A stretch of DNA of 64,000 nucleotides from Herbiconiux flava (GTDB lineage Bacteria; Actinomycetota; Actinomycetes; Actinomycetales; Microbacteriaceae): the NCBI RefSeq assembly GCF_013409865.1, contig NZ_JACCBM010000001.1:3038001-3102000 (forward strand). The letters run 5' to 3'. Both the position numbers and the translations under genes were made by a program. This document shows, piece by piece, positions 1 to 64,000 of the stretch (position 1 is the stretch's first letter; each line of letters opens with the position of its first letter). The notes under the pieces are model-generated. The model searched no databases. It was not told where the DNA came from and was given only the letters and a program-made list of their open reading frames with translations.

Positions 1-3000
1 AGCGGGCCGTGGTCGCCGTGGGCTCCGCGTGCAGCTCGCCCTCGTAGGAGAGGGCGCTGACCGGAGCGCAGACCGCGGGGTGCATGCGCCAGCTGACCGC
101 CAGGAAGTAGCCGAGCTCCGGCGGCAGCACGTCGTGGCCCTCGGTCAGCCAGCCGAGCGCCGAGGAGTCGACCGGCTCGGGGTGGGTGCCCTGGGTGACC
201 TGCGGGAGCTGCTGCGGGTCGCCGAGGAGGAGCAGGTTTCGGGCCGCGACACTGACGGCGATGGTGTTCGCGAGCGAGTACTGGCCGGCCTCGTCGACCA
301 CGAGGAGGTCGAGCTCCCGGCGGTCGATTCGGGTGGGATTGGTGAAGTCCCAGGCGGTGCCGCCGATGACCGCACCGGTGCCGTTCGCGGAGGCGGCGTC
401 GAGGAAGCGGCGGTGGGCGTTCTTGGCCAGGGGGGTGAACCGGGCATCCGGATTCTCGCTGACCTTGCCGACGAGCGAGGGGTCGACGCCGGCGCCCACG
501 ATGGCCGTGAGCATGTTCTCGACGACGGCGTGGGACTGGGCGACGACCCCGACGCGCCAGCCGTGGTCGCGCACGAGGTCGGCGACGACTCGGGCGCCGG
601 TGTAGGTCTTGCCGGTTCCGGGTGGGCCCTGCACGGCGAGGTAGGAGTCGTCGAGGGCGAGGAGGGAGTCGAGGATGGCGTCGATGGCGCCTCGCGGATG
701 CTCGGCCACCGGTTCGAGTGGGCGACCGTCATGGCGTCGGGGGGCCCGACGGCGGAGGATGTCGACGGCCGCGTCGTTCGGGAATGCCGGGAGGGAGTCG
801 GCGAGGGTGCGGCCCCACTCGGCGATGGCGTCCTGCAGGGAGGCCGTCTTGGGCGGGGCGGCCGGGGCGACGGCGACCGGGAGGGCGTCGTAGGGGTCGG
901 CGCCGACGGTGAGGGCCTCCTCGAAGACGTACTGGGTGACTCCGTTCGGGAGTTCGCGCACCTCTCGCAGAACGGTGCGGGCGTGGGCGACGCGGTCGGC
1001 GGGGCGGGTACGCGGGGCGGGCCACGGATGCGGGGGGTCGTACACGAAGAAGCGCCCGTTCGCGCCCGGCTCGAGCCGGCTGCCGGGAGCGAGCGTGCCG
1101 CGGAGGCGGAGTTCGCGGCGGTCGGCGCGCTGGCCGGCGTTGCGGTACCAGGGGCGGTCGACGACGGCGGTCTCGACGGCGAGCACGTCGCGGGTGTCGG
1201 CCCACTCGTCGAGGGGCTGCTCGAGGCGGTCGAAGTGCTCCCACCAGAAGGACTTGTCCTCGCGGCGGTGGTAGTCGATGGCGGCGGCCGCCACGGCGAC
1301 GGCCAGCTCGTCGGCGCTGCGGCCTGCGGCGGCCGGATGCGCGGGGTCGCGCTTCTCGGATGTCGGGGCCGTGGCGGCGAGGGCTGCGGCGTGGGCCATC
1401 AGGTCGCGGTGGAGGGGGCTCTCCTCGAACTCGAAGGACGCGGGGTCGTCGGGGTCGGGGACGCGGCCGGCGGACGCGGCCGGGTCGACGAGGGATGCCG
1501 CGTCGAGGAGGGTGGCGGGGTCGTGGGAGGCGGACTCGCCGAAGGCAGAGGCGCCGGAGGGGTAGGCGCCGGAGGGGTAGGCGCCGGAAGCGGCGGCGGC
1601 TGAGGCGGCGGCGAGGCGGGAGGGGGCGAGCGGGCCCGTGTCGAGGGCTGCGGCGCGGGCGAGGAGCCAGTCGCGGAGGCGGAGGGTCGAGAGGCAGTCG
1701 TACTCGTTGTAGTCGGCGATCTCGGCGAGCTGACGATCCGCCGCGAGAGCCGCGGCGGGGTCGGTGCGGCCCGCGTCGCGGAGCTCGGTGTAGTGCACGT
1801 AGGCCGTGATCGAGTCGGCGCCGTTGGTGACCTCGCTCTGGCGCAGCTGCTCCCCCATGTACAGCGGTTCGAGCTTCTTCAGGCTGTACGAGCGGGAACT
1901 CACGCGCACGCTCTTCTTCACGACCGGGTAGAGGTCGACCAGCACGTTGCCGCGGAGGAGCTCGTCGAGCTGCTCCTCCCCCACGCCGTGGCGGGCGCAG
2001 AGCATCTGCAGGTGGGCGCGCTCGTAGTTGGCGTAGTGGTAGACGTGCAGGCCGGGGTGGTCGCGCAGGCGCGAGGTGACGTGGTCGAGGAACGCGCGCA
2101 GCGCCTCCTTCTCCTCGGCGTAGGAGTGCGCCCAGTACGGGAGGAAGACCGTCTCGCCGGGGCCGTCGGGGTCGTGCTCGATGAGGCCGAAGAGATAGTC
2201 GAGGCCCCAGTCGGCCCCGTCGCCCTCGGAGTAGAGGGGGTCGCCCTCGAAGTCGAAGAAGATGTCGCCCGGGTCGGGCTCGGGCAGGCCGTCGAGCGCC
2301 GTGGTGTCGTAGACGCGGGCCGCCAGGCCGTGGCGGCCGTCGCGCTGCATGCGTGCCTGGTCGCGGAGGTTCTCGAGGGTCGTGGCCGGCAGGCCCTCGA
2401 CCGGGCCCTCGGACAGGGCGAGCTCGTCGAGCGTCGCGACGCCGGACGCCAGCAGCTTGGCACGCTGAGCCACTCGGATACCCGCGACCAGCAGCAGGTC
2501 GTCGTGCGCCTCGACCTCGGGCGCGCAGACCTCGCAGCGGCCGCAGATGGTGTAGCGGGGGTCGCCCCACTGGACGGCGGGCTCGTGCATCCGCTCGTCG
2601 AGGAGGGCCTCGAGGCGCCGCCGCCGATCGAGGTAGACCGGGAGGATATCGCGCAGCTGGTGGGTGGAGCGGCTGCCGTCGCCGAGCAGCAGGTGCACCT
2701 CGTCGCCGAGAGGCACGTCGAGGCGGTCGAGCTGGTCGGCGTAGGCGGCGAGCTGCAGCAGCGCCGTGATCTTCGCGTGGCGCGCGAGCTTGGTGTCGTA
2801 GACCTCGTAGCGGTGGGGGGCGGATGCGGTGGGCGAGTCGGGCTGGGCGGGCGCCCTGACCAGGAAGTCGGCGAAGCCGAGGAAGCGGCCGTCGAAGAAG
2901 GTGGCCTGGAAGACGACGTCGGCACCCGCCCGCAGCGCGTCGAGCGTGTAGCGCTGGTGCTCGAGCAGGGCCTCGGGGGTGGGGCGCTCGGGCCGCGGGA

Positions 3001-3247
3001 TCTCGGCGACTCCGCGCGGGTTCACCCCGTCGAAGGGGCCGTAGAGCTCGCGGAAGGCCTCGAGGGTGCGCAGCTCGTGGGCGTCGCCGAGGCGGGCGGT
3101 GCGCTCGAGCATCTCGTCGACCACCTCGGGCACGGGCTCGATGCGGCCGAGCTTGGCGTCGAGGCGACGCACCAGGGCGAACTCGCAGACCGCCGCGGCC
3201 GTGAGGTCGGTGGCGCTGTAGAGCACGCGGTCGCCGGCGACGATCAT
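1..3247 (-). CDS. TM0106-type RecB-like nuclease fused to SF1 helicase (3' end beyond window)
   Basis: The frame opens at an ATG at 3247 and runs off the left edge, giving about 1,080 residues without a stop. The middle of the protein has a clustered-cysteine stretch (ICGRCEVCAP, near 2525-2560), as in Fe-S RecB-type nucleases. The C-terminal half carries a Walker A, GPPGTGKT (near 610-635), a VVDEAGQYS motif II, and LLLGDPQQLPQV, which together mark a superfamily 1 DNA/RNA helicase. The order (N-terminal nuclease-like region, Cys cluster, helicase) matches the TM0106 RecB-like nuclease/helicase proteins of actinobacteria, probably acting in DNA repair. Long Arg/Pro-rich frames overlying it on either strand are shadows. 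The family call is firm; the biological role is inferred. Confidence 0.85.
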   Translation of the reverse strand, partial: MIVAGDRVLYSATDLTAAAVCEFALVRRLDAKLGRIEPVPEVVDEMLERTARLGDAHELRTLEAFRELYGPFDGVNPRGVAEIPRPERPTPEALLEHQRYTLDALRAGADVVFQATFFDGRFLGFADFLVRAPAQPDSPTASAPHRYEVYDTKLARHAKITALLQLAAYADQLDRLDVPLGDEVHLLLGDGSRSTHQLRDILPVYLDRRRRLEALLDERMHEPAVQWGDPRYTICGRCEVCAPEVEAHDDLLLVAGIRVAQRAKLLASGVATLDELALSEGPVEGLPATTLENLRDQARMQRDGRHGLAARVYDTTALDGLPEPDPGDIFFDFEGDPLYSEGDGADWGLDYLFGLIEHDPDGPGETVFLPYWAHSYAEEKEALRAFLDHVTSRLRDHPGLHVYHYANYERAHLQMLCARHGVGEEQLDELLRGNVLVDLYPVVKKSVRVSSRSYSLKKLEPLYMGEQLRQSEVTNGADSITAYVHYTELRDAGRTDPAAALAADRQLAEIADYNEYDCLSTLRLRDWLLARAAALDTGPLAPSRLAAASAAAASGAYPSGAYPSGASAFGESASHDPATLLDAASLVDPAASAGRVPDPDDPASFEFEESPLHRDLMAHAAALAATAPTSEKRDPAHPAAAGRSADELAVAVAAAAIDYHRREDKSFWWEHFDRLEQPLDEWADTRDVLAVETAVVDRPWYRNAGQRADRRELRLRGTLAPGSRLEPGANGRFFVYDPPHPWPAPRTRPADRVAHARTVLREVRELPNGVTQYVFEEALTVGADPYDALPVAVAPAAPPKTASLQDAIAEWGRTLADSLPAFPNDAAVDILRRRAPRRHDGRPLEPVAEHPRGAIDAILDSLLALDDSYLAVQGPPGTGKTYTGARVVADLVRDHGWRVGVVAQSHAVVENMLTAIVGAGVDPSLVGKVSENPDARFTPLAKNAHRRFLDAASANGTGAVIGGTAWDFTNPTRIDRRELDLLVVDEAGQYSLANTIAVSVAARNLLLLGDPQQLPQVTQGTHPEPVDSSALGWLTEGHDVLPPELGYFLAVSWRMHPAVCAPVSALSYEGELHAEPTATTAR

Positions 3248-3381
3248 GGGGCCTCCCTGGGGTCGGGTTCAGGGTAGTGCGAGCCTCCGACAGCGAGGCG
3301 CTGACGGCGGGCCGATGACAGCGGCCCGGGATAGGGTGCGGAAGGATCGCCGGAAGAGGCGACGGGACGAGGAGCAGGCGC

Positions 3382-4197
3382 ATGGCGGGCAAGATCATCG
3401 TGATCACGGGTGCGAGCGACGGCATCGGGGCGGCGGCGACGCGGGCCCTGAGCGAGCGGCACACCGTGGTCGTCGTGGGGCGGTCGGCCGAGAAGACGCG
3501 GGCGGTCGCCGAGTCGGTGGGGGCCGAGTGGCTGCTGAGTGACTTCTCCCGCCTCGACGAGGTGCGGGAGCTCGGCGCCACCCTGCTCGAGCGCTACGAG
3601 CGCATCGACGTGCTGGCGAACAACGCCGGTGGCATCATGGGCCCGCGCACCGAGACCGTCGACGGACACGAGCTGACGCTTCAGGTGAACCACCTCGCGC
3701 CGTTCCTGCTGACGCAGCTGCTGATGCCGCGGCTGCTCGATAGCCGTGCGAGCGTGATCGCCACCTCGAGCATCGCGCACCGCTACGGGTCCTTCGACTT
3801 CGACGACCTCGAGGCGCGACAGGGCTACCGGCCCGAGCGCGCCTACGGCACGGCCAAGCTCGCGAACCTGCTGTTCGTGCGGGAGCTGCACCGGCGGTTC
3901 CACGACGAGGGCCTGTCGGCGGCGGCGTTCCACCCGGGCGTCGTGTCGACGAGCTTCGCCGGGCAGACCAACAGCGCGCTGCGGCTGGTCTACACCTCCG
4001 TGCTGAAGCGGCTGCTGCGCACCCCCGAGCAGGGCGCCGAGACCCTCGTCTGGCTCGCCGCGGGCACCCCGGGCATCGACTGGGAGAGCGGCGCCTACTA
4101 CGTCAAGCGCGCGCCGGCGGCGATCCGCAGCGGGGCCGACGACCCGGCTGTGGCCCGCGCGCTGTGGGAGCACACCGAGGCGCTGCTCGCCGAATAG
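3382..4197 (+). CDS. SDR family NAD(P)-dependent oxidoreductase
   Basis: This is a 271-residue classical short-chain dehydrogenase. The Rossmann motif GASDGIG is at residues 10-16, NNAG near 80-83, and the catalytic Ser-Tyr-Lys set includes Y155 and K159 (YGTAK). The LANLLFVRELHRRF stretch after the Tyr and the PGVVST segment resemble retinol-dehydrogenase/WW-oxidoreductase-like SDRs. The ATG follows GAGGAGCAGGCGC, an acceptable ribosome site. The substrate cannot be read from the sequence. It stands alone between the nuclease gene, which is divergent, and a convergent TetR gene. Confidence 0.9.
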   Translation: MAGKIIVITGASDGIGAAATRALSERHTVVVVGRSAEKTRAVAESVGAEWLLSDFSRLDEVRELGATLLERYERIDVLANNAGGIMGPRTETVDGHELTLQVNHLAPFLLTQLLMPRLLDSRASVIATSSIAHRYGSFDFDDLEARQGYRPERAYGTAKLANLLFVRELHRRFHDEGLSAAAFHPGVVSTSFAGQTNSALRLVYTSVLKRLLRTPEQGAETLVWLAAGTPGIDWESGAYYVKRAPAAIRSGADDPAVARALWEHTEALLAE

Positions 4198-4233
4198 CGG
4201 GCGAGCGGATGCGCGGCGGCGGTCGCTGCTCGC

Positions 4234-4878
4234 TCAGGCGCGGGAGGCCGAGAGACCGACCGCCGGCAGCACGACGCCGTCGATGATCGACAGCAGGTAC
4301 TCGCGGTCGACCGGGCGCTGCGTGACGAGCAGGCGGTAGGCCGTCATCGACGGGGCGACCAGGGCGATGGTGGGGATGTCGACGTCGGCCGAGATCTCGC
4401 CGCGGGCGACGGCCCGCTCGAGCAGCCGGCGGTTGACCTCGGCGCGGGGCGCGACGATGGCCGAGTTGATGGCGTCGACCAGCTCGGGCGAGCGGGAGAG
4501 CACCGACATCAGCCCGGCCATGACCTGCATCTTGCGGTCGGCCTCCTCGAGCGTGCGCGGCTTGATCATCGCCACCAGGTCGCCGCGGAGAGTGCCCGTG
4601 TCGGGGAGGTTGTCGAGATCGAGGTCGCGCGACTTCATGCACGCCACCGCGTCGACCACGAGCTCGCCCTTGGACGGCCAGCGGCGGTAGAGCGTCGCCT
4701 TGCCCGCCTTGGCCCGGGCGGCGACCATCTCCATGGTCATACCGTCGTAGCCCTCCTCGGCGAGCACCTCGATGGCCGCGTCGAGGATCTCAGGGTCGCG
4801 CGAGTGGTCGCGGCGACGGCCGGGGCGGCCAGGAGCGGGCGCAGGGGTGGGCGTGGAGTCGATCAGGTCGAGCGGCAT
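4234..4878 (-). CDS. TetR family transcriptional regulator
   Basis: The protein has 214 residues with an N-terminal TetR DNA-binding domain: ILDAAIEVLAEEGYDG followed by the recognition segment KAGKATLYRRWPSKGEL. The C-terminal ligand domain is of the TetR_C (TetR/AcrR) kind. The start at 4878 is chosen because GGAGGAGCTG lies just upstream; the longer open frame would run into the divergent promoter. It is transcribed away from the DHA2 transporter at 4985 and so probably represses it. An inverted repeat at 4899-4914, just upstream of its start, is a candidate operator. The ligand is unknown. Confidence 0.9.
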   Translation of the reverse strand: MPLDLIDSTPTPAPAPGRPGRRRDHSRDPEILDAAIEVLAEEGYDGMTMEMVAARAKAGKATLYRRWPSKGELVVDAVACMKSRDLDLDNLPDTGTLRGDLVAMIKPRTLEEADRKMQVMAGLMSVLSRSPELVDAINSAIVAPRAEVNRRLLERAVARGEISADVDIPTIALVAPSMTAYRLLVTQRPVDREYLLSIIDGVVLPAVGLSASRA

Positions 4879-4898
4879 CGTCGCAGCTCCTCCTTCGG

Positions 4899-4914
4899 GT
4901 GTCGGATTGGACAC
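4899..4914. promoter_or_regulatory. candidate TetR operator between tetR and DHA2 transporter
   Basis: A perfect 5-6-5 inverted repeat (GTGTC, six bases, GACAC) lies 21 bases upstream of the regulator start, in the 106-base divergent gap. Divergently placed TetR regulators usually bind such sites. A second, imperfect dyad lies around 4948-4975, over the transporter promoter. Either could be the real site. Confidence 0.4.
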
Positions 4915-4972
4915 TCTGATTGTTTCACGACATTTACAGAACTGATGGTATCCGAAACTGATTGGTTCCGTA

Positions 4973-4984
4973 TATAGTCCCTCC
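4973..4984 (+). promoter_or_regulatory. leaderless -10 element of the DHA2 transporter gene
   Basis: TATAGT sits exactly six bases before the ATG at 4985 (spacer CCCTCC), and no Shine-Dalgarno sequence is visible. That layout predicts transcription starting at or next to the start codon, as in many actinobacterial leaderless genes. No clear -35 is seen, which suits a regulated promoter. Confidence 0.5.
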
Positions 4985-6481
4985 ATGCCTGAAAATTCTT
5001 CGCGCCGCTGGCTCACCCTCACCACGGTCGCCCTCGCCCAGCTGATGGTCGTGCTCGACGCCACCGTCGTCAACATCGCCCTGCCCTCCACGCAGGCCGA
5101 CCTCGGCTTCTCCGACGGCGACCGCCAGTGGATCGTCACCGCCTACTCCCTCGCCTTCGGCAGCCTGCTGCTGCTCGGCGGCCGCCTCTCCGACCTGATG
5201 GGCCGGAAGCGCGCCTTCATCATCGGCCTGATCGGCTTCGCCGCGGCCAGCGCCCTGGGCGGTGCCGCCGACAGCTTCGGCCTGCTCGTCGCGGCCCGCG
5301 CCCTGCAGGGCGTGTTCGGCGCGCTGCTCGCCCCGACCGCCCTCGCGGTGCTCACCACGACGTTCACGATCCCCAAGGAGCGGGCGCGCGCGTTCGGCAT
5401 CTTCGGCGCGATCGCGGGCGCCGGGGGTGCCGTGGGCCTCCTGCTCGGCGGACTGCTGACCGAGAACTTCAGCTGGCGCTGGAACCTCTACATCAACGTC
5501 GTGATCGCCGTCATCGCGATCGTAGGCGCCGTGATCTTCGTGAGCACGCCGAAGCGCGAGGGTGCCCGGCCGAAGCTCGACCTGCCGGGCACCGTGCTCG
5601 TCTCGGCGGCGCTGTTCGCCCTGGTCTACGGCTTCTCCAGCGCCGAGACGAACGACTGGGACTCGCCCTTGACCTGGGGCATGCTCGGCGCGAGCGTCGT
5701 GCTGCTGGTGGCGTTCGTGCTGTGGCAGCGGCGGGCCGCGCATCCGCTCCTCCCCCTCTCGATCGTGCTCGACCGCAACCGGGGGGCCGCCTACAGCTCG
5801 GTGCTGATCGCCGGTGCGGGCATGTTCGGCATCTTCCTGTTCGTCACGTACTACCTGCAGACGACGCTCGGGTACACGCCCATTCAGACGGGGCTGTCGT
5901 TCCTGCCGATGATCCTGCTGCTGATCACGGCGGCGCAGCTGTCGACGAACATCTTCGTGCCGCGGTTCGGTCCGAAGGTGATGGTGCCGATCGGCATGGC
6001 GCTGGCCGCGCTCGGGATGGCCTGGCTGACGCACCTCGACGTGACCGCCGTGTACGCGCTCGACGTGATGCCGCCGCTGATGCTGCTCGGGCTAGCGATG
6101 GGCACGATCATGCCGGCGTCGATCCAGACCGCGACGCTCGGGGTCGACCGGCAGTTCGCCGGGGTGGCCTCGGCCATGGTGAACACCTCGCAGCAGGTCG
6201 GCGGGTCGATCGGCACGGCGCTGCTCAACACCCTCGCCGCGACCGCCGCCGCGAACTACTTGGCCGACAACCTGCCGGCGACCGCCGAGGTGGCCGCGCA
6301 GGCCGCCGTGCACAGCTACGCCACCGCCTACTGGTGGGGCGCGGGATTCTTCGCCGTCGGTGCCGTGATCGCGGCGCTGCTGTTCCGGCGCAAGGGGCAG
6401 GGCGTGACCGTGGGGGTAGCGGTGCCCGAGGAGCGGGCCGACGAAGCCGTGGCCGAGCCGGCGCCCGCGATGGGTCACTGA
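4985..6481 (+). CDS. MFS drug transporter, DHA2 (14-TMS, EmrB/QacA) family
   Basis: A 498-residue membrane protein with about 14 hydrophobic segments. The first helix carries LAQLMVVLDATVVNIALPS, the signature of DHA2 proton antiporters, followed by the loop motif GGRLSDLMGRKR and the motif-C-like GAGGAVGLLLGG. The last 30 residues are a charged cytoplasmic tail. It should export drugs or other toxic amphiphiles by proton antiport across the plasma membrane. The divergent TetR gene is the likely regulator. The start lacks a ribosome site but has a leaderless promoter. The substrate is unknown. Confidence 0.92.
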   Translation: MPENSSRRWLTLTTVALAQLMVVLDATVVNIALPSTQADLGFSDGDRQWIVTAYSLAFGSLLLLGGRLSDLMGRKRAFIIGLIGFAAASALGGAADSFGLLVAARALQGVFGALLAPTALAVLTTTFTIPKERARAFGIFGAIAGAGGAVGLLLGGLLTENFSWRWNLYINVVIAVIAIVGAVIFVSTPKREGARPKLDLPGTVLVSAALFALVYGFSSAETNDWDSPLTWGMLGASVVLLVAFVLWQRRAAHPLLPLSIVLDRNRGAAYSSVLIAGAGMFGIFLFVTYYLQTTLGYTPIQTGLSFLPMILLLITAAQLSTNIFVPRFGPKVMVPIGMALAALGMAWLTHLDVTAVYALDVMPPLMLLGLAMGTIMPASIQTATLGVDRQFAGVASAMVNTSQQVGGSIGTALLNTLAATAAANYLADNLPATAEVAAQAAVHSYATAYWWGAGFFAVGAVIAALLFRRKGQGVTVGVAVPEERADEAVAEPAPAMGH

Positions 6482-6516
6482 GTTTCGGAGCCGCCCGAAC
6501 CGGAGCCCCCCGCCGC

Positions 6517-6600
6517 GGCGTCACACGTCGCGGGTGCGGGGCTCCGCGCGTCCGGGGCCGAGCGCCTCGGCGTCACACGTCGAGAGTGCGGGGCTCCGCG
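6517..6600. repeat. direct repeat duplicating the 3' end of the PhzF gene
   Basis: A 32-bp segment at 6517-6548 recurs at 6569-6600 with two mismatches, a period of 52. The right copy is the true 3' end of the PhzF gene, including its TGA; the left copy lies downstream of the gene and carries the same stop context. It looks like a local duplication in the convergent gap. Confidence 0.8.
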
Positions 6601-7364
6601 GCTGCGGTGCGGCCGCCCACCTCGACGTCGCCACCCGGGAGCACCCGGGTGAGCAGGCGCGAGCCGAGGCCCTGGTCGATCGCGAGGTCGCGGCCGAGAC
6701 GGGCCGTCAGCGCGACGGCCGCCGAGCCGGTCGCCTGATCCTCCGGCACGCCGAGCGCGGGGGCGAACATCCGCGATCGCAGGTGGCCGGCGGCTTCGTC
6801 GATGAAGGCCCAGGCGTAGTGCCGCCCGTTCGGGAAGCCGGACGGGTCGAGAGCGTCGACCTCGGCGGGCGAGGCCAGTCGGGTGAAGGCGAAGTCGGGT
6901 GCCCAGGCGGCACGGCCGGTGATCCAGACGAGGTCGCCGGTGTCGCGCACCGCCACCGGGCCGGCCGGGGTGTCCAGGGCGACGACGGGGGTGCCCTGCC
7001 GCGCCAGCAACCACGCCGTTCCGACGCAGGGGTGGCCCGCGAACGGCAGCTCGGTCGCCGGTGTGAAGATGCGGATGCGCGCCCGGCGGCCACCCGCAGC
7101 CGCAGTCGCGGCCCCGGCCACCGTCGACACCCCGTCCGAACCCGTTCCCCCGGCCGCACCCGCTCCCCCGGCCGTGCCCGACCCGCCGCCGCGCTCGATC
7201 AGCTCGTCGAGGAAGACCGTCTCGCTGAACCCGAGGCCGGTCGCGATCCGCTGCTCGGCACCCCGCGTGCGCTCGCTCGAGCGGATGATGCCGAGCGGGT
7301 TGCCGTGGCCGCCGCTCTCGTCGGTGAACACGGTGACGACGTCGACGGAAAGGCTGGTGCTCAT
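6573..7364 (-). CDS. PhzF family isomerase-like protein
   Basis: The 263-residue protein has the PhzF hallmarks: a FSETVF segment with the expected catalytic Glu at residue 48, GNPLGII near the N terminus, and PFAGHPCVGTAWLL in the first half. PhzF proteins share the diaminopimelate-epimerase fold; PhzF itself isomerises a dihydro-hydroxyanthranilate, but most members have unknown substrates. A Gly/Ala/Thr-rich stretch of about 28 residues (near 58-86) sits between the first two motifs and looks like an insertion. No phenazine genes are nearby, so a phenazine role is unlikely. The gene end is duplicated downstream. Confidence 0.88.
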   Translation of the reverse strand: MSTSLSVDVVTVFTDESGGHGNPLGIIRSSERTRGAEQRIATGLGFSETVFLDELIERGGGSGTAGGAGAAGGTGSDGVSTVAGAATAAAGGRRARIRIFTPATELPFAGHPCVGTAWLLARQGTPVVALDTPAGPVAVRDTGDLVWITGRAAWAPDFAFTRLASPAEVDALDPSGFPNGRHYAWAFIDEAAGHLRSRMFAPALGVPEDQATGSAAVALTARLGRDLAIDQGLGSRLLTRVLPGGDVEVGGRTAAAEPRTLDV

Positions 7365-7445
7365 CCTTCGAGTGTGGTCGGGCAGAGGCGGTGGCTCAAG
7401 GTGCCACCGCAGGGCTCGTGGCCTGGCACTCGCGAGACCGGGCGA

Positions 7446-8090
7446 TCAGGCCTTGACCGCGATGTTCTGCGCGATCGGCACCCAGCCGGTGCCGACCGTC
7501 ATGTACTCGGTGTGCAACCACACGCGGGTGCCCTCCGCGCCGAGGCGGAGAGTGGCGCCGTGCGAGCCGAAGGAGTCGGGCGAGAGGCACACCGCCTCGG
7601 GCTGCGACACGCTGAGCGAGGGCACCGGCAGGGTGGGCGCCGCGGTGGTCGGCGGCCCGAAGCCCTGCGAGACGGCTGCCGGGGTGGAGGCCGCCGCAGA
7701 AGCCGCCGCCGAGGCCGAGGGCGTCGGGGTCGCACCCGGAGCGGCGGTGCCCGCACCGGCCGGCGACGGTGTGGGCGACGGGGTCGCGAGCAGATCGGCC
7801 GGTGCCGGTGCCGCGATGAAGCAGATGTCGTCGGCCGAGGTGGCTCCGACCCAGAACGCGGTGCCGTCCTGCTCGGCGAGCAGGCGCACGCTGGAGTCGA
7901 CGAGGTCGGCGTCGACATCCGGCACGACCGGCGGCACGATGTGGCCGGAGACGGGGGTGCCCCGGTCGAGATGCGCCATGCGCGACAGGGCCGCCGTGGG
8001 GCTCGCCGCGCATCCGCTCAGCAGCACCGGCACCAGCGCGACGACCGTCAGCCCCAGGGCGATCGACGCGCCCGCCCCTCGCCCGTGCAT
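7446..8090 (-). CDS. predicted lipoprotein of unknown function
   Basis: A 214-residue protein with a lipoprotein signal peptide: a basic start (MHGRGAG), a hydrophobic stretch and the lipobox LLSGC near residues 24-28. The mature part has a central Ala/Pro/Ser/Thr-rich linker, then a short globular C-terminal segment. The ATG at 8090 is preferred because GAGAGGGAG lies in front of it; a 15-residue longer frame has no such site. It should be anchored on the outer face of the membrane. I recognise no domain, and the neighbours (PhzF, an epimerase-like protein) give no clue. Confidence 0.75.
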   Translation of the reverse strand: MHGRGAGASIALGLTVVALVPVLLSGCAASPTAALSRMAHLDRGTPVSGHIVPPVVPDVDADLVDSSVRLLAEQDGTAFWVGATSADDICFIAAPAPADLLATPSPTPSPAGAGTAAPGATPTPSASAAASAAASTPAAVSQGFGPPTTAAPTLPVPSLSVSQPEAVCLSPDSFGSHGATLRLGAEGTRVWLHTEYMTVGTGWVPIAQNIAVKA

Positions 8091-8249
8091 CCGCTCCCTC
8101 TCCGGTCCGCCGCTCGGCGGATCGCTCCGACCCACGACCGTAGCCCACGAAACCGACCGTCAGCTTCACGCGGGCCGCCGGGCGAACGCCGCGCTCTGCC
8201 GTCGGCAGACAGGCTGGATCGGGGCGGCCGGAGAGGGTTGACTCGCAGC

Positions 8250-9377
8250 ATGGTCGAACGGGTGCTGGTGCTGGGTGGGTCCGAGTTCGTGGGGCGGGCG
8301 GTCGTCGAGGCCGCGCTGGCCCGCGGCTCCGAGGTGACGGTCGTGAACCGGGGGCGGCAGCCGGCGCCGGCGGGGGCGAGGTCGCTCGTGGCCGACCGGC
8401 GGGTTCCGGATGCTCTCGCCCGCGCCTTGGGCGACGAGCTCGCCGCTCCCGCCTCCGAGGGCTACCGCTACGATCTCGTCGTCGACACCTGGTCGTGGGA
8501 GCCGGAGGTCGTGCGGGAGAGCGCCCGGCTGCTCGAGCCCGTCGCGGAACGGTACTGCTACGTCTCGTCGCGCTCGGTGTACGCCGAGCCGGGCGCGGGG
8601 GCGGACGAGACCGCGGCGCTGGTGCCGGTGCCCGAGGAGGACGACGGCGACTACGCGGGGCGGAAGGCGGGCGGCGAGCGGGCGGTGGAGGAGGCGTTCG
8701 GCGCGCGGGGGCTGCTGGTGCGGCCCGGGCTGATCCTCGGGCCGTGGGAGAACGTGGGACGTCTGCCGTGGTGGCTCGGGCGGATGGCGCGGGGCGGGGA
8801 GGTGCTGGCGCCGGGTGAGGCCGGGGCGGGCATCCAGTACGTCGATGCGCGGGATCTGGCGTGGTGGCTGCTGGGGCTGCCGGCGGCGGTGCCGGTGCCG
8901 GTGGCGGGGGCTGCTGTGCCGGTGGCAGGGGTGGCGGGCGCTACGGCGCCGAGGGCCACGGACTCGGGAGTGACTGGAGCAGGTGCGAGGCGGAGTCTCG
9001 CGTTCGACGCGGTGAGCCCCGTCGGCCGGCACACGATGGGCGAGCTGCTCGAGGCCTGCGCCGCCGTGGCGGGATCGGGCCCGGCCGTGCAGCTGACCTG
9101 GGCGCCCGAGGACGTGCTGCTCGCCGAAGGCGTGGAGCCGTGGATCGAGCTGCCGGTGTGGCTGCCCGCCGGCCCCGACCACGACGCCCTGCACGGGTCC
9201 GACGTGTCGAGGGCGCTCGCCACGGGGCTGACGTTCCGGCCGCTGGCCGAGACGGTCGCCGACACCTGGGCGTGGCTCGGCGAGCGGGGTGGTGTGCCGC
9301 CGCAGCGGGCCGACCGGCCGGCGCTCGGCCTCTCGCCCGAGAAGGAGCGCCGCGTGCTGCAGCGGCTGCGGCACTGA
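8250..9377 (+). CDS. NAD-dependent epimerase/dehydratase-like protein (extended/atypical SDR)
   Basis: A 375-residue Rossmann protein starting LVLGGSEFVGRAV, with YVSSRSVYAEP and a YAGRK motif that supplies the expected Tyr-x3-Lys. LVRPGLILGP and the C-terminal helix region resemble extended SDRs of the NAD-dependent epimerase family that act on nucleotide sugars or related compounds. A Val/Pro/Ala/Gly repeat linker (about residues 211-236) interrupts the substrate domain. The ATG at 8250 has only a weak upstream site. The M18 peptidase gene follows after 22 bases and may be co-transcribed. Confidence 0.8.
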   Translation: MVERVLVLGGSEFVGRAVVEAALARGSEVTVVNRGRQPAPAGARSLVADRRVPDALARALGDELAAPASEGYRYDLVVDTWSWEPEVVRESARLLEPVAERYCYVSSRSVYAEPGAGADETAALVPVPEEDDGDYAGRKAGGERAVEEAFGARGLLVRPGLILGPWENVGRLPWWLGRMARGGEVLAPGEAGAGIQYVDARDLAWWLLGLPAAVPVPVAGAAVPVAGVAGATAPRATDSGVTGAGARRSLAFDAVSPVGRHTMGELLEACAAVAGSGPAVQLTWAPEDVLLAEGVEPWIELPVWLPAGPDHDALHGSDVSRALATGLTFRPLAETVADTWAWLGERGGVPPQRADRPALGLSPEKERRVLQRLRH

Positions 9378-9399
9378 CCCCGGGTGGTTGGATGGGGGG

Positions 9400-10671
9400 A
9401 TGATCGACACCGCCACGCACATCGACGACTTCGCCGCCTTCATCCGGGAGTCGCCGTCGTCGTACCACGCGGCCGCCGAGACGAGGCGGCGCCTGATCGA
9501 GGCCGGCTTCACAGCCCTGGACGAGGCGGACGAGTGGCCGCGGGAGCCCGGCCGCTACGTCGTGGTGCGCGACGGCGCCGTGATCGCCTGGGTGGTGCCG
9601 GAGGGCGCGACGGCGCTCAGCGCGTTCCGGGTGCTCGGCGCGCACACCGACTCCCCCGGCTTCAAGCTGAAGCCGAAGCCCACGACGGGCTCGAACGGCT
9701 GGCTGCAGGCCGGCGTCGAGGTCTACGGCGGCCCGCTGCTGAACTCCTGGCTCGACCGGGAGCTCGAACTCGCCGGGCGTCTCGTCACCCGCGACGGCGT
9801 CGAGCACCTCACCCGCACGGGTCCGTTCCTGCGCATCCCGCAGCTCGCCATCCACCTCGACCGCGACGCCAACACCGGGCTCACCCTCGACCGGCAGCGG
9901 CACACGGCGCCGGTCTTCGGGGTGGGCGACGCGAGCCAGGCCGACCTGCTCGGAATCCTCGCGCGGGCGGCCGGTGTCGAGGTCGAGGAGGTCGCGGGCT
10001 ACGACATCCTGACCGCCGACACCGCCTCGCCGGCCCGCTTCGGGCTCGACGCCGCCCTGTTCGCCGCCGGGCGGATGGACAACCTCAGCTCCGTGCACGC
10101 GGGCCTGGCGGCCCTCCTGACGGTGGGGCTCGAGGGCGACACGGTCTCGGTGCTCGCCGCCTTCGACCACGAGGAGCTCGGCTCCGAGTCACGTTCCGGC
10201 GCGAGCGGTCCGCTGCTCGCCGAGGTGCTCGGGCGGGTGCAGAACGGTCTCGGCGCGAGCGAGGAGGAGCGGGCGCGGGCGTTCGCCGCCTCGTGGTGCC
10301 TGTCGTCCGATGCGGGGCACTCCGTGCATCCGAACTACCCCGAGAAGCACGACCCGGTGAACCGGCCGGTCGCGGGCGGCGGCCCGCTGCTGAAGATCAA
10401 CGCGAACCAGCGCTACGCGACGGATGCGCACGGCGCCGCGCTCTGGCGCCGGGCGTGCGAGCGGGCCGGGGTCGACTACCAGGAGTTCGTGTCGAACAAC
10501 ACGGTCCCGTGCGGGTCGACGATCGGGCCGCTCACGGCGACGCGGCTCGGCATCCGCACGGTCGACGTCGGGGTGCCGCTGCTGTCGATGCACTCCGCGC
10601 GCGAGCTCGCGCACGTCGACGACCTCGTGGCGCTGTCGGCGGCGATCGGGGCGTTCTTCGCCGGAGCCTGA
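9400..10671 (+). CDS. M18 family aminopeptidase
   Basis: A 423-residue zinc aminopeptidase of the aspartyl/aminopeptidase-I type. The metal-site motifs are all present in order: GAHTDSPGFKLKP, RMDNLSSVHA, FDHEELGSES, SDAGHSVHPNY and a C-terminal MHSARE. These give the His, Asp and Glu ligands of a dinuclear centre and the general-base Glu. It should remove N-terminal (often acidic) residues from peptides in the cytoplasm. The start is the ATG directly preceded by a G-rich run. It probably forms a small operon with the epimerase-like gene. Confidence 0.92.
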   Translation: MIDTATHIDDFAAFIRESPSSYHAAAETRRRLIEAGFTALDEADEWPREPGRYVVVRDGAVIAWVVPEGATALSAFRVLGAHTDSPGFKLKPKPTTGSNGWLQAGVEVYGGPLLNSWLDRELELAGRLVTRDGVEHLTRTGPFLRIPQLAIHLDRDANTGLTLDRQRHTAPVFGVGDASQADLLGILARAAGVEVEEVAGYDILTADTASPARFGLDAALFAAGRMDNLSSVHAGLAALLTVGLEGDTVSVLAAFDHEELGSESRSGASGPLLAEVLGRVQNGLGASEEERARAFAASWCLSSDAGHSVHPNYPEKHDPVNRPVAGGGPLLKINANQRYATDAHGAALWRRACERAGVDYQEFVSNNTVPCGSTIGPLTATRLGIRTVDVGVPLLSMHSARELAHVDDLVALSAAIGAFFAGA

Positions 10672-10756
10672 GGGTCAGGCCGTGCTGCCGGCCTCGTCGC
10701 GCGGGCCGCGGCACCCCAGGCTCTGACGCGCGGGGGCGTGAGGCTCAGGCCGTGCC
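10669..10756. repeat. direct repeat over the end of the peptidase gene and the end of the convergent gene
   Basis: TGAGGGTCAGGCCGTGC at 10669-10685 recurs with one mismatch at 10739-10755, a period of 70. The right copy contains the stop of the minus-strand membrane-protein gene; the left copy contains the stop of the aminopeptidase gene on the plus strand. Confidence 0.7.
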
Positions 10757-11356
10757 GCAGCGCGAGATGCTGCGCAGCGTCACCGTCGTGCCGTCGTCGC
10801 CGGGCGAGACGATGGCGGTGAGTGGCACGAGGTTCAGCCCGATCAGACGGATGCTCGTTCCGCCGTCGTCCCCCTGCGCCTCCGTGACGACGCTCCACCC
10901 CTTCGCCCCGTACGAGTCGGAGACACTCGCCGCCCACGCCGCCGGGTCGAACCCCGGAGCCATGGTCAGCACCCGCTCGAGCTCGTACTGCCGGCGGTCG
11001 CTCTCGTCGACGCACGGTTCGACGACCGAGGAGTCCTGAACCGAGACCGGCGGCGCCGGCAGGGTGGCCGTCAGCTCGTCGGCCTGGGCCGTCGCCTCGG
11101 CGGTCGCCCCTTCGAGGGTCGTGGGGGCGGATGACCGCGAGGTCGTGAGGCCGATGACGACGGCCACCACGAGCACGATGCCGATGCCGAGCCAGACGAG
11201 CGTCGCCGGCCGGAGCAGCCCGGCCCATGGCTCGCCCTTCGGCGGGATGACGGGCAGCTTCCGGCGCGGCAGCAGCCGGAACCCGTCGAGGGCCGAGGCG
11301 GCGGTGGGCTCCCGGCTCGGCAGCTGGGGGTCGCGGGGCGCGCGGTCCTCGGGCAT
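10745..11356 (-). CDS. single-pass membrane protein, unknown function
   Basis: The 203-residue protein has a 50-residue basic, Pro-rich cytoplasmic N terminus (LLPRRKLPVIPPKGEPW), one transmembrane helix (about residues 52-72, LVWLGIGIVLVVAVVIGL) and an external domain with two cysteines. The start at 11356 has GGAAGGGGC upstream. No enzyme motif is visible. The layout resembles small actinobacterial envelope proteins with a DUF-type extracellular domain; I do not recognise the family. Confidence 0.75.
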   Translation of the reverse strand: MPEDRAPRDPQLPSREPTAASALDGFRLLPRRKLPVIPPKGEPWAGLLRPATLVWLGIGIVLVVAVVIGLTTSRSSAPTTLEGATAEATAQADELTATLPAPPVSVQDSSVVEPCVDESDRRQYELERVLTMAPGFDPAAWAASVSDSYGAKGWSVVTEAQGDDGGTSIRLIGLNLVPLTAIVSPGDDGTTVTLRSISRCGTA

Positions 11357-11466
11357 CGGGCCCCTTCCGTTCTCGACGGCCCGATGCTACCGGAGCGCCA
11401 TCGGAGCCGGCTGAGCGGTGCCCGCGGGCCGCCCAGGCGGGGCCGGGGCCGGCCCCAGGGTAGGGG

Positions 11467-11490
11467 CTAGCGGCAAGGTCGGGCCTAGCC
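11467..11490. repeat. short near-repeat around the stop of the small lipoprotein gene
   Basis: GGCTAGCGGC near 11465-11474 and GCCTAGCCGTC near 11483-11493 place two CTA triplets (TAG on the minus strand) 18 bases apart, so the second stop is in frame downstream of the true one. The similarity is short and could be chance. Confidence 0.35.
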
Positions 11491-11742
11491 GTCGAGCGTG
11501 CCCGAGTCGTCGCTCGAGGTGGGGGCGGGCGTCGGGAAGTCCGACTCGGCCGGCGCCGGCGTCGAGGACTGGAACGGCGACGGCGTGATGTCGTCGTCGG
11601 GGGCCACGGGCGTTCCGGACGAGGTGCGCTCGGGATACGGCGTCTGCGCGTCGGCATCGCAGCCGGTGAGCCCGACGACGGCCCCGCTCGCGAGCAGGGC
11701 GGCGGCGGAGAGGGAGAGGATGCGGTGGCGGAGGGTGGTCAT
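11485..11742 (-). CDS. small predicted lipoprotein
   Basis: The 85-residue protein begins MTTLRHRILSLSAAALL, a lipoprotein signal peptide ending in the lipobox LTGC near residue 28. The rest is a low-complexity Pro/Ser/Thr/Asp tail with no predicted fold. GGAAGGACGACCC precedes the ATG at 11742. It should be attached to the outside of the membrane, with a flexible tail reaching into the wall. Long frames that read through this region from 12762 are out of context because the lipoprotein start is so clear. Confidence 0.7.
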   Translation of the reverse strand: MTTLRHRILSLSAAALLASGAVVGLTGCDADAQTPYPERTSSGTPVAPDDDITPSPFQSSTPAPAESDFPTPAPTSSDDSGTLDG

Positions 11743-11765
11743 GGGTCGTCCTTCCAGGGCGGGGT

Positions 11766-11808
11766 CTCCTCCCAGCAAACCCCCCGGAACGGGGGCTCGC
11801 CAGGAGGC
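11766..11808 (-). terminator. nested hairpin between the hydrolase operon and the small lipoprotein
   Basis: CCCCCG-GAA-CGGGGG (11781-11795) is a perfect 6-bp stem. It is flanked by CTCCT and AGGAG, which can extend the structure. It lies downstream of the hydrolase stop at 11859 and upstream of the lipoprotein start, so it could end the hydrolase transcript. No T-tract follows. Confidence 0.45.
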
Positions 11809-11858
11809 TGGACAAACCCGGCCGGTCGCCATGACCGCGAGCGCGACCAGGTAGCGGG

Positions 11859-12533
11859 TCACGGCCGGGCCGCCGCCTCGACCGTCACCGCCAGCGTCGT
11901 GGCGTGCCGGAGCACCCGGAAGTGCCCGCCCACCCGCACCTTCACGTTCTCGGCCCCGGGCAGCACGCTCGACTCGGGGATGATCGGGTCGTACTCGCCG
12001 AAGACCGAGGTGATGCGGTCGTTCACCCGGTCCTCTTTGTTGAGCAGCACGGTCAGCGGGTCGCTGGCACGGAAGGCGCGGAGGGTGCGGTTCGGCGCGA
12101 AGTCGGCGTAGCGGGAGCCCGAGAAGGGAGTCGCGATCGCGACCATCCGCACGAGGCGACGGTCGGGGTCGAGCTCGAGCATCGCGTACTTGCCGATCAG
12201 CCCGCCCTTGCTGTGCGCGGCGATGAAGACGTCGTCCAGGCCGTTCTGCCGCACGAAATCGGCGACCACGCCGGCGCTGTCGATCACGGGCCGGCGGTTG
12301 TGGCGCAGGGCCTCGATCACGAACACCGGATGCCCGCGCCCGTGCAGCGCCTCGATGACCGGCGCCATGAAGTGCCAGGTCTCGTACACCCCGGGGATGA
12401 CGATGCACGGACGCTCGGTGCCGGTCTGGAAGTCGGCCGGGTCGGAGCGGGAGGCCATCCCGGCGAGCTGGAGGCCGGCGGCGGTGGCGTAGTCCTCGAC
12501 GAACCAGCGGGCACGGGCGACGAGGCCCGTCAC
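11859..12533 (-). CDS. alpha/beta hydrolase (triacylglycerol lipase-like)
   Basis: A 224-residue alpha/beta hydrolase-like protein. Key segments are IVIPGVYETWHFM, the nucleophile elbow AAHSKGGLIGK (Ser in HSKGG), FGEYDPIIP for the acid, and VGGHFRVL for the His. HSKGG in place of GxSxG is typical of a lipase-like subgroup. The GTG start at 12533 overlaps the TGA of the upstream hydrolase gene (GTGA), indicating coupled translation. Together the pair may handle an ester substrate; none can be named. Confidence 0.82.
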   Translation of the reverse strand: MTGLVARARWFVEDYATAAGLQLAGMASRSDPADFQTGTERPCIVIPGVYETWHFMAPVIEALHGRGHPVFVIEALRHNRRPVIDSAGVVADFVRQNGLDDVFIAAHSKGGLIGKYAMLELDPDRRLVRMVAIATPFSGSRYADFAPNRTLRAFRASDPLTVLLNKEDRVNDRITSVFGEYDPIIPESSVLPGAENVKVRVGGHFRVLRHATTLAVTVEAAARP

Positions 12534-13333
12534 CCGTGCACCCCGGCCGCGCGCTCGGGCCGGTGCGCCTGCGCAGGCCCGTGCACGGGCGCCTGCCCGT
12601 GCGGGTGCTCGTACTCGGCCGCGAACTGCTCGATCGAGGCCGCCACCGTGCGGGCGGCCGAACGCTGCACGACGTGGCCATGGCCCCGCACCTCCAGCAG
12701 GCGTCCGTCGGCCGCGACCGCGGCCAGCTCCCGGCACCACGGTGCCCGGGCGATCGGATCACGGCTGCCGCGCACGACCAGGACGGGCGCCTGCACGGCG
12801 GCGACCGCCTCCGTGGTGGGGTACGTGAGCATCGGCCCCAGTTCGGTGAAGAACCAGCGCACCCCTGTGCGGAGGTAGTCGGTCACGACGATCGCGTTCG
12901 TGCCGAGCGGCTCGCAGAAGGTGTCCGCCGCCAGGTCGAGCGCCTGCTGCCACGCCGTGGGTCGCGCCGGATCGGTCACGGGCCCGATCAGCACCAGGGC
13001 GCCCACGAGGTCGGGTCGGCGGAGCGCCAGCTCCAGCGCGAACTGCACCCCCATGGAGTGCCCGACGACGGTGCACCCCGACAGGCCCCGGGCGTCGAGG
13101 GCGGCGGCCACGACCTCGGAGTGGTCGGCGACCGAGAAGGGCCGGGGCGGGCGCGGGGTGCCCGCGAAGCCGGGCAGGTCGAACGAGAGGGTCAGGCGGC
13201 TGTCGGAGAGCTCCTCCTGCAGCCGGTCGCTGTAGCGGTGCGAGACGCCGATACCGTGCAGGATGACGACCGCCGACGGCTCACCGGGCGTGCCGGCGGA
13301 GGGGCCGGATCGCGGCGCGGTCGTGCCGGCCAT
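12530..13333 (-). CDS. alpha/beta hydrolase
   Basis: About 267 residues of alpha/beta hydrolase fold: VVILHGIGVSHRYSD for the oxyanion region, the nucleophile elbow VVGHSMGVQ, VVRGSRDPIA for the acid and GHGHVVQ for the catalytic His. The last 30 residues are His/Pro/Ala-rich. The ATG at 13333 is chosen; a TTG four codons upstream (13345) is an alternative and neither has a strong ribosome site. It is the first gene of a two-gene operon with the lipase-like gene. Confidence 0.85.
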   Translation of the reverse strand: MAGTTAPRSGPSAGTPGEPSAVVILHGIGVSHRYSDRLQEELSDSRLTLSFDLPGFAGTPRPPRPFSVADHSEVVAAALDARGLSGCTVVGHSMGVQFALELALRRPDLVGALVLIGPVTDPARPTAWQQALDLAADTFCEPLGTNAIVVTDYLRTGVRWFFTELGPMLTYPTTEAVAAVQAPVLVVRGSRDPIARAPWCRELAAVAADGRLLEVRGHGHVVQRSAARTVAASIEQFAAEYEHPHGQAPVHGPAQAHRPERAAGVHG

Positions 13334-13405
13334 GTCAGCCGACAACGACGGTGCCTGCCGCCGACTCCCTGCCGCTGGTCACCGGGGTCATCCTGGCGGG
13401 AGGAT

Positions 13406-14767
13406 TCACGAGGACTTCCGCTTCTTCGCCGCTGCGGCGGCGAGCGCCTTGAACGACCCGTCGAAGGCGCGCTTCGGGTGGCGCACCGCCGGAAGGGCGA
13501 CGAGCTCGCGGCCGGCCACGGCCTCCGCGATCCAGCCGAGCAGCACGCGGGTCTTGCGGCCGAGGGTGGGCAGGGCGAGCAGGTGGTAGCTGCGGTGGGC
13601 CAGCCACGCCGGCAGGCCGTTCAGGCGCACTCCCTTGATGTTCGCGGCGCCGTCGCCGATGCCGTAGCTCGCCACGGTGCCGAGCGAGACGTGGCGGTAC
13701 TCCTCGGGCTCCCGGCCGGCCAGGTCGGCGAGCACGTTGCGGGCCGCCACGGGACCCTGCCGCATCGCGTTCTGCGCGTTCGGCGGGTAGTAGGCGGGCT
13801 GCGATTCGGCGGTGAGGTCGGGGATCTGGGCGATGTCACCGACGGCCCAGACGCCCGGAACCGGCGTGCCGTCCTCGCGCACCACGCGCAGCGAGGCGTC
13901 GGCCATCAGGTGGCCCTTCGGCCCGCGCGGCAGGTCGGTGGCGTCGAGCACGGGATTCGGCTGCACCCCGGCCGTCCAGATCACGGTGCCGGCGGCGAAG
14001 CTCTCCCCCGTGCTCAACTCGACGACCGCGTCCTCGACGCTCTTCACCGTCGTCTCCAGCCGCACGTCGATGCCCTTCTCGCGCAGGTGACCGAGGGTCC
14101 AGCGGGAGAGCTCCGGGCCCACCTCGGGAGCCACCCGGTCGAGGGCCTCGACCAGCACCCAGCGGATGTCCTTACGGGACAGATGGTCGTGCTGGGCGAC
14201 GGCCTTCACGCTCAGGTCGGCCAGTTCGGACAGCCCCTCGACCCCGGTGTAGCCCCCGCCTACGACGAGGAAGGTGAGCGCCTTCGCGCGCTCGGCCGGG
14301 TCGTCGGTGCCCGCCGCGCGTTCGACCTGCTCGATCACGTGGTCGTGCAGGAAGGCCGCCTCCTCCACCGTCTTGAAGCCGATGCCGTGCTCCTGAAGCC
14401 CAGGCGTCGGGAAGACCCGTGAGATGGCTCCCATCGCGACGATCAGCTCGTCGTAGCCGAGCGTGGACTCGGAGCCGTCGGCCGCGCGGAGCGACACGCT
14501 CCTCGAGCCGGAGTCGACACCAGTGACCGAGGCCTGCAGCACCCGGCAGCGGCGGAGTGTGCGGCCGAGCGGCACCGTGACGTCGCGCGGGGCGACGTGC
14601 CCGCCCGCGACCTCGGGGAGCAGCGGCTGGTAGGTCATGTAGGTGTTCGGGTCGACGACGGTGACCTCGAGGTCACGGTCGACGTGCCGCTGCAGCAGCC
14701 GGGCCGCCATCAGGCCGCCGTAGCCGCCGCCGAGGATCAGCACTCGGGCGATTCCGCCTGTTCTCAT
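13406..14767 (-). CDS. ndh: type II NADH dehydrogenase (NDH-2)
   Basis: The 453-residue flavoprotein has the FAD-binding ILGGGYGGLMAARLL at the N terminus, the NADH-binding FLVVGGGYTGVEGLSELA near residues 165-183, and the FAD-closing WAVGDIAQIP. YQPLLPEVAGGHV and AYYPPNAQNAMRQG are typical of NDH-2. These single-subunit enzymes pass electrons from NADH to quinone at the inner membrane face without pumping protons. The C terminus is basic (AAKKRKSS). GAAGGAGACGACC precedes the ATG at 14767. The gene is divergent from the GT2 gene and monocistronic. Confidence 0.93.
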   Translation of the reverse strand: MRTGGIARVLILGGGYGGLMAARLLQRHVDRDLEVTVVDPNTYMTYQPLLPEVAGGHVAPRDVTVPLGRTLRRCRVLQASVTGVDSGSRSVSLRAADGSESTLGYDELIVAMGAISRVFPTPGLQEHGIGFKTVEEAAFLHDHVIEQVERAAGTDDPAERAKALTFLVVGGGYTGVEGLSELADLSVKAVAQHDHLSRKDIRWVLVEALDRVAPEVGPELSRWTLGHLREKGIDVRLETTVKSVEDAVVELSTGESFAAGTVIWTAGVQPNPVLDATDLPRGPKGHLMADASLRVVREDGTPVPGVWAVGDIAQIPDLTAESQPAYYPPNAQNAMRQGPVAARNVLADLAGREPEEYRHVSLGTVASYGIGDGAANIKGVRLNGLPAWLAHRSYHLLALPTLGRKTRVLLGWIAEAVAGRELVALPAVRHPKRAFDGSFKALAAAAAKKRKSS

Positions 14768-14871
14768 GGTCGTCTCCTTCGCGTGATCGGGTCGTGGAGT
14801 CCTGGGCGTGACCATACTCGCGGGCGCCTCCGTCCGCAGGGGCCGGGCGGGAGACGGTTCCGCAGAGTACG

Positions 14872-14985
14872 GTGACGACTCGTAGCGCCACATCGACTTC
14901 CCCGGCGGCACCCGGCCCCACGCCGGAACTCCGTGCCGTGGAGAAGGCCGCCCAGGTCGAGAAGGACATGATCAGCACCACGTGA
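14872..14985 (+). CDS. candidate small ORF coupled to the GT2 gene
   Basis: A GTG-started frame of 37 codons ends in a TGA that overlaps the GTG of the following glycosyltransferase (GTGA), the same junction used by real operons in this window. Its C-terminal half (ELRAVEKAAQVEKDMISTT) reads like a helix. The ribosome site is weak and no family is recognised, so it may be chance. Confidence 0.3.
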   Translation: MTTRSATSTSPAAPGPTPELRAVEKAAQVEKDMISTT

Positions 14986-15863
14986 CGAACCATCGACGAG
15001 ACACCGCCGGAGACCCCGACCGCCCCGCCGCCGCCCGCGACACCCCGCCCACGATCTCGGTCGTGATCCCGGTGCGCGACGACGCCGACGGGCTCCGGCG
15101 GTGTCTCCGCTCGCTGGCCGCCCAGACCCTCGCGCCCCTGGAGATCGTGGTCGTCGACAACGGGTCGAGCGACGACAGCGCGGCCGTGGCCCGGGCCGCG
15201 GGCGCCCGGGTCGTGACGGAGGACGAGGAGGGCATCCCGGCCGCCTCCGCCCGCGGCTTCGACGAGGCCAGGGGTGACATCGTGGCGCGGCTGGACGCGG
15301 ACTGCGTGCCGCCCGTGGAGTGGATCGCCGGCATCGCCCGCGCCTTCCGCGAGCGCCCGGGGCTCGTCGCCGTGACGGGCGACGCACGGTTCTCCGACGG
15401 GCCGCGGCTGCTGCGCCGGCCCCTCGCCGTCGTGTACCTGGGCGCCTACGCCCTGTTCTCGGCGCCCGCCCTCGGCCATCCGCCTCTGTTCGGCTCGAAC
15501 TGCGCCGTGCGGCGCGAGGCCTGGCTCGCCGTGCGGGACGAGGTGCACCGGCACGACCTGCTCGTGCACGACGACCTCGACCTGTCGGTGCACCTCGGCG
15601 CCCTGCCGGCGGCCGCGCACGGTGCCCGTGGCCGGTGGCGCCGGCCGGGCATCCGTCTCGACCGCCGCATCGGCATGGGCATCTCGATGCGGCCCTTCGC
15701 CGACCCGCGGGCCTTCCTGCTGCGGGTGCGGCGCGGAGTGCACAGCCTGACGGTGCACGGCGGGCAGGAACTGCCCCGGCCGCTGCTACCCCGGCCGATG
15801 CTGCGCCGGACCCCGCTGCCCCGCTCGCCGCGGCCCCGCACCCCGCTGCCCCCCGGCCGGTGA
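14982..15863 (+). CDS. family 2 glycosyltransferase
   Basis: A 293-residue GT-A enzyme: ISVVIPVRDDADGLRRCL at the N terminus, VVVDNGSSDDS, the metal-binding ARLDADCVPP, and HDDLDLSVHL as the acceptor-side acidic motif. The last 45 residues are Arg/Pro-rich with repeated LPR and TPLP units and look disordered. It should transfer a sugar from a nucleotide sugar at the cytoplasmic membrane face. The GTG start is supported by overlap with a small upstream frame, not by a strong ribosome site. Confidence 0.85.
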   Translation: MTNHRRDTAGDPDRPAAARDTPPTISVVIPVRDDADGLRRCLRSLAAQTLAPLEIVVVDNGSSDDSAAVARAAGARVVTEDEEGIPAASARGFDEARGDIVARLDADCVPPVEWIAGIARAFRERPGLVAVTGDARFSDGPRLLRRPLAVVYLGAYALFSAPALGHPPLFGSNCAVRREAWLAVRDEVHRHDLLVHDDLDLSVHLGALPAAAHGARGRWRRPGIRLDRRIGMGISMRPFADPRAFLLRVRRGVHSLTVHGGQELPRPLLPRPMLRRTPLPRSPRPRTPLPPGR

Positions 15864-15901
15864 GAGGAGCACGGTGATCCCCTGGATCGCTCGCCGAGCG
15901 G

Positions 15902-16120
15902 CTACGCCTGACCGCCGTCGTCAACGGGCAGCAGCGCGAGGGCCACGCCGGGCGTGATCAGAAGTCGCGCCTGCTGCGGCACGCCCTCACCGTGATTGAC
16001 GATGAGCCAGCCCGGCTCGCCGCTGCGCACGATGGTCTCGATCTCCTTCTGGAGCTCGTCGACGTCCCGGCCGCCCACCGAGTAGTGGTTGCCGGCGTAG
16101 TCGATGTTGATTCTCTTCAT
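15902..16120 (-). CDS. small conserved-looking protein, unknown function
   Basis: The 72-residue protein starts MKRINIDYAGNHYSVGGRD and has DELQKEIETIV as its helix, then an Asn-His-Gly-rich strand. The ATG at 16120 follows GAGGGAAGCGTGAC, a good ribosome site. The codon pattern is normal for the region. I do not recognise the family; the size and mixed alpha/beta pattern suggest a small soluble protein. It is divergent from the GAF-ANTAR pair across a 93-base gap with a dyad. Confidence 0.7.
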   Translation of the reverse strand: MKRINIDYAGNHYSVGGRDVDELQKEIETIVRSGEPGWLIVNHGEGVPQQARLLITPGVALALLPVDDGGQA

Positions 16121-16160
16121 GTCACGCTTCCCTCGAATGCTCCAGACTGAGCCTCCGGCA

Positions 16161-16190
16161 CCGGTTTGGCAATGGCCCGGCCGAAACCGG
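16161..16190. promoter_or_regulatory. dyad in the divergent gap upstream of the GAF-ANTAR pair
   Basis: CCGGTTT (16161-16167) and AAACCGG (16184-16190) form a perfect 7-bp inverted repeat with a 16-base spacer, inside a 93-base divergent gap. TACGGT seven bases before the ATG at 16214 is a possible leaderless -10. It could be a regulator site or a chance GC-rich dyad. Confidence 0.3.
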
Positions 16191-16213
16191 CCGCAGTTGA
16201 TACGGTTCTGTTC

Positions 16214-16930
16214 ATGGCCGATGCATTCTCCGACGCTCTGCAGGAGCTCCGAGAGTTCAGTGGAGCCGATGCCACCCGCCTGGCCGAGCCCATCGCCCGC
16301 AGCTTCCCGGTGTCGGGCGCCTCGATCTCCACCCTCGGTGAGATCCTCACGTCCGAGACGGTCTCGGCGAGCGACCCGCTGGCCGCGCGCCTCGACGAAC
16401 TGCAGCTCGACCTGGGCGAGGGCCCCTGCTGGGACGCGCTGCGCACGTTCGCCCCCGTCTTGGAACCCGACATCCGCCACCGCCCGCGCGGCTCGTGGCC
16501 GGTGTTCCTGCCGGCCGTCGCCCAGGAGGGGATCGGAGCGGTGTTCGCGTTCCCGCTCGCCGTCGGCCACCTGCGGCTGGGAGCCGTCGACCTCTACTCC
16601 GTCGACCCGACGACCCTCACGCCCCGGCAGGCCCGGCAGGCGTCGGCGATGGCCGCCGTGGTGAGCCGGCTGGTCCTGCGACGCGCCCTCGAGGCGGCCT
16701 CCGACGATGAACCGGTCTCGGCGCCGATCGACCGCTACTCCCGGCGCGCCATCCACCAGGCCACCGGGATGGTGATCGCCCAGCTCGGGGTGTCGGTCGA
16801 CGACGCGGAGATGCTCGTGCGCGGTCACGCCTACGCCGAGAGCCGCACCATGGCCGAGGTGGCCGACGACATCCTGAACGGCCGCCTGCGCTTCTCGGTC
16901 GACGGGGACCTCATCGAGGACCGCGCGTGA
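16214..16930 (+). CDS. GAF-ANTAR regulator 1
   Basis: A 238-residue protein: a GAF-like sensor in the first about 160 residues (LDLGEGPCWDALRTFAPV, FAFPLAVGHLRLGAVDLYS) and a C-terminal ANTAR domain (IHQATGMVIAQLGVSVDDAEMLVRG). ANTAR domains bind paired hairpins in nascent RNA and block termination. The Cys in GEGPCWDA is conserved between this protein and its neighbour (EAGPCHRS), which suggests a shared ligand or redox sense. Its TGA overlaps the GTG of the next ANTAR gene. Confidence 0.85.
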   Translation: MADAFSDALQELREFSGADATRLAEPIARSFPVSGASISTLGEILTSETVSASDPLAARLDELQLDLGEGPCWDALRTFAPVLEPDIRHRPRGSWPVFLPAVAQEGIGAVFAFPLAVGHLRLGAVDLYSVDPTTLTPRQARQASAMAAVVSRLVLRRALEAASDDEPVSAPIDRYSRRAIHQATGMVIAQLGVSVDDAEMLVRGHAYAESRTMAEVADDILNGRLRFSVDGDLIEDRA

Positions 16931-17640
16931 ACGGCGAGCTGCGGGAGACCCGCCTGATCGAGGGCTTCGCCACCCTCGCCGACACACTGGTCGAAGGCTA
17001 CGACGTGGTGGATCTGCTGCAGACCCTCGTCGAGATCTGCCAGGACGTGCTGGCGGTCGAGGCCGTCGGCCTGCTGCTCGCCGACGAGAGCGGCGAGCTC
17101 GACGTGGTGGCGTCCACCAGCGAAGATCCCCGGCTCGTGCACACCATGCAGCTCGGTGCCGAGGCCGGCCCCTGTCATCGCAGCTTCGAGACCGGGGAAC
17201 AGGTCAGCCTCGGGCGGTTGGACGACACCCCCGACGAGTGGGGCCCCTTCCGGAAGGCGGCCGAGCAGCTCGGCTTCGGGGCGGTCGCAGCGGTGCCGAT
17301 GCGCCTCCGCGAGACCCGGATCGGGGTGCTCAGCCTGTACCGGCTCGAGCAGACGCCCCTGTCCTCCGCCGACCTCCGTGCCGCCCAGGCACTGGCCGAC
17401 GTCGCGACCATCGGCATCCTGCACGAGCGTGTGTTCCGCGAGACCGACGCCGTGCGCACCCAGCTGCAGCGCGCCCTGAACACCCGGGTCGTGATCGAGC
17501 AGGCCAAGGGGGTGCTCGCGCACACCCACGGCGTGTCGACCGAGCAGGCGTTCGACCTGCTGCGCGGCTACGCCCGCTCCAACCGGCTGGGCCTGCACGA
17601 CGTGGCCCAGCGCCTCGTCGGGCGCACCCTGATCTTCTAG
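16927..17640 (+). CDS. GAF-ANTAR regulator 2
   Basis: A 237-residue protein with the same layout as its upstream neighbour: a GAF domain (LVEICQDVLAVEAVGLLLAD, GAEAGPCHRSFETG, AAVPMRLRETRIGVLSLYR) and a C-terminal ANTAR domain (LNTRVVIEQAKGVLAHTHGVSTEQAFDLLRGYARSN). It should act as an RNA-binding antiterminator controlled by its GAF ligand. The GTG start sits in a GTGA overlap, so both proteins are made together and may form a heterodimer. Its TAG shares a CTAG with the stop of the convergent SRPBCC gene. Confidence 0.9.
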   Translation: MNGELRETRLIEGFATLADTLVEGYDVVDLLQTLVEICQDVLAVEAVGLLLADESGELDVVASTSEDPRLVHTMQLGAEAGPCHRSFETGEQVSLGRLDDTPDEWGPFRKAAEQLGFGAVAAVPMRLRETRIGVLSLYRLEQTPLSSADLRAAQALADVATIGILHERVFRETDAVRTQLQRALNTRVVIEQAKGVLAHTHGVSTEQAFDLLRGYARSNRLGLHDVAQRLVGRTLIF

Positions 17641-18137
17641 CGGTCCGCGCCCGGCGCCCCGGTCGCGCCCGGCGTCGTGGTGCGACTCTCGGTCGCGTCG
17701 TTCTTCGGCCGGTTCTCGGCGATCCAGGCCAGGCGGCGGAGCGTCTCCACGTTGCGCACGTAGAGCGGCACGTCGAGCACCAGGGAGGGCACGAACGCAC
17801 CAGGGCCCTTCACCGCGCGTTCCCGGATGCGCACGAGCGAGCCGTCGCCGCGGGGCTTCACGTCGACGGTCACGCGCGCTTCACCGATCGGCCAGCCGGC
17901 CGGCTGGATGACCATCCGGTGCGGCGGGTCCCACTCCAGCACGGTCGTCTCGTCGTCGATGACCGTCGGCCAGACGCCGAAGGAGTGCTGCAGCTTCGAC
18001 CCCACTCGGGGCCAGTCGTCGTCGACCTCGCGCATGCGGGACGCGCCGACGACCCAGACGGGGAACAGCCAGCCGTCGGCGAGCACGTCGAAGACCTGCT
18101 CCGGGGTGGCTCTGACGAAGCGGACGTTGGTCGACAT
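17637..18137 (-). CDS. SRPBCC (START/Bet v1-like) family protein
   Basis: 166 residues with the polyketide-cyclase/SRPBCC pattern: VRFVRATPEQVFDVLADGWLFPVWVVG at the start, VLEWDPPHRMVI, ARVTVDVKPRGDGSLVRI and a long C-terminal helix. Such proteins bind hydrophobic ligands in a deep cavity. The ATG at 18137 is chosen for the AAAGGTGA in front; a GTG three codons upstream is possible. It lies just downstream of the phytoene-dehydrogenase/SDR pair on the same strand and may belong to that unit. Confidence 0.85.
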   Translation of the reverse strand: MSTNVRFVRATPEQVFDVLADGWLFPVWVVGASRMREVDDDWPRVGSKLQHSFGVWPTVIDDETTVLEWDPPHRMVIQPAGWPIGEARVTVDVKPRGDGSLVRIRERAVKGPGAFVPSLVLDVPLYVRNVETLRRLAWIAENRPKNDATESRTTTPGATGAPGADR

Positions 18138-18177
18138 GGTGGTCACCTTTCCGGTGGAGGGGGCGATGACGCCCGGC

Positions 18178-18225
18178 GAGGAGTTCAGCGAGTGAGGAGT
18201 TCAGTGAGCGAGGAGTTCAGCGAAG
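18178..18225. repeat. three tandem 16-bp repeats over a gene stop codon
   Basis: GAGGAGTTCAGCGAGT at 18178-18193 repeats twice more (18194-18209, 18210-18225) with one to three changes. The third copy contains the TGA of the FAD oxidoreductase gene; the other two repeat that stop context downstream in the other reading frames. Confidence 0.85.
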
Positions 18226-19665
18226 CGAGGGCGGGGAATCGATCCCGAAGTCGGCGGCGAGTGACCGGCGGGCGGCGTACCAGCCCGCCAGTCCGTGCAC
18301 CCCCGGCCCGGGCGGGGTGGACGAGGAGCAGAGGTAGACCCCCTTCGCGGGAGTCGCCCACGGGTTCAGCGAGAACCGCGGCCGGGCGGCGAGCTGCACG
18401 AAATCGGCCGCACCGGCGGCGATGTCCCCGCCGATGTAGTTCGGGTCGTAGCTCTCCAGCTGCACGGCCGAGCGGGCCGACGAAGCCAGCACCAGGTCGC
18501 GGAAGCCCGGTGCGAAACGTTCGATCTGCCGGGTGATCGCCTCGGTCGGGTCGACGGTCGACCCCCGGGGCACGTGCGTGTAGGTCCAGAGCACGTGCTT
18601 GCCCTCGGGGGCGCGGGACGGGTCGGCGATCGAGGGCTGGGCGGCGAGCACGTACGGCGAGTCGGCGTGCCGGCCCTCGGCGACGGCCCGCTCGGCGGCG
18701 GCGATCTCGGCCCGGGTGCCCCCCACGTGCACGGTGCCCGCCTGCCGCAGCAGCTCGTTCGTCCAGGGCACCGGGCCGTCGAGCGCGAAGTCGACCTTGG
18801 CGGCCGCGTTGCCGTAGCGGAACCGCTCGAGCCGCGCGCGGAACCGCGCGGTCAGCCGGTCTCCCGCGATCCGGGCCAGGGCCCGCGGCGTGACGTCGAG
18901 CAGAACGGCCCGCGCCGCCGGCAGCTCGTCGAGGCTCGTCACCTCGGAGTCGGTGACGATCTCTCCACCGTGCGCGACGAGGTCGGCCGCCATCGCGTCG
19001 ACGATCGCCTGGCTGCCCCCGATCGGGATGGGCCAGCCGCGCCCGTGCGCGTAGGCGCCGAGCGACAGCGCCGCCCCGGCCGTGGCGAGCCCGGGCATCG
19101 GGAGGATCGAGTGGGCCGCGACTCCGGTCAGCATCGCCGGCGCGACCTCGCCCCGGAAGCGCGCGTTCCAGAGCGGCGAGCCCTGCTCGAGCGCCCGCAG
19201 GCCGAAGCGCGCGGCGACCAGCGGATGCGCGGGGATGCGCAGGAGCGGGGAGCCGGCGAACTGGGCGACCCGGTCGGCCTCCTCGGCGAGCGGCCCCATC
19301 AACCGCATCCAGGCCGGGCCGTCGGCACCGAGGTGCTCGGCCGTCCGCCGGATGTCCCGGAACGCGATACCGGCCTCTCCCCCGTCGAGCGGATGCCCGT
19401 ACGACACCTCGGGCACAACCAGGTCGATCCGGCGCGCGAGCCCGAAGCTGCGGAAGAAGCCCGACGCGAGGGCCATCGGATGCACGGCCGAGCACAGATC
19501 GTGCAGGAAGCCGGGAAGGGTCACCTCCGCCGAGCGCGCACCGCCGCCGACGGTGCTGTCGCGCTCGTGCACCTGCACCGACAGCCCCGCCCGGGCGAGC
19601 GTCACGGCGGCGGCGAGACCGTTCGGCCCCGCCCCCACGACGATCGCGTCGGGCGTGGAGGTCAT
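18217..19665 (-). CDS. phytoene dehydrogenase-like FAD/NAD(P) oxidoreductase
   Basis: A 482-residue flavoprotein with the dinucleotide motif [20 protein letters not shown], then [16 protein letters not shown], and C-terminal [14 protein letters not shown] as in carotenoid desaturase-type (CrtI) proteins. Members act on carotenoids or on other polyenes and retinoids; no carotenoid genes are nearby, so a retinol-saturase-like or unknown substrate is possible. The ATG overlaps the TGA of the SDR gene (ATGA), so both are translated together. The end of the gene is tandemly repeated downstream. Confidence 0.85.
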
Positions 19666-20675
19666 CGGCGGCCGCTCAGGACCGACCGTGCGGCGATGCC
19701 CAGGGCCCCGATTCCGGCCGCGGCGCCGGCTCCCGCGATCGAGAGGGCGAGCGGCCGGTGCAGGATGTACCAGACCTCGAGCGAGCGTGTCTTCGCCTGG
19801 TCGCTGAAGATGCCGCGGGCACCCTGGTCGCCGGGGGTCGGCTCGTACAGGTTCGTGGGCAGCATCGGCTCGGTCTTCTCGGGCGCCTGCTGACCGTCGT
19901 AGCCGGTCTTGGCGAGGTACCAGTCGAGGAAGCCCGCGACGAAGCGGTTGCCGATGACGGTCTTCGCGGTCGGGCCGCCCACCCAGGTGCGCCGGCGCGG
20001 ATGCTCGGCGACGTGCGCGATCACGCTGGCCCCCACCTCCGGCTCGAAGATCACGTCCATGGGCTGCGGGTGGTGCGGCAGCGCCGACTTGACCCAGTTG
20101 AACTGGATCGTGTTCATGGCGGGCATGTCGACCGTCGAGATGCGCACCGGGCTCTCCCGGTGGATCAGCTCGGTCGTCACCGACTCGGTGAAGCCCTGCA
20201 CCGCGTGCTTCGCGCCGCAGTACGCCGCCTGCAGCGGGATGCCGCGGTGGGCCAGGGCCGAGCCGACCTGGATGACGTGCCCGCGCTCCCGCGGGATCAT
20301 CCGCGTCAGCGCCGCCCGGGTGCCGTTGACGAAGCCGAGGTAGTTCACGGCGGTCGCCCGCTCGAAGTCCTCCGGGTCGGTCTCGACGAACTCCGCGAAG
20401 GAACCCACCATCGCGTCGTTGACCCAGAGGTCGATCGGGCCGAGCTCCCGCTCGACCTGGTCGGCGGCCCGCTCGACGGCCTCGCGGTCGGCGACGTCGG
20501 TCACGATGCCGAGGCCCCGACGGCGGTACGCCTCGATCTCCTCGACGACCCCGTCCAGTCCGTCGGTGCCGCGCGCGAGCACGGCCACGTCCCAGCCCCG
20601 GCCCGCCAGCGCGCGGACGGTGGCCCGCCCCAGTCCGGCCGTGCCTCCGGTGACGACGGCGACTCCCCTGCTCAT
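19662..20675 (-). CDS. SDR family oxidoreductase with C-terminal membrane helix
   Basis: A 337-residue [14 protein letters not shown] at residues 9-19, the usual NNAG replaced by VNDAM, a Ser in [10 protein letters not shown] and the catalytic YCGAK. After the SDR core comes a 90-residue extension ending in a hydrophobic helix ([21 protein letters not shown]), which may tether it to the membrane. It is first in the pair with the phytoene-dehydrogenase-like gene (ATGA overlap), suggesting the two act on one lipid-like substrate. The missing NNAG Asn is unusual. Confidence 0.87.
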
Positions 20676-20772
20676 GCTGCTCCTCTGGTGTCCGGCGGAG
20701 TGCTCCGGCCAGGTGGCCGGCCCGGTGGACTGTGCTCGTCAACGTACCCCGGGCCGATCCTGCCCGCTCGCA

Positions 20773-22458
20773 TCAGGCGATCAGGTGCTGTTCGGCGATC
20801 ACCGAGCGTGAGAGCACGGTGTAGCCCTCGCCGTCGAAGAACACGGTGATGCGGTCGGGGTCGACGCTCACCACGGTGCCCTCCCCGAGGCTCCGGTGGC
20901 GGATGCGCTGCTCCACCGCGAAGTCGCCGGGGCCCTCCGCCGTGTCGGCGAGTGCCGTTCCGGAGGCGTCGGGACGTGCATCCGGAACCGCCGCCCGCGC
21001 CTCGCAGAGGTCGCAGTGCCCGCAGAAGGTCTCAGCGTCGTCGACGGGGGTGGCGCCGTCGACCGGGCTGGTGTCGCCGAAGTAGTCGAGCAGGAAGCGG
21101 CGGCGGCAGCCGAGCGTCTCGGCGTAGCCCCGCATCATGTCGATGCGCGAGTGCTCGATGCGGGTACGACGCTCGTGCGCCTCGACCGCCCCGCGCACGG
21201 CCTTCTTCGCATCGATTCCGCGGACGAGCCGGAGCCCGGCGCGCCGGTCGATCACGGCCCCCGCCTCGGCGAGGAGGTTCACCTGCTGGGTCACCGAGCG
21301 GGCGGGCACGCCGGAGGCCTTCGCCAGGGCCGCCCGGGTCAGCGCGCGGTCGGCCGAGGCGAGCGCGGAGACGATCGACCGCAGCCGCGACTCGTCGGGC
21401 GAGGAAGAGGCGAAGAAGCTGCGGAGCCCGAGGTCCTCGGGCCGGTAGTGCAGGGTCGTCTCGGCCGGCTCGCCGTCGCGGCCCGCCCGGCCGATCTCCT
21501 GGTAATAGCTGTCGACCGAGTCGGGTACGTCGGCGTGCACCACGAAGCGGATGTCGGCCTTGTCGATGCCCATGCCGAAGGCCGAGGTGGCCACCACGAT
21601 CTCGTGCTCGCCCGCGTGGAACGCGGCGTACACCTCCTCCTTGACCCGGGCCGGGAGACCGCCGTGGAAGGCCGCCGCCCGCCGGCCCCGCTCTCGGAGC
21701 GCCTCGGCGTACTCCTCGGTGGCCCGCCGGGTGGCGACGTAGAGCAGCCCGGGCACCTCGAGCGAGGCGAGCTGCTCGAGGACGGCACGCCGCTTCTCGT
21801 CGGGGCTCTCGTGACGCACGACCGCCAGGTGCAGATTCGGGCGGTCGAAGCCGCTGACCAGCACCCGTGGATCACGGAGGTGCAGCTTCTCGAGGACGTC
21901 CTCCCGCACGGGGGCCGAGCCGGTGGCGGTGAGCGCGACGATCGGCGGATGCCCGAGCCGGTCGGCGATCTCACCGAGCCGGAGGTAGTCGGGCCGGAAG
22001 TCGTGCCCCCACGCCGACACGCAGTGCGCCTCGTCGACGACGAACTGCACCACCCCGACCGCCCGCAGCCGGTCGACCGTCTCGTCATTGGCGAGCTGCT
22101 CCGGAGCGAGATGGAGCGTGCGCGCTCCCGTGCCGTGCTCGGCCAGCTCCCACGCCGCGTCGTTCTCGGCCGCCGACTGCGCCGAGTTCACCGCCGCCGC
22201 CCGGAGCGGCCCGCCGTCCTCGTCGACGTGCCGCACCTGGTCCCACTGCAGGGCGATCAGCGGCGTGACCACGACCGTGAGCCCGCCGAGCGCGAGGGCG
22301 GCGAGCTGGTGGATGGCCGACTTGCCGTGGCCGGTCGGCATGACGGCCAGCAGGTCCCGGCCCGCGAGCACGGTCTGCACCGCAGCCTCCTGGCCCTCCC
22401 TGAGGGTGTCGTAGCCCAGACGGGCGGCGAGCAGGGAGAGGTCGGGGGTGGTGGTCAA
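20773..22458 (-). CDS. recQ: RecQ family ATP-dependent DNA helicase
   Basis: The 561-residue helicase has Walker A MPTGHGKS, motif II VVDEAHCVSAWGHDFRPDY, motif III ALTATGS and motif VI with QEIGRAGRDGE. A RecQ zinc-binding region follows (CRRRFLLDYFG, CGHCDLCEA). There is no HRDC domain; the last part is a short hydrophobic, SH3-like segment. It should unwind DNA 3'-5' in recombination repair. The start is a TTG with GGAAGGAAC in front. It is about 60 residues shorter than E. coli RecQ, as for the short actinobacterial group. Confidence 0.92.
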   Translation of the reverse strand: MTTTPDLSLLAARLGYDTLREGQEAAVQTVLAGRDLLAVMPTGHGKSAIHQLAALALGGLTVVVTPLIALQWDQVRHVDEDGGPLRAAAVNSAQSAAENDAAWELAEHGTGARTLHLAPEQLANDETVDRLRAVGVVQFVVDEAHCVSAWGHDFRPDYLRLGEIADRLGHPPIVALTATGSAPVREDVLEKLHLRDPRVLVSGFDRPNLHLAVVRHESPDEKRRAVLEQLASLEVPGLLYVATRRATEEYAEALRERGRRAAAFHGGLPARVKEEVYAAFHAGEHEIVVATSAFGMGIDKADIRFVVHADVPDSVDSYYQEIGRAGRDGEPAETTLHYRPEDLGLRSFFASSSPDESRLRSIVSALASADRALTRAALAKASGVPARSVTQQVNLLAEAGAVIDRRAGLRLVRGIDAKKAVRGAVEAHERRTRIEHSRIDMMRGYAETLGCRRRFLLDYFGDTSPVDGATPVDDAETFCGHCDLCEARAAVPDARPDASGTALADTAEGPGDFAVEQRIRHRSLGEGTVVSVDPDRITVFFDGEGYTVLSRSVIAEQHLIA

Positions 22459-22547
22459 CGGGTTCCTTCCGGCACGCGCGCGGTCAGCGCATCCGGAACC
22501 GTACGCGCGCCGAAAAGCGCCGGCACGGGGTTGACAGCAGTGCCCGA

Positions 22548-22844
22548 TCAGGCGGGTTCGTCACCCGCGGCGATCGTGGTAGGGAGCGGCTCGCCGGGGA
22601 GCCCGAACACGTCGTAGTCGTCGTAGACGTCGGTCCAGCCGGCACTCGTGGGCCCCGGCCGGGCGAGCGAGCGGAGTTCGCCGAGCGCGTCGGCGTCGGC
22701 CGGATCCGGGTGCTCCGAGTCGGCGCTCAGCGCGACGATCGGCGCGCCGGGCCCGAGGAGCAGACGGGCCGGCCGCACGCAGCCGTCGGGGCCGACGACG
22801 GGGATCGTGGCGACGCCGGTGGCCCCCGCCCGGCCGAGCAGCAC
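22548..22844 (-). CDS. unknown protein with unclear 5' end
   Basis: From a GTG at 22844 the frame gives 98 residues (VLLGRAGATG through TTIAAGDEPA). The same frame stays open upstream to beyond 22967 and still reads like protein (EGRAALKRILIGAADLL), but no in-frame ATG or GTG is found there. An ATG with a good ribosome site at 22966 is in a different frame and stops after 16 codons. So the gene is either started by a rare codon, frameshifted near its start, or read by an unusual event. I do not recognise the family. Confidence 0.5.
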   Translation of the reverse strand: MLLGRAGATGVATIPVVGPDGCVRPARLLLGPGAPIVALSADSEHPDPADADALGELRSLARPGPTSAGWTDVYDDYDVFGLPGEPLPTTIAAGDEPA

Positions 22845-22915
22845 CGCGTAGTCGAGCAGGGCGTCGGAGAAGGCGTCTCCGGTCAGGAGATCGGCCGCGC
22901 CGATCAGGATGCGCT

Positions 22916-22966
22916 TCAGGGCCGCACGACCCTCGTCTGGCGTACGATCTTCGACCGGCTGGACAT
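22916..22966 (-). other. 16-codon frame with ribosome site, upstream of 22548-22844
   Basis: ATG at 22966, preceded by AAAAGGGG, opens a short frame that ends with TGA at 22916. It lies in front of the longer frame that encodes the unknown protein. It may be a leader peptide, or the true start of that gene with a one-base indel following. Confidence 0.35.
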
Positions 22967-23019
22967 AGCTACCCCTTTTGCGTTCGTGTCGTCGAACACC
23001 GGGGTCTGGGGCGTCCCTC

Positions 23020-24021
23020 TCAGAGTACGCCCTCCGGGGACAAGGCGGCGATGGCCGCCAGGACGTCCTCGACGGACACGGCGAGGATGGCCGGGTCGGG
23101 GGTGTCGGCGAACGCGTCGCCCCGGCGCTGCGCGGCGTCGGTCAGCACGATGTGGGGGCCCGGGGGCGGACCCCAGATCTCGGGCGCCGCCGGGCCGAAC
23201 AGCACGACCGAGGGCCGGCGGTAGGCCGACGCGAGGTGGGCCGCCCCGGTGTCGGCCGAGACCACGAGCCGGGCGTGGGCGATCACGCCGGCGAACTCGG
23301 CCAGCCCCAGCTCGCCGGCCAGCACCCGGCCGGGTCCGAGCCCGGCCGCCCCCGCGACGGCGAGCGCCCGCTCCCGTTCGGCCGCGCTGCCGGTGAACAC
23401 GACGTGGTGGCCGCCCTGCTCCAGCTGACGGGCGACGGCGGCGAAGCGGTCGGCGGGCCACAGCCGGGAGCCGTAGAAGGCGCCCACGTGCACGACGGTC
23501 GGCGCCGTCGTCAGCGGATCGGCGCCGAGCCGCCGCGCATCCGGAGCCGGGGCCGCGATCTCGAGCGTGGTGTCGCCCGGGTCGGCCGGCACGCCGTACG
23601 CACCGACCAGTCGCACCCAGCGCTCGCGCTCGTTCATCTCGTCGATCCACTCGGGCGCCGGTGCCGGAGCAGCGGGCAGACCGGGCACCTGGTGCACCAT
23701 CGCCTGGCGGGCGCCGAGCGCGTCGACGATCAGGCGGCTCTCCGGCCCGCTGCCGTGCAGGTTCACCGCGACGTCGATGCGCCCCGGTGCGATCGGCAGC
23801 GGGTCGTTCAGGCCGGGGGTGGGGAGCAGCGCGTCGATCCCTCCGACGAGGTCGACGATCGGCTCGAGCCAGCCGGGCACCGCCAGCACCAGCCGGTGGC
23901 CGGGGTGCGCCCGTCGCAAGCCGTGCAACGCCGGCACGGCCACCAGCAGGTCGCCGAGCTTCAGGGCGCGGAGGGCCAGCAGCACGGGGCGGTCGTCGTC
24001 GCGGGGATCGAAGTGCAGCAT
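23020..24021 (-). CDS. family 9 glycosyltransferase (heptosyltransferase-like) A
   Basis: A 333-residue GT-B protein. VLLALRALKLGDLLVAVPALHGLRRAHP is the N-terminal GT9 pattern; VVHVGAFYGSRLWPADRFAAVARQL and VVSADTGAAHLASAYRRPSVVLFGP are the nucleotide-sugar binding motifs of ADP-heptose:LPS heptosyltransferases. Actinobacteria lack LPS, so the acceptor must be another glycan or lipid. It is divergent from the gmhB-led operon, across 152 bases, and belongs to the same predicted heptose cluster. The ATG at 24021 follows a G-rich stretch; other nearby ATGs are possible. Confidence 0.88.
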   Translation of the reverse strand: MLHFDPRDDDRPVLLALRALKLGDLLVAVPALHGLRRAHPGHRLVLAVPGWLEPIVDLVGGIDALLPTPGLNDPLPIAPGRIDVAVNLHGSGPESRLIVDALGARQAMVHQVPGLPAAPAPAPEWIDEMNERERWVRLVGAYGVPADPGDTTLEIAAPAPDARRLGADPLTTAPTVVHVGAFYGSRLWPADRFAAVARQLEQGGHHVVFTGSAAERERALAVAGAAGLGPGRVLAGELGLAEFAGVIAHARLVVSADTGAAHLASAYRRPSVVLFGPAAPEIWGPPPGPHIVLTDAAQRRGDAFADTPDPAILAVSVEDVLAAIAALSPEGVL

Positions 24022-24173
24022 GCCCCCATGCAACCCGCATGCCGCGCCGTGCGCCACCGGCAGGCGGCGGAGAACAGCGGAATGCAGCGGATTCCGGCGA
24101 GGGGCTTGACTCCGGGCAGGAGAAGAAGAGAAGACGGTGTTTAGTTCTCCGGGGAGCGGGGAACTCCTCCAGC

Positions 24174-24734
24174 ATGCAAGCCAACGCCTCCCCCTCCGCC
24201 TGGCCGGCCGCCGTGCTGTTCGACCGCGACGGCACGATCGTGGTCGACGTGCCGTACAACGGCGATCCGTCGCTGGTCGAGCCGGTCGCCGGCGCGGCGG
24301 CGGCACTGCAGCGGGTGCGCGACGCCGGGCTGGCCGTCGGAATCGTCACCAACCAGTCGGGCATCGCCCGCGGGCTGGTGAGCGCCGAGCAGGTGGCCGC
24401 CGTGAACGCCGAGGTCGAGCGGCGACTCGGCCCGATCGACGTCTGGCGGCTCTGCCCGCACGCACCGGGCGACGGATGCCCGTGCCGGAAGCCCGCACCC
24501 GGGATGGTGCTCGACGCCGCCCGCTCGCTCGGAGTGCCGCCCGCCCGCGTGGTGCTGATCGGGGACATCGGCGCCGACGTCGAGGCCGCCCGCGCGGCCG
24601 GTGCGACGGGCATCCTAGTGCCCACGTCCGTGACGAGGCCCGAGGAGATCGCGGCGGCACAGCTCGTGGCGGGCGACCTCGCCGAGGCGGTCGACCTGGC
24701 GCTCACGGCCCTCGACGATCGGGTGCCCGCGTGA
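24174..24734 (+). CDS. gmhB: HAD-IIIA phosphatase, GmhB-like (heptose-1,7-bisphosphate 7-phosphatase)
   Basis: A 186-residue phosphatase with the HAD nucleophile motif FDRDGT (D17, D19), the Thr motif VTNQSG, and the zinc loop LCPHAPGDGCPCRKPAPGM (near residues 92-112) seen in GmhB and its relatives. It should remove the 7-phosphate from heptose 1,7-bisphosphate, step 3 of ADP-heptose synthesis. It is first in a six-gene operon with 4-base overlaps. Only a weak, distant G-rich ribosome site is visible at the ATG. Histidinol phosphate phosphatase-like proteins share these motifs, but the gmhA and hldE neighbours support GmhB. Confidence 0.9.
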   Translation: MQANASPSAWPAAVLFDRDGTIVVDVPYNGDPSLVEPVAGAAAALQRVRDAGLAVGIVTNQSGIARGLVSAEQVAAVNAEVERRLGPIDVWRLCPHAPGDGCPCRKPAPGMVLDAARSLGVPPARVVLIGDIGADVEAARAAGATGILVPTSVTRPEEIAAAQLVAGDLAEAVDLALTALDDRVPA

Positions 24735-25804
24735 TCCGCCGCGCTCTGGTCGCGCGGCTCGACAACGCCGGCGACGTGCTGCTGGCCGGTCCCGCGGTGC
24801 GGGCCGTCGCCACGTCGCCCGGTGTCGACGAGGTCTGGATGCTCGTCAGCCGCCAGGGCGAGGCCGCGGCCGCCCTGCTGCCGGGAGTCGATCGCGTGCT
24901 CACCTGGGACTGCCCCTGGATCACCTCCCCGCCGCCGGACGCCACCCGGGAGCAGCTCGCTCGGCTCGACGGGCTGCTCGACGAGGCCGCAGCCGGTGCG
25001 TCGCTCGACGTGGCCGTGCTGCTGACCTCGTTCCACCAGTCGCCGCTGCCGCTCGCCCTCCAGCTGCGGCTCGCGGGGATGCCCCGCATCGTCGGCGCCT
25101 CGGTGGACTACGCCGGCGCACTCCTCGACGTGCGCCTCCGCCCTGGGGAGGACCTCGACGAGGACCAGCCCGAGCCCGAGCGCGCCCTCGCCATCGCGGC
25201 GGCGGGCGGCTTCGTGCCGCTCCCGGGAGACGACGGGCGGCTCGCGGTGCGGATCGGCGCGGAGGACCGCGCGTCGGCACAGGCTCTCGCGCCCGATGCC
25301 CCATACGTCGTGCTGCACCCGGGAGCCACAGCGTCGTCGCGGCGCTGGCCGGCGGAGCGCTACCGCGAGGCGGTGCGCCTGCTGGCCGCACGGGGGATCC
25401 GGCCCGTGGTGACGGGAGGCGCCGGGGAGCGCGAGCTCACCGCCGCCGTCGCGGGCGGCGAGGGACTCGATCTCGTCGGCCGCACCGGGCTCGGTGCCCT
25501 GGCCGCCCTGATGGAGGGCGCCGAGGCGGTCGTCACGGGCAACACCGGACCGGCGCACTTGGCGGCGGCGGTGGGCACCCCGGTGGTGAGCCTGTTCTCC
25601 CCCGTCGTGCCGGCCGTGCGCTGGGCACCCTACCGGGTCGATCACGAGCTGCTCGGCGACCAGCACGCACCCTGCCGGGGCACCCGGGCCGTCGAGTGCC
25701 CGGTGCCCGGGCATCCGTGCCTGGCATCCGTGACGGCGACGGAGGTGCTCGAGGCCCTCCAGCGCCTCGTGCCGCTCGCCGAGCGGGCGGGGGCGGCCCG
25801 ATGA
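24731..25804 (+). CDS. family 9 glycosyltransferase (heptosyltransferase-like) B
   Basis: The 357-residue GT9 enzyme begins ALVARLDNAGDVLLAGPAVRAVA and carries YVVLHPGATASSRRWPAERYR and VVTGNTGPAHLAAAVGTPVVSLFSP, the nucleotide-binding and donor motifs of heptosyltransferases. A Cys-rich C terminus (APCRG, ECPVPGHPC) is common in this family. The GTG start overlaps the gmhB stop (GTGA). It probably adds heptose to an unknown acceptor at the cytoplasmic membrane face. Confidence 0.9.
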   Translation: MIRRALVARLDNAGDVLLAGPAVRAVATSPGVDEVWMLVSRQGEAAAALLPGVDRVLTWDCPWITSPPPDATREQLARLDGLLDEAAAGASLDVAVLLTSFHQSPLPLALQLRLAGMPRIVGASVDYAGALLDVRLRPGEDLDEDQPEPERALAIAAAGGFVPLPGDDGRLAVRIGAEDRASAQALAPDAPYVVLHPGATASSRRWPAERYREAVRLLAARGIRPVVTGGAGERELTAAVAGGEGLDLVGRTGLGALAALMEGAEAVVTGNTGPAHLAAAVGTPVVSLFSPVVPAVRWAPYRVDHELLGDQHAPCRGTRAVECPVPGHPCLASVTATEVLEALQRLVPLAERAGAAR

Positions 25805-26790
25805 GGATCCTGGTGTGGCACGTGCACGGTGGCTGGATGGACTCCTTCGTGCGCGGCGGCCACGACTACCTGCTGCCGACCGGCGAACCCGAGCGGGGCG
25901 GCGGCATCGGCCGGGGCGGCCGCGACTGGCCGGCGACGGCGGTCGAGGTTCCGTTCGCGGAGCTCCGGGACGCGGAGGTCGACGCCGTCGTCCTGCAGCG
26001 GCCGGTGGAGCTAAACCACGTCGAACGGCTGCTCGGCCGACGGCCGGGCCGGGACCTGCCCGCGGTGTTCGTGGAGCACAACACCCCGAAGGGCGAGGTG
26101 CCCTCGACCGTGCATCCGCTCGCCGATCAGAGCGCCGTGCCGATCGTGCACGTCACCCACTTCAACGCCTTGATGTGGGACTCGGGCCGCGCGCCGAGTC
26201 TCGTCGTCGAGCACGGCGTGCCCGACCCCGGCCCGCTCTACACGGGCAGCCTCGACCGGATCGGCGTGGTGGTCAACGAGCCGGTGCGTCGCGCGCGGGT
26301 GACCGGCACCGACCTGCTTCCCGCGTTCGCCGCCGTGGCCCCGCTCGACGTGTACGGCATGAAGACGGATGCCCTGCCCGGCGCCCTGGGCCTCGCCGAC
26401 GGCCTCGTCACCGCCGCCGGTGACCTCCCGACCGCACTCCTGCACCCCGCTCTCGCGGAGCGCCGGCTCTACCTGCACCCGAACCGCTGGACCTCGCTCG
26501 GGCTCTCGCTGCTGGAGGCGATGCACCTCGGCATGCCGGTCGTCGCGCTCGCGGCGACCGAGGTGCCCCGGGCCGTGCCGCCCGAGGCGGGGGCCGTCTC
26601 GAGCGACGTCGCCGAGCTCGTCGCCGCCGCCCGACTGCTCGTCACCGACCCCGACGAGGCCCGGAGCCGCGGCCGGATCGCCCGGGAGTTCGCGCTCGAG
26701 CGCCACGGCCTGTCCACCTTCCTCGACCGCTGGGACGGCGTGCTCGCCGAGCTCGTGCGCGGTCGACCGACAGTAGGGAGCACCCGGTGA
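25801..26790 (+). CDS. GT-B type glycosyltransferase
   Basis: A 329-residue GT-B protein starting [40 protein letters not shown] sits in the middle, and [23 protein letters not shown] near residue 240 is the acidic EX7E-like donor motif of family 4-type enzymes. The start lies in an ATGA overlap with GT9 B, and its TGA in a GTGA overlap with the next GT. The nucleotide and acceptor cannot be read. Its place in the middle of the heptose operon suggests it extends the same glycan. Confidence 0.82.
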
Positions 26791-28034
26791 AGATCTCCAT
26801 GGTGTCCGAACACGCCAGCCCCCTCGCCACCCTCGGCGGGGTCGACGCGGGCGGCCAGAACGTGCACGTCGCGGCCCTGTCCACGGCCCTCGCCGAGCGC
26901 GGGCACGAGGTGACGGTGTACACCCGGCGCGACTCGGCGACGCTGCCCGAGCGGGTGACGCTCAGGCCGGGCGTCGAGGTCATGCACCTCGACGCCGGAC
27001 CCGCCGAGCCCGTGCCGAAGGACGAGCTGCTGCCGCTGATGGCCGACTTCGGCGCGCGGCTCGCGGAGCACTGGGAACCGGGCCCGCCGGACATCGTGCA
27101 CAGCCACTTCTGGATGTCGGGGCTCGCCGCCCTCGACGCCGCCGGCCGCGACGGGATCGGGGTGCCGGTGGTGCACACCTTCCACGCCCTCGGCACCGTG
27201 AAGAAGCGGCACCAGGGGCGCGACGACACGAGCCCGCCCGAGCGCACGGTGCTCGAGCCGATGGTGGGGCGCGGCGCCGACCGCATCGTCGCGACCTGCT
27301 CCGACGAGGCCTTCGAGCTGAAGGCCATGGGCGTGCCCGCCGGACGCATCTCGGTGGTGCCGTGCGGGGTCGACGTCGAGCTGTTCAGGCCCGACGGGGA
27401 GGTCGCCCCGCGGGGCGCTCGCCGGCGCATCATGACGGTCGGCCGGCTCGTGCCCCGGAAGGGCGTGGGCTCGACGATCTCGGCGCTCGCCCGGCTCGTG
27501 GCCGAGGGCCGCGACGACGTCGAGCTCGTGATCGTCGGCGGCTCGACCGGGCCGGACGCGGTGCTCGAGGATCCCGACGTGCGGCGGCTCCGTGCCCACG
27601 CCGAGCGCCTCGGCGTGCTCGACCGGGTGACCTTCCACGGGCAGCTCCGCCAGGCCGAGCTGCCCGCGATGATGCGCTCGGCCGACGTCGTCGTGTGCGC
27701 GCCCTGGTACGAGCCCTTCGGCATCGTGCCGCTGGAGACGATGGCGTCGGGCGTGCCGCTGGTCGCCGCCGCGGTCGGCGGCCTGACCGACAGCGTCGTC
27801 GACGGCGTCACCGGCCTGCACGTGCCCCCGCGGGACGACCGGGCGATCGCCTCGGCGGTCGGCTCGATCCTCGACGACCCGGCTCTCGCCGCCGCGCTGG
27901 GAGCCGCCGGGCGCCGGCGCACCGAGCGGCGCTACGCCTGGTCGAGGGTCGCCGCCGAGACCGAACGCGCCTACCGGCAGGCCGCCCAGGCCCGCCCATC
28001 CGAGAGAGCACGCCGAGGGAGCGTCACGCTATGA
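26787..28034 (+). CDS. family 4 glycosyltransferase
   Basis: The 415-residue GT-B retaining enzyme begins [31 protein letters not shown], close to sucrose-synthase/MshA-type GT4. [13 protein letters not shown] lies in the N-terminal domain; [11 protein letters not shown] and [27 protein letters not shown] supply the nucleotide- and donor-binding motifs (EPFGI...E is the EX7E). It should transfer a sugar from an activated donor. Both ends overlap neighbours (GTGA in, ATGA out). MshA-type activity is less likely because the gene sits in the heptose operon and no mycothiol genes are near. Confidence 0.88.
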
Positions 28035-28705
28035 CGACGAGCAGCAGCACGACGAGCAGCAGCACCACGAGCACCACGACAACCTCGACGCGGCGCGCAC
28101 CCGCCTCGGTGCCCCTCGGCACCGCCGACCGGGCGCTGCTGGGGCTGCACCTGCGCGACCACGCCCGGGCGATGGCCGAGCTCGAGGCGCAGGTGCCCGT
28201 GATCGAGCGCTGGGGCCGTGAACTCGCCAACCGCCTCGGCCGTGGCCAGCGACTGCTGGTCGCGGGCAACGGCGGATCGGCGGCGGAGGCCCAGCACCTG
28301 TCCTCCGAGATCGTCGGGCGCTTCGACGGCGAGCGGGCGCCCTTCTCGGCGCTGGCCCTGAACGCCGAGAGCTCGAGCGTCACCGCCATCGGCAACGACT
28401 ACGGCTTCGAGCAGGTCTTCGCCCGGCAGGTCACGGCCCACGCCCGATCGGGCGACGTGGTGGTGCTGCTGTCCACCAGCGGGCGGAGCCCCAACCTCGT
28501 GGCGGCGGCCCGCGCGGGAGTGCGAGCGGGCGCCGCGACCTGGGCGCTCACGGGCGAGGGGCCGAACCCGCTCACCCGGGCGAGCGCGGAGTCGCTCGCC
28601 CTTCCGGGCACGGCGGCGAGCGTGCAGGAGGCGCAGCTCGTGGCGATCCACCTGCTCTGCCGGGTGTTCGACCACGCCATCGCCACGGCCGGGCGGTCGT
28701 CGTGA
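28031..28705 (+). CDS. gmhA: SIS-domain phosphoheptose isomerase, GmhA-like
   Basis: 224 residues; the core [22 protein letters not shown] carries the sugar-phosphate binding Ser/Gly/His and the Glu of GmhA, followed by [11 protein letters not shown] and [16 protein letters not shown] with the likely catalytic His. It should convert sedoheptulose 7-phosphate to D-glycero-D-manno-heptose 7-phosphate, the first step. The first about 20 residues are a Ser/Thr repeat tail coded by AGC/ACG/ACC repeats that most GmhA proteins lack; a later start is possible, but the ATG is fixed by the ATGA overlap with the GT4 gene. Confidence 0.9.
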
Positions 28706-30171
28706 TCGTCACCGTGGTGGGCGACGTGCTGCTCGACGTCGACCTCGACGGCCGCACCACGAAGCTGAGCCCGGATGCCCCGGTGCCCGTCGTCGGCGTC
28801 ACCCACCGGCGGGCGCGAGCGGGCGGCGCCGGCCTCGTCGCGGCCATGCTCGCGGGCGACGGCGACGGCGGCGGCGGCGGCGGACGCGGCGACGGCGGCG
28901 TTCGCGGCTACGGCAGTGGCGACGGCGGCGGTCACAGGGGCGGCCTCCGGGTCGAGCTCGTCACGGCGCTCGGGGACGACGAGGGCGCCGGGGAGCTGCG
29001 GTCGCTGCTCGAGGAGCGGGCGGGCATCCGTCTCGTCGCCGGCCCCTCCGGCGCCCCGACGCCGGTGAAGACCCGGGTGCGCACCGACGGGCACGCGGTC
29101 GCGCGGCTCGACGAGGGCTGCGATCCCCCGCCGGCCCCCGTCGTGACCGAGCAGATGCTCTCCGCCGTGGCCGCCGCCGAGGTGATCGTCGTGGCCGACT
29201 ACGGCCGCGGTCTCACGGCCGTGCCGGCCCTCAGAGAAGCACTCGCCCGACGGGCCGCCGTCGTGCCCGTGATCTGGGACCCGCACCCGGCCGGCACCGA
29301 GCCGGTTCCGGGCACCGCCGTCGTCACGCCCAATCTGAGCGAGGCGCTCGCCCTGTCGGGAGCGTCGGGTCGCGGCATCGCCGGAGCAGCCCGCGCGGCC
29401 TCGGCGCTGGCTGGGAGCTGGGGCGCTCAGACGGTCGTCGTCACGCTCGGCCACGAGGGCGCCCTGCTGCACCGGGCGGGGTCGGGCCCGCTGGTCGTGC
29501 CGGCACCGCGGGTCGAGACCCTCGATCCGTGCGGTGCGGGCGACCGCTTCGCCGCCACGCTGGCCCGGAGCCTCGGCGAGCGACTCCCCCTCCCCGACGC
29601 GGTGCAGCGGGCCATCGACGAGGCGGCCGCCTTCCTGGGCGCCGGCGGCGTGGCCGGGCTCCGGGCGGCCACCGATCCCGAGGAGCGGGCCGAGTCGGCG
29701 GTGCTCGTCGGCGGGGGCCGTGAGGCCGTCGCCGTGGCCGCCCGGGTCAGGGCCGCGGGCGGCACCGTCGTGGCGACGGGCGGCTGCTTCGACCTTCTGC
29801 ACGCGGGGCACGCCCGCACTCTGGCGGCGGCACGCGCCCTCGGTGACTGCCTGATCGTGTGTCTCAACTCCGACGACTCGGTGCGCCGGCTGAAGGGCGC
29901 CGACCGGCCGATCATGAGCCAGGACGACCGCGTGGCGCTGCTGTCCGCGCTCGAGTGCGTCGACGCCGTGCTCGTCTTCGACGAGGACACCCCGGAGCAG
30001 GCGATCCGCCGGCTCGAGCCCGAGCTCTGGGTGAAGGGCGGCGACTACGTCGCAGCGGCCCTGCCCGAGACGGCGGTGCTCGCGGAGTGGGGCGGGCAGA
30101 CCGTCACCGTGCCCTACCACCCCGGCCGCTCGACCACCCGGCTGGCCTCCGCGCTCGCGAAGGTCGGCTGA
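28702..30171 (+). CDS. hldE: HldE-like heptose 7-phosphate kinase / heptose 1-phosphate adenylyltransferase A
   Basis: The 489-residue bifunctional protein has a PfkB/ribokinase domain (VVGDVLLDVDLDG at the start, VVADYGRGL, and the anion-hole/base motif GAGDRF near residue 280) and a nucleotidyltransferase domain (ATGGCFDLLHAGHARTL, HAGH near residue 365; VRRLKGADRP; WVKGGDYVA). It should make ADP-heptose in two steps. A Gly/Asp-rich run (about residues 52-80) replaces or follows the usual GGAANVA segment. It is last in the operon and has a 4-base overlap with gmhA. A second HldE lies at 33841. Confidence 0.88.
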   Translation: MIVTVVGDVLLDVDLDGRTTKLSPDAPVPVVGVTHRRARAGGAGLVAAMLAGDGDGGGGGGRGDGGVRGYGSGDGGGHRGGLRVELVTALGDDEGAGELRSLLEERAGIRLVAGPSGAPTPVKTRVRTDGHAVARLDEGCDPPPAPVVTEQMLSAVAAAEVIVVADYGRGLTAVPALREALARRAAVVPVIWDPHPAGTEPVPGTAVVTPNLSEALALSGASGRGIAGAARAASALAGSWGAQTVVVTLGHEGALLHRAGSGPLVVPAPRVETLDPCGAGDRFAATLARSLGERLPLPDAVQRAIDEAAAFLGAGGVAGLRAATDPEERAESAVLVGGGREAVAVAARVRAAGGTVVATGGCFDLLHAGHARTLAAARALGDCLIVCLNSDDSVRRLKGADRPIMSQDDRVALLSALECVDAVLVFDEDTPEQAIRRLEPELWVKGGDYVAAALPETAVLAEWGGQTVTVPYHPGRSTTRLASALAKVG

Positions 30172-30257
30172 CGCGCCTCCCGCTTCCTCTTCCACTCTCC
30201 CCGCACCACTCTCTCCGCTCCACCGGCTGCAGCCGCAGCACCGACGAAAGGAACACC

Positions 30258-30956
30258 TTGACCGAACGACGACCACTCGGACGCGTGCTGATCACCGGAG
30301 GGGCCTCCGGCCTCGGGGCGGCCGTCGCCGACGCGGTGGCCGCCGCGGGCGGCACCCCCGTCGTGCTCGACCTCGACGTGAGCCGGGTCGAGGGCCACGA
30401 GGCGGTGCAGGCCGACGTGTCGGACACGCGGGCCGTCGAGCAGACCGTCCGCGAGCTCGTCGAGCGCCTCGGCCCGCTCGACGCCGTCGTGACGGCGGCC
30501 GGGATCGACCGCTGCGGCCGGCTGCTCGACGTCGACGCCGCGGAGTGGGAGCGGGTGATCGGGGTGAACCTCCTCGGCACGGTCGCCGTGGTGCGCGCCG
30601 CCCTGCCCTCGCTCACCGAGCGGCACGGCCGGGTCGTCACGGTGGCGTCCTCGCTCGCCCTGCGCGCGGTCAGCGACGCCACCGCCTACTGCGCCTCGAA
30701 GTTCGGCGTGCTCGGGTTCAGCCGCGCCCTCGCCGCCGAGACCCGGGGCGAGATCGGCGTCACCACGCTCATCCCGGCCGGCATGCAGACCCGCTTCTTC
30801 GACGACCGGTCCGACCAGTACCGACCGGGCGCCGACGCGAAGCTGAACGACCCGGCGAACGTTGCGAACGCGGTGCTGTTCGCCCTGCAGCAGCCGGAGG
30901 GCTGCGAGGTGCGCGAGCTCGTGATCGCGCACGAGGAGGAGCCGTCCTGGCCGTGA
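30258..30956 (+). CDS. classical SDR family oxidoreductase
   Basis: A 232-residue SDR with TGGASGLGAAV, TAAGID (NAG region), and YCASKFGVLGFSRALAAE (Tyr-x3-Lys). A dehydrogenase role on a sugar or its derivative is plausible from context. It lacks the GGAGFIG and long fold of the HldD heptose 6-epimerase, so it is not HldD. The start is a TTG preceded by GAAAGGAACACC, 86 bases after the hldE-A stop. Its stop is followed by a strong hairpin. Confidence 0.85.
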   Translation: MTERRPLGRVLITGGASGLGAAVADAVAAAGGTPVVLDLDVSRVEGHEAVQADVSDTRAVEQTVRELVERLGPLDAVVTAAGIDRCGRLLDVDAAEWERVIGVNLLGTVAVVRAALPSLTERHGRVVTVASSLALRAVSDATAYCASKFGVLGFSRALAAETRGEIGVTTLIPAGMQTRFFDDRSDQYRPGADAKLNDPANVANAVLFALQQPEGCEVRELVIAHEEEPSWP

Positions 30957-30992
30957 GGATCCGGCCCGTCGGGCCGTGGCGGGCAGCGGGGC

Positions 30993-31019
30993 GGGGCCGG
31001 CCGTGGTGCGGCCGGCCCC
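30993..31019. terminator. bidirectional terminator-like hairpin
   Basis: GGGGCCGGCC and GGCCGGCCCC form a perfect 10-bp inverted repeat with a 7-base loop, between the convergent stops of the SDR (30956) and GT9 C (31024). There is no T-tract, as is usual in high-GC actinobacteria. Confidence 0.7.
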
Positions 31020-31023
31020 GTGC

Positions 31024-32190
31024 TCAGCGGCGGCGACCGTGCGCCAGCACCTGGCGCACGTCGTCGAAGACCGGCCCGACCTCGACCTCGGCGACGAACG
31101 AGTCGTCGTGCTCGCAGCGCTCGGCCGTCCAGCCCGGCTGCCGCGAGTCCTGCCCGCAGACGGGGCAGGCCGTCGTCCACGAGAGATGCACGCGGTGCTC
31201 CCGCCGGGTCAGCGGCCCGCCGTTGATCAGGTTGCCCACCCAGTAGACCGACACGGTCGGCGTTCCGACGGCCTGGGCGAGGTGCCGCGGTCCGCTGTCG
31301 TTGCCGACCAGCACGTCGGCCGACGCCAGCACCCCGACGAGCTCGGGCAGGGTCAGGGCTCCGGCTAGAGAGACGAGTCGGCCGCGCATCCGCTCGCCCC
31401 CGGCCAGGGCCACGATGCGCTCGGCCGTCGGCACGTCGCTCGCGTCGCCCACCACCACGACCCGGTGGTCGTCGTTGAGCGCGCGCCGGGCGAGCTCGGC
31501 GAACGACTCGGCGGGCCAGCGCCGGCGCGGGTCGGTGGCTCCCGGATGCACGACCACGACCCCTCGGGACGCTCCGGTGCCCCGGCCCCCGCCGAGCAGC
31601 TCCTCGCCGCGCCGCCGCTCCTCGTCGAGCACCCGGACGACCGGTTCCATCGTCACCGGCGCGGCGCCCGCCTGGGCCACCGTCTCGAGCCACCGCACCA
31701 CCTCGTGCTGGTAGTAGAGGTACGGGACGGTGCGCTCCAGCGGCGCGGCGTCACCGGTCATGGTGCCGACCGTGTGCCGGGCCCCGAGGGCCAACAGGAA
31801 GGGGTTGGAGTAGCGGCCGCCGCCGTGCAGCTGCACCGCCAGGTCGAAGCCCTCGGCGCGCATCCGGACGTGGAACCGGGCGGTCGCGAGCGGATCGGCG
31901 GCGTCGTCGGCACCGCGCACCCCGCGGGCCGCGGGCAGCAGCTCGACCCCGTGGACCGGGCCCGGGCGCCCCTCGAGCAGCGCCCCGTGCAGCGGGGTGC
32001 CGAGCAGGGTGATGCGGGCGTCGGGATAGGCGGCGGCGAGCGCCTCGACGGCGGGCATCGCGAACAGCAGGTCACCGAGGCCGCCACCTCGCAGCACGGC
32101 GATGCGGTGGACGCCGTCGAAGCGATCGCGGAGCGGCGCCAGCACAGGGCCCGGTGTCTGTCCCGGGAGGTCGGTCAGGGTCATCGTCAT
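31024..32190 (-). CDS. family 9 glycosyltransferase (heptosyltransferase-like) C
   Basis: A 388-residue GT9 protein: IAVLRGGGLGDLLFAMPAVEALAAAYPDARI at the N terminus, VVVVHPGATDPRRRWPAESFAELA in the middle, VLVGNDSGPRHLAQAVGTPTVSVYW as the donor motif. The C terminus has CPVCGQDS plus a third Cys (AERCEHDD), possibly a metal site. It faces the ALDH/HldE-B/GT2 run across 208 bases, and a shared promoter region may serve both. The ATG at 32190 follows GAGAGGACGCCGG. Confidence 0.88.
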   Translation of the reverse strand: MTMTLTDLPGQTPGPVLAPLRDRFDGVHRIAVLRGGGLGDLLFAMPAVEALAAAYPDARITLLGTPLHGALLEGRPGPVHGVELLPAARGVRGADDAADPLATARFHVRMRAEGFDLAVQLHGGGRYSNPFLLALGARHTVGTMTGDAAPLERTVPYLYYQHEVVRWLETVAQAGAAPVTMEPVVRVLDEERRRGEELLGGGRGTGASRGVVVVHPGATDPRRRWPAESFAELARRALNDDHRVVVVGDASDVPTAERIVALAGGERMRGRLVSLAGALTLPELVGVLASADVLVGNDSGPRHLAQAVGTPTVSVYWVGNLINGGPLTRREHRVHLSWTTACPVCGQDSRQPGWTAERCEHDDSFVAEVEVGPVFDDVRQVLAHGRRR

Positions 32191-32398
32191 CCGGCGTCCT
32201 CGTCTCTCGTGCTGTTCCTCTTGAGTGCCCCGACGAGCCGCGCGGGAAACATCGGATGCCGCACCGGGTGTGTAAGCGGCGGCGCCGGTGGGTACAGCAC
32301 GGGTGACCGCGCCGCAGGCATGGCACCGCGCGGCACCGAGACGGCTCCGCGCGGCATCAGCCCTGCGGCACCGGCCCCCGCGGCACCGAGGAGGACGC

Positions 32399-33844
32399 AT
32401 GCAGTTCGACAGCGACACCGTCACCCCGCTCACGACGCCGGCCACGGTGCCAGCCGCCGGATCGGCTGCCGCCGGATCAGCCGCAGCCGGCGGCGAGGTC
32501 GCCATCACCGACCCGCGCACCGGTGCCCTCGTCGGCTGGGTCGACTTCACCACCGACGAGGAGCTGACGGCCGCCGTCGACCGGGTGGCGGCCGCCCTGC
32601 CGGGCTGGCGCCGGATCTCCCCCGCCGACCGGGGGCGCACGCTGGCCAACGCCGCGGAACTGCTCGCCGAGAGCGAGCTCGAGCTGGCCGAACTGAACCA
32701 CCGCGAGACGGGCCGCCCGCTCGAGCAGGCGCTCGAGGGCGTGCGAGCCGGGGTGTCGACGCTCGTGCAGTACGCCGAGCTCGGCCCGCTGCACACCGGC
32801 CGCACCCTGCGCGGCGGATCGGGCGCCATCGACTACACGGTGCCCGAGCCCCGGGGCGTCGTCGCGGTGCTCACCCCGTGGAACGATCCGGTGGCGGTCG
32901 CCGTCGGCCTGATCGGCGCCGCACTGGTGACCGGCAACACCGTGGTGCACAAGCCGAGCGAGCGGTGCCCGCACCTCGGCAGCCGGCTCGGGGAGGTGCT
33001 GGCCTCGGCGTTCCCCCGCGACGTGCTGGTGTCGGTGTCGGGCGACGGCTCGACCGGGGCCCGGCTGATCGCGCATCCGGCCGTCTCGACCGTGGCCCAC
33101 GTGGGATCGAGCGCCACCGGGGAGCGGATCGCCCGGGCCGCCGCCCTGACCGGCGCCCACGTCGTGCGGGAGAACGGCGGCAACGACGCCCTGATCGTCG
33201 ACGAGGGCGTCGACCCGCGCTGGGCCGCCGAGCGGGCCGCCATCGCCGCCTTCACGAACACCGGCCAGCTCTGCACCGCCGTGGAGCGCATCTACGTGCA
33301 CGAGGCCGTCGCCGAGACGTTCGTGACAGCACTGGTCGAGCGGGCGGGCGAACTGAACCGCTCGGGCGCGCTCGGCCCCCTGGTCGACGAGCGGATGCGG
33401 CAGGCCGTGCACGAGCAGGTCGTCGACGCCGTGCAGACCGGTGCGACGGCCCTGGTGGGCGGCGAGGTGCCGGCCGGCCCCGGCTCGTTCTACCCGGCCA
33501 CCGTGCTGACGGGCTGCCGCCCCGGCATGACGGTGATGCAGGAGGAGACCTTCGGGCCGGTGGCCCCGGTTCAGATCGTCCGGTCCTTCGCCGAGGGCCT
33601 GCGGCTCGCCGACGACGACCGTTACGGACTCTCGGCCGTGGTGCTGACGCCGTCGATGGAGCACGCGCAGCAGGCGGCCGAGCAGCTCACCGTCGGCACG
33701 GTCAAGGTCAACGACGTGTTCGGCGGCGCCCCCGGAGGCTCCGCCGAGCCGCGCAAGGCGAGCGGCAGCGGCTTCGGCTACGGCCCCGGACTGCTCGACG
33801 AGCTCACCCTGACGAAGGTCGTGCACATCGGGACGCCGCGATGA
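32399..33844 (+). CDS. aldehyde dehydrogenase family protein
   Basis: The 481-residue enzyme has the ALDH motifs in order: VLTPWNDPVAVAVG, the NAD-binding segment with HVGSSATGERI, the general-base Glu in RENGGND, the nucleophile Cys in NTGQLCTAVER (near residue 293) and QEETFGPVAPV. The family oxidises aldehydes to acids with NAD(P). An Ala/Gly/Ser-rich N terminus precedes the core. It is first in a run with HldE-B and a GT2, with ATGA overlaps, so it may oxidise a sugar aldehyde or protect against one. The substrate is not evident. Confidence 0.9.
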   Translation: MQFDSDTVTPLTTPATVPAAGSAAAGSAAAGGEVAITDPRTGALVGWVDFTTDEELTAAVDRVAAALPGWRRISPADRGRTLANAAELLAESELELAELNHRETGRPLEQALEGVRAGVSTLVQYAELGPLHTGRTLRGGSGAIDYTVPEPRGVVAVLTPWNDPVAVAVGLIGAALVTGNTVVHKPSERCPHLGSRLGEVLASAFPRDVLVSVSGDGSTGARLIAHPAVSTVAHVGSSATGERIARAAALTGAHVVRENGGNDALIVDEGVDPRWAAERAAIAAFTNTGQLCTAVERIYVHEAVAETFVTALVERAGELNRSGALGPLVDERMRQAVHEQVVDAVQTGATALVGGEVPAGPGSFYPATVLTGCRPGMTVMQEETFGPVAPVQIVRSFAEGLRLADDDRYGLSAVVLTPSMEHAQQAAEQLTVGTVKVNDVFGGAPGGSAEPRKASGSGFGYGPGLLDELTLTKVVHIGTPR

Positions 33845-35445
33845 CGGCCGCGGCCGAGCGCGGGGCGCGGGTCGGGGCTGGAGTCGGGGCCGGGGCTGGA
33901 GTCGGGCACGGAGTCGGGCCCGGGCTCGCCCTCGCCGAGCTGCCGGCCCTCATCCGGGCTCGCGCGCCGCGGGTGACGGTGGTGGGCGAGGTCATCCTCG
34001 ACCGGTGGTGGCGCGGCCCCGCCCGGCGGATGAGCCGTGAGGCCCCCGTGCCCGTGGTCGACGTCGACGAGACCCGCTCCTGCCCGGGTGGGGCGGCGAA
34101 CACCGCCGTCAACCTCGCGGCCCTCGGTGCCCGGGTGCGGCTGGTGACCGTGCTGGGCGACGACGAGGCGGGGCGGGAGCTCGCACTCCTTCTGCAGCAG
34201 GCGGGTGTCGACACGAGCGGACTGATCGAGCATCCGGGCGCCACCACCACGACGAAGACCCGGGTGGTCGGCAGCGACCAGATCCTCGTGCGGAGCGACC
34301 GGCACGCCCCGCTGCCGACGCCCGAGGTTCTCGAGCGGTTCGTGGCGGCCGTGCGGGCGGCGACGGATGCGCGCTCCGGCGCCGAGGCCGAGATCGTCTG
34401 CGACTACGGAACAGGCCTCCTCGGCGACCGCGTGCGCTCGGCCCTCGTCGGGCGGGACAGCCGGCCCGCGCTCACGGTCGTGGATGCCCATGACATCGCG
34501 GCCTGGGCCGGTCTCGGCGCCGACGTCGTCACCCCGAACGCCGCGGAGGCCGTGCGCGCCCTGGCGGCAGCGGGACGGCGGCCGGAGTCGGCCGAGCAGC
34601 TGCGCGCCCTCGGCGACCCCGACTCCGACCGGCTGGAGGCGGCGACCGCGCTGGCCGCGGAGCTCTTCGCCGCCTCCGGCGCCGGGGCGGTCGTCACGAC
34701 CCTCGACCGCGACGGCGCCGTGCTGCTCCAGCCCGGCGCGCCCGTGCACCGCACGACCGCCCGGCCGAGCCTCGAGCAGCAGGCCTCCGGTGCCGGCGAC
34801 ACCTTCGCGGCGGCCCTCACCCTGGCGGTCGTCTGCGGCGCACCGCTCGCCCTGGCCACCGACCTCGCCCAGGCGGCCGCGGACATCGTGGTGCAGCAGT
34901 ACGGCACCTCGGTCTGCGACTCCCAAGAGCTCGAGCGCTCGGTCGCCCGCAGCTCGCCCGAGCTGCTGGACGCGCGCGGTCTCGTGCGGGCACTGGCGGC
35001 CGATCGGGCCGCCGGGCGGCGCATCGTCTTCACCAACGGCTGCTTCGACGTGCTGCACCGGGGGCACACCAGCTACCTGCGTCAGGCCGCCCAGCGCGGC
35101 GACGTGCTCGTCGTCGCGCTGAACGACGACGACTCGGTGCGCCGGCTGAAGGGCGAGGGCCGACCGGTCAATCCGCTCGCCGACCGGGCGGCCGTGCTCG
35201 CCGCGCTCGGCAGCGTCGACCACGTCGTCGCCTTCTCGGAGGACACCCCGGCGGCGCTGCTCGAGGCCGTGCATCCCGACGTCTACGCCAAGGGCGGCGA
35301 CTACACCCCCGAGATGCTCGAGGAGGCCGCAATCGTGCGGGCCTACGGCGGCCAGGTGGTGATGCTCGACTACGTTCCCGAGCACTCCACGACGGCCCTG
35401 GTCGACCGCATCCGCACCGGCACCGGCCCGGCGGTGCCCTCGTGA
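33841..35445 (+). CDS. hldE: HldE-like heptose 7-phosphate kinase / heptose 1-phosphate adenylyltransferase B
   Basis: The 534-residue bifunctional enzyme keeps the standard motifs: VVGEVILDRWWRGPARRMSREAPVPVVDVD, GGAANTAVNLAALG, GAGDTF near residue 320, then the nucleotidyltransferase TNGCFDVLHRGHTSYL, VRRLKGEGRPV and YAKGGDYTPEM. It is closer to proteobacterial HldE than copy A, whose GGAAN segment is altered. An Ala/Gly/Val low-complexity stretch forms the first 30 residues. The ATG overlaps the ALDH stop. Two full HldE copies in one cluster are unusual. Confidence 0.9.
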   Translation: MTAAAERGARVGAGVGAGAGVGHGVGPGLALAELPALIRARAPRVTVVGEVILDRWWRGPARRMSREAPVPVVDVDETRSCPGGAANTAVNLAALGARVRLVTVLGDDEAGRELALLLQQAGVDTSGLIEHPGATTTTKTRVVGSDQILVRSDRHAPLPTPEVLERFVAAVRAATDARSGAEAEIVCDYGTGLLGDRVRSALVGRDSRPALTVVDAHDIAAWAGLGADVVTPNAAEAVRALAAAGRRPESAEQLRALGDPDSDRLEAATALAAELFAASGAGAVVTTLDRDGAVLLQPGAPVHRTTARPSLEQQASGAGDTFAAALTLAVVCGAPLALATDLAQAAADIVVQQYGTSVCDSQELERSVARSSPELLDARGLVRALAADRAAGRRIVFTNGCFDVLHRGHTSYLRQAAQRGDVLVVALNDDDSVRRLKGEGRPVNPLADRAAVLAALGSVDHVVAFSEDTPAALLEAVHPDVYAKGGDYTPEMLEEAAIVRAYGGQVVMLDYVPEHSTTALVDRIRTGTGPAVPS

Positions 35446-36323
35446 GCGGCGGCAGCCGCCGGGGCTCGGCGCGCTGGGGCCGGCCGGCGGAACCGCCCGC
35501 CCCCGAGATCGACGTGCTCATCCCGACGGTCGGCCGCGTGGCCGAGCTCGCGGTGACCCTCGCCGGGCTCGCCGCCCAGGACGACCCGCCGTTCGGCGTG
35601 GTGGTCAGCGACCAGTCCGACGACTTCAGCTCCGCGCGGGCGCCGGCCGTGCAGGCGATGGTGCGGGTGCTCGCCGCGCAGGGACGCCCGGTGCGGCTCG
35701 AGCACCACGTCCCCCGGCGCGGCATGGCGGAGCAGCGGCAGTTCCTCCTCGACGCCGCCCGGGCGCCGGCCGTCCTCTTCCTCGACGACGACGTCTGGCT
35801 CGAGCCCGGCCAGCTGGCGCGACTGCACGGGGCGCTTTGGGCGAGCGGTGCCGGGTTCGTCGGTGCGGCACCCCAGGGCCTGTCGTACCTGGCGGATGCG
35901 CGGCCGCACGAGCGGGCCTCGTTCGAGCCGTGGCGGGGGGCGGTGCATCCGGAGACCATGCGGCGCGGGGCCGTGGGCTTCGACCGCCTCTCGCTGCACA
36001 ACGCGGCGAACCTCGCCCACCTGGCCGCCGACCTGGATCTGGACGACGAGGACGTCGTGCTCTACCGGATCGCCTGGCTGGGCGGCTGCGTGCTCTACGA
36101 CACCGCCCGGCTGCGGGAGGCGGGGGGCTTCGACTTCTGGCGCGACGCCCCGCCGGTGCACTCCGGCGAGGACGTCGCGGCGGAGTGGCGGGTGATGGAG
36201 CGCTGGGGCGGGGCGGGCGTGCTGCCGTCGGGCGCCGTGCACCTCGAGGCGCCGACGACCATCCCGCACCGGCCGGTCGACCTGTTCGACGTGGTCTTCG
36301 CGCCCGCCGATCCCGAGGGATGA
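35442..36323 (+). CDS. family 2 glycosyltransferase
   Basis: A 293-residue GT-A enzyme with IDVLIPTVGRVAELAVTLAGLAAQDD, VVVSDQSDDFSS, the metal motif LFLDDDVWLEPGQL and an acceptor-side GEDVAAEWRVMERWGGAG. It likely transfers a sugar in the heptose-linked glycan. GTGA overlap with HldE-B sets the GTG start. Its stop TGA overlaps the first ATG of the 17-bp repeat array downstream, continuing the coupling. Confidence 0.86.
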   Translation: MSGGSRRGSARWGRPAEPPAPEIDVLIPTVGRVAELAVTLAGLAAQDDPPFGVVVSDQSDDFSSARAPAVQAMVRVLAAQGRPVRLEHHVPRRGMAEQRQFLLDAARAPAVLFLDDDVWLEPGQLARLHGALWASGAGFVGAAPQGLSYLADARPHERASFEPWRGAVHPETMRRGAVGFDRLSLHNAANLAHLAADLDLDDEDVVLYRIAWLGGCVLYDTARLREAGGFDFWRDAPPVHSGEDVAAEWRVMERWGGAGVLPSGAVHLEAPTTIPHRPVDLFDVVFAPADPEG

Positions 36324-36399
36324 CCGACCCCGTGGGATGACAGACCCCGAGAGATGACAGACCCAGAGAGATGACAGACCCCGAGAGATGACAGAACAG
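36320..36399 (+). repeat. 17-bp tandem repeats coding chained micro-ORFs
   Basis: Four copies of a 17-bp unit (36320-36336, 36337-36353, 36354-36370, 36371-36387) and a partial fifth. Each starts with ATG and runs seven codons including the stop (MTDPVG in the first, MTDPER in the next three); each TGA overlaps the next ATG as ATGA. The first overlaps the stop of the GT2 gene. The fifth ATG at 36388 is in frame with the DUF2795 gene. Confidence 0.8.
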
Positions 36400-36417
36400 A
36401 TGAGAGAAGGAGACACC

Positions 36418-36612
36418 ATGTCCGACACCCCCAACCCGATCCAGGTGCAGAAGCACCTCGGCGGCCTCGACTACCCCGCCTCGAAGGACGACATCGTGGC
36501 GAAGGCCGAGCAGTCCGGAGCCGACGACACCGTGCTCGAGGCGCTGCGCGGGCTGCCCGACCGGGAGTACGACGCGCCGACCGCGGTGAGCGAGGCGCTG
36601 TCGGGCTCGTAG
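36418..36612 (+). CDS. DUF2795 domain protein
   Basis: A 64-residue protein (MSDTPNPIQVQKHLGGLDYPASKDDIVAKAEQS...) matching the DUF2795 pattern: a short helix-turn-helix-like fold with a conserved QKHLGGLDYPASKDD segment and a DREYDAP-type end. The ATG at 36418 follows GAGAAGGAGACACC; the frame opens ten codons earlier in the micro-ORF repeats. The function of the family is unknown; it is often found in stress-related settings in actinobacteria. A second TAG lies in frame 15 bases after the stop. Confidence 0.88.
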   Translation: MSDTPNPIQVQKHLGGLDYPASKDDIVAKAEQSGADDTVLEALRGLPDREYDAPTAVSEALSGS

Positions 36613-36627
36613 CCGGCGGGCTCTTAG
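36603..36627. repeat. near-repeat over the DUF2795 stop codon
   Basis: GGGCTCGTAG (36603-36612) and GGGCTCTTAG (36618-36627) differ at one base and are 15 bases apart. This places a second, in-frame TAG after the true stop. Confidence 0.5.
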
Positions 36628-36689
36628 AGCAGTGGGGAGAAGGAGTCAAGGGTGTTCTCGGGCCCACGGTGCGGCCGTAGACCGAGTTC

Positions 36690-37508
36690 ATGACACGACT
36701 CCGACTCTCCCCGGCTCCGGCCTCGCCGACCCTCGACGCGCCGACCCTCGACGCGCCGGCCGTCGAGCAGCTGGTCCTCGGCCATCTCGCGCTGGCCCAG
36801 GCCGTCGCCCGCCGGTACTTCCGGCCGAGCGCCGGAGCGAACCAGAACGAGGACCTGCTGCAGGTCGCCTACGTCGGTCTGGTGAAGGCGGCGCAGCGTT
36901 TCGACCCGGAGCGAGGCGAGAACTTCGCCTCGTTCGCCGTGCCCACCGTCGCGGGCGAGATCAAGCGGCACCTGCGCGACAACGGCTGGATCATCCGGCC
37001 GCCGCGCCGCATCCAGGAGCTGCACGGGCGCGTGCGGGAGGCGGTGCCGCGGCTGACCCAGCGGCTCGGCCGGGCCCCGGGGCCCGCCGAGCTCGCCCAG
37101 GAGCTCGACTGCGGCGTCGACGAGGTGCTCGAAGCGCTGGCGTCCAGCACGACCCTGTTCCCGGCGTCGCTCGACCGCGCGGTGGGCGACGACGAGGGCG
37201 TGCGGCTCTCCGACGTCATCCCCTCCGCAGGCGACGAGATCGGCCACGCCGAGACGGCCGCCACGATCGCGTACGCCTGCCGGGAGCTCCCGGAGCAGCA
37301 GCGGCGGATCATCTACCTGCGCTTCTTCGAGGACCTGACCCAGCAGGAGATCGCCTCCGAGCTGGGTGTCACGCAGATGCAGGTGTCGCGGCTGCTCGCC
37401 CGCGCGCTGGACGGACTGCGACAGCGGATCGCCCGCGGACCGTCGGTGCGCTGGCGGGCGGCGGGACGCGCATCCGCTCATCTCGCCCGCACCCGTCTGG
37501 TCGCGTGA
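36690..37508 (+). CDS. SigB/SigF-type RNA polymerase sigma factor
   Basis: A 272-residue sigma-70 family protein. Region 2: NEDLLQVAYVGLVKAAQRFDPERGENFASFAVPTVAGEIKRHLRD; region 3 follows with LTQRLGRAPGPAELAQELDCGVDEVLE; region 4: LPEQQRRIIYLRFFEDLTQQEIASELGVTQMQVSRLLARALDGLR. The order and the GEIKRHLRD motif place it with stress-type SigB/SigF factors. No anti-sigma factor gene is adjacent. TAGACC six bases before the ATG may be a leaderless -10. Confidence 0.93.
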   Translation: MTRLRLSPAPASPTLDAPTLDAPAVEQLVLGHLALAQAVARRYFRPSAGANQNEDLLQVAYVGLVKAAQRFDPERGENFASFAVPTVAGEIKRHLRDNGWIIRPPRRIQELHGRVREAVPRLTQRLGRAPGPAELAQELDCGVDEVLEALASSTTLFPASLDRAVGDDEGVRLSDVIPSAGDEIGHAETAATIAYACRELPEQQRRIIYLRFFEDLTQQEIASELGVTQMQVSRLLARALDGLRQRIARGPSVRWRAAGRASAHLARTRLVA

Positions 37509-37578
37509 TCAGGAGTTCCACCCGCTTGCAGAATGCCCGGGACCAGAGGAGAGTGGACAGCCAGGGAGGTTGCCGGGC

Positions 37579-37908
37579 ATGGGAAAGATCGTGTACGACT
37601 CGACCTTCACGGTCGACTTCGAAGACCGGGTGCTGGCCCACCTCCAGCTCGTCATCGGTGCGAAGCTGCGCCGCGGCGAGGCGTTCTTCTTCTCATGGAA
37701 GGACGACCCGAGCAACGGCGACGGCCGCACCGTGATCTGGTTGCACCCCCACATCCCGCTGACGTTCAAGTTCTACGGCGGGCGCCAGCCGGCCGTCAAC
37801 CGGGCCTGGGTCGAGGCACTGATGGTCACCGCCAACTCGCCCCAGGGGCTGCAGCTCGTCGGAGAGCCCCACGACCCGGGCGTGCCGGGCGATCACCTGC
37901 ACGACTGA
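37579..37908 (+). CDS. DUF7882 family small protein
   Basis: The 109-residue protein begins MGKIVYDSTFTVDFEDRVLAHLQLVIGAKLRRGEAFFFSWKDD, a Microbacteriaceae family often mislabelled as ATP-dependent DNA ligase. The conserved parts are the ILLxHLQxVIGAKLRRGE core, the WKDD turn and GRxPAVNRAWVEAL. No catalytic motif is visible and no function is known to me. AGGGAGGTTGCCGGGC precedes the ATG. A frameshifted relative lies at 46162-46448. Confidence 0.88.
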   Translation: MGKIVYDSTFTVDFEDRVLAHLQLVIGAKLRRGEAFFFSWKDDPSNGDGRTVIWLHPHIPLTFKFYGGRQPAVNRAWVEALMVTANSPQGLQLVGEPHDPGVPGDHLHD

Positions 37909-37945
37909 GGGCGGGGCGGCTGCTCCGGCCTGAGCGTCAGGCGCG

Positions 37946-38470
37946 CTAGACGCGCTCGGCGTTCGCGGGCGGCGGGTCGTCGCGGTCGACCGACTTGATG
38001 GTCACGTGCGATCGACCCTTGGGGCCCCCGGTCGAGACGAGGTGCTTCGCGTAGGAGCGGAGCGCCGAGGCGATCACCCGGGCGTCGATGCCCACGGTCG
38101 CGGCGGCGCGCTCGGCGGCGGTGTGCGGCTCCCAGGAGACCGAGAGCGTCACGCGCGTCGAGTCGTCGTCGACCGCGGCGAAGTCGGCCCGGCCGGTGAA
38201 GGCCAGGTCTCCGCCGATGGTGCGCCAGGAGAGGTGGTCGTCGGGGATCTGCTCGAGGATCTCGGCGTCGAACTCGCGCGTGATGCGGCCGACCGAGAGC
38301 ACCCAGTGGCTGTAGGTCTCGGAGGTCACCGCGACCGAGGACACCGGCTCGAGGAAGTCGGGGAAGGACTCCAGGTCGACCCACTGCTTGTAGGCGGCCG
38401 AGAGCGGGGCCTTCACCACGATCGAACGGGTGGCCTTGCGGAGGGGCCGGGGGGTGCTGCTATCTGCCAT
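37946..38470 (-). CDS. SRPBCC (polyketide cyclase-like) protein
   Basis: A 174-residue Bet v1-like protein: RSIVVKAPLSAAYKQWVDLESFPDFLEPV, IPDDHLSWRTIGG, RVTLSVSWEPHT and a C-terminal helix (DARVIASALRSYAKHL). The pattern is that of SRPBCC family proteins that bind a hydrophobic ligand. Its ATG (38470) lies inside the last codons of the Ser/Thr kinase gene, overlapping by 11 bases, so the two are coupled. The ligand is unknown. Confidence 0.87.
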   Translation of the reverse strand: MADSSTPRPLRKATRSIVVKAPLSAAYKQWVDLESFPDFLEPVSSVAVTSETYSHWVLSVGRITREFDAEILEQIPDDHLSWRTIGGDLAFTGRADFAAVDDDSTRVTLSVSWEPHTAAERAAATVGIDARVIASALRSYAKHLVSTGGPKGRSHVTIKSVDRDDPPPANAERV

Positions 38471-39992
38471 TGCCGTTTCCGTTGCCGTTGTTGTTGCCGG
38501 GGCCGCTGTTGCCGTTGCCGTTGCTGTTGCCGGGGCCGCTGTTGCCGTTGCCGTTTCCGTTGCCATTGCTGTTGCCCGGGCCGCTGTTGCCGTTCCCGTT
38601 GCCGGGCTGGGGCTCCTCGACCGGGGCGGGCTCCTGCTCGACCGGCGCGGGCTCCTCCACCGGGGCCGGCTCCTCGACGACCGGAGTCGTGTCGCCGCCG
38701 GTGTCGGACTCGGTGACGGGCTCCACCGGGGTCTGCTCTGCGGGCGTTTCCTCGACCGTGGCCGGAGTGGACGACTCCACCACGGGAGGCGCCGTGGGGG
38801 CGACCGAACCGCCGGCCGCGCCGAGCCCGATCAGCACGGCGAGCACGCCGATCGCCAGGGCGCCCGGCACCGCGATCGCCAGGGCCACGACCTTCGGGCG
38901 CCGACGCTCGGCGCGGCGCTGGATGCGCCGGGTCGGCAGCTCCATCGCCACGGTGCGGTCGAGTGCGGACTCCACGTCGAGCTCGGCGAGGGAGACGACG
39001 GGTGCGGCCACGGGGGGCGCCGCGTCCATGGGCGCGGCGATGAGGGGCGCGGTCGCGATTCCCGCCTCCGTCGCCGCGGCCGGCAGCTCGATCACGCCGG
39101 TCGCCGCGAGCGGGTCGTCGTCCGAGGCGGCGGCGGGCACGAGCAGCGCGAGCTGCAGCTCCCGCGCGGCGACGGCCACGTCGAGGGCGGTGGGACGGTC
39201 ATCCGGTCGCGGTGCCGTCATCGCGCTGAGGAGCGACTTCCAGCCGTAGCCGAGGTCGCCCGGGATCTCGGGGGTCTGGGTGACCCGGGCCATCAGCGAC
39301 TCGTGCGTGCCGGTCTGCGGGAACGCCCGGCGGCCGGTCAGCGACTCGATCAGCAGCAGCCCGAGCGAGTAGATGTCGGCCGCAGGCGCGGGCGGTGCCC
39401 CACGCACCTGCTCGGGGCTGAGGTACGCGGCGGTGCCCATGATGGTGCCCGGCAGCGTCACCCGGGTGCTGTCGATGAGGTAGGCGATGCCGAAATCGGC
39501 GAGCTTCGCGCGGAAGGCGGGCCCCGGCGTCGAGCTCGGGCGGAGCAGCACGTTGGAGGGCTTGATGTCGCGGTGCACGACGCCGCGCTCGTGCACGACG
39601 TGCAGCGCCTCGGCGAGGTCGAAGGCCATCGCGGCCGCGTCGGCGGGAGCCAGGGGCCCGTCGGCGAGCCGGCCGCGCAGGGTGGGGCCTTCGACGAACT
39701 CCATCGCGAGGTAGCTGAGGCCGCCCTCCTCCACGCGTGCGTCGAAGAGGGTCACCAGCGCGTGGTGGTTGAGCGAAGCGAGCACCCGTGTCTCGGAGAC
39801 CGTGCGGCCCGACTCGGAGGGCTCGGTCGCGCCCGGGCGGAAGACCTTGATGGCGACGGTGCGCCCGAGCAGCTCGTCGTTCGCGCGGTACACGGTGGCC
39901 ATGCCACCCTCGCCGGCGGCGGCCTCCAGACGGTAGCGGCCATCGAGGATCTCGCCGGTGCGAGGGACGTCGTCGGTCACGAGCTCGCGCAT
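38460..39992 (-). CDS. membrane Ser/Thr protein kinase with Asn/Gly-repeat tail
   Basis: A 510-residue Hanks-type kinase: glycine loop AGEGGMATVY, VAIKVF with K49, HRDIKPSNVLL (near residue 142), DFG, and a SPE motif. A transmembrane helix follows near residues 365-390 (AIAVPGALAIGVLAVLIGLG). The outside part is Pro/Glu/Val-rich (PVEEPAPVEEPAP) and ends in about 45 residues of NGNGNSGPGNSNG repeats; no PASTA domains are seen. AAGGA before the ATG at 39992 sets the start. It senses something at the surface; the ligand is unknown. Confidence 0.92.
   Translation of the reverse strand: MRELVTDDVPRTGEILDGRYRLEAAAGEGGMATVYRANDELLGRTVAIKVFRPGATEPSESGRTVSETRVLASLNHHALVTLFDARVEEGGLSYLAMEFVEGPTLRGRLADGPLAPADAAAMAFDLAEALHVVHERGVVHRDIKPSNVLLRPSSTPGPAFRAKLADFGIAYLIDSTRVTLPGTIMGTAAYLSPEQVRGAPPAPAADIYSLGLLLIESLTGRRAFPQTGTHESLMARVTQTPEIPGDLGYGWKSLLSAMTAPRPDDRPTALDVAVAARELQLALLVPAAASDDDPLAATGVIELPAAATEAGIATAPLIAAPMDAAPPVAAPVVSLAELDVESALDRTVAMELPTRRIQRRAERRRPKVVALAIAVPGALAIGVLAVLIGLGAAGGSVAPTAPPVVESSTPATVEETPAEQTPVEPVTESDTGGDTTPVVEEPAPVEEPAPVEQEPAPVEEPQPGNGNGNSGPGNSNGNGNGNGNSGPGNSNGNGNSGPGNNNGNGNGNGR
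38463..38613 (-). repeat. Asn/Gly codon repeats at the end of the kinase gene
   Basis: About 150 bases of near-perfect GGCAAC/GGAAAC-type units encode the NGNGNSGPGNSNG tail of the kinase. The unit is variable in copy number, as expected for slippage, so length may differ among strains. Confidence 0.7.
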
Positions 39993-40019
39993 CACCGATC
40001 CTTCCCGCGGGGGAATCCG

Positions 40020-40061
40020 CTGCTACTTGCCTACCACGATCAGGTCAACAGCGATTGACCT
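40020..40061 (-). promoter_or_regulatory. kinase promoter overlapped by an inverted repeat
   Basis: On the minus strand TTGACC (40043-40048) is a good -35 and TAGCAG (40020-40025) lies 17 bases downstream as the -10. AGGTCAA (40042-40048) and TTGACCT (40055-40061) form a perfect 7-bp dyad with a 6-base spacer over the -35. This may be a repressor site. Confidence 0.5.
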
Positions 40062-40118
40062 AAAAGGGTGGAATTCGAGGGGGGTGCGGGTGAGGCGAGC
40101 GAGCGGATGCGCGCGCGC

Positions 40119-40574
40119 TCAGCCGACCGGAGGGCCGGCCACCAGGGCCACCGTCGTGAGCACCGCCACGACGACCACCAGCACGACCGCGAACATCCAC
40201 GGGTGCCGCAGGAACCAGCGCAGCAGGCGGTCGATCGGCGTCCGATCGCGGGGATCGGAGCCCGCCTCCGTGCGCCAGTCGCCCTCGAGCCGGCGGCGGC
40301 GCTCAAGTACCGCGTCCATCACCAGCGTGCCGTAGGGCGGCACCGCCGTCAGCCCGGCGACGACGATCAGCCACCACGGCCAGCGCTGGTTCAGCCCCAC
40401 CACGACCGTCGTCACGACGAAGGCGATGAACACGGTGCCGTGCGCGAGCCCGATCGCGAAGAAGAACGGCACCTCGGCGCCGGCGGCGTAGCGAGCCACC
40501 ATGGCGGCGATCAGGGCCGTCCAGGTGACGGCTTCGGCGATGGACACGGCGCGGTACAGCAGGCGGGGAGACAT
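40119..40574 (-). CDS. DUF3817 membrane protein
   Basis: The 151-residue protein has three hydrophobic segments in its first 85 residues and a fourth at the C terminus (MFAVVLVVVVAVLTTVALVAG). The conserved SIAEAVTWTALIAAMVAR segment and the GLAHGTVFIAFVVTT helix match DUF3817, a family of small actinobacterial membrane proteins of unknown role. TAGGCT seven bases before the ATG at 40574 may serve as a leaderless -10; the GAGGGG directly before the ATG is too close for a ribosome site. Confidence 0.85.
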   Translation of the reverse strand: MSPRLLYRAVSIAEAVTWTALIAAMVARYAAGAEVPFFFAIGLAHGTVFIAFVVTTVVVGLNQRWPWWLIVVAGLTAVPPYGTLVMDAVLERRRRLEGDWRTEAGSDPRDRTPIDRLLRWFLRHPWMFAVVLVVVVAVLTTVALVAGPPVG

Positions 40575-40726
40575 CCCCTCCAGCCTAGCCAGCGCCGATG
40601 CCGTGCCGCGGCCGCGCATCGGCCTTGGCCTGTGTGCCTGCGACGATCGTCGGACGGCGCTTCGACGGCCGGACTTCCGCACGGGCGGCCGGGTGGCGTA
40701 GCGTCATGCCGACGAAGGGAGCCGTC

Positions 40727-41077
40727 ATGGCCGAAGCGGTGCAGGCGATCGATCCCTCGGTGCCGCCGAGTGGTACCGGGTGCGTGGAGTGCGAGGCGAC
40801 GGGCAGCTGGTGGCTGCACCTGCGGCGCTGCGCCGCCTGCGGTCACGTGGGATGCTGCGACGACTCGCTGAACAAGCATGCGACGGCCCACTACCGGCAG
40901 ACCGGGCATCCGGTGATGCAGAGCTTCGAGCCGGGCGAGGACTGGTTCTGGGACTACTCGACGGAGGACTACACCGACGGGCCGCGGCTGGCCGACCCGC
41001 AGAGCCACCCCGTGTCGCAGACGGTGCCGGGGCCGGCGGAGCGCGTGCCCGCCGACTGGGAGTCGCTGCTCGGCTGA
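40727..41077 (+). CDS. UBP-type (ZnF-UBP) zinc finger protein
   Basis: A 116-residue protein built around a UBP-type zinc finger: TGCVECEATGSWWLHLRRCAACGHVGCCDD, then HATAHYRQTGHPVMQSFEPGEDWFWDY. The spacing of Cys and His matches the finger that in eukaryotes binds ubiquitin C termini; the bacterial role is not known. The ATG at 40727 is chosen because AAGGGAGCCGTC lies in front. Its stop is within a 15-bp tandem repeat. Confidence 0.87.
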   Translation: MAEAVQAIDPSVPPSGTGCVECEATGSWWLHLRRCAACGHVGCCDDSLNKHATAHYRQTGHPVMQSFEPGEDWFWDYSTEDYTDGPRLADPQSHPVSQTVPGPAERVPADWESLLG

Positions 41078-41101
41078 GTGGTAGCGGGCTGAGTGGTAGC
41101 G
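41072..41101. repeat. 15-bp tandem duplication over the zinc-finger gene stop
   Basis: GGCTGAGTGGTAGCG at 41072-41086 is repeated exactly at 41087-41101. The first copy holds the TGA of the gene; the second repeats it in frame 15 bases later. Confidence 0.85.
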
Positions 41102-41132
41102 GAAGGGCCACGCGCCCGCCCGGGCTGTTTCC

Positions 41133-41144
41133 TAGCCTGAGGGC
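41133..41144 (+). promoter_or_regulatory. leaderless -10 of the PucR regulator gene
   Basis: TAGCCT lies six bases upstream of the ATG at 41145, in the string TAGCCTGAGGGCATG. The same 15 bases recur at 47776-47790 before another gene. GAGGGC cannot act well as a ribosome site so close to the start, so leaderless translation is likely. Confidence 0.55.
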
Positions 41145-42308
41145 ATGAACCTCCAAGACGTCGTCGACGAACTCGCCGAATCGCTCGGCCGCTCCGTGGT
41201 GGTGAACGATCTCGCCTACCGTCCGCTCGCCGCGAGCGCGCAGGGCGACGAGATCGACCGGATCCGGACGGTGAGCCTCCTGCAGCGCGCCACCCCCCAG
41301 CCCTATCAGGCCTACCTCGACGAGCTGCAGGTCAACACGGCCCGCCAGCCGATGCTGATCGGGCTCGAGGAGTTCGGCGGGCGGGAGCGGCTGGCCGTGC
41401 CGATCCGCGACGAGTCGGGCACGGTGGCCATCCTGTGGCTGATCACCGGCGACCTGCCGCCCCTCACCGCCGCCGACTACGCCGCCATCGAGGCCGCGGG
41501 CTCGCTGCTGCGGGCCCTGCTGTCGGCCGACGGCGAGGGGGCGGGCGAGGGCACCAGCCGCCCTGCCGTGCTGCGGCGCCTGCTCTCGGCCGACCCGGCC
41601 ACGCGCCGTCGCGCCTTCTCGGACGCGGTCACGAAGCGCTTCCTGGAGCGCGGCCCCGGCACCGTCGTGCGGGCCGTGATGGTGGGCCCCGACCGCTCGC
41701 ACGTCGAGCGCGTCGCCTTCGGCCGGCACCTCGGCGCCCTGCGCTCCCCCGGCTTCGCCTTCCTCGGCGAGTGCGGCGACGCGCTGATCGTCGTCGGCCG
41801 CGCCGGCGACCGGGAGGCCCTCGACGAGACGGTGCGCCGCGAGGCGGAGCGCTACGGCATGGCCGTCGCCGCGATCGGCTCGGCGCACCACGACCGCGCC
41901 GACGACGACCTGCAGAACGCCGTCGATCAGGCCTGCACCGCCGCCGCGATCGTCTCGGCCCTGCCGCACCTCGGCCCCGGCGCCGACATCGGCGAGCTCG
42001 GCGCCTGGGCGATGCTGTCCGCCGTGGTGGGCGACCGGCGGCAGCTGGCGATCTTCTCGCCGGCCGCCCATCGGCTCTGCGTCGAGGGCGACCCGCTGCA
42101 GCGCACCACGGTCGAGACCTACCTCGACGTCTGCGGCCAGGTGCGCGACGCCTGCGAGCTGCTGCACATCCACCGCACGACGCTGTACTACCGGCTCGAG
42201 AACATGCCCGAGGTCGTGAAGGCGGCGCTCGACGACGGCATGCAGCGGAGCACCCTGCACCTCTGCCTCAAGCTGATCCGGCTCTGGGAAGCGACCGGCC
42301 GGGCCTAG
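41145..42308 (+). CDS. PucR family transcriptional regulator
   Basis: A 387-residue protein with an N-terminal GAF-like region (SLGRSVVVNDLAYRPLAAS, GRERLAVPIRDESGTVAILWL) and a C-terminal PucR helix-turn-helix (TVETYLDVCGQVRDACELLHIHRTTLYYRLEN). PucR regulators control catabolic or transport genes in response to small ligands. It lies 27 bases upstream of the FAD-oxidoreductase and MFS genes and may regulate them. The ATG has a leaderless -10. Confidence 0.88.
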   Translation: MNLQDVVDELAESLGRSVVVNDLAYRPLAASAQGDEIDRIRTVSLLQRATPQPYQAYLDELQVNTARQPMLIGLEEFGGRERLAVPIRDESGTVAILWLITGDLPPLTAADYAAIEAAGSLLRALLSADGEGAGEGTSRPAVLRRLLSADPATRRRAFSDAVTKRFLERGPGTVVRAVMVGPDRSHVERVAFGRHLGALRSPGFAFLGECGDALIVVGRAGDREALDETVRREAERYGMAVAAIGSAHHDRADDDLQNAVDQACTAAAIVSALPHLGPGADIGELGAWAMLSAVVGDRRQLAIFSPAAHRLCVEGDPLQRTTVETYLDVCGQVRDACELLHIHRTTLYYRLENMPEVVKAALDDGMQRSTLHLCLKLIRLWEATGRA

Positions 42309-42335
42309 GCCCGGCCCGCGAGAGGAGAGGCCGCC

Positions 42336-43601
42336 GTGACCGAGCAGACCCCGACCGCCCCCCGCATCGTGCACCTGTACGGCGAGCGCCGCAGCCGCGA
42401 CGCCTACGCCATCCGGGACTTCCTGACCCGCAGCGTGGTCGACTTCACCTGGACGACGCTCGCCACCGACGAGCAGTGCCGCAGCATCCTCGGCGTGCCG
42501 CTCGCCGGGGCGCAGCTGCCGGTCGTCGACCTGCCCGACGGCACCCGGCTGAGCGACCCCAGCCTCGCCGAGATCGCCACCCGCCTCGGCTGGGTCGAGG
42601 CCCCCAAGCTCGCCGAGTACGACCTGTCGATCTACGGTGCCGGCCCCGCGGGGCTGTCGGCCGCCGTCTACGCCGCGTCGGAGGGCCTGCGGGTCGTCGT
42701 GGTCGAGCGCGAGGCGGTCGGCGGTCAGGCCGGCTGCAGCAGCCTGATCGAGAACTACCTCGGCTTCCCGCACGGCATCGCGGGCGCCGACCTCGCCGAG
42801 CGCGCCCGGCAGCAGGCCGTCGAGTTCGGTGCCGAGCTGCTGATGATGCGGGCCGGGGTGCAGGGCGAGTTCCACGACGGCCGCATCCACGCCCGGCTCG
42901 CCGACGGCAGCACCCTCATCGCCCGGTCCAACATCTGCGCCACCGGCGTGGAGTGGCGGCGCCTCGGCCTCGACCGGGAGGACGAGCTGCTCGGCCTCGG
43001 CCTCTACTACGGCGCCGGCACGAGCGAGGCTCCGGAGTGCGCGGGAGAGCAGGTCTTCGTGGTGGGCGGCGGGAACTCCGCCGGCCAGGCCGTGATGAAC
43101 CTCGCCGCCCACGCCGCCCGGGTGACGATGCTCGTGCGCGGTGCGGATCTCAGCGCCACGCTCTCCAGCTACCTCGCGACGCGGGTGATGGCGCAGCCGA
43201 ACGTCGACATCCGTCTCGACACCCGCATCACCGAGCTGCACGGCGACGACGCGCTGACCGGGCTGACGCTCGAGGACAGCCGCACCGGCGCGAGCGAGGA
43301 GGTCGCCGCCTCGCGGGTCTTCGTCTGCATGGGCGGCGCACCCGACACGGCCTGGGCGGCGGCCACGCCGATCGTGCGCGACCGGCTCGGCTACCTCGTG
43401 ACCGGGCCCGACCTCAGTGCGGCCGACCTGGCGGGATGGCCCCTCGAGCGGCACCCGTTCTTCCTCGAGACGAGCGTGCCCGGATCGTTCGCGGCCGGCG
43501 ACGTGCGGCAGAACTCGGTCAAGCGCGTCGCGTCGGCCGTCGGCGAGGGCGCGATGGCCGTCACCTTCGCGCACCGCTACCTCTCGGAGACCTTCGGATG
43601 A
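42336..43601 (+). CDS. thioredoxin reductase-like FAD oxidoreductase with N-terminal extension, no CxxC
   Basis: The 421-residue protein joins an N-terminal 85-residue region with a thioredoxin/glutaredoxin-like pattern (VVDFTWTTLATDEQCR, VPLAGAQLPVVDLPDG) to a TrxB-type reductase fold: SIYGAGPAGLSAAVYAASEGL for FAD, VVVGGGNSAGQAVMNLAAHA for NADPH, SFAAGDVRQNSVKRVASAVGEGAMA. The redox-site CxxC is replaced by GCSSL, so it should not reduce thioredoxin in the usual way; its role is likely an NADPH-flavin oxidoreductase. The GTG start follows GAGAGGAGAGGCC; the MFS gene overlaps by 4 bases. Confidence 0.85.
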   Translation: MTEQTPTAPRIVHLYGERRSRDAYAIRDFLTRSVVDFTWTTLATDEQCRSILGVPLAGAQLPVVDLPDGTRLSDPSLAEIATRLGWVEAPKLAEYDLSIYGAGPAGLSAAVYAASEGLRVVVVEREAVGGQAGCSSLIENYLGFPHGIAGADLAERARQQAVEFGAELLMMRAGVQGEFHDGRIHARLADGSTLIARSNICATGVEWRRLGLDREDELLGLGLYYGAGTSEAPECAGEQVFVVGGGNSAGQAVMNLAAHAARVTMLVRGADLSATLSSYLATRVMAQPNVDIRLDTRITELHGDDALTGLTLEDSRTGASEEVAASRVFVCMGGAPDTAWAAATPIVRDRLGYLVTGPDLSAADLAGWPLERHPFFLETSVPGSFAAGDVRQNSVKRVASAVGEGAMAVTFAHRYLSETFG

Positions 43602-44818
43602 GCACCTCCCCTGCGCCGCGCCGCTTCTCGGTCTCGCACGGGCCGGCCTTCTGGATCGTCGCGGTCACCTTCCTGCTGGTGATGGCGTACTCGACCGTGC
43701 CGACGCCCCTCTATCCGCTGTACGAGCAGCGGGACGGCTTCCCGCCGTTCGTGGTGACCATGATCTTCGCCGCCTACGCCGTGGGCGTGATGGTGAGCCT
43801 CTACCTCGCCGGGCACGTCAGCGACTGGCTCGGGCGACGCCGCGTGCTCCTCGTGGCCGTGCTCGTGTCGGCGCTGTCGGCCGTGCTGTTCCTGTTCTTC
43901 ACCGAGGTGCCGGGGCTCCTGGTCGCCCGCTTCGTGAACGGGGCGAGCATCGGCATCCTGACCGCGACCGCGACCGCCCACCTCGGCGAGCTGCGGGCCC
44001 GGGCCAAGCCCGACGAGAACACGATCGTGGCGGCCTCGGTGTCGGGAGCGGCCAACCTGGGCGGGCTCGCGCTCGGCCCGCTGATCGGCGGGCTGTTCGC
44101 CGAGTTCCTGCCCGACCCGCTGATGCTGCCGCACCTGGTGTTCCTCGTCGTGCTGATCGTCGCGGCCCTCGCCCTGCTGCTCGTGCCCGAGACGGTCGAC
44201 GTGCCCACCGGCGACGACCGCCCCCGGTACCGACCCCAGCGCCTCTCGGTGCCGGCCGGCTCGGGCCGGGCCTTCGCCGTCGCCGCGTTCGGCGCCTTCT
44301 CGGGGTTCGCCGTGTTCGGGCTGTTCTCCTCACTCGCGCCGACCTTCCTGGTGGTCACCTTCGACTCCCCCGACCACCTGCTGGCCGGCGCCGTCTCGTT
44401 CTCGGTGTTCGCTGCCGCGGCCCTCGGTCAGCTGGCCCTGGTCAAGCTCCGGATGCGCACCCAGCTCACCATCGCCCTCCTCGGCTGCACGTCCGGCCTC
44501 GTGCTCGTCGCGGCCGGGGCGCTGCTGCCCGCGCTGGCGCTGTTCCTGATCGGCGGCGTGGTGGCGGGGCTCGGCGTGGGGCTGCTGTTCAAGGGAGCAC
44601 TCGGCACGGCCATCGGACTCGCCGAGCCCGCGCGGCGGGGCGAGACGCTGGCGCTGGTGTTCCTGATCGCGTACGCGGGGCTCGCGGTGCCGGCGCTCGG
44701 GGTGGGGGCGGCGCTGGCGTTCGTGCCGGCGATCGTGGCGCTGGTGGTGTTCGTGGGGCTGGTGCTCGTGGCGATGACGGTGGCGACGGTGCTGATGCGG
44801 CGGCGGGCGGCGCGGTAG
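43598..44818 (+). CDS. MFS transporter
   Basis: A 406-residue 12-helix transporter. Helix 1 carries VTFLLVMAYSTVPTPLYPLYEQRDGFPP, helices 2-3 the loop AGHVSDWLGRRRVLL. The last 10 residues are basic. It should export or import a small molecule by proton coupling, and its pairing with the flavin oxidoreductase (ATGA overlap) and PucR gene suggests a shared substrate. Nothing more can be read. Confidence 0.88.
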   Translation: MSTSPAPRRFSVSHGPAFWIVAVTFLLVMAYSTVPTPLYPLYEQRDGFPPFVVTMIFAAYAVGVMVSLYLAGHVSDWLGRRRVLLVAVLVSALSAVLFLFFTEVPGLLVARFVNGASIGILTATATAHLGELRARAKPDENTIVAASVSGAANLGGLALGPLIGGLFAEFLPDPLMLPHLVFLVVLIVAALALLLVPETVDVPTGDDRPRYRPQRLSVPAGSGRAFAVAAFGAFSGFAVFGLFSSLAPTFLVVTFDSPDHLLAGAVSFSVFAAAALGQLALVKLRMRTQLTIALLGCTSGLVLVAAGALLPALALFLIGGVVAGLGVGLLFKGALGTAIGLAEPARRGETLALVFLIAYAGLAVPALGVGAALAFVPAIVALVVFVGLVLVAMTVATVLMRRRAAR

Positions 44819-44835
44819 GGGGCGCGGGCGGCGCG
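44803..44835. repeat. GC-rich 12-bp near-tandem repeat after the MFS gene
   Basis: GCGGGCGGCGCG at 44803-44814 recurs at 44824-44835, 21 bases on. It overlaps the end of the MFS gene and is likely slippage in GC-rich DNA. Confidence 0.4.
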
Positions 44836-44850
44836 TCGGGCGTCGGCGGG

Positions 44851-45429
44851 TCAGTGGCCGGCCAGGGCGGCGGCCTCGCTGAGCCAGCGGCGGTGCTGGT
44901 CCCAGGGGTCGGTCGCGCCGGCGCGCAGCACGTCGATGTGCGCCAGCAGCGCGTCGTGCTCGTCGAACCACTCCCGCCCCGCGCGGTGGGCCGCGAACTG
45001 CTGGTGCCGCCGCTGCTCCAGCCGCCGGTCGCCGCGCTCGAACGCGAGGAGCTCCTCGTAGTGCAGCTGCGAGAGCCGTGAGCGCGGATTGGCCGAGGTG
45101 CCGATCTTGATCCGGCCCCGTGAGCGGATGTAGTACACGACGTCGACCCGCACCGGCCGCGCATCCGGGTCAGGATGCTCGTGCAGCCGCCACTCGCACA
45201 CCGCGCAGAGCCACCCCGACGGCCACTTCACACCGAGCCGCGACCCGCAGGCCGGACACGGCGACGGCAGCACGTCGGTGACCCCCGCCTCTCCCGCCAC
45301 CCACTCGGCTGCCCGCACCAGATGCTCCTCGCAGAGCCCGAGCCCGGCCTCGACCACGACGGGCCCCGCGCACCGGCCGCTCCCGCCGCGCGGGTCGGCC
45401 GCGCCGCAGCCGGCGCTCGGATCCTCCAT
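44851..45429 (-). CDS. GIY-YIG (MUG113-type) nuclease family protein
   Basis: The 192-residue protein has a zinc-binding CPACGSRLGVKWPSGWLCAVCEW region in the middle, then a GIY-YIG-like core: VYYIRSRGRIKIGTSANPRSRLSQL and a downstream Glu/Arg stretch (RRLEQRRHQQFAAHRAGREWF). This layout matches the MUG113/T5orf172 group of GIY-YIG proteins. TACCGT (45436-45441) six bases before the ATG gives a leaderless -10. Its substrate is not evident. Confidence 0.8.
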   Translation of the reverse strand: MEDPSAGCGAADPRGGSGRCAGPVVVEAGLGLCEEHLVRAAEWVAGEAGVTDVLPSPCPACGSRLGVKWPSGWLCAVCEWRLHEHPDPDARPVRVDVVYYIRSRGRIKIGTSANPRSRLSQLHYEELLAFERGDRRLEQRRHQQFAAHRAGREWFDEHDALLAHIDVLRAGATDPWDQHRRWLSEAAALAGH

Positions 45430-45505
45430 GCCCGCACGGTACCGCGTGCCTCCGACACCGGCGAGCGGTGCGGTGGGCCCGGTGTTGTGCGTGCGACGAG
45501 CTTTT

Positions 45506-45530
45506 CCGCGTGCCGCGTGCCGCGTGCCGT
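45506..45530. repeat. 8-bp tandem repeat in the gap between GIY-YIG and RidA genes
   Basis: CGCGTGCC is repeated three times, followed by a diverged unit, in a 130-base gap that otherwise shows only GC-rich sequence. It could change length by slippage. Confidence 0.6.
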
Positions 45531-45559
45531 GGCCGGTGCGATGTGCGGTGCGACGCGGC

Positions 45560-45943
45560 TCAGGCGGCGACGAGCTCGATCTCGATGCGGGCGCCGAGCG
45601 GCAGACCGGCCACGGCGACGGTGGTGCGGGCGGGATACGGTGCGTCGAGCATCCGCTCGTAGACCCCGTTCATCGCCGCGAAGTCCTCCATGGAGGTGAG
45701 GTAGACGTTGACCTTCACGGCGTCGGCCAGCGTGCGACCGGCAGCGGTCAGCACGAGTTCGAGGTTGGCGAACACGCGCTCGGTCTGCGCGACGGCGTCA
45801 CCGTCGACGAGGCGTCCGGTCGCCGGGTCGATCGGGGTCTGACCCGAGAGGTAGAGCAGCTCGCGCCCCCGCCCCGTCGCAGCGTGCGAGTAGGGGCCGA
45901 CGGCGGCGGGGGCGTCGTTCGCGTGGACGGTTTGTCTGGGCAT
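45560..45943 (-). CDS. RidA family protein
   Basis: A 127-residue protein with the RidA pattern: AVGPYSHAATGRGRELLYLSGQTPIDPATG, VNVYLTSMEDFAAMNGVYE and the C-terminal RTTVAVAGLPLGARIEIELVA with the conserved Arg. RidA deaminates reactive enamines and imines from PLP enzymes. GGCAGGATCGGGGC precedes the ATG at 45943. It is monocistronic. Confidence 0.92.
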   Translation of the reverse strand: MPRQTVHANDAPAAVGPYSHAATGRGRELLYLSGQTPIDPATGRLVDGDAVAQTERVFANLELVLTAAGRTLADAVKVNVYLTSMEDFAAMNGVYERMLDAPYPARTTVAVAGLPLGARIEIELVAA

Positions 45944-46161
45944 GCCCCGATCCTGCCACGGCGGGCCCGCCGCCGGCCTGGCCAGATCCGCGCCACAGGT
46001 GTCGACTGCGGGCGGGGGCGGACATGGTGACGTGCCGGGTGCGCTCTCGGCGGTCGGAAAGCGAACCGGCGCAGTCGAGCCCCGCCCCGTGTCGGAGCGG
46101 CATGGCAGGACACGAGAACCTGGGACAGACGCGCCGGCGAGCGGGCCGCGAAAGGACACCC

Positions 46162-46448
46162 GCGGGCAAGCTCATCTCCGACTCGTCGTTGACGGTCGGC
46201 TTCGACGATCGGGTGATCGCGCACCTCCAGGTCGGGATCGGCGCGAAGCTGCGGCGCGGAGAGTCGTTCACGGTCTCGTGGAAAGACGACGGTCAGCTGG
46301 GCGACGGGCGCACCTCCATCAGGATCCACCCGGCCGTTCCGCTCGTGTTCAAGTCGTTCGGCTGTTCAAGTCGTTCGGCGGGCGGCCTCAGGCGATCAAC
46401 CGCCGCTGGGTCGAGGCGCTGGCGTCGGATGTCGGTGGTCGCTCGTAG
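46162..46448 (+). pseudogene. DUF7882 family gene broken by a 17-bp duplication
   Basis: The reading matches the DUF7882 protein at 37579: GKLISDSSLTVGFDDRVIAHLQVGIGAKLRRGESF, WKDDGQLGDGRTSIRIHP, then FKSFG. After that the frame shifts; the rest (GGRPQAINRRWVEALASDVGG) continues in another frame. TGTTCAAGTCGTTCGGC is exactly repeated (46346-46362 and 46363-46379), and removing one copy restores the frame. The usual start position is GCG (46162) instead of ATG, though an in-frame ATG at 46102 could serve. Confidence 0.85.
46346..46379. repeat. 17-bp perfect tandem duplication
   Basis: Two identical 17-bp copies (46346-46362, 46363-46379). The extra copy shifts the reading frame of the DUF7882-like gene. 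It is likely a recent slippage event and could revert. Confidence 0.9.
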
Positions 46449-46493
46449 GGTCGGAGCGGCCGCAGCGCACGGCGGCCGGAGAGGAGCGCGGGC

Positions 46494-47729
46494 GTGCCCG
46501 AGAGCATCGACGCCTGGTGGTCGCGACGCCAGCGCTCGAAGGGCAGCGACGTGCCCTACGCCGTCGGCACCTACCGCGACGACTGGGCGCGCTACCCCGT
46601 GCTCGTGCGCCAGTACCACCCCGATCTGAACCGCATGATCACGCTCACCCAGGTGCCGCCGGGGGCGGACGTCTATCTGACGTGGCAGTGCGAGTCGGGC
46701 CATGTCTTCATCGCGACCCCCGCGGAGCAGCGCTCCCGCCCCGGCGGCGGCCAGCGGCGCCGCTCGGTCTGGTGCCCCACCTGCTCCGACCTCGCGGCTC
46801 CCCGCCGCCCGCCCAAGCCGTTCCCGGGCCCGGCGGTCCCCCTCGACGGGCCGGCGGCCGCCGCGCCCCCGGCACGGTATCCCCTCTCTGGTGTCGATCC
46901 GGGGCCACTGCCGCGGGCGCAGCATTCCGGCAGGCGGGTGACGGATACCGGAGGTGGGGCGACGGGCGCTGGAGGAGCCGCAACGGGTGCCGGGGGTGGG
47001 GCTCGGATGGCACTCCGGGACGGGCGGGCCAGCGGGGCCACGGCGTATCGGGCGGCGGCGCGGTCGGAGCGGGCGGCCGATCCGCTGCCGCCGGCGGGGC
47101 CGGGGGTCGGGGCGGCCGCCCGCCGCGCCAGGGCGGGGATCGTGCGGCTGGCGGTGGCGCCTTTCGTGGTGCCGCCGCTGCCGGAATCGCCTGCGGAGAG
47201 CGTCGGGCCCGCGCATCCGCCCCCACCCGCCATGCCGGGAGCGGAGGTGCGGAGCGAGGACGTGCGCACCGACCCCCGCCACCGGGCCGGCGACGCGTTC
47301 CACAGCACGCGGGCCCCGCGCACGGCGTCGGCCGCCGAGGCCGAGCTGCGGAGCCGCCTCGCCGAGCGGTTCGACCTCGACCTCTCCCCCGAGCGGGCCA
47401 ACGCCGTCGCCGTGACCCGGCCGTTCTTCGGGCGCACGGAGGTGTGGCCGGACATCGTCATCCCCGAGCTGCGGGTGGCGATCGAGTACGACACCGTCGG
47501 CCGCTTCGGCCTCGAGCACGTCGGCCCCCGCGAGGACACCGACCGCCGCAAGGACCGCATGCTCCGCGCCGTCGACTGGGAGGTCGTGCGGGTGCGCTGC
47601 GGCAAGCTGCAGCCCCTCGGCCCGCACGACATCGTGGCCTCGGGCGTCACCGCCCGTCTGGTCGACTCGCTGGTCGATGCGCTCCGCACCATCCGTGGCG
47701 ATCTGTTCGTGAACGCGTACCTCCGCTGA
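46494..47729 (+). CDS. zinc-ribbon and restriction endonuclease-like fold protein
   Basis: A 411-residue protein with three parts: an N-terminal 90-residue region holding a zinc-ribbon (WQCESGHVFIATP to WCPTCSD), a Pro/Ala/Gly low-complexity linker of about 160 residues, and a C-terminal PD-(D/E)xK/Vsr-like domain (VWPDIVIPELRVAIEYD, then DRRKDRMLRAVDWEVVRVRCGKL). The acidic residues in PDI and IEYD fit a nuclease active site. The GTG start has GGAGAGGAGCGCGG in front. Its target is unknown. Confidence 0.75.
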   Translation: MPESIDAWWSRRQRSKGSDVPYAVGTYRDDWARYPVLVRQYHPDLNRMITLTQVPPGADVYLTWQCESGHVFIATPAEQRSRPGGGQRRRSVWCPTCSDLAAPRRPPKPFPGPAVPLDGPAAAAPPARYPLSGVDPGPLPRAQHSGRRVTDTGGGATGAGGAATGAGGGARMALRDGRASGATAYRAAARSERAADPLPPAGPGVGAAARRARAGIVRLAVAPFVVPPLPESPAESVGPAHPPPPAMPGAEVRSEDVRTDPRHRAGDAFHSTRAPRTASAAEAELRSRLAERFDLDLSPERANAVAVTRPFFGRTEVWPDIVIPELRVAIEYDTVGRFGLEHVGPREDTDRRKDRMLRAVDWEVVRVRCGKLQPLGPHDIVASGVTARLVDSLVDALRTIRGDLFVNAYLR

Positions 47730-47775
47730 CGCCGGGCCCGTCGGCGGCTCCCCGATCGTGGTGGGGCGCGGGCGG

Positions 47776-47787
47776 TAGCCTGAGGGC
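47776..47787 (+). promoter_or_regulatory. leaderless -10 of the small membrane protein gene
   Basis: TAGCCT six bases before the ATG at 47788, in the string TAGCCTGAGGGCATG, identical to the sequence before the PucR gene at 41145. Confidence 0.55.
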
Positions 47788-48099
47788 ATGGAGTGGGTCG
47801 ACCGCATCGGCGTGGCGTTCTGGGTGATCGTGCTCGTCGCGGTGCTGGTCGTCTTCGCGGTGGTGGCGTGGCGCCTGATCCGGATGGCCGCAGCCGCCCG
47901 ACGCGGCGACTTCTCGACGGGCCGCGCCCGCGGCCGTGCACCCGGCACCGCATCCTCGCGCTCACCTTCGGCGCGAGGCAGCAGCCTCCGCCCCGACACC
48001 ACCCCCGGCGCCTACCTCCTCGACGACACCACCCCGCCCGCCGACGCGCCGTCAGTGGCCACCCCGCCCACCGCCGACCAGGACGACGAAGCGCGCTGA
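47788..48099 (+). CDS. small membrane protein, unknown function
   Basis: A 103-residue protein with one N-terminal helix (FWVIVLVAVLVVFAVVAWRLI) followed by a basic, Ser/Pro-rich tail. It is likely anchored by its N terminus with the tail in the cytoplasm. No motif identifies a function. A leaderless promoter is seen just upstream. Confidence 0.7.
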   Translation: MEWVDRIGVAFWVIVLVAVLVVFAVVAWRLIRMAAAARRGDFSTGRARGRAPGTASSRSPSARGSSLRPDTTPGAYLLDDTTPPADAPSVATPPTADQDDEAR

Positions 48100-48120
48100 A
48101 GCGAACACTCAGTGACAACC

Positions 48121-48178
48121 GTCACGCGGCGCAGGGCGCCGATCGGGTGATGGCGGAAAGGAGCGTCAGGCGGCGCGG
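48121..48178. repeat. near-repeat at the end of gene 48166-48405
   Basis: GTCACGCGGCGCAGG at 48121 and GTCAGGCGGCGCGG at 48165 differ in two positions; the second covers the stop of the minus-strand gene, the first lies 44 bases downstream of it. Confidence 0.5.
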
Positions 48179-48405
48179 CCGGCCGATCCGACGGCGGCAG
48201 CGGTGAGGGCCGCGTCGAGTTCGTCGAGTGCCAGCGTGAGGAGCTCGGCGTCGAGGACGCCGGTGTCGGCCTCGTGGGTCACGGTGTAGAGCGCCAGGCG
48301 CAGGCGCGCCGCGGCGGCCGGGGACGGGCCGGCGATGGTGTCGATGCGGGCGTGCAGGCGCCGGCGGTGGTCGATGTGCTGCGTCGTCCACACGCGGTTC
48401 GTCAT
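48166..48405 (-). CDS. small protein, unknown function
   Basis: A 79-residue protein (MTNRVWTTQHIDHRRRLHARIDTI...) with a basic N-terminal region and a C-terminal pair of helices (LRLALYTVTHEADTG, LLTLALDELDAALTAA). CACGAGGAGAACCCC before the ATG at 48405 supports the start. No family is recognised. Confidence 0.65.
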   Translation of the reverse strand: MTNRVWTTQHIDHRRRLHARIDTIAGPSPAAAARLRLALYTVTHEADTGVLDAELLTLALDELDAALTAAAVGSAGRAA

Positions 48406-48498
48406 GGGGTTCTCCTCGTGGTCGGGGGCCGCCCTCGTCGGCCCGTGCTGGTCACCGTAGGCGAGTGGGTGGCACGAGCATCCGGTGTGACGTCTCTT

Positions 48499-48526
48499 CG
48501 TCGTCATGTGTCGCTCTGTGACGACG
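48499..48526. promoter_or_regulatory. inverted repeat in the gap upstream of the 48166 and DUF1992 genes
   Basis: CGTCGTCA (48499-48506) and TGACGACG (48519-48526) form a perfect 8-bp inverted repeat with a 12-base spacer, in the 233-base gap between divergent genes. It may be an operator or a hairpin. The rest of the gap holds no clear ORF. Confidence 0.35.
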
Positions 48527-48625
48527 ATGACCGGGCGGCCGTGCGGGTGCATCCGTGCTCATGGAGCGATGCTGGCGGCTGGGCGGCGGCCATGGGGGTC
48601 GCGACCGAGAAATGGGGAATCGTTC

Positions 48626-48638
48626 TACGCTGGAACGA
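48626..48638 (+). promoter_or_regulatory. possible leaderless -10 of the DUF1992 gene
   Basis: TACGCT lies seven bases before a GTG at 48639. No ribosome site is visible, so leaderless initiation at that GTG (or at the next codon) is plausible. Confidence 0.35.
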
Positions 48639-49259
48639 GTGGTGCAGGACAGGTCGAAGCGAGATGACGGGCGGGTCGCCGATCCGCGGCTGAAGGCCGC
48701 CCGCTACCGCACGGGCACCGGTGACACGGACGAGTCCGAGGCCGACGACGCCGGGCGACCGACGATGGAGCAGCGGGCGCAGTACGTCGAGATCCAGATC
48801 GCCCAGGCGATGCGCCGGGGCGACTTCGACGATCTGCCCGGTGCCGGGAAGCCGCTGACCGGGCTCGGGGGGACGTACGATCCGGACTGGTGGATCCGGC
48901 AGAAGATCGAGCGGGAACGCCTGACCGGGCTCGGCCCGCCCGCGCTCACCCTCCGCACCGAGGACGCCGAGCTCGACGCCCGCCTGGACGCCACACACGG
49001 CGAGCACGCCGTGCGCGAGCTGCTCGGGGACTTCAACCGGCGTGTGATCGAAGCGCGGCGGCAGCTGCAGGGCGGACCGCCGGTGGTGACGGCGACGCGC
49101 GACGTCGACGCCGAGGTCGCGGCGTGGCGCGAACGTCGGGAGGAGCGAGGTCGCGTCGCCCGCGAAGCCCGCGAGCGGGAGGACGCGGAGATCGCAGCAC
49201 TCCCCTGGCGGGAACGCCGCCGCGCCCTCCGCGCCCGTCGCCTGCGCGACGGCTGGTGA
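48639..49259 (+). CDS. DUF1992 (DnaJ-like subunit C28 homolog) protein
   Basis: About 206 residues, with the DUF1992 core MEQRAQYVEIQIAQAMRRGDFDDLPGAGKPLTGLGG and the following YDPDWWIRQKIERE region. The C-terminal half is a long basic/acidic coiled stretch (RERREERGRVAREARERED). The family is related to DnaJC28 proteins of unknown function. The start is uncertain: GTG at 48639 or 48642, or ATG at 48612, none with a strong ribosome site. Confidence 0.85.
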   Translation: MVQDRSKRDDGRVADPRLKAARYRTGTGDTDESEADDAGRPTMEQRAQYVEIQIAQAMRRGDFDDLPGAGKPLTGLGGTYDPDWWIRQKIERERLTGLGPPALTLRTEDAELDARLDATHGEHAVRELLGDFNRRVIEARRQLQGGPPVVTATRDVDAEVAAWRERREERGRVAREAREREDAEIAALPWRERRRALRARRLRDGW

Positions 49260-49314
49260 CGCGGTCTCACCGACTCCGACATCGTCGGGCGCGGTGGGGC
49301 GACTGCCTGGGAGA

Positions 49315-49551
49315 TCAGGCGCCGGGGGCGTCCTGGGCCTCGGATCCCGACGCCGAACCCTTCTTCAGCCGCTTCTTCGTCGACCGCTCCACGAGGATAG
49401 CGAGGTAGTCCCGCACGGGCCTCCCCGCCAGCTCGGTGAACTCGGCCCGCGTCGCCTGCTCGATGTCGGCGCGCGGGCGATCCGGGAACCGCTGCTGCAG
49501 GCGGTCGACGATCTGCTCGATGGTCTCTTCGTCCGTCACTTCTCTGGCCAT
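49315..49551 (-). CDS. three-helix bundle dimerization-type small protein
   Basis: A 78-residue protein: MAREVTDEETIEQIVDRLQQRFPDRPRADIEQATRAEFTEL, a pattern shared with the small three-helix dimerisation domain proteins of actinobacteria, then a basic tail (ERSTKKRLKKG). No function is assigned. It lies downstream of the minus-strand membrane protein gene (49576-50013) and may be in the same transcript. Confidence 0.75.
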   Translation of the reverse strand: MAREVTDEETIEQIVDRLQQRFPDRPRADIEQATRAEFTELAGRPVRDYLAILVERSTKKRLKKGSASGSEAQDAPGA

Positions 49552-49575
49552 GAGCCGCAGTCTGGCATCCGCGGG

Positions 49576-50013
49576 TTAACGGCCGGGGTCGACTGACCCT
49601 CCCCGAAGGTTCCGGACGGCGGACGTCACCACCCAGCCGAGCACTGACGCGACCCCCGCGGCCACGGCGTTCTGCGCCACCACTCCGAGTGAGGAGGGCC
49701 ACGTCGCGTTGCCCGACGCCAGCACCAGCATCCCGCAGACCCCCGCGCCGATGACGGCGCCCAGCACCGCGAACAGTCCCAGCACCGCGAACAGAACGAC
49801 GTGCAGCCCCGGCGGCCGCTGCGGCAGGCGACGAGAGACCCACGCGGCGGCGGGCACCCAGAGGAGCAGTCCGCAGAGCGCATACGCCGCCGCAGCGCCC
49901 ACCAGCACCCCGGCCACCGACGGCCCGGACATGTCCCACTCCTCGACCGTCAGCATCAACCCCAGCACGCCGACGATCGGCCACACCACGACCCCAGAGA
50001 GTTGGCTCCGCAC
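49576..50013 (-). CDS. small integral membrane protein, unknown function
   Basis: About 145 residues with four hydrophobic segments (VVVWPIVGVLGLML, AGVLVGAAAAYALCGLLLW, VVLFAVLGLFAVLGAVIGAGV, GVVAQNAVAAGVASVLGWVV). The GTG at 50013 is preferred; a longer frame from a GTG at 50082 would overlap the next gene. No family is recognised. Confidence 0.65.
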   Translation of the reverse strand: MRSQLSGVVVWPIVGVLGLMLTVEEWDMSGPSVAGVLVGAAAAYALCGLLLWVPAAAWVSRRLPQRPPGLHVVLFAVLGLFAVLGAVIGAGVCGMLVLASGNATWPSSLGVVAQNAVAAGVASVLGWVVTSAVRNLRGGSVDPGR

Positions 50014-50072
50014 GGCCTCATCATCGCGTGCCCGGGTTGACCGGAGATGAACGACGTGCGGCGACGGAGACC

Positions 50073-51539
50073 CTAGCCGCACCAGTCCGGCTGGAACCCC
50101 GGCACCCCGCGCTCCACGGCGCCGCTCGTGACCTCGACGAAGTACGTCGTCATCTCCGAATAGCCCGGCAGCGCGTACCCGTCCCCGACCGCGCCGCCCG
50201 CGATCGTCTCCACCGCCAAGTACTGCCCGTTCGGCGAGAGACAGAAGCTCCGGATGCGCGAGCCGGCCGCCGCGGGACGGTAGAGCTCGCCCGTCCCCGC
50301 CGCATCGGCGTAGAGGATCACCGACGACTGCGCCGCCGATCCCGACGAGTAGTCGACCGCGTCGTACTGGCGCACCGTGGCGCCGTTCGGGAGGGTGGCG
50401 ATGGCGCCCGGGTAGAGGGCGGGATCCGCATCCGGAACCGCCTGGTCGAGCGGCTCGACGGTGCCGTCGGCGAGGTCGATCGTGGACGTGCCCGCCGGAT
50501 CGGCGACCACGAGCTTCAGCCCGCCCGCGAGGAAGTCGCGCATCTCGACGTGCCGGCCGAGCGGGGTGGGCCCGCCGCTGCCGAGCGGTTCGATGAGGTA
50601 GAGCTGCTGGTCGGTGCTCTGGGCGACGAGCGCCGAGCTTCCCGGCACGAACTGCCAGTCGACCACGCGCAGCGGCGAGCCGTCGAAGCCGGTCACCTCT
50701 TTCGGGCGCCCGGAGGCGTCGAGGGGGTCGAAGGTGAACAGGGCGTTCTGGTAGACGCGGCCCTGCGCATCCTGACCCCCGTTCACCGTGTAGCCGAACA
50801 GGCCGGCCGTCGCCGAGGCGTGCAGGTTCTGGATGCGCGAGCCCGTCGGCGTGAACACGGTCGCCGGCGTCGCCCCGGCCTGGGCGACCGCGAGCGTGCT
50901 GCCGCCCTCGGCGTCGAGGAGGATGACCGCGAGGGCGTCTCCGGCGACGGCGTACTGCTGGATGCGCGGGGCCTCGAGCACCACGTCGGTCGACGAATCC
51001 GCGCCCGACGCGAGGCTCGACCGCAGGATCTGGTCGTCGGGCTTGTCGGCCCCGGCCGCCGCCCCGCCGCGCCGGAGCAGGCTGTAGACGTCGATGTCGG
51101 GGGTGCGGAAGGAGTAGTCGATGGTGCCGGTGAGGCCGGTGCCGTCACCGGTCACCCCGTCGACCCGCACCGCGTAGTCGGTGGCGTAGTCGAGGACCGC
51201 CCCGAACGTGAGCGTCACGTCGGCGCCCGAGGAGTCGAGGGTGAAGGGTGCTGCCGGAGTCACCGTCACCTGCGAGGCGTCGACCGCCTCGAGCGGCTGG
51301 TCGGCGTGCAGTACGAGCTTCTGGTCAGGGCGGGTGATGGTGGCGGCGGGATTGACCGAGCCGGCCTGCAGGGTCGGACCGCGCAGCACGGCTGCGGTGC
51401 CGAGGCCGGCCGCCGCCAGGGCGAGCACCACGAGGGTGACGGCGCTGGTGCGGCGGAAGCGGCGCAGCTGGGAGCGTTCGGCGCGCTCGTGCGAGGGGGC
51501 GGAGGCGGCCCGAGCACGGGCCATCAGGCGGCGGGCCAT
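50073..51539 (-). CDS. predicted secreted/membrane protein with Ig-like and repeated beta-sheet regions
   Basis: The 488-residue protein begins with a basic segment, then one hydrophobic helix (VTLVVLALAAAGLGTAAVLRG). The outer part has an Ig-like segment with a DxLPLEAV-type strand pattern (VLHADQPLEAVDASQVTVTP), then strand-rich repeats resembling a beta-propeller (TPTGSRIQNLHASATAGLFGY, WQFVPGSSALVAQSTDQQLYLIEPL, SFCLSPNGQYLAVET). It is the last of three genes: its ATG overlaps the TGA of the TIGR03943 gene. Its role is unknown, but the coupling suggests it serves the permease. Confidence 0.72.
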   Translation of the reverse strand: MARRLMARARAASAPSHERAERSQLRRFRRTSAVTLVVLALAAAGLGTAAVLRGPTLQAGSVNPAATITRPDQKLVLHADQPLEAVDASQVTVTPAAPFTLDSSGADVTLTFGAVLDYATDYAVRVDGVTGDGTGLTGTIDYSFRTPDIDVYSLLRRGGAAAGADKPDDQILRSSLASGADSSTDVVLEAPRIQQYAVAGDALAVILLDAEGGSTLAVAQAGATPATVFTPTGSRIQNLHASATAGLFGYTVNGGQDAQGRVYQNALFTFDPLDASGRPKEVTGFDGSPLRVVDWQFVPGSSALVAQSTDQQLYLIEPLGSGGPTPLGRHVEMRDFLAGGLKLVVADPAGTSTIDLADGTVEPLDQAVPDADPALYPGAIATLPNGATVRQYDAVDYSSGSAAQSSVILYADAAGTGELYRPAAAGSRIRSFCLSPNGQYLAVETIAGGAVGDGYALPGYSEMTTYFVEVTSGAVERGVPGFQPDWCG

Positions 51540-52357
51540 CAGTAGACGTAGGGCTCGGCAGGCTGGTCGACGGGGGTGATGTCGGCCGGCTCGAAGACGA
51601 TGGGCTGGCTGCTCGAGGTGCTGGGGTTGGTGCCGAAGGTTCCGGATGCCTCGACCCACGTGTCGACCGCGTAGCTGTCCTGCCATCCCGGCAGGTAGAC
51701 GGGCACGCCGACGGGCTGGGCGTCGACCGCGCAGCAGGTGACGACGAAGCGGGCGACGTAGAAGACGTCGTCGGGGTCGGTGGGATCGGGGGTGACGAAG
51801 CCGGTGAGGGTGGCGGACTTGCCGGCGAAGTAGTCCTCGCCGGCGCCCTGACGCAGGAGCGAGGCCCAGTCCTTGATGGTGAAGGCGGCGGTGTCGCTGC
51901 CGACGAGGGTCTCGGTCGCGCTCGTGTCGGTGACGGCGGCGGAGGCGTTCAGGTCGCGCTGATCGACGGTGGCGGTGGTGAGGGTCGACGGCGGAACGAT
52001 CAAGAGGGCGCCGACGGTCGCGGCGATCACGACGCCGGCGGCGACGGCCCAGACGGTATCGCGGCGGCGGAGAGGACGCGGCGGCACGGCGGCTCCGAGG
52101 TCGGAGGAATCATGGCCGTCGTGCCCGCCATGGTCGGCGTCGACATGGTCGTGGTCGCTCGCCGGCGCCGTCGGCACGATCGCGAAGGCCGCCAGCACCA
52201 CGACCCCCGCGAGCACCGCCATGATCACCGTGAACTCGTAGTAGCGCGGGTGGATGTACAGACCCAGCTGGCCGGTCACGGCGAGCCAGATGATGGCGAC
52301 GATCCCGACGAGCGAGAGGAGGATGCCGCGCCAGCGGGTGAGCAGTCGGTCACGCAA
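51539..52357 (-). CDS. TIGR03943 family putative permease subunit
   Basis: A 272-residue protein with several N-terminal helices, a His/Asp-rich loop (DHDHVDADHGGHDGHDSSD), a further helix, and an outer domain with VTCCAVDAQPVGVPVY and ALPVYLPGW-type strands. Its pattern matches TIGR03943, which always pairs with a YraQ-type permease. The TTG start at 52357 overlaps the permease stop by 8 bases. The His-rich loop suggests metal binding; zinc is plausible, but no Zur box was found. Confidence 0.87.
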   Translation of the reverse strand: MRDRLLTRWRGILLSLVGIVAIIWLAVTGQLGLYIHPRYYEFTVIMAVLAGVVVLAAFAIVPTAPASDHDHVDADHGGHDGHDSSDLGAAVPPRPLRRRDTVWAVAAGVVIAATVGALLIVPPSTLTTATVDQRDLNASAAVTDTSATETLVGSDTAAFTIKDWASLLRQGAGEDYFAGKSATLTGFVTPDPTDPDDVFYVARFVVTCCAVDAQPVGVPVYLPGWQDSYAVDTWVEASGTFGTNPSTSSSQPIVFEPADITPVDQPAEPYVY

Positions 52358-53399
52358 GAAGGTTCACTCCGAATCCGAGGGCGAGGGAGGCGAGGGCCAC
52401 CACGGCGACGAGCCGCACGAGGGCGCCGGTGGTGAAGGTGGTGCGCAGCAGCGTGATCATCTTCACGTCGACCATCGCCCCGAACACGAGGAACGCGACC
52501 ACCCCGCCCGGCAGGAAGGTCGAGCCGAAGGCGAGGATGAAGAAGGCGTCGACGTTGGAGCAGATCGCGATCACGAACGCCAGCAGCATCAGGGCGAGCA
52601 CCGACCAGATCGGGTTGCTGCCGAGCGCCGTGAGCACGTCGCGCGAGAGCCCGACCTGGATGGCACCCGCGATCGCCGAGCCGACGATCAGCGCGGGCAG
52701 CATGGTGGACGTCTCGTCGGCGAACGCGACGACCCCGCGCCGCAGCTTCGCCAGCTGCCCGGCCCGTCCGTGCTCGTGTTCGTGGTCGCCGTCGCCGATG
52801 CGGCAGGCCTCCTCGAACGCGGGCGTCAGCAGCAGCTCGGGCCGCGGGTGCCGGCTGAACAGCCAGCCGACCAGGTTCGCGATCACGAAGCCGCCGGCGA
52901 TGCGCCCGATCAGGATGCCGTCGTTCCAGCCGAAGGCCTGGTAGGTCGTGACGATGGTGACCGGGTTCAGGATGGGCGCCGCGAGCAGGAACGTCATCGC
53001 CTCCGGCACGCTGAAGCCCTTCATCATGAAGCCGCGGGCGAGCGGCACGTTGCCGCACTCGCACACCGGCAGCAGCACGCCGACGAGCGAGATCACCACG
53101 CGCCGGAGCGCCGGGTTCCGGGGCATGATGCGGTGGATGACCTGGTCGGGCACCCAGAACCGCACCACGACCGAGATCAGGATGCCGAGGAACACGAACG
53201 GCAGCGACTCGATCACGACGCTCACCGAGAGGGTGACGAAATCGCGGAGGCGGTCGGGAAGAGCATCCGCCCCCCACGTCGCCGAGACGGCCCGGAGCAC
53301 GAGCAGCGCCACCCCGAGCACGGCGCCGACGACGAGACCGCGGAGCGCGGTTCGGGATCGGGGGGCCCGGGTGCGGGGCGGCAGCACGTCGCTCGTCAC
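52350..53399 (-). CDS. permease of the YraQ/DUF318 family
   Basis: A 349-residue membrane protein with about eight helices; LVGVLLPVCECGNVPLARGFMMKGFS and FLLAAPILNPVTIVTTYQAFGW are family hallmarks, plus SNVDAFFILAFGSTFLPGG. A short His/Glu loop (DGDHEHEHG) parallels the His loop of the partner. It likely forms a transporter with the TIGR03943 protein; the substrate is unknown. The GTG start at 53399 has TACGCT eight bases upstream. Confidence 0.88.
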   Translation of the reverse strand: MTSDVLPPRTRAPRSRTALRGLVVGAVLGVALLVLRAVSATWGADALPDRLRDFVTLSVSVVIESLPFVFLGILISVVVRFWVPDQVIHRIMPRNPALRRVVISLVGVLLPVCECGNVPLARGFMMKGFSVPEAMTFLLAAPILNPVTIVTTYQAFGWNDGILIGRIAGGFVIANLVGWLFSRHPRPELLLTPAFEEACRIGDGDHEHEHGRAGQLAKLRRGVVAFADETSTMLPALIVGSAIAGAIQVGLSRDVLTALGSNPIWSVLALMLLAFVIAICSNVDAFFILAFGSTFLPGGVVAFLVFGAMVDVKMITLLRTTFTTGALVRLVAVVALASLALGFGVNLLA

Positions 53400-53463
53400 A
53401 GGGAACCAGCGTAGGGCAGCCCCGTCGCACGATCCTGGGAGAGCCGTGCCGAGGCGGCAGGCC

Positions 53464-53865
53464 TCAGACGAGGCTCGCGATGAGCCCCTCGACCCGCCCG
53501 CGGATGTCGTCGCGCACGTCCCTCACGACCGAGATCGGCTGCCCGGCGGGATCGGTGAGCTCCCAGTCCTCGTACCGCTTGCCGGGGAAGATCGGGCAGG
53601 CGTCACCGCAGCCCATCGTGATGACGACGTCGGCCTGCCGCACGGCATCGGTCGTGAGGATCTGCGGCACGGCCCCCGCGAGGTCGATGCCCTCCTCGGC
53701 CATCACGGCGACGGCCGCGGGGTTGACGGCGTCGCCCGGCTCGCTGCCGGCCGAGAACACGTCGATGCGGTCACCGGCGAGGGCCCGCAGGTACCCGGCG
53801 GCCATCTGGGAGCGGCCCGCGTTGTGCACGCAGACGAACAGCACGGCGGGGCGGGCGTCGGTCAC
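53464..53865 (-). CDS. arsC: arsenate reductase ArsC / low-MW tyrosine phosphatase-like
   Basis: A 133-residue protein with the CX5R loop VCVHNAGRSQMAAGYL (C12, R18), the ITMGCGDACPIFPGKRYEDWELTDPAG region with the two extra cysteines (in GCGDAC) of thioredoxin-coupled ArsC, and a C-terminal helix. It should reduce arsenate to arsenite using thioredoxin or mycothiol. GAGGAGCTCCATC precedes a GTG at 53865. No ArsR or arsenite pump is adjacent; the YraQ permease nearby is a possible but unproven partner. Confidence 0.9.
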   Translation of the reverse strand: MTDARPAVLFVCVHNAGRSQMAAGYLRALAGDRIDVFSAGSEPGDAVNPAAVAVMAEEGIDLAGAVPQILTTDAVRQADVVITMGCGDACPIFPGKRYEDWELTDPAGQPISVVRDVRDDIRGRVEGLIASLV

Positions 53866-53942
53866 GATGGAGCTCCTCGGGGTCGGTAGCGACATCTTAG
53901 ACAGCGCGGGTGAACGACGGATCCCCGCCCCGACCGGCTTCG

Positions 53943-54040
53943 GTAGACTGGCTGCTGGTGTGCCGGGAAGTCTGGTCGGCGGGCGGTCGAACGACCGCTC
54001 TCGATGCCCCACCGAGCCACCACCCGTGGCAGCAAGGACA
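53943..54040 (+). ncRNA. candidate structured leader (cis-regulatory RNA) of nhaA
   Basis: TAGACT (53943-53948) looks like a -10. After it, GCTGC (53951-53955) pairs with GCAGC (54029-54033) to enclose the leader, and GCGGTC-GAAC-GACCGC (53983-53998) is a perfect hairpin. A GCCGGGAAG-type single-stranded core lies between. The GCAGC strand is directly followed by the AAGGA ribosome site of nhaA, so pairing could control translation. It resembles nhaA-type leader RNAs in layout; I could not check it against known motifs. Confidence 0.4.
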
Positions 54041-54044
54041 CCGC

Positions 54045-55226
54045 ATGGCCGTCATCCGCTCCGAGCGCGTCGCCGCGTTCCTCCTCCTGATCGCCGCCGC
54101 GCTCGGCCTGATCGCCGCGAACACGCCGATCGGCCCCGCGCTGATGGAGGTGCAGGACGCCCACTTCGCCATCCCGGGCACACCCCTCGACCTCTCCGTC
54201 GGCCACTGGATCAGCGACGGCCTCCTCGCGATCTTCTTCTTCGTCGTGGCCGTCGAGCTGAAGAACGAGTTCGCGGTCGGTCAGTTGAACTCCGTCTCCA
54301 AGGCGGTGCGCCCGGCGATCGCGGCGCTCGGCGGCGTGATCGTGCCGGCCCTGATCTTCCTCCTGATCACCGCCGGCTCGGGCTACGAGGGCGGCTGGCC
54401 GATCCCCACCGCCACCGACATCGCCTTCGCGCTCGGGGTGCTGGCCGTGTTCGGCAAGGGCATCCCGTCGCGGCTCCGCATCTTCATCCTCGCCCTGGCG
54501 ATCCTCGACGACATCGTCGCGATCCTGATCATCGCGGTCTTCTTCACCGCCGACCCGAACCTGCTGCTGATCGTCCTGGGTGCGGTCGGTGTCGTGGTGT
54601 TCGGTCTGCTGAGCCGGCTGCTGGGCACCAGGTTCCGGATGCTCGTGGCCGCCGCCATGGTCGTCACCGCCGCCCTGACGTGGTCGCTCGTCTACCTGTC
54701 GGGCGTGCACGCCACGATCGCCGGTGTCGCCCTCGGCCTCGCCATGGTGCGGAAGCCCGCCATGAAGCTCCGGCACCACCTCGAGCCGGTCACGAACGGG
54801 GCGATCCTGCCGCTGTTCGCGTTCTCGGCGGCCCTCGTCGCGATCCCCCAGGTCGCGCCGAGCGAGCTGGCTGCGCCGTTCTGGGGCATCCTGATCGCGC
54901 TGCCGGTGGGCAAGCTGATCGGCATCAGCCTCGGCGGATGGCTGTCGAGCTTCGTCGGGCCGCGTGAGAAGCGACCGCACCTCACCCTGCACGGGCTGCT
55001 CGCCGCGGGGGCTCTCGGCGGCGTCGGCTTCACCGTGTCGCTGCTGATGAACGAGCTCGCGTTCGCCGCCCAGCCGGAGGTCGCCGACGAGGGCACCCTC
55101 GCCGTGCTGCTGGGATCGAGCATCTCGATCGTGATGGCGGCGATCCTCGTCTCGACCCTCGCGGGCACCTACCGGCGGCTCCGCCGCCTGCGCCTCGAGG
55201 CCGAACGCCGCATCGCCGCCGCCTGA
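54045..55226 (+). CDS. nhaA: Na+/H+ antiporter NhaA
   Basis: The 393-residue, roughly 12-helix protein has the NhaA set: the ATDIAFALGVLAVFG segment, the paired Asp in LAILDDIVAILIIAVFF (equivalent to D163/D164) and GGVGFTVSLLM near the C terminus. It exchanges protons for sodium to control pH and salt stress. AGCAAGGACACCGC precedes the ATG at 54045. A hairpin-rich leader lies upstream. The C-terminal tail is basic (RRLRRLRLEAERR). Confidence 0.93.
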   Translation: MAVIRSERVAAFLLLIAAALGLIAANTPIGPALMEVQDAHFAIPGTPLDLSVGHWISDGLLAIFFFVVAVELKNEFAVGQLNSVSKAVRPAIAALGGVIVPALIFLLITAGSGYEGGWPIPTATDIAFALGVLAVFGKGIPSRLRIFILALAILDDIVAILIIAVFFTADPNLLLIVLGAVGVVVFGLLSRLLGTRFRMLVAAAMVVTAALTWSLVYLSGVHATIAGVALGLAMVRKPAMKLRHHLEPVTNGAILPLFAFSAALVAIPQVAPSELAAPFWGILIALPVGKLIGISLGGWLSSFVGPREKRPHLTLHGLLAAGALGGVGFTVSLLMNELAFAAQPEVADEGTLAVLLGSSISIVMAAILVSTLAGTYRRLRRLRLEAERRIAAA

Positions 55227-55247
55227 CCCGGCCGCGCATCCGGTGAG

Positions 55248-57881
55248 CTACATGACGCCCTGGGCGGCCAGCTCCCAGCGGATCGACTCGGCCACCCGCA
55301 CCGCGTACTCGGGCGTCATGTGCACCTGGTCGTAGCGCGTCGGGACGGTGCCCGCGAAGGCCGGGCAGAAGCCCTGGGCGCAGGTGAAGCCGAGCGAGCT
55401 GACGACGTGGTCGCCGGTGCCCTCTGCCGCGACCCCCGCCTCGAAGGACTTCTGGAAGTCGTACCAGGTGCCGTCGACGCCGGCCGTGCAGTCCTGGGGG
55501 CTCTTCACGGGCGAGTAGCAGGCGCCGAGGTTCGCCCCGAGCGGCGGCGGCGCGAGGTAGACGACGTGCCCCGGGGTGTCGAAGCGCGACGCCAGCGAGA
55601 TGGTCGAGCCCACCAGCTGGGCGACGGTGAGCGGCTGCCGGTCGGCCGCGTTGCCGAGGGCGTAGGCGTTCGACACGACCACGAGCTGCGGGGCGTCGGC
55701 GGCGATCTGGGCGGCGACGTCGGCCTTCCGCTGCGGGCACGAGTCCATCACGCCGTCGCCGTCGTTCTGCACCAGCACGTCGGTGAAGCGGCAGCCGTAG
55801 AGGCCCACGGTCGTGACCTTCCACTGGCCACCGCTGCGGTCGGCGATCTCGCGGAACGCCGGCGCGTAGGCCAGCGCCGTCGAGTCGCCGACGAGGTACA
55901 TGTGGTTCGGCGCGTCGCCGCTCCCCCAGGTGCAGCGCCCGAAGTCGGGGGTACCGCCGAGGTCGAAGCAGCCCTTGGCGGGGTTGCGGCTGGAGGTCTC
56001 CGAGATGGCGGCGTCCATCGAGGGCGAGAGGTTCGAGGGCCACTCGGTGGCCGAGGCGGCGTTCCAGAGCTCGGCCTGCAGCTCGTCCTCGGGGTTGACC
56101 GGGGCGGCGGGGTCGGCGCCGACGTCGGTCTGGCCACCGTCGGTGGCGCCCGGTTCCGGATGCGCGTCCCCGCCCAGCCCCGCCGCGGGAACGCCGCTCG
56201 GCACCGCGAGGGCGAGCGGCCCCTCCCCCTTGACCGAGAGCTGAACGGTCACAGCGACCACCACGACGATCACGACCACCCCGAGGCCGGCGCCGAGGAA
56301 CTGCCCGCTGAAGCGCTCGCGCCAGCCCTGCCACGCGGTGCGGCGCGCGTCGCGGAGGCGGGCGCGCTCGCCCTCGGTCCCACTCTCGAGGGCGCCACCC
56401 TCCCGGTCGGTGCCGGACGCTGCCGACGACTTCGCCGCGACTCGCGCCGGAGTGGCCGCGGGTGCGGAGGTCGACGCGGCCAGCTCGGCGCGCAGCCTCG
56501 CCCGTTCCGCCTCCGCGGCCAGGGCCCGGGCGCGGACGCGGTCGGACACCGGGGAACCCGCGCGACCGGCGGCTGTCGCGGAGCGGGGCGGCACCGGGGC
56601 GGGGGCGGGTGCCGGTTCGGGCGTCGTGGTGGTCGGCTCGACGGGATCGGGCGTCCGCGCATCCGGACCCTGCTGCACCGGCTCGGGCTCGGGCGCGCGC
56701 ACGGGCTCGGGCTCGGGCTCAGCCGCCTGCGGCTTCTCGAGCAGCTCGCGCCCCCGCAGCCAGGGCGAGCGGTGCAGCGGCTGCTCGATCAGGAAGTAGG
56801 CCACGAGCGACACCGCGAGCGTCAGCCCGAGCACCGCGATCGTGACGGCGAGCGACTGCTCGGGCACGAGCAGCAGCACGAACACGAGCACCGGGAAGTG
56901 CCAGAGGTAGAGCGAGTAGGAGATGTCGCCGAGGAATCCGCTGACGGGGTTCTCGAGCGGGAACAGCCAGCGCTGCCGGCCGCCGATGCCCGCCACGATG
57001 ACGGCCGCGGTGGCGATCACGGCAGGCGCAGCCCACGGCCCCGGGAACGCCATCGTCGAGTCGACGAGCAGCAGCGACGCGACGATGCCGGCGAGGCCCA
57101 GCCAGCCGAGCACTGCGCGCACCGCCGTGGGCAGGCGCGCGAACAGCGGCGCGGACACCGCGAGCAGCCCGCCGAAGGCGAGCTCCCAGACCCGCGTCAG
57201 GGTCGAGAAGTACGCGACCGTCGGGTTCGCGGTGCTCTGCCAGAGCGCCACGGCGAACGACGCCGCCGCGAGCAGCGCCAGCACGATCCCGAGCACCCAT
57301 CGCTGCCGCTGCACCGGGCGAGCGGATGCGCGTGCCGCAGCGTCCCCGGTCGCCGCCGCCTCACCGTCCTCCCCGGCACCGGCCTTCGCCGAGACGCGGC
57401 GGCCGATCAGGGCGACGAGCAGCACGACGAGCACGGGCCAGACGAGGTAGAACTGCTCCTCGACCGAGAGCGACCAGAAGTGCTGCAGCGGCGAGACCGC
57501 GTCGCCCTGCCGGAAGTAGTCGGTGCCCTGGGCGGCGAAGCGCCAGTTCGAGACGAAGAACAGGGCCGAGACCGCGTCCCACGCGGTCGACCAGAAGCGG
57601 GGCTGATTGAACAGGAGCCACGCGAGCGCCGTGGTGACGACGAGCACGGTGACCGCGGCGGGGGCGATGCGGCGCATCCGCTTCGCGTAGAACCGGCGGA
57701 GCGACAGCGTGCCGGCCGCGGCGTCGCGCAGCAGGAGGCCGGTGATGAGGAAGCCCGAGATGACGAAGAACACGTCGACACCGGCGAAACCGCCGAGCGG
57801 CCAGCCGATCACGTGGTCGAGGATGACCGCGATCACGGCGAGGGCGCGAAGGCCCTGGATGTCGTGACGGCGCGAGTTCAT
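55248..57881 (-). CDS. OatA-like acyltransferase with SGNH domain
   Basis: An 877-residue protein: an N-terminal acyltransferase-3 domain (DIQGLRALAVIAVILDHVIGWPLGGFAGVDVFFVISGFLIT, about 10 helices), a Pro/Glu/Ala-rich linker of about 150 residues, one more helix, and a C-terminal SGNH domain with YLVGDSTALAYAPAF (near residue 660) and DQVHMTPEYAVR (near 850) supplying Asp and His. Such proteins O-acetylate peptidoglycan or other surface glycans. A 16-bp palindrome lies 22 bases before the start. Confidence 0.88.
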   Translation of the reverse strand: MNSRRHDIQGLRALAVIAVILDHVIGWPLGGFAGVDVFFVISGFLITGLLLRDAAAGTLSLRRFYAKRMRRIAPAAVTVLVVTTALAWLLFNQPRFWSTAWDAVSALFFVSNWRFAAQGTDYFRQGDAVSPLQHFWSLSVEEQFYLVWPVLVVLLVALIGRRVSAKAGAGEDGEAAATGDAAARASARPVQRQRWVLGIVLALLAAASFAVALWQSTANPTVAYFSTLTRVWELAFGGLLAVSAPLFARLPTAVRAVLGWLGLAGIVASLLLVDSTMAFPGPWAAPAVIATAAVIVAGIGGRQRWLFPLENPVSGFLGDISYSLYLWHFPVLVFVLLLVPEQSLAVTIAVLGLTLAVSLVAYFLIEQPLHRSPWLRGRELLEKPQAAEPEPEPVRAPEPEPVQQGPDARTPDPVEPTTTTPEPAPAPAPVPPRSATAAGRAGSPVSDRVRARALAAEAERARLRAELAASTSAPAATPARVAAKSSAASGTDREGGALESGTEGERARLRDARRTAWQGWRERFSGQFLGAGLGVVVIVVVVAVTVQLSVKGEGPLALAVPSGVPAAGLGGDAHPEPGATDGGQTDVGADPAAPVNPEDELQAELWNAASATEWPSNLSPSMDAAISETSSRNPAKGCFDLGGTPDFGRCTWGSGDAPNHMYLVGDSTALAYAPAFREIADRSGGQWKVTTVGLYGCRFTDVLVQNDGDGVMDSCPQRKADVAAQIAADAPQLVVVSNAYALGNAADRQPLTVAQLVGSTISLASRFDTPGHVVYLAPPPLGANLGACYSPVKSPQDCTAGVDGTWYDFQKSFEAGVAAEGTGDHVVSSLGFTCAQGFCPAFAGTVPTRYDQVHMTPEYAVRVAESIRWELAAQGVM

Positions 57882-57902
57882 GGCGTGAGAATCCTAGCGG
57901 GG

Positions 57903-57918
57903 AGGAGAGCGCTCTCCT
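57903..57918. promoter_or_regulatory. 16-bp perfect palindrome upstream of the OatA-like gene
   Basis: AGGAGAGCGCTCTCCT is perfectly self-complementary and sits about 22 bases before the start at 57881. It may be an operator or a small hairpin. Confidence 0.45.
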
Positions 57919-57935
57919 TCCGCCGCCGGTCGAGC

Positions 57936-57965
57936 GCCCCGCCGGCCGGGCTGCGCCGGCGGGGC
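57936..57965 (-). terminator. terminator hairpin after the CYTH-CHAD gene
   Basis: GCCCCGCCGG (57936-57945) and CCGGCGGGGC (57956-57965) form a perfect 10-bp stem with a 10-base loop, eight bases after the stop at 57973 in the minus-strand direction. No T-run. Confidence 0.75.
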
Positions 57966-57972
57966 GTCATCC

Positions 57973-59625
57973 TCAGAGCAGGCGGCGGAGCGCCTTGCGG
58001 GCGGCATCAGCCGCGTCGAGGGCCTGCCGGGCCTGGTCGAGCGAACGCTGATAGAGCACGCCGTAGGTGAACGAGCCCTCCCCCGCCGCCTCGGCCCGGC
58101 GCGAGGTGAGCAGCACGAACTCGGCGAAGAGCGAGGCGTCGCGGTGCCGGCCGAGGGCGTCCTGCAGGTCTTCGGCCGACTCGCCGACGGTAGCGACCGA
58201 GGAGCCGAGCACGGCCGCGGCGCCGTCGGTCGAGAACTCGGCGGCGTGACGCAGCCGGCGGGCGGCCTTGCGCGAGTCGTGCAGGGCCCCGATCGCCTCG
58301 GCCTCGGCGACCAGCTCGGGGCCGTCGGCGTCGGAGTCGCGGTCGCCGGCGCCGTCGCTCGGCACCGGCAGCGCCTCCCGGATGCGCGCGGCTCTGATGA
58401 GCGCCCGGCGACCGGTGCGCTTCACGGCCTTCTTCGCCTCCTTCTTCGGCGAGGTGGTCGCGGCCCTTCCGACGGCGCCATCCGCGCCGCTCGCGTCCGC
58501 GCCCGCCCCGACGCCGGCGAACTCCTCCAGGTCCTCCAGCAGTCGGAAGTAGGGCCCCTGCCCGAGCACCCGCACGAGGCGCTGGTGCGCCTCCGCGTGC
58601 TCGGCCCGGGTGTCCTCGACCAGCCGGCGCACCGCATCCGGGTCGTCGATGCCGCGCTCCCGGGCGAAGGCGTCCAGCTCGTGGGCGGCCCAGTCCGCCC
58701 GCACCTCGAGGTCGCGCACCTCACCGAGCACCGCGCCGAGCCGGGAGAGCCGGTCGCGGAGCCCCGCCACGACCGCGTCGTCGAACAGTCCCCGATGGAT
58801 GGCGAGCACGTTGCGGAGGCGCCGCACCGTCGTGCGGAAGCGGTGCACAGCGTCCTCGTCGTCGCGCCTGACCGCCGGGTCGAGCTCGACGAGCCGCTGC
58901 ACGAGCTCGGCGACTCCCGCGCGCACCACGTCGGCCGCCGTGGGCTTCGCGGCCGCGGATGAGGACGACTGTGCCGGTTCGTCCGATCCGAGCCCGGTGC
59001 GCCCCAGCGCCTGCGCGAGCTTCGAGACGCTCGGCGAGACGGTGGCTCCGGCCGCGAGCAGGTGCCGCTCGATCTCGTCGAGCAGCGTCGCGCGCCCGGC
59101 GGCGGTGGCGGGCCCGGCGGGGCCGAGTTCGGCCTCCCACTCGTGCCAGACGCGGGCCGTGCCCTGCCGAGCATCCGTCGCCTGCACCGTGTCGTCGGCG
59201 ATCTCGGCCACCAGCCCGCCCTCGGCGTCGCGCAGCTCGGTGACATGACGGATGGTGACGATCCGCGCCAGCGGGGTGAGCCCGTGGTCGCGCACGTGCA
59301 CCCGCACGGTGTCGGCGACCTCGTCCGGCACCTCGGACGGGTCACCCGAGCCGAGCGGCCACTGCAGCTCGGTGCGGCCCTCCGCGGCCGGCAGCTTCAC
59401 GTGCCAGCCCGCGTCGTGCCCGCCCTCCCTCCGCCGCAGGGCGATCCGCGCCCGGGCCAGCGCATGCTCGGCCGTGTCGAAGTAGACCGCCACGAGGGTG
59501 AACGGCTCGAGCGTCGTGACCTCGGCGACGCCGGCCGTCTGCCCGATCCCGTCGAGCGACGGCAGGGCCCGCTCGCCCTCGACGGCGTACTTGCGTTCGA
59601 TCTCTGTCTGACTGGTGTGAGCCAT
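57973..59625 (-). CDS. CYTH and CHAD domain protein
   Basis: A 550-residue protein with a CYTH domain (EIERKYAV near residue 8, then ALARARIALRRREGG and EWEAELG) over about 200 residues and a C-terminal helical CHAD domain (VHRFRTTVRRLRNVLAIHRG, LHDSRKAARRLRHAAEF) with many basic residues and His for polyphosphate binding. CYTH proteins are triphosphatases and CHAD binds inorganic polyphosphate, so polyphosphate metabolism is likely. The ATG at 59625 has GGAG just in front. Confidence 0.9.
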   Translation of the reverse strand: MAHTSQTEIERKYAVEGERALPSLDGIGQTAGVAEVTTLEPFTLVAVYFDTAEHALARARIALRRREGGHDAGWHVKLPAAEGRTELQWPLGSGDPSEVPDEVADTVRVHVRDHGLTPLARIVTIRHVTELRDAEGGLVAEIADDTVQATDARQGTARVWHEWEAELGPAGPATAAGRATLLDEIERHLLAAGATVSPSVSKLAQALGRTGLGSDEPAQSSSSAAAKPTAADVVRAGVAELVQRLVELDPAVRRDDEDAVHRFRTTVRRLRNVLAIHRGLFDDAVVAGLRDRLSRLGAVLGEVRDLEVRADWAAHELDAFARERGIDDPDAVRRLVEDTRAEHAEAHQRLVRVLGQGPYFRLLEDLEEFAGVGAGADASGADGAVGRAATTSPKKEAKKAVKRTGRRALIRAARIREALPVPSDGAGDRDSDADGPELVAEAEAIGALHDSRKAARRLRHAAEFSTDGAAAVLGSSVATVGESAEDLQDALGRHRDASLFAEFVLLTSRRAEAAGEGSFTYGVLYQRSLDQARQALDAADAARKALRRLL

Positions 59626-59692
59626 TGCTCCGGTCTACCCCTTCACGGCGAGTTCCGCTTTCACGGCCGGGAATGCGGAGCACACTGAAGGC

Positions 59693-60583
59693 GTGTCCGT
59701 CCCTGTACTCATTCTGGTCACCCGGCCCCTCGACGACGAGTCCGAGGGGTCGACGGATGCGCGTCCTGCCCCGTTCTCCCAGGCCGATCCCGCCCTCCCC
59801 CACCTCAGCGTGCTCGACCTCGGTGCCACGCGCGGCGACGGGGTGTTCGAGACCGTGATGGTCGCGGAAGGAGCGGCCCCGGCGATCGACGCCCACCTCG
59901 ACCGCTTCGCGGCCTCGGCGAAGCTGCTCGATCTGCCCGAACCGAACCGGGAGGTGTGGCGGGCGGCCTTCGATGCGGCGGTGGCCGCGCATCCGCCCGT
60001 CGAGCTGCTCGCGGTGAAGCTCGTGCTGACCCGCGGCATCGAGGGGCAGGACGCCCCGACGGGCTGGATCCTCGCGCAGCCCGGCCGCGACTTCAGCCGC
60101 GAGCGGGTCGAGGGCGTGCGCGTGGTGACGCTCGACCGCGGCTACCGGCACGACGTCGCCGCCACCTCGCCGTGGCTGCTGCAGGGCGCGAAGACGCTGT
60201 CGTACGCGGTCAACACGGCCGCCATCCGCGAGGCGAAGCGGCGGGGTGCCCACGACGTGATCTTCACCAGCTCCGACGGCTTCGTGCTCGAGGCGCCGAC
60301 CGCGAGCGTGCTGCTGCGGGAGGGCGACCGGTTCACGACCCCGTCGGCGGAGCTCGGCATCCTGCCCGGCACGACGCAGCGCCGGGCCTTCGCTCTGCTC
60401 GAGGAGCTCGGCTACGAGACCGGGTCGGTGCGACTGCGCAGCAGCGAGCTGGGGAGGGCTGACGCGCTGTGGCTGGTGTCGAGCATCCGTCGCGCCGTGC
60501 CGGTGGTCGAGCTCGACGGCGTCGCCAAGGCGGTCGACCGGGAGCTGACAGCGCGGCTGAACGAGTACCTCGGGGAGCACTGA
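59693..60583 (+). CDS. pabC: class IV aminotransferase, aminodeoxychorismate lyase-like
   Basis: A 296-residue PLP enzyme of fold type IV: GATRGDGVFETVMV near residue 44, the Lys of LLQGAKTLSYAVNTAAIREA (near residue 165), and PTASVLLREGDRF, ILPGTTQRRAFALL. It fits aminodeoxychorismate lyase or a branched-chain-like aminotransferase; pabC is the better guess for a stand-alone gene of this size. The GTG at 59693 has TGAAGGC upstream. Confidence 0.8.
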   Translation: MSVPVLILVTRPLDDESEGSTDARPAPFSQADPALPHLSVLDLGATRGDGVFETVMVAEGAAPAIDAHLDRFAASAKLLDLPEPNREVWRAAFDAAVAAHPPVELLAVKLVLTRGIEGQDAPTGWILAQPGRDFSRERVEGVRVVTLDRGYRHDVAATSPWLLQGAKTLSYAVNTAAIREAKRRGAHDVIFTSSDGFVLEAPTASVLLREGDRFTTPSAELGILPGTTQRRAFALLEELGYETGSVRLRSSELGRADALWLVSSIRRAVPVVELDGVAKAVDRELTARLNEYLGEH

Positions 60584-60634
60584 GGCGGGGCTCGGGCCGG
60601 GCCGGAGCAGGTGGTCGCGCCGGCCGTGCTGGCG

Positions 60635-61033
60635 CTATGCCGTCTCGGCGAGGCCCTGCGCGAGGGAGGTGCGCTGCACGTTGTCGCCCACCCAGCGCAC
60701 CAGCGGGATGAGGAGTGCGGCGAGCTCGTCGCCGAGTGGCGTGAGGCTGTAGTCGACGCGGGGCGGCACCGTGCCCGCCGACTGCCGCAGCACGAAGCCG
60801 TCGCTCTCGAGCTGACGGAGCGTCTGGGCGAGCATCTTCTCGCTGATGCCCTCGACATAGCGGTGCAGCTGCCCCCAGCGCATGGGCTCACTGGCGAGGG
60901 CGGCCAGCACGAGCACGCCCCACTTGCTGGTGACGTGATCGAGCACGACCCGGCTGAGGCAGCCGGAGGCGAACGGGTTGCCCGGGATCGACGGGGTGTC
61001 GGAGTGGATCTCGTCCCAGATGCTGTCGGCCAT
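60635..61033 (-). CDS. HxlR (DUF24) family transcriptional regulator, QorR-like
   Basis: The 132-residue winged-helix protein has the family core DHVTSKWGVLVLAALASEPMRWGQLHRYVEGISEKMLAQTLRQLESDGFV. A Cys at residue 25 (ASGCLSRVV) sits where QorR/YodB-type regulators place their redox-sensing Cys. It is divergent from the QorB-like oxidoreductase and likely represses it until oxidised. TAGAGT six bases before the ATG is a leaderless -10. Confidence 0.9.
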   Translation of the reverse strand: MADSIWDEIHSDTPSIPGNPFASGCLSRVVLDHVTSKWGVLVLAALASEPMRWGQLHRYVEGISEKMLAQTLRQLESDGFVLRQSAGTVPPRVDYSLTPLGDELAALLIPLVRWVGDNVQRTSLAQGLAETA

Positions 61034-61039
61034 CTTGCC

Positions 61040-61045
61040 ACTCTA
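61040..61045 (-). promoter_or_regulatory. leaderless -10 of the HxlR gene
   Basis: On the minus strand TAGAGT is followed by six bases and the ATG at 61033. The palindrome at 61050-61063 sits just upstream, over the promoter. Confidence 0.55.
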
Positions 61046-61049
61046 GGGT

Positions 61050-61063
61050 ACTTACCGGTAAGT
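61050..61063. promoter_or_regulatory. perfect palindrome, candidate HxlR operator
   Basis: ACTTACCGGTAAGT is a perfect 14-bp palindrome in the divergent gap between the HxlR and QorB-like genes. Its position, over the HxlR promoter region, fits autorepression. Confidence 0.65.
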
Positions 61064-61149
61064 GGGTACAGCGATCCGGGAAGTATCCTCGGGGGGACGC
61101 AGTTCACCCTCAGGACAACGGCCCCGAGCGGGGCCCCGAAAGGATCATC

Positions 61150-62013
61150 ATGACCATCGTCGTCTCCGGAGCCACCGGCCACCTCGGCCGCCTCACCGTC
61201 GAGCACCTGCTCGCCCGCGGCGTCGCCGCCTCCGACATCGTGGCCGCCGGCCGCACGCCCGAGAAGCTCGCCGCCCTCGCCGAGGCCACCGGTGTGCGCA
61301 CCGCCGTGATCGACTTCACCGACCCCGCGACCCTCGACGCAGCTCTCGCCGGCGCCGAGAAGTTCGTGCTCGTCTCCAGCAGCGAGGTCGGGCAGCGCGC
61401 CGCCCAGCACCAGAACGCCATCGACGCGGCCGCCCGGGCCGGCGTGGCCCAGCTCGTCTACACGAGCGCGCCGAAGGCCACCGACACCACGCTCATCCTG
61501 GCCCCCGAGCACAAGGCGACCGAGGAGGCCATCGCCGCCTCGGGCGTGCCCGCCACGGTGCTCCGCAACGGCTGGTACCACGAGAACTACGACGGCTCCT
61601 ACGCCCAGGCCGTGCAGTCGGGCGTCTACCTCGCGAGCACCGGCGACGGCCGGGTCGCCAGTGCACCGCGCACCGACTACGCGGAGGCGATCGCCGCCGT
61701 GCTCACGGAGGACGGCCACCTCGGCGCCGTCTACGAGCTCTCGGGCGACGTGGCCTGGACGGGCGACGACTTCGCCGCGGCAGCCTCGGCGGCGAGTGGT
61801 CGTTCGGTCGTCTACCGGTCCGTCTCGCCCGAGGAGCACCTCGCGGCACTCAAGGACGCGGGCCTCGACGACGGCACGGCCGGTTTCGTGGTCGCCCTCG
61901 ACGGCAACATCCGCGACGGGCTGCTCGGCGAGACCTCGGGCGACCTCGCGCGCCTCATCGGTCACGCCACCCAGCCCCTCGAGACCTACCTCACGGCCCT
62001 GGCTGCGAAGTAG
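61150..62013 (+). CDS. NmrA/QorB-like NAD(P)H-binding oxidoreductase
   Basis: A 287-residue atypical SDR: VVSGATGHLGRLTVEHLLARG at the N terminus, LVSSSEVGQRAAQHQNAIDAA and LRNGWYHENY, as in QorB NAD(P)H:quinone oxidoreductases. It likely reduces quinones to avoid redox cycling. GAAAGGATCATC precedes the ATG. The divergent HxlR regulator with a redox Cys supports quinone or electrophile stress control. Confidence 0.88.
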   Translation: MTIVVSGATGHLGRLTVEHLLARGVAASDIVAAGRTPEKLAALAEATGVRTAVIDFTDPATLDAALAGAEKFVLVSSSEVGQRAAQHQNAIDAAARAGVAQLVYTSAPKATDTTLILAPEHKATEEAIAASGVPATVLRNGWYHENYDGSYAQAVQSGVYLASTGDGRVASAPRTDYAEAIAAVLTEDGHLGAVYELSGDVAWTGDDFAAAASAASGRSVVYRSVSPEEHLAALKDAGLDDGTAGFVVALDGNIRDGLLGETSGDLARLIGHATQPLETYLTALAAK

Positions 62014-62113
62014 CCCGCCTCACCCTCCCTGCGCCCCGTCGACAAGTGCGATCCGGCCGCCGCAGGGAGGGTGGAACCTCCCCATTTAACGAGCTTTCAT
62101 CAGGCTTTTCTGA

Positions 62114-62125
62114 TAGAATCTCAGC
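62114..62125 (+). promoter_or_regulatory. leaderless -10 of the DUF222/HNH gene
   Basis: TAGAAT lies six bases before the ATG at 62126 with no ribosome site. The 60 bases upstream are lower in GC than most of the window. Confidence 0.5.
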
Positions 62126-63496
62126 ATGGAAATCGACGTCTCGCTCAAGGAGATCGCCAGCGATCTTCAAGGCGTTCTGGGTGCGGCGCGCAGCAGGCTG
62201 GCGGGGCTTTCCGACGAGGCGCTGCTGGAGTTGATGGCCGACTTCGAGGCGGTTGCACGGCTGGCGTCGGCCGGGGGCGTGCTCACCGCTGGCGAGGTCG
62301 CGGTGAGGTCACGCACCGAGCTCGGCGACGAGGGGCTCAGCCGGTCGCAGAACTTCACCAGCCCGGTCGCGCTGGTCGCGAAGGTCACCGGGGCGTCGGC
62401 GCGGGCGTGCAAGGCGCGGCTCGACCTCGGACGCAAACTGCGGGGTGCGATGCTGCTCGGTGGTGGCGAAGGGCCGGCGCCGTTCCGGGTGGTCGCCCGT
62501 GTTCTCGATGAGGGCGTTCTCGGGGTCGAGGCGGCGTCGGCGATCGTGAAGCAGTGTGGGGTGCTCGCCGACCGTGGATGCTCCCCCGAGGTTGTGAGCC
62601 TCGCCGAGGAGACCCTCGTCGACCAGACCATCTCGTGCCGACTCACCGCCGACGAGACCTTCCGGGCCGCCATCCACCTCCGCGAGGTGATCGACCCCGA
62701 CGGTGCCGAACCCCGTGACGAGGTGCTGCAGATGCAGCGGTCACTGACCATCGCGCTGGCCCCGGATGGGATGTACCGGGGGAAGTTCGCGCTCACCCCC
62801 GAGCAGGGCGGGATCTGGCATGCCAGCATCCGAGCGTTGCAGAGCCCGCGCGTGACCGGACCGCGATTCGTCGACGGAGACGAGTACGCGACCGCGGATG
62901 GCCGCACGCAAGCGCAGAAGAACGCCGACACGGTGACCGAACTCATCGCCCGCGCCGCAGGTGCCGACGACATGCCGCGCATCAACGGCGCCATCGCCAC
63001 CGTCAACGTGCACATGACCCTCGACGACCTCGAGAAGGGCCGCGGAGTCGGGTGGATCGACGGCCTCGACCAGCCCATCCCCGCCTCCACCGTCGAACAG
63101 CTGCGGTGCACCTCCCCCACCGCCACCACCCTGTTCGGCGACAAGGGCGAGGTGCTCTACCACGGCAAGACCAAGCGCCTCTTCACCCCAGCGCAGAACC
63201 GGGCACTCGCGGCGAGGGATGGCGGGTGCGTGTGGCCCAGCTGCGACCGACCGCCCTCATACTGCGAGACACATCATGCAAACGAGTGGGTCTCGGACGA
63301 TCATCCGCCCGGCCGCACCGACATCGACAACGGCGTTCTGCTCTGCCACTTCCATCACTCCCACCTGCACAAATCACCGTGGAAGCTGACCATGCAAGGC
63401 GGCATGCCCCATCTCATTCCGCCGAGATGGGTCGACACGGAACAGACACCGATCCCGACCACTCGGCGACGCACCATCCAGCGACCCGCCGCCTAG
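62126..63496 (+). CDS. DUF222/HNH endonuclease signature protein (13E12 type)
   Basis: A 456-residue protein with the DUF222 helical region (about residues 20-270) and a C-terminal HNH motif: GGCVWPSCDRPPSYCETHHANEWVSDDHPPGRTDIDNGVLLCHFHHSHLHKS. Two Cys and the HH pair form the HNH metal/catalytic core. Such proteins are abundant in actinobacteria and related to mycobacterial 13E12 repeat proteins; their role is unclear (possible homing or mobile origin). Slightly lower GC than neighbours; no ends or repeats of a mobile element were found. Confidence 0.9.
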   Translation: MEIDVSLKEIASDLQGVLGAARSRLAGLSDEALLELMADFEAVARLASAGGVLTAGEVAVRSRTELGDEGLSRSQNFTSPVALVAKVTGASARACKARLDLGRKLRGAMLLGGGEGPAPFRVVARVLDEGVLGVEAASAIVKQCGVLADRGCSPEVVSLAEETLVDQTISCRLTADETFRAAIHLREVIDPDGAEPRDEVLQMQRSLTIALAPDGMYRGKFALTPEQGGIWHASIRALQSPRVTGPRFVDGDEYATADGRTQAQKNADTVTELIARAAGADDMPRINGAIATVNVHMTLDDLEKGRGVGWIDGLDQPIPASTVEQLRCTSPTATTLFGDKGEVLYHGKTKRLFTPAQNRALAARDGGCVWPSCDRPPSYCETHHANEWVSDDHPPGRTDIDNGVLLCHFHHSHLHKSPWKLTMQGGMPHLIPPRWVDTEQTPIPTTRRRTIQRPAA

Positions 63497-63587
63497 CCAG
63501 CCACCGCATCCGAGGGCGCGGCAGCACCGACGGCTGCCGCGCGCTCACGCGCTTGCCCGAGATGGGCATGGCCGGGTTGAGAGGACG

Positions 63588-64000
63588 CTACAGAGCGCGC
63601 AGTTTCTCCAGGAGAGGGCCGGCTGCCGTCGCCAAGAACTCGTCCTGACCCTCGTCCCCCACCTGCACCAGGGCGATGTCGGTGAACCCCGCCTCGATGT
63701 ACGGCCGGAAGCTCTCCGCGATCTCGTCGAGGTCGGGCCCGCACGCGATCGAGCCGGCCACGTCGTCAGGTCGCACGAACTGGCTGGCCGCCGCGAAGCC
63801 TGCAGGCGTCGGCAGGTCGGCGTTCACGGCCCAGCCGCCGCCGAACCAGCGGAACTGCTCGTGCGCCTTCTCGATCGCCGCCTCCTTGTCGGTGCCCCAG
63901 CAGATCGGGATCTGCCCGATCGATCGCGACGGCTTGCCGGCGGTCTCGGTCCAGCCCTTCACCAGCTCGGCGTCGGGCTCGACCGCCACGAGGTGATCGC
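63588..64000 (-). CDS. LLM-class F420-dependent oxidoreductase (5' part beyond window)
   Basis: The C-terminal about 137 residues of a TIM-barrel flavin/F420 oxidoreductase: LVAVEPDAELVKGWTETAG, HEQFRWFGGGWAVNADLPTPAGF, SIACGPDLDEIAESFRPYIEAGFTDIALVQVG. This pattern matches the TIGR03557 F420-dependent group. The start lies beyond 64000 and the stop is at 63588. The substrate is not evident. Confidence 0.88.
   Translation of the reverse strand, partial: DHLVAVEPDAELVKGWTETAGKPSRSIGQIPICWGTDKEAAIEKAHEQFRWFGGGWAVNADLPTPAGFAAASQFVRPDDVAGSIACGPDLDEIAESFRPYIEAGFTDIALVQVGDEGQDEFLATAAGPLLEKLRAL

Follow-up and report, generated by a model that had tools for sequence, protein, structure and literature searches.

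Heptose is best known from Gram-negative surfaces, and ADP-heptose is an agonist of ALPK1. The Gram-negative pathway to ADP-heptose and the LPS inner core (GmhA, HldE, GmhB, HldD and WaaC/F) shares its four-step chemistry and its GT9 glycosyltransferase family with the locus described here, but the Gram-positive organism that carries the locus has no lipid A acceptor, no match to LpxC, no HldD over the cut-off (seven model matches all fall below it) and two types of HldE. A second described system is the cwg operon of Streptomyces coelicolor (SCO6179-6190), a vancomycin-induced sigma-E target tied to cell envelope stress whose product, in the accessible parts of the published accounts, is predicted to be a cell wall glycan. 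Its core order in published annotations, to the extent that these are available, is phosphatase, GT9, GTB, GT4, GmhA, HldE, GT9, and the order at a Streptomyces ruber locus (L128) equals the annotations of cwgD, E, G, H, I and J, with cwgF outside the comparison; cwgD, annotated as a 'dehydratase', is probably GmhB. NDP-heptose enzymes are furthermore widespread across kingdoms (Tang et al. 2024, as relayed in commentaries), and SigB/SigF general stress regulons are known from Bacillus, Mycobacterium and Streptomyces.

We analyzed a 64,000-nucleotide window of the Herbiconiux flava genome, in which profile searches between 23020 and 36323 recovered every heptose and glycosyltransferase gene of the initial annotation at the position given there. 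Four features had been omitted from it, namely an SDR (~30258-30956), an aldehyde dehydrogenase (32399-33844), a DUF2795 protein (36388-36612) and a sigma factor (36690-37508). The predicted features are as follows.

23020..24021, minus strand: GT9a, heptosyltransferase-like (Pfam Glyco_transf_9, 90 bits; ATG start)
24139..24164, plus strand: SigB/SigF-type promoter-like site with the sequence GTTTAG-N14-GGGAAC; its first base is 35 nt upstream of the gmhB ATG
24174..24734, plus strand: GmhB, heptose-1,7-bisphosphate 7-phosphatase, its best model being of the beta type
24731..25804, plus strand: GT9b, heptosyltransferase-like
25801..26790, plus strand: GTB, divergent GT-B glycosyltransferase with an invariant RWTSLG; the cluster marker
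26787..28034, plus strand: GT4, MshA-like glycosyltransferase (261 bits, far under the MshA cut-off of 462.5)
28031..28705, plus strand: GmhA, sedoheptulose 7-phosphate isomerase (best model phosphoheptose isomerase)
28702..30171, plus strand: HldE1, heptose 7-phosphate kinase / heptose 1-phosphate nucleotidyltransferase
30258..30956, plus strand: classical SDR oxidoreductase with two candidate starts (TTG 30258, GTG 30285)
31024..32190, minus strand: GT9c, heptosyltransferase-like, extended form
32399..33844, plus strand: aldehyde dehydrogenase (ALDH), extended form
33841..35445, plus strand: HldE2, second kinase/nucleotidyltransferase, outscoring HldE1 on the HldE model
35442..36323, plus strand: GT2 glycosyltransferase
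36388..36612, plus strand: DUF2795 small protein
36690..37508, plus strand: SigB/SigF/SigG-type sigma factor (TIGR02980, 226.3 bits)

The ATGA/GTGA coupling reported earlier is borne out by 4-base overlaps at seven gene junctions, and GT9a lies divergent from and upstream of gmhB. The core cluster is gmhB-GT9-GTB-GT4-gmhA-hldE, usually with an SDR and a GT9, and the window holds an extended form with GT9c, ALDH, a second HldE and GT2 added. Relative to cwg, compared through annotations, the additions are the SDR, GT9c, ALDH and the second HldE, and control differs in that cwg answers to sigma-E, whereas the window has a SigB/F-type site. To call the suggested wall glycan or glycolipid 'undescribed' was too strong, since the core gene order matches that of cwg. 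We think it reasonably probable that the locus is an enlarged cwg-type cluster under its own stress-type sigma factor, directing a stress-induced, heptose-containing envelope glycan.

The four activities of a complete ADP-D,D-heptose route (isomerase, kinase, phosphatase and nucleotidyltransferase) are all predicted with their catalytic residues present, as the initial annotation had proposed, at scores below the full-length equivalog cut-offs. GmhA gives 143 bits to the phosphoheptose isomerase model, under the NCBI equivalog cut-off of 276, and GmhB gives 120 bits to its best model, beta-heptose-bisphosphate phosphatase NF006506, against a cut-off of 178. On the HldE model (cut-off 521) HldE1 scores 271 and HldE2 364 bits; the nucleotidyltransferase domain falls just under its own cut-off of 181.5 in HldE1 (180.2) and exceeds it in HldE2 (193.7). 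Missing catalytic residues had been named as grounds for refuting the route. In sequence alignments, used in place of structures, the residues that we take to be catalytic in GmhA, GmhB, HldE and GT9 are intact in GmhA, GmhB, both HldE and all three GT9 proteins. GmhA retains H61/E65/Q172/H180 in 18 of 18 rows, GmhB retains D11/D13 in 17 of 17 and its zinc ligands in 16 of 17, and both HldE proteins keep the GAGD kinase motif and the nucleotidyltransferase signature. With no recognizable HldD, the heptose would stay in the D,D form.

The three GT9 proteins all exceed the Pfam cut-off and are the only GT9 matches in the genome by profile search. An Asp equivalent to WaaC D13 is kept in each of them (alignment of the window proteins with sampled relatives, at most 25 for each type), and the D261 position is conserved in GT9a and is Asn in GT9b. 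They are heptosyltransferase-like in sequence, from which the donor sugar cannot be read. Together with GTB, GT4 and GT2, GT9a, GT9b and GT9c would assemble an oligosaccharide that contains heptose, the acceptor probably belonging to the envelope.

The cluster is not unprecedented: its core recurs in Actinomycetes, and the window holds an enlarged relative. The GTB marker occurs in 98 of 394 sampled Actinomycetes genomes and 46 of 138 sampled genera, and is absent from 14 of the 16 Herbiconiux genomes. One genome (G035) with the marker has neither GT9 nor a strong HldE match and is tallied as marker only, and another (G013), which lacks the marker, has a single GT9 match. The named loci comprise the best 80 of at least 586 GTB-marker matches, a selection that favours close relatives; GmhA, GmhB and HldE1 are each found in 75 of these best 80, some loci being cut by contig ends. 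Twenty loci were also picked by hand within the set of 98 marker genomes, all but one outside Microbacteriaceae; an HldE is present in 18 and a GmhA in 16 of these 20. The search for the same gene order that had been suggested found content and order again in dozens of genomes, which argues that the content of the locus is not due to chance. The position of GT9a varies; it is divergent from gmhB in the window and in many Micrococcales loci, and elsewhere lies downstream of hldE. GT2 is present in 22, and DUF2795 recurs as a neighbour in 11, of the 80 best-scoring loci. A second HldE is missing in one (G023) of the 13 HldE2 genomes; in another genome (G098, locus L046) four genes are split between frames, and its HldE2 was counted nonetheless.

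The sigma factor and the promoter-like site, both missed in the initial annotation, are the most informative new features. The motif follows the SigB/SigF consensus GTTT-N-GGG(A/T)A, with the spacing given in the available portions of two papers (PMC8346170, PMC4694148). Upstream of gmhB it was found in 47 of 75 loci, against 0.6 expected and 2 of 75 for the reversed control motif, with a modal distance of 35 nt (loci from the best 80 of at least 586); the gmhB start would accordingly be near-leaderless if the site is used as a promoter. In the same set of best-scoring loci the motif precedes GT9c in only 12 of 55 and the sigma gene itself in 0 of 50. The strict pattern has two sites in the whole genome, the second of which (contig position 1384566), ~190 bp before a solute-binding-protein-like gene, is probably a chance match. 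The relaxed motif, at 8 sites versus 9 for the control, shows no enrichment across the genome. A simple pattern scan found no sigma-E-type site such as that at cwg between GT9a and gmhB and one in the divergent region of 1 of 61 relatives; a sigma-70 consensus (0) and terminators (1) were not above shuffles.

The sigma factor, at 226.3 bits just under the TIGR02980 cut-off of 234.35, is the top match of the genome to this SigB/F/G model, which is also its own best NCBIfam match; the next sigma factors are weaker full-length matches at 133 and 130 bits. No anti-sigma gene was noticed adjoining the sigma gene in the window, and anti-sigma-type ATPase domains occur elsewhere in the genome. Among the loci scored from the best 80 of at least 586, 43 have both motif and sigma gene, 4 the motif only, 6 the sigma gene only and 22 neither, and in all 49 loci having both genes the distance from gmhB to the sigma gene is at most 3.1 kb. 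Two core-only loci with a sigma match (L050, L053) lack the motif. Across 60 genomes of the family, sigma factor and GTB marker occur together in 9, the marker alone in 3, the sigma factor alone in 1 and neither in 47. Co-occurrence statistics are uncorrected for phylogeny; with a single row per genus, p is 6e-6. What is new here is the SigB/SigF-type site before gmhB and its coincidence with a nearby sigma gene. The cluster and its own stress-type sigma switch seem to have been inherited jointly. The linked sigma factor would read the site and drive transcription of the gmhB operon, so that the glycan would be made under stress. Sigma subfamily and promoter shape are those of the SigB/SigF general stress regulons, as far as the available accounts describe them, but this regulon looks like approximately one operon, with a sigma factor nearly dedicated to the cluster.

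Whether both HldE proteins serve one heptose pathway bears on the product. The two types form separate clades, HldE1 reads GGAGLVA where the E. coli counterpart has GGAANVA, and an Arg precedes the STT-like motif in 89 of 90 HldE1 relatives, many of which have Ala in place of Gly. With the ATGA overlap that couples HldE2 to ALDH, these features suggest that one enzyme may have changed substrate, HldE2 with ALDH (or else HldE1) activating another sugar phosphate and a single ADP-heptose route remaining. We regard this as possible but doubtful, given the motifs kept in both proteins and the resemblance of HldE2 both to a heptose kinase of solved structure and to a putative cytidylyltransferase of the HldC type. 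HldE1 shares the didomain kinase/nucleotidyltransferase architecture of the cross-kingdom enzymes and, near its C-terminal end, the Arg that is the hallmark of their STTR5 motif, (F/L)XXGRSTT; as the commentaries present that motif, it begins with Phe or Leu, whereas HldE1 reads YHPGRSTT and thus begins with Tyr, and the window HldE is linked to a sigma factor and to a cluster with several glycosyltransferases. A bolder scheme, which we consider quite unlikely, would have a mobile 'sigma plus glycan' module moving through Microbacteriaceae and Micrococcaceae with its one-operon SigB/F-type sigma factor, a promiscuous HldE1 also making CDP- or UDP-heptose, HldE2 making ADP-heptose, and the SDR and ALDH oxidizing heptose to an acid. 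Under stress, the envelope of a Gram-positive cell would on this scheme acquire an acidic heptose glycan.

The destination of the sugar is the other point of contention. MshA, the nearest model of GT4, glycosylates a soluble acceptor, and the promoter-like site is of the SigB type; no glycan flippase, polymerase, ABC exporter, glycopolymer ligase or lipid-linked first enzyme was found among the recurrent neighbour families scanned (best 80 of at least 586 loci). These observations would fit a soluble, cytoplasmic, stress-protective heptose oligosaccharide resembling a compatible solute, with no envelope glycan. We judge this unlikely, because a solute hardly needs six glycosyltransferases, housekeeping flippases could serve export, and cwg is tied, in the accounts available, to envelope stress and vancomycin. 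Protein glycosylation in E. coli makes use of heptose nucleotides, according to the part of the source available (PMC11461863), and 7 loci have an LPXTG wall-anchored protein close to the cluster; heptosylation of surface proteins by the cluster is nevertheless highly improbable in our estimation, as GT9 is an LPS-type family and the listed LPXTG loci are all Curtobacterium, a single lineage in which the neighbour may be plain synteny. The same partial source records that septacidin in Streptomyces fimbriatus draws on ADP-heptose, a precedent for a specialized-metabolite cluster with no envelope role. Of these readings we give it the least credence: nucleoside, peptide and polyketide synthesis genes are absent among the scanned recurrent neighbours, and a marker found in a third of the sampled genera is broad for such a cluster.

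The organism is Gram-positive and lacks an outer membrane, yet has a full predicted gene set for making and attaching heptose. If the envelope-glycan reading is true, heptose-containing glycans would be common in Actinomycetes, judging by the marker frequency, and stress-switched in some; many Gram-positive soil and plant bacteria would make ADP-heptose; and the long-predicted cwg glycan would have tractable relatives. With a single sigma factor paired to a single operon, the heptose question can be tested directly. In the open PMC literature, as distinct from subscription papers, no report of the cwg product or of heptose in an actinobacterial wall was found in the text available. The wall sugars given for some Herbiconiux species in the accessible part of one study are glucose, or glucose, rhamnose and ribose, with no heptose (PMC10011130); 14 of the 16 genomes of the genus lack the marker, and those strains may be cluster-free.

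Clustering grouped the neighbours of the 80 best of at least 586 loci into families, of which the 34 largest were inspected; the simple gene caller used misses real genes (GmhA was called in 40 loci versus 75 by tblastn). Pfam was applied to 20 of the unlabelled recurrent families, seven of which gave no match to a family. In this set of best-scoring loci it identified an epimerase (24 loci), the BrkB family (11), a GDSL lipase (9), the LPXTG-anchored protein and a FUSC-like protein (7 each) and two groups of MFS transporters (10 and 8), which may be exporters, each group following single lineages; LysR regulator, HAD, NUDIX, DUF3618, holin-X and SRPBCC families were also present. A LytR-CpsA-Psr protein in the L039 insertion is a single case, unused as evidence. 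It is one of five ORFs scanned in the insertions of L035, L038, L043 and L039, the others being an ABC permease, a solute-binding protein, an MFS transporter and a GT4.

Every gene named in the initial annotation was found at its coordinates, and the ATGA/GTGA linkage reported there is a 4-base overlap of that reading at seven gene junctions. Two additional enzymes belong to the run:

about 30258-30956, SDR
32399-33844, aldehyde dehydrogenase (ALDH)

No GT9 match lies anywhere in the genome outside the three genes of this cluster. An LpxC model found no match in the genome, and an HldD model gave seven, all under the cut-off (best 99 vs 275 bits). Alignments indicate that the key residues (e.g. 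the catalytic Asp) are retained in GmhA, GmhB, both window HldE proteins and GT9. The equivalents of E. coli GmhA residues H61, E65, Q172 and H180 are kept in 18 of 18 rows (16 relatives, the window and E. coli). In GmhB, which scores highest against the beta-bisphosphate phosphatase model (120 bits vs 50 bits for the alpha type), D11 and D13 are present in 17/17 aligned rows and the zinc ligands in 16/17, the single exception being a relative that differs at three of them. In the GT9 proteins the catalytic Asp is conserved (25/26 rows for both GT9b and GT9c, with one gap each), and the position of WaaC D261 is Asn in all 26 sampled GT9b rows. The cluster carries a complete, conserved heptose gene set with intact key residues, and the initial observation is confirmed. 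The initial interpretation, which envisaged an undescribed heptose-bearing wall glycan or glycolipid in an organism without LPS, is supported in part; 'undescribed' goes too far, as the core gene order matches that of cwg, the predicted cell wall glycan operon of Streptomyces coelicolor (SCO6179-6190).

Excerpts of the published cwg annotation list a dehydratase (cwgD), transferases (cwgE, cwgG and cwgJ), a phosphoheptose isomerase (cwgH) and a bifunctional synthase/transferase (cwgI), with cwgF outside this list (PMC5839063), and cwgE is described in part of a second source as a putative heptosyl transferase (PMC5882110). In Streptomyces ruber (L128), the order is GmhB, GT9b, GTB (the divergent GT-B glycosyltransferase used as cluster marker), GT4, GmhA, HldE1 and GT9a, preceded by genes for an epimerase and a carbamoyltransferase. 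Because of these annotations and this one named Streptomyces, we take the window cluster to be an enlarged cwg homologue; it is a variant of an already known cluster type. We found no report in the open literature of the product of such a cluster.

The enzymes would make ADP-D,D-heptose, two or three heptoses would be transferred, and the product would probably be an envelope glycan, with the cluster presumably induced by stress. No recurrent dedicated exporter or ligase was seen among the cluster neighbours scanned, so the product could also be a soluble oligosaccharide. An insertion inside the cluster of one relative (G054) contains a LytR-CpsA-Psr family protein (L039:8387-9676, minus strand), of a family whose members attach glycopolymers to peptidoglycan. 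In the Curtobacterium group of L102, among the best 80 of at least 586 GTB matches, an LPXTG-anchored repeat protein (7 loci), a GDSL lipase (9) and an MFS transporter (10) lie near the cluster, possibly by plain synteny of the genus.

The two HldE proteins are of different types. With E. coli HldE as the root, the tree places them in separate clades of 91 (HldE1) and 69 (HldE2) sequences with support of 0.85 and 0.98. Both window proteins have the GAGD kinase motif, which is present in all counted HldE1 of the relatives and absent from 1 of 70 HldE2 rows. The nucleotidyltransferase signature is visible for both proteins in the alignment; a narrow pattern for it did not fit HldE1, which has Gly at the pattern's first position. 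An Arg precedes STT, STS or SST in HldE1 of 89/90 relatives, and excerpts of commentaries on NDP-heptose enzymes link that Arg to CTP and UTP use. The same position in HldE2 (n = 69) is His in 35, Arg in 22 and another residue or an unclear motif in 12; HldE2 matches the solved structures 5x9q (putative cytidylyltransferase) and 4e84 (heptose 7-phosphate kinase). The HldE1 kinase domain carries a Gly/Asp-rich insert of ~28 residues (window 28858-28945), possibly arisen by replication slippage, and HldE1 of many relatives is some 30 residues shorter.

A class-wide sample had the GTB marker in 98/394 genomes and 46/138 genera; in 20 loci taken from these 98, HldE (18/20) and GmhA (16/20) lay within 20 kb, and two (L156 and L162) had GTB alone or little besides. 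Of the first 20 loci fetched, 16 had GTB, in core-only as well as extended settings. In the named loci, the best 80 of at least 586 GTB matches, some of which stop at contig ends, we counted GmhA, GmhB and HldE1 in 75 each, SDR in 72, GT9a in 61, HldE2 in 59, GT9c in 55, ALDH in 44 (recount 43) and GT2 in 22, the SDR and ALDH counts taking in weak hits. Their genera include Arthrobacter, Pseudarthrobacter, Sinomonas, Curtobacterium, Clavibacter, Rathayibacter, Agromyces, Amnibacterium, Planobispora, Amycolatopsis and Streptomyces. Among the first-look candidates scored, 13/98 relatives had an HldE2-type match above 300 bits, and in 12 of these the contig carried another HldE match (exception, G023). 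Within the genus, the marker occurs in 2/16 genomes, and G009 alone among the 15 others has an HldE2-type match; its locus (L034) is identical to that of Herbiconiux sp. nzgw90 (L072) across 16,573 bases. There the GT9a side of the cluster is flanked by the DUF2795-GT2-sigma block, which in the window (35442-37508) follows HldE2, a block rearrangement inside one genus. ALDH (49-64% identity) also lies near core clusters in which HldE2 was not detected (L049, L051, L052, L150, L160, L161 and L163) and is therefore a recurrent partner in its own right; an oxidised heptose is possible. In L046 (G098), from an otherwise complete genome, four genes (GT2, HldE2, GT9c and GTB) are broken across reading frames, through decay or sequencing errors.

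The element that a specialist would not expect is the pairing of a sigma factor gene with a promoter-like site that is conserved among relatives:

24139-24164, GTTTAG-N14-GGGAAC, between GT9a and gmhB, 35 nt before the gmhB ATG
36690-37508, SigB/F/G-type sigma gene, following the cluster

The shape of the site agrees with consensus sequences from other organisms, given in the portions seen of the sources as GTTTAA-N12-14-GGG(A/T)A(A/T) for Bacillus subtilis SigB (PMC8346170) and GTTT-N14-19-GGGTA for mycobacterial SigF (PMC4694148). Among the named loci, the coding strand carries the pattern ahead of gmhB in 47/75, vs 0.6 expected from the remainder of the loci, at a modal distance of 35 nt; the reversed pattern gave 2/75, and shuffled regions of an overlapping locus set 1.4/63 vs 46/63 observed. 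Before other genes of the best 80 it was found for GT9b (2/77), GT9c (12/55) and HldE2 (1/59), and for none of the remainder, including the sigma gene (0/50). By eye, GAAGAAG/CTTCTTC-type repeats and GTTCCCC..GGGGAAC-like dyads overlap the site in several loci (window 24100-24170 and relatives) and could be an operator.

Of the 75 named loci that contain gmhB (among the best 80 of at least 586), 49 have the sigma gene no more than 3.1 kb away from it, 48 of these in the same direction. Shared descent is never fully corrected in the p values for motif against sigma gene in these loci (both 43, motif only 4, sigma only 6, neither 22; p = 7e-10), for sigma against marker in 60 Microbacteriaceae genomes (both 9, marker only 3, sigma only 1, neither 47; p = 1.4e-7; all sigma hits at or above 169 bits, the next match at 71) or for one row per genus (p = 6e-6). 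Two marker-only genomes, G030 (L040) and G045 (L044), lack the motif too, and the third, G035, is without GT9; contrary cases come from other families, where the core-only loci L050 and L053 have a sigma hit and no motif. Provided that it reads the motif, the sigma factor seems to serve the gmhB operon almost exclusively, because the next sigma factors of the genome score 133 and 130 bits vs 226 with the SigB/F/G model, the strict motif has only 2 sites in the genome, and the relaxed motif shows no genome-wide excess over control (8 vs 9).

At 36388-38566 the sigma factor is grouped with DUF2795, an SRPBCC (Polyketide_cyc) protein and a 138-residue protein that has no Pfam match. In several other loci, mostly Arthrobacter-type, the cluster again has SRPBCC, DUF3618 and holin-X proteins nearby; these and DUF2795 are presumably stress genes, which has no value as proof. 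Elsewhere in the window (16166-17640), two adjoining proteins resemble, by eye, GAF-ANTAR RNA-binding antiterminators.
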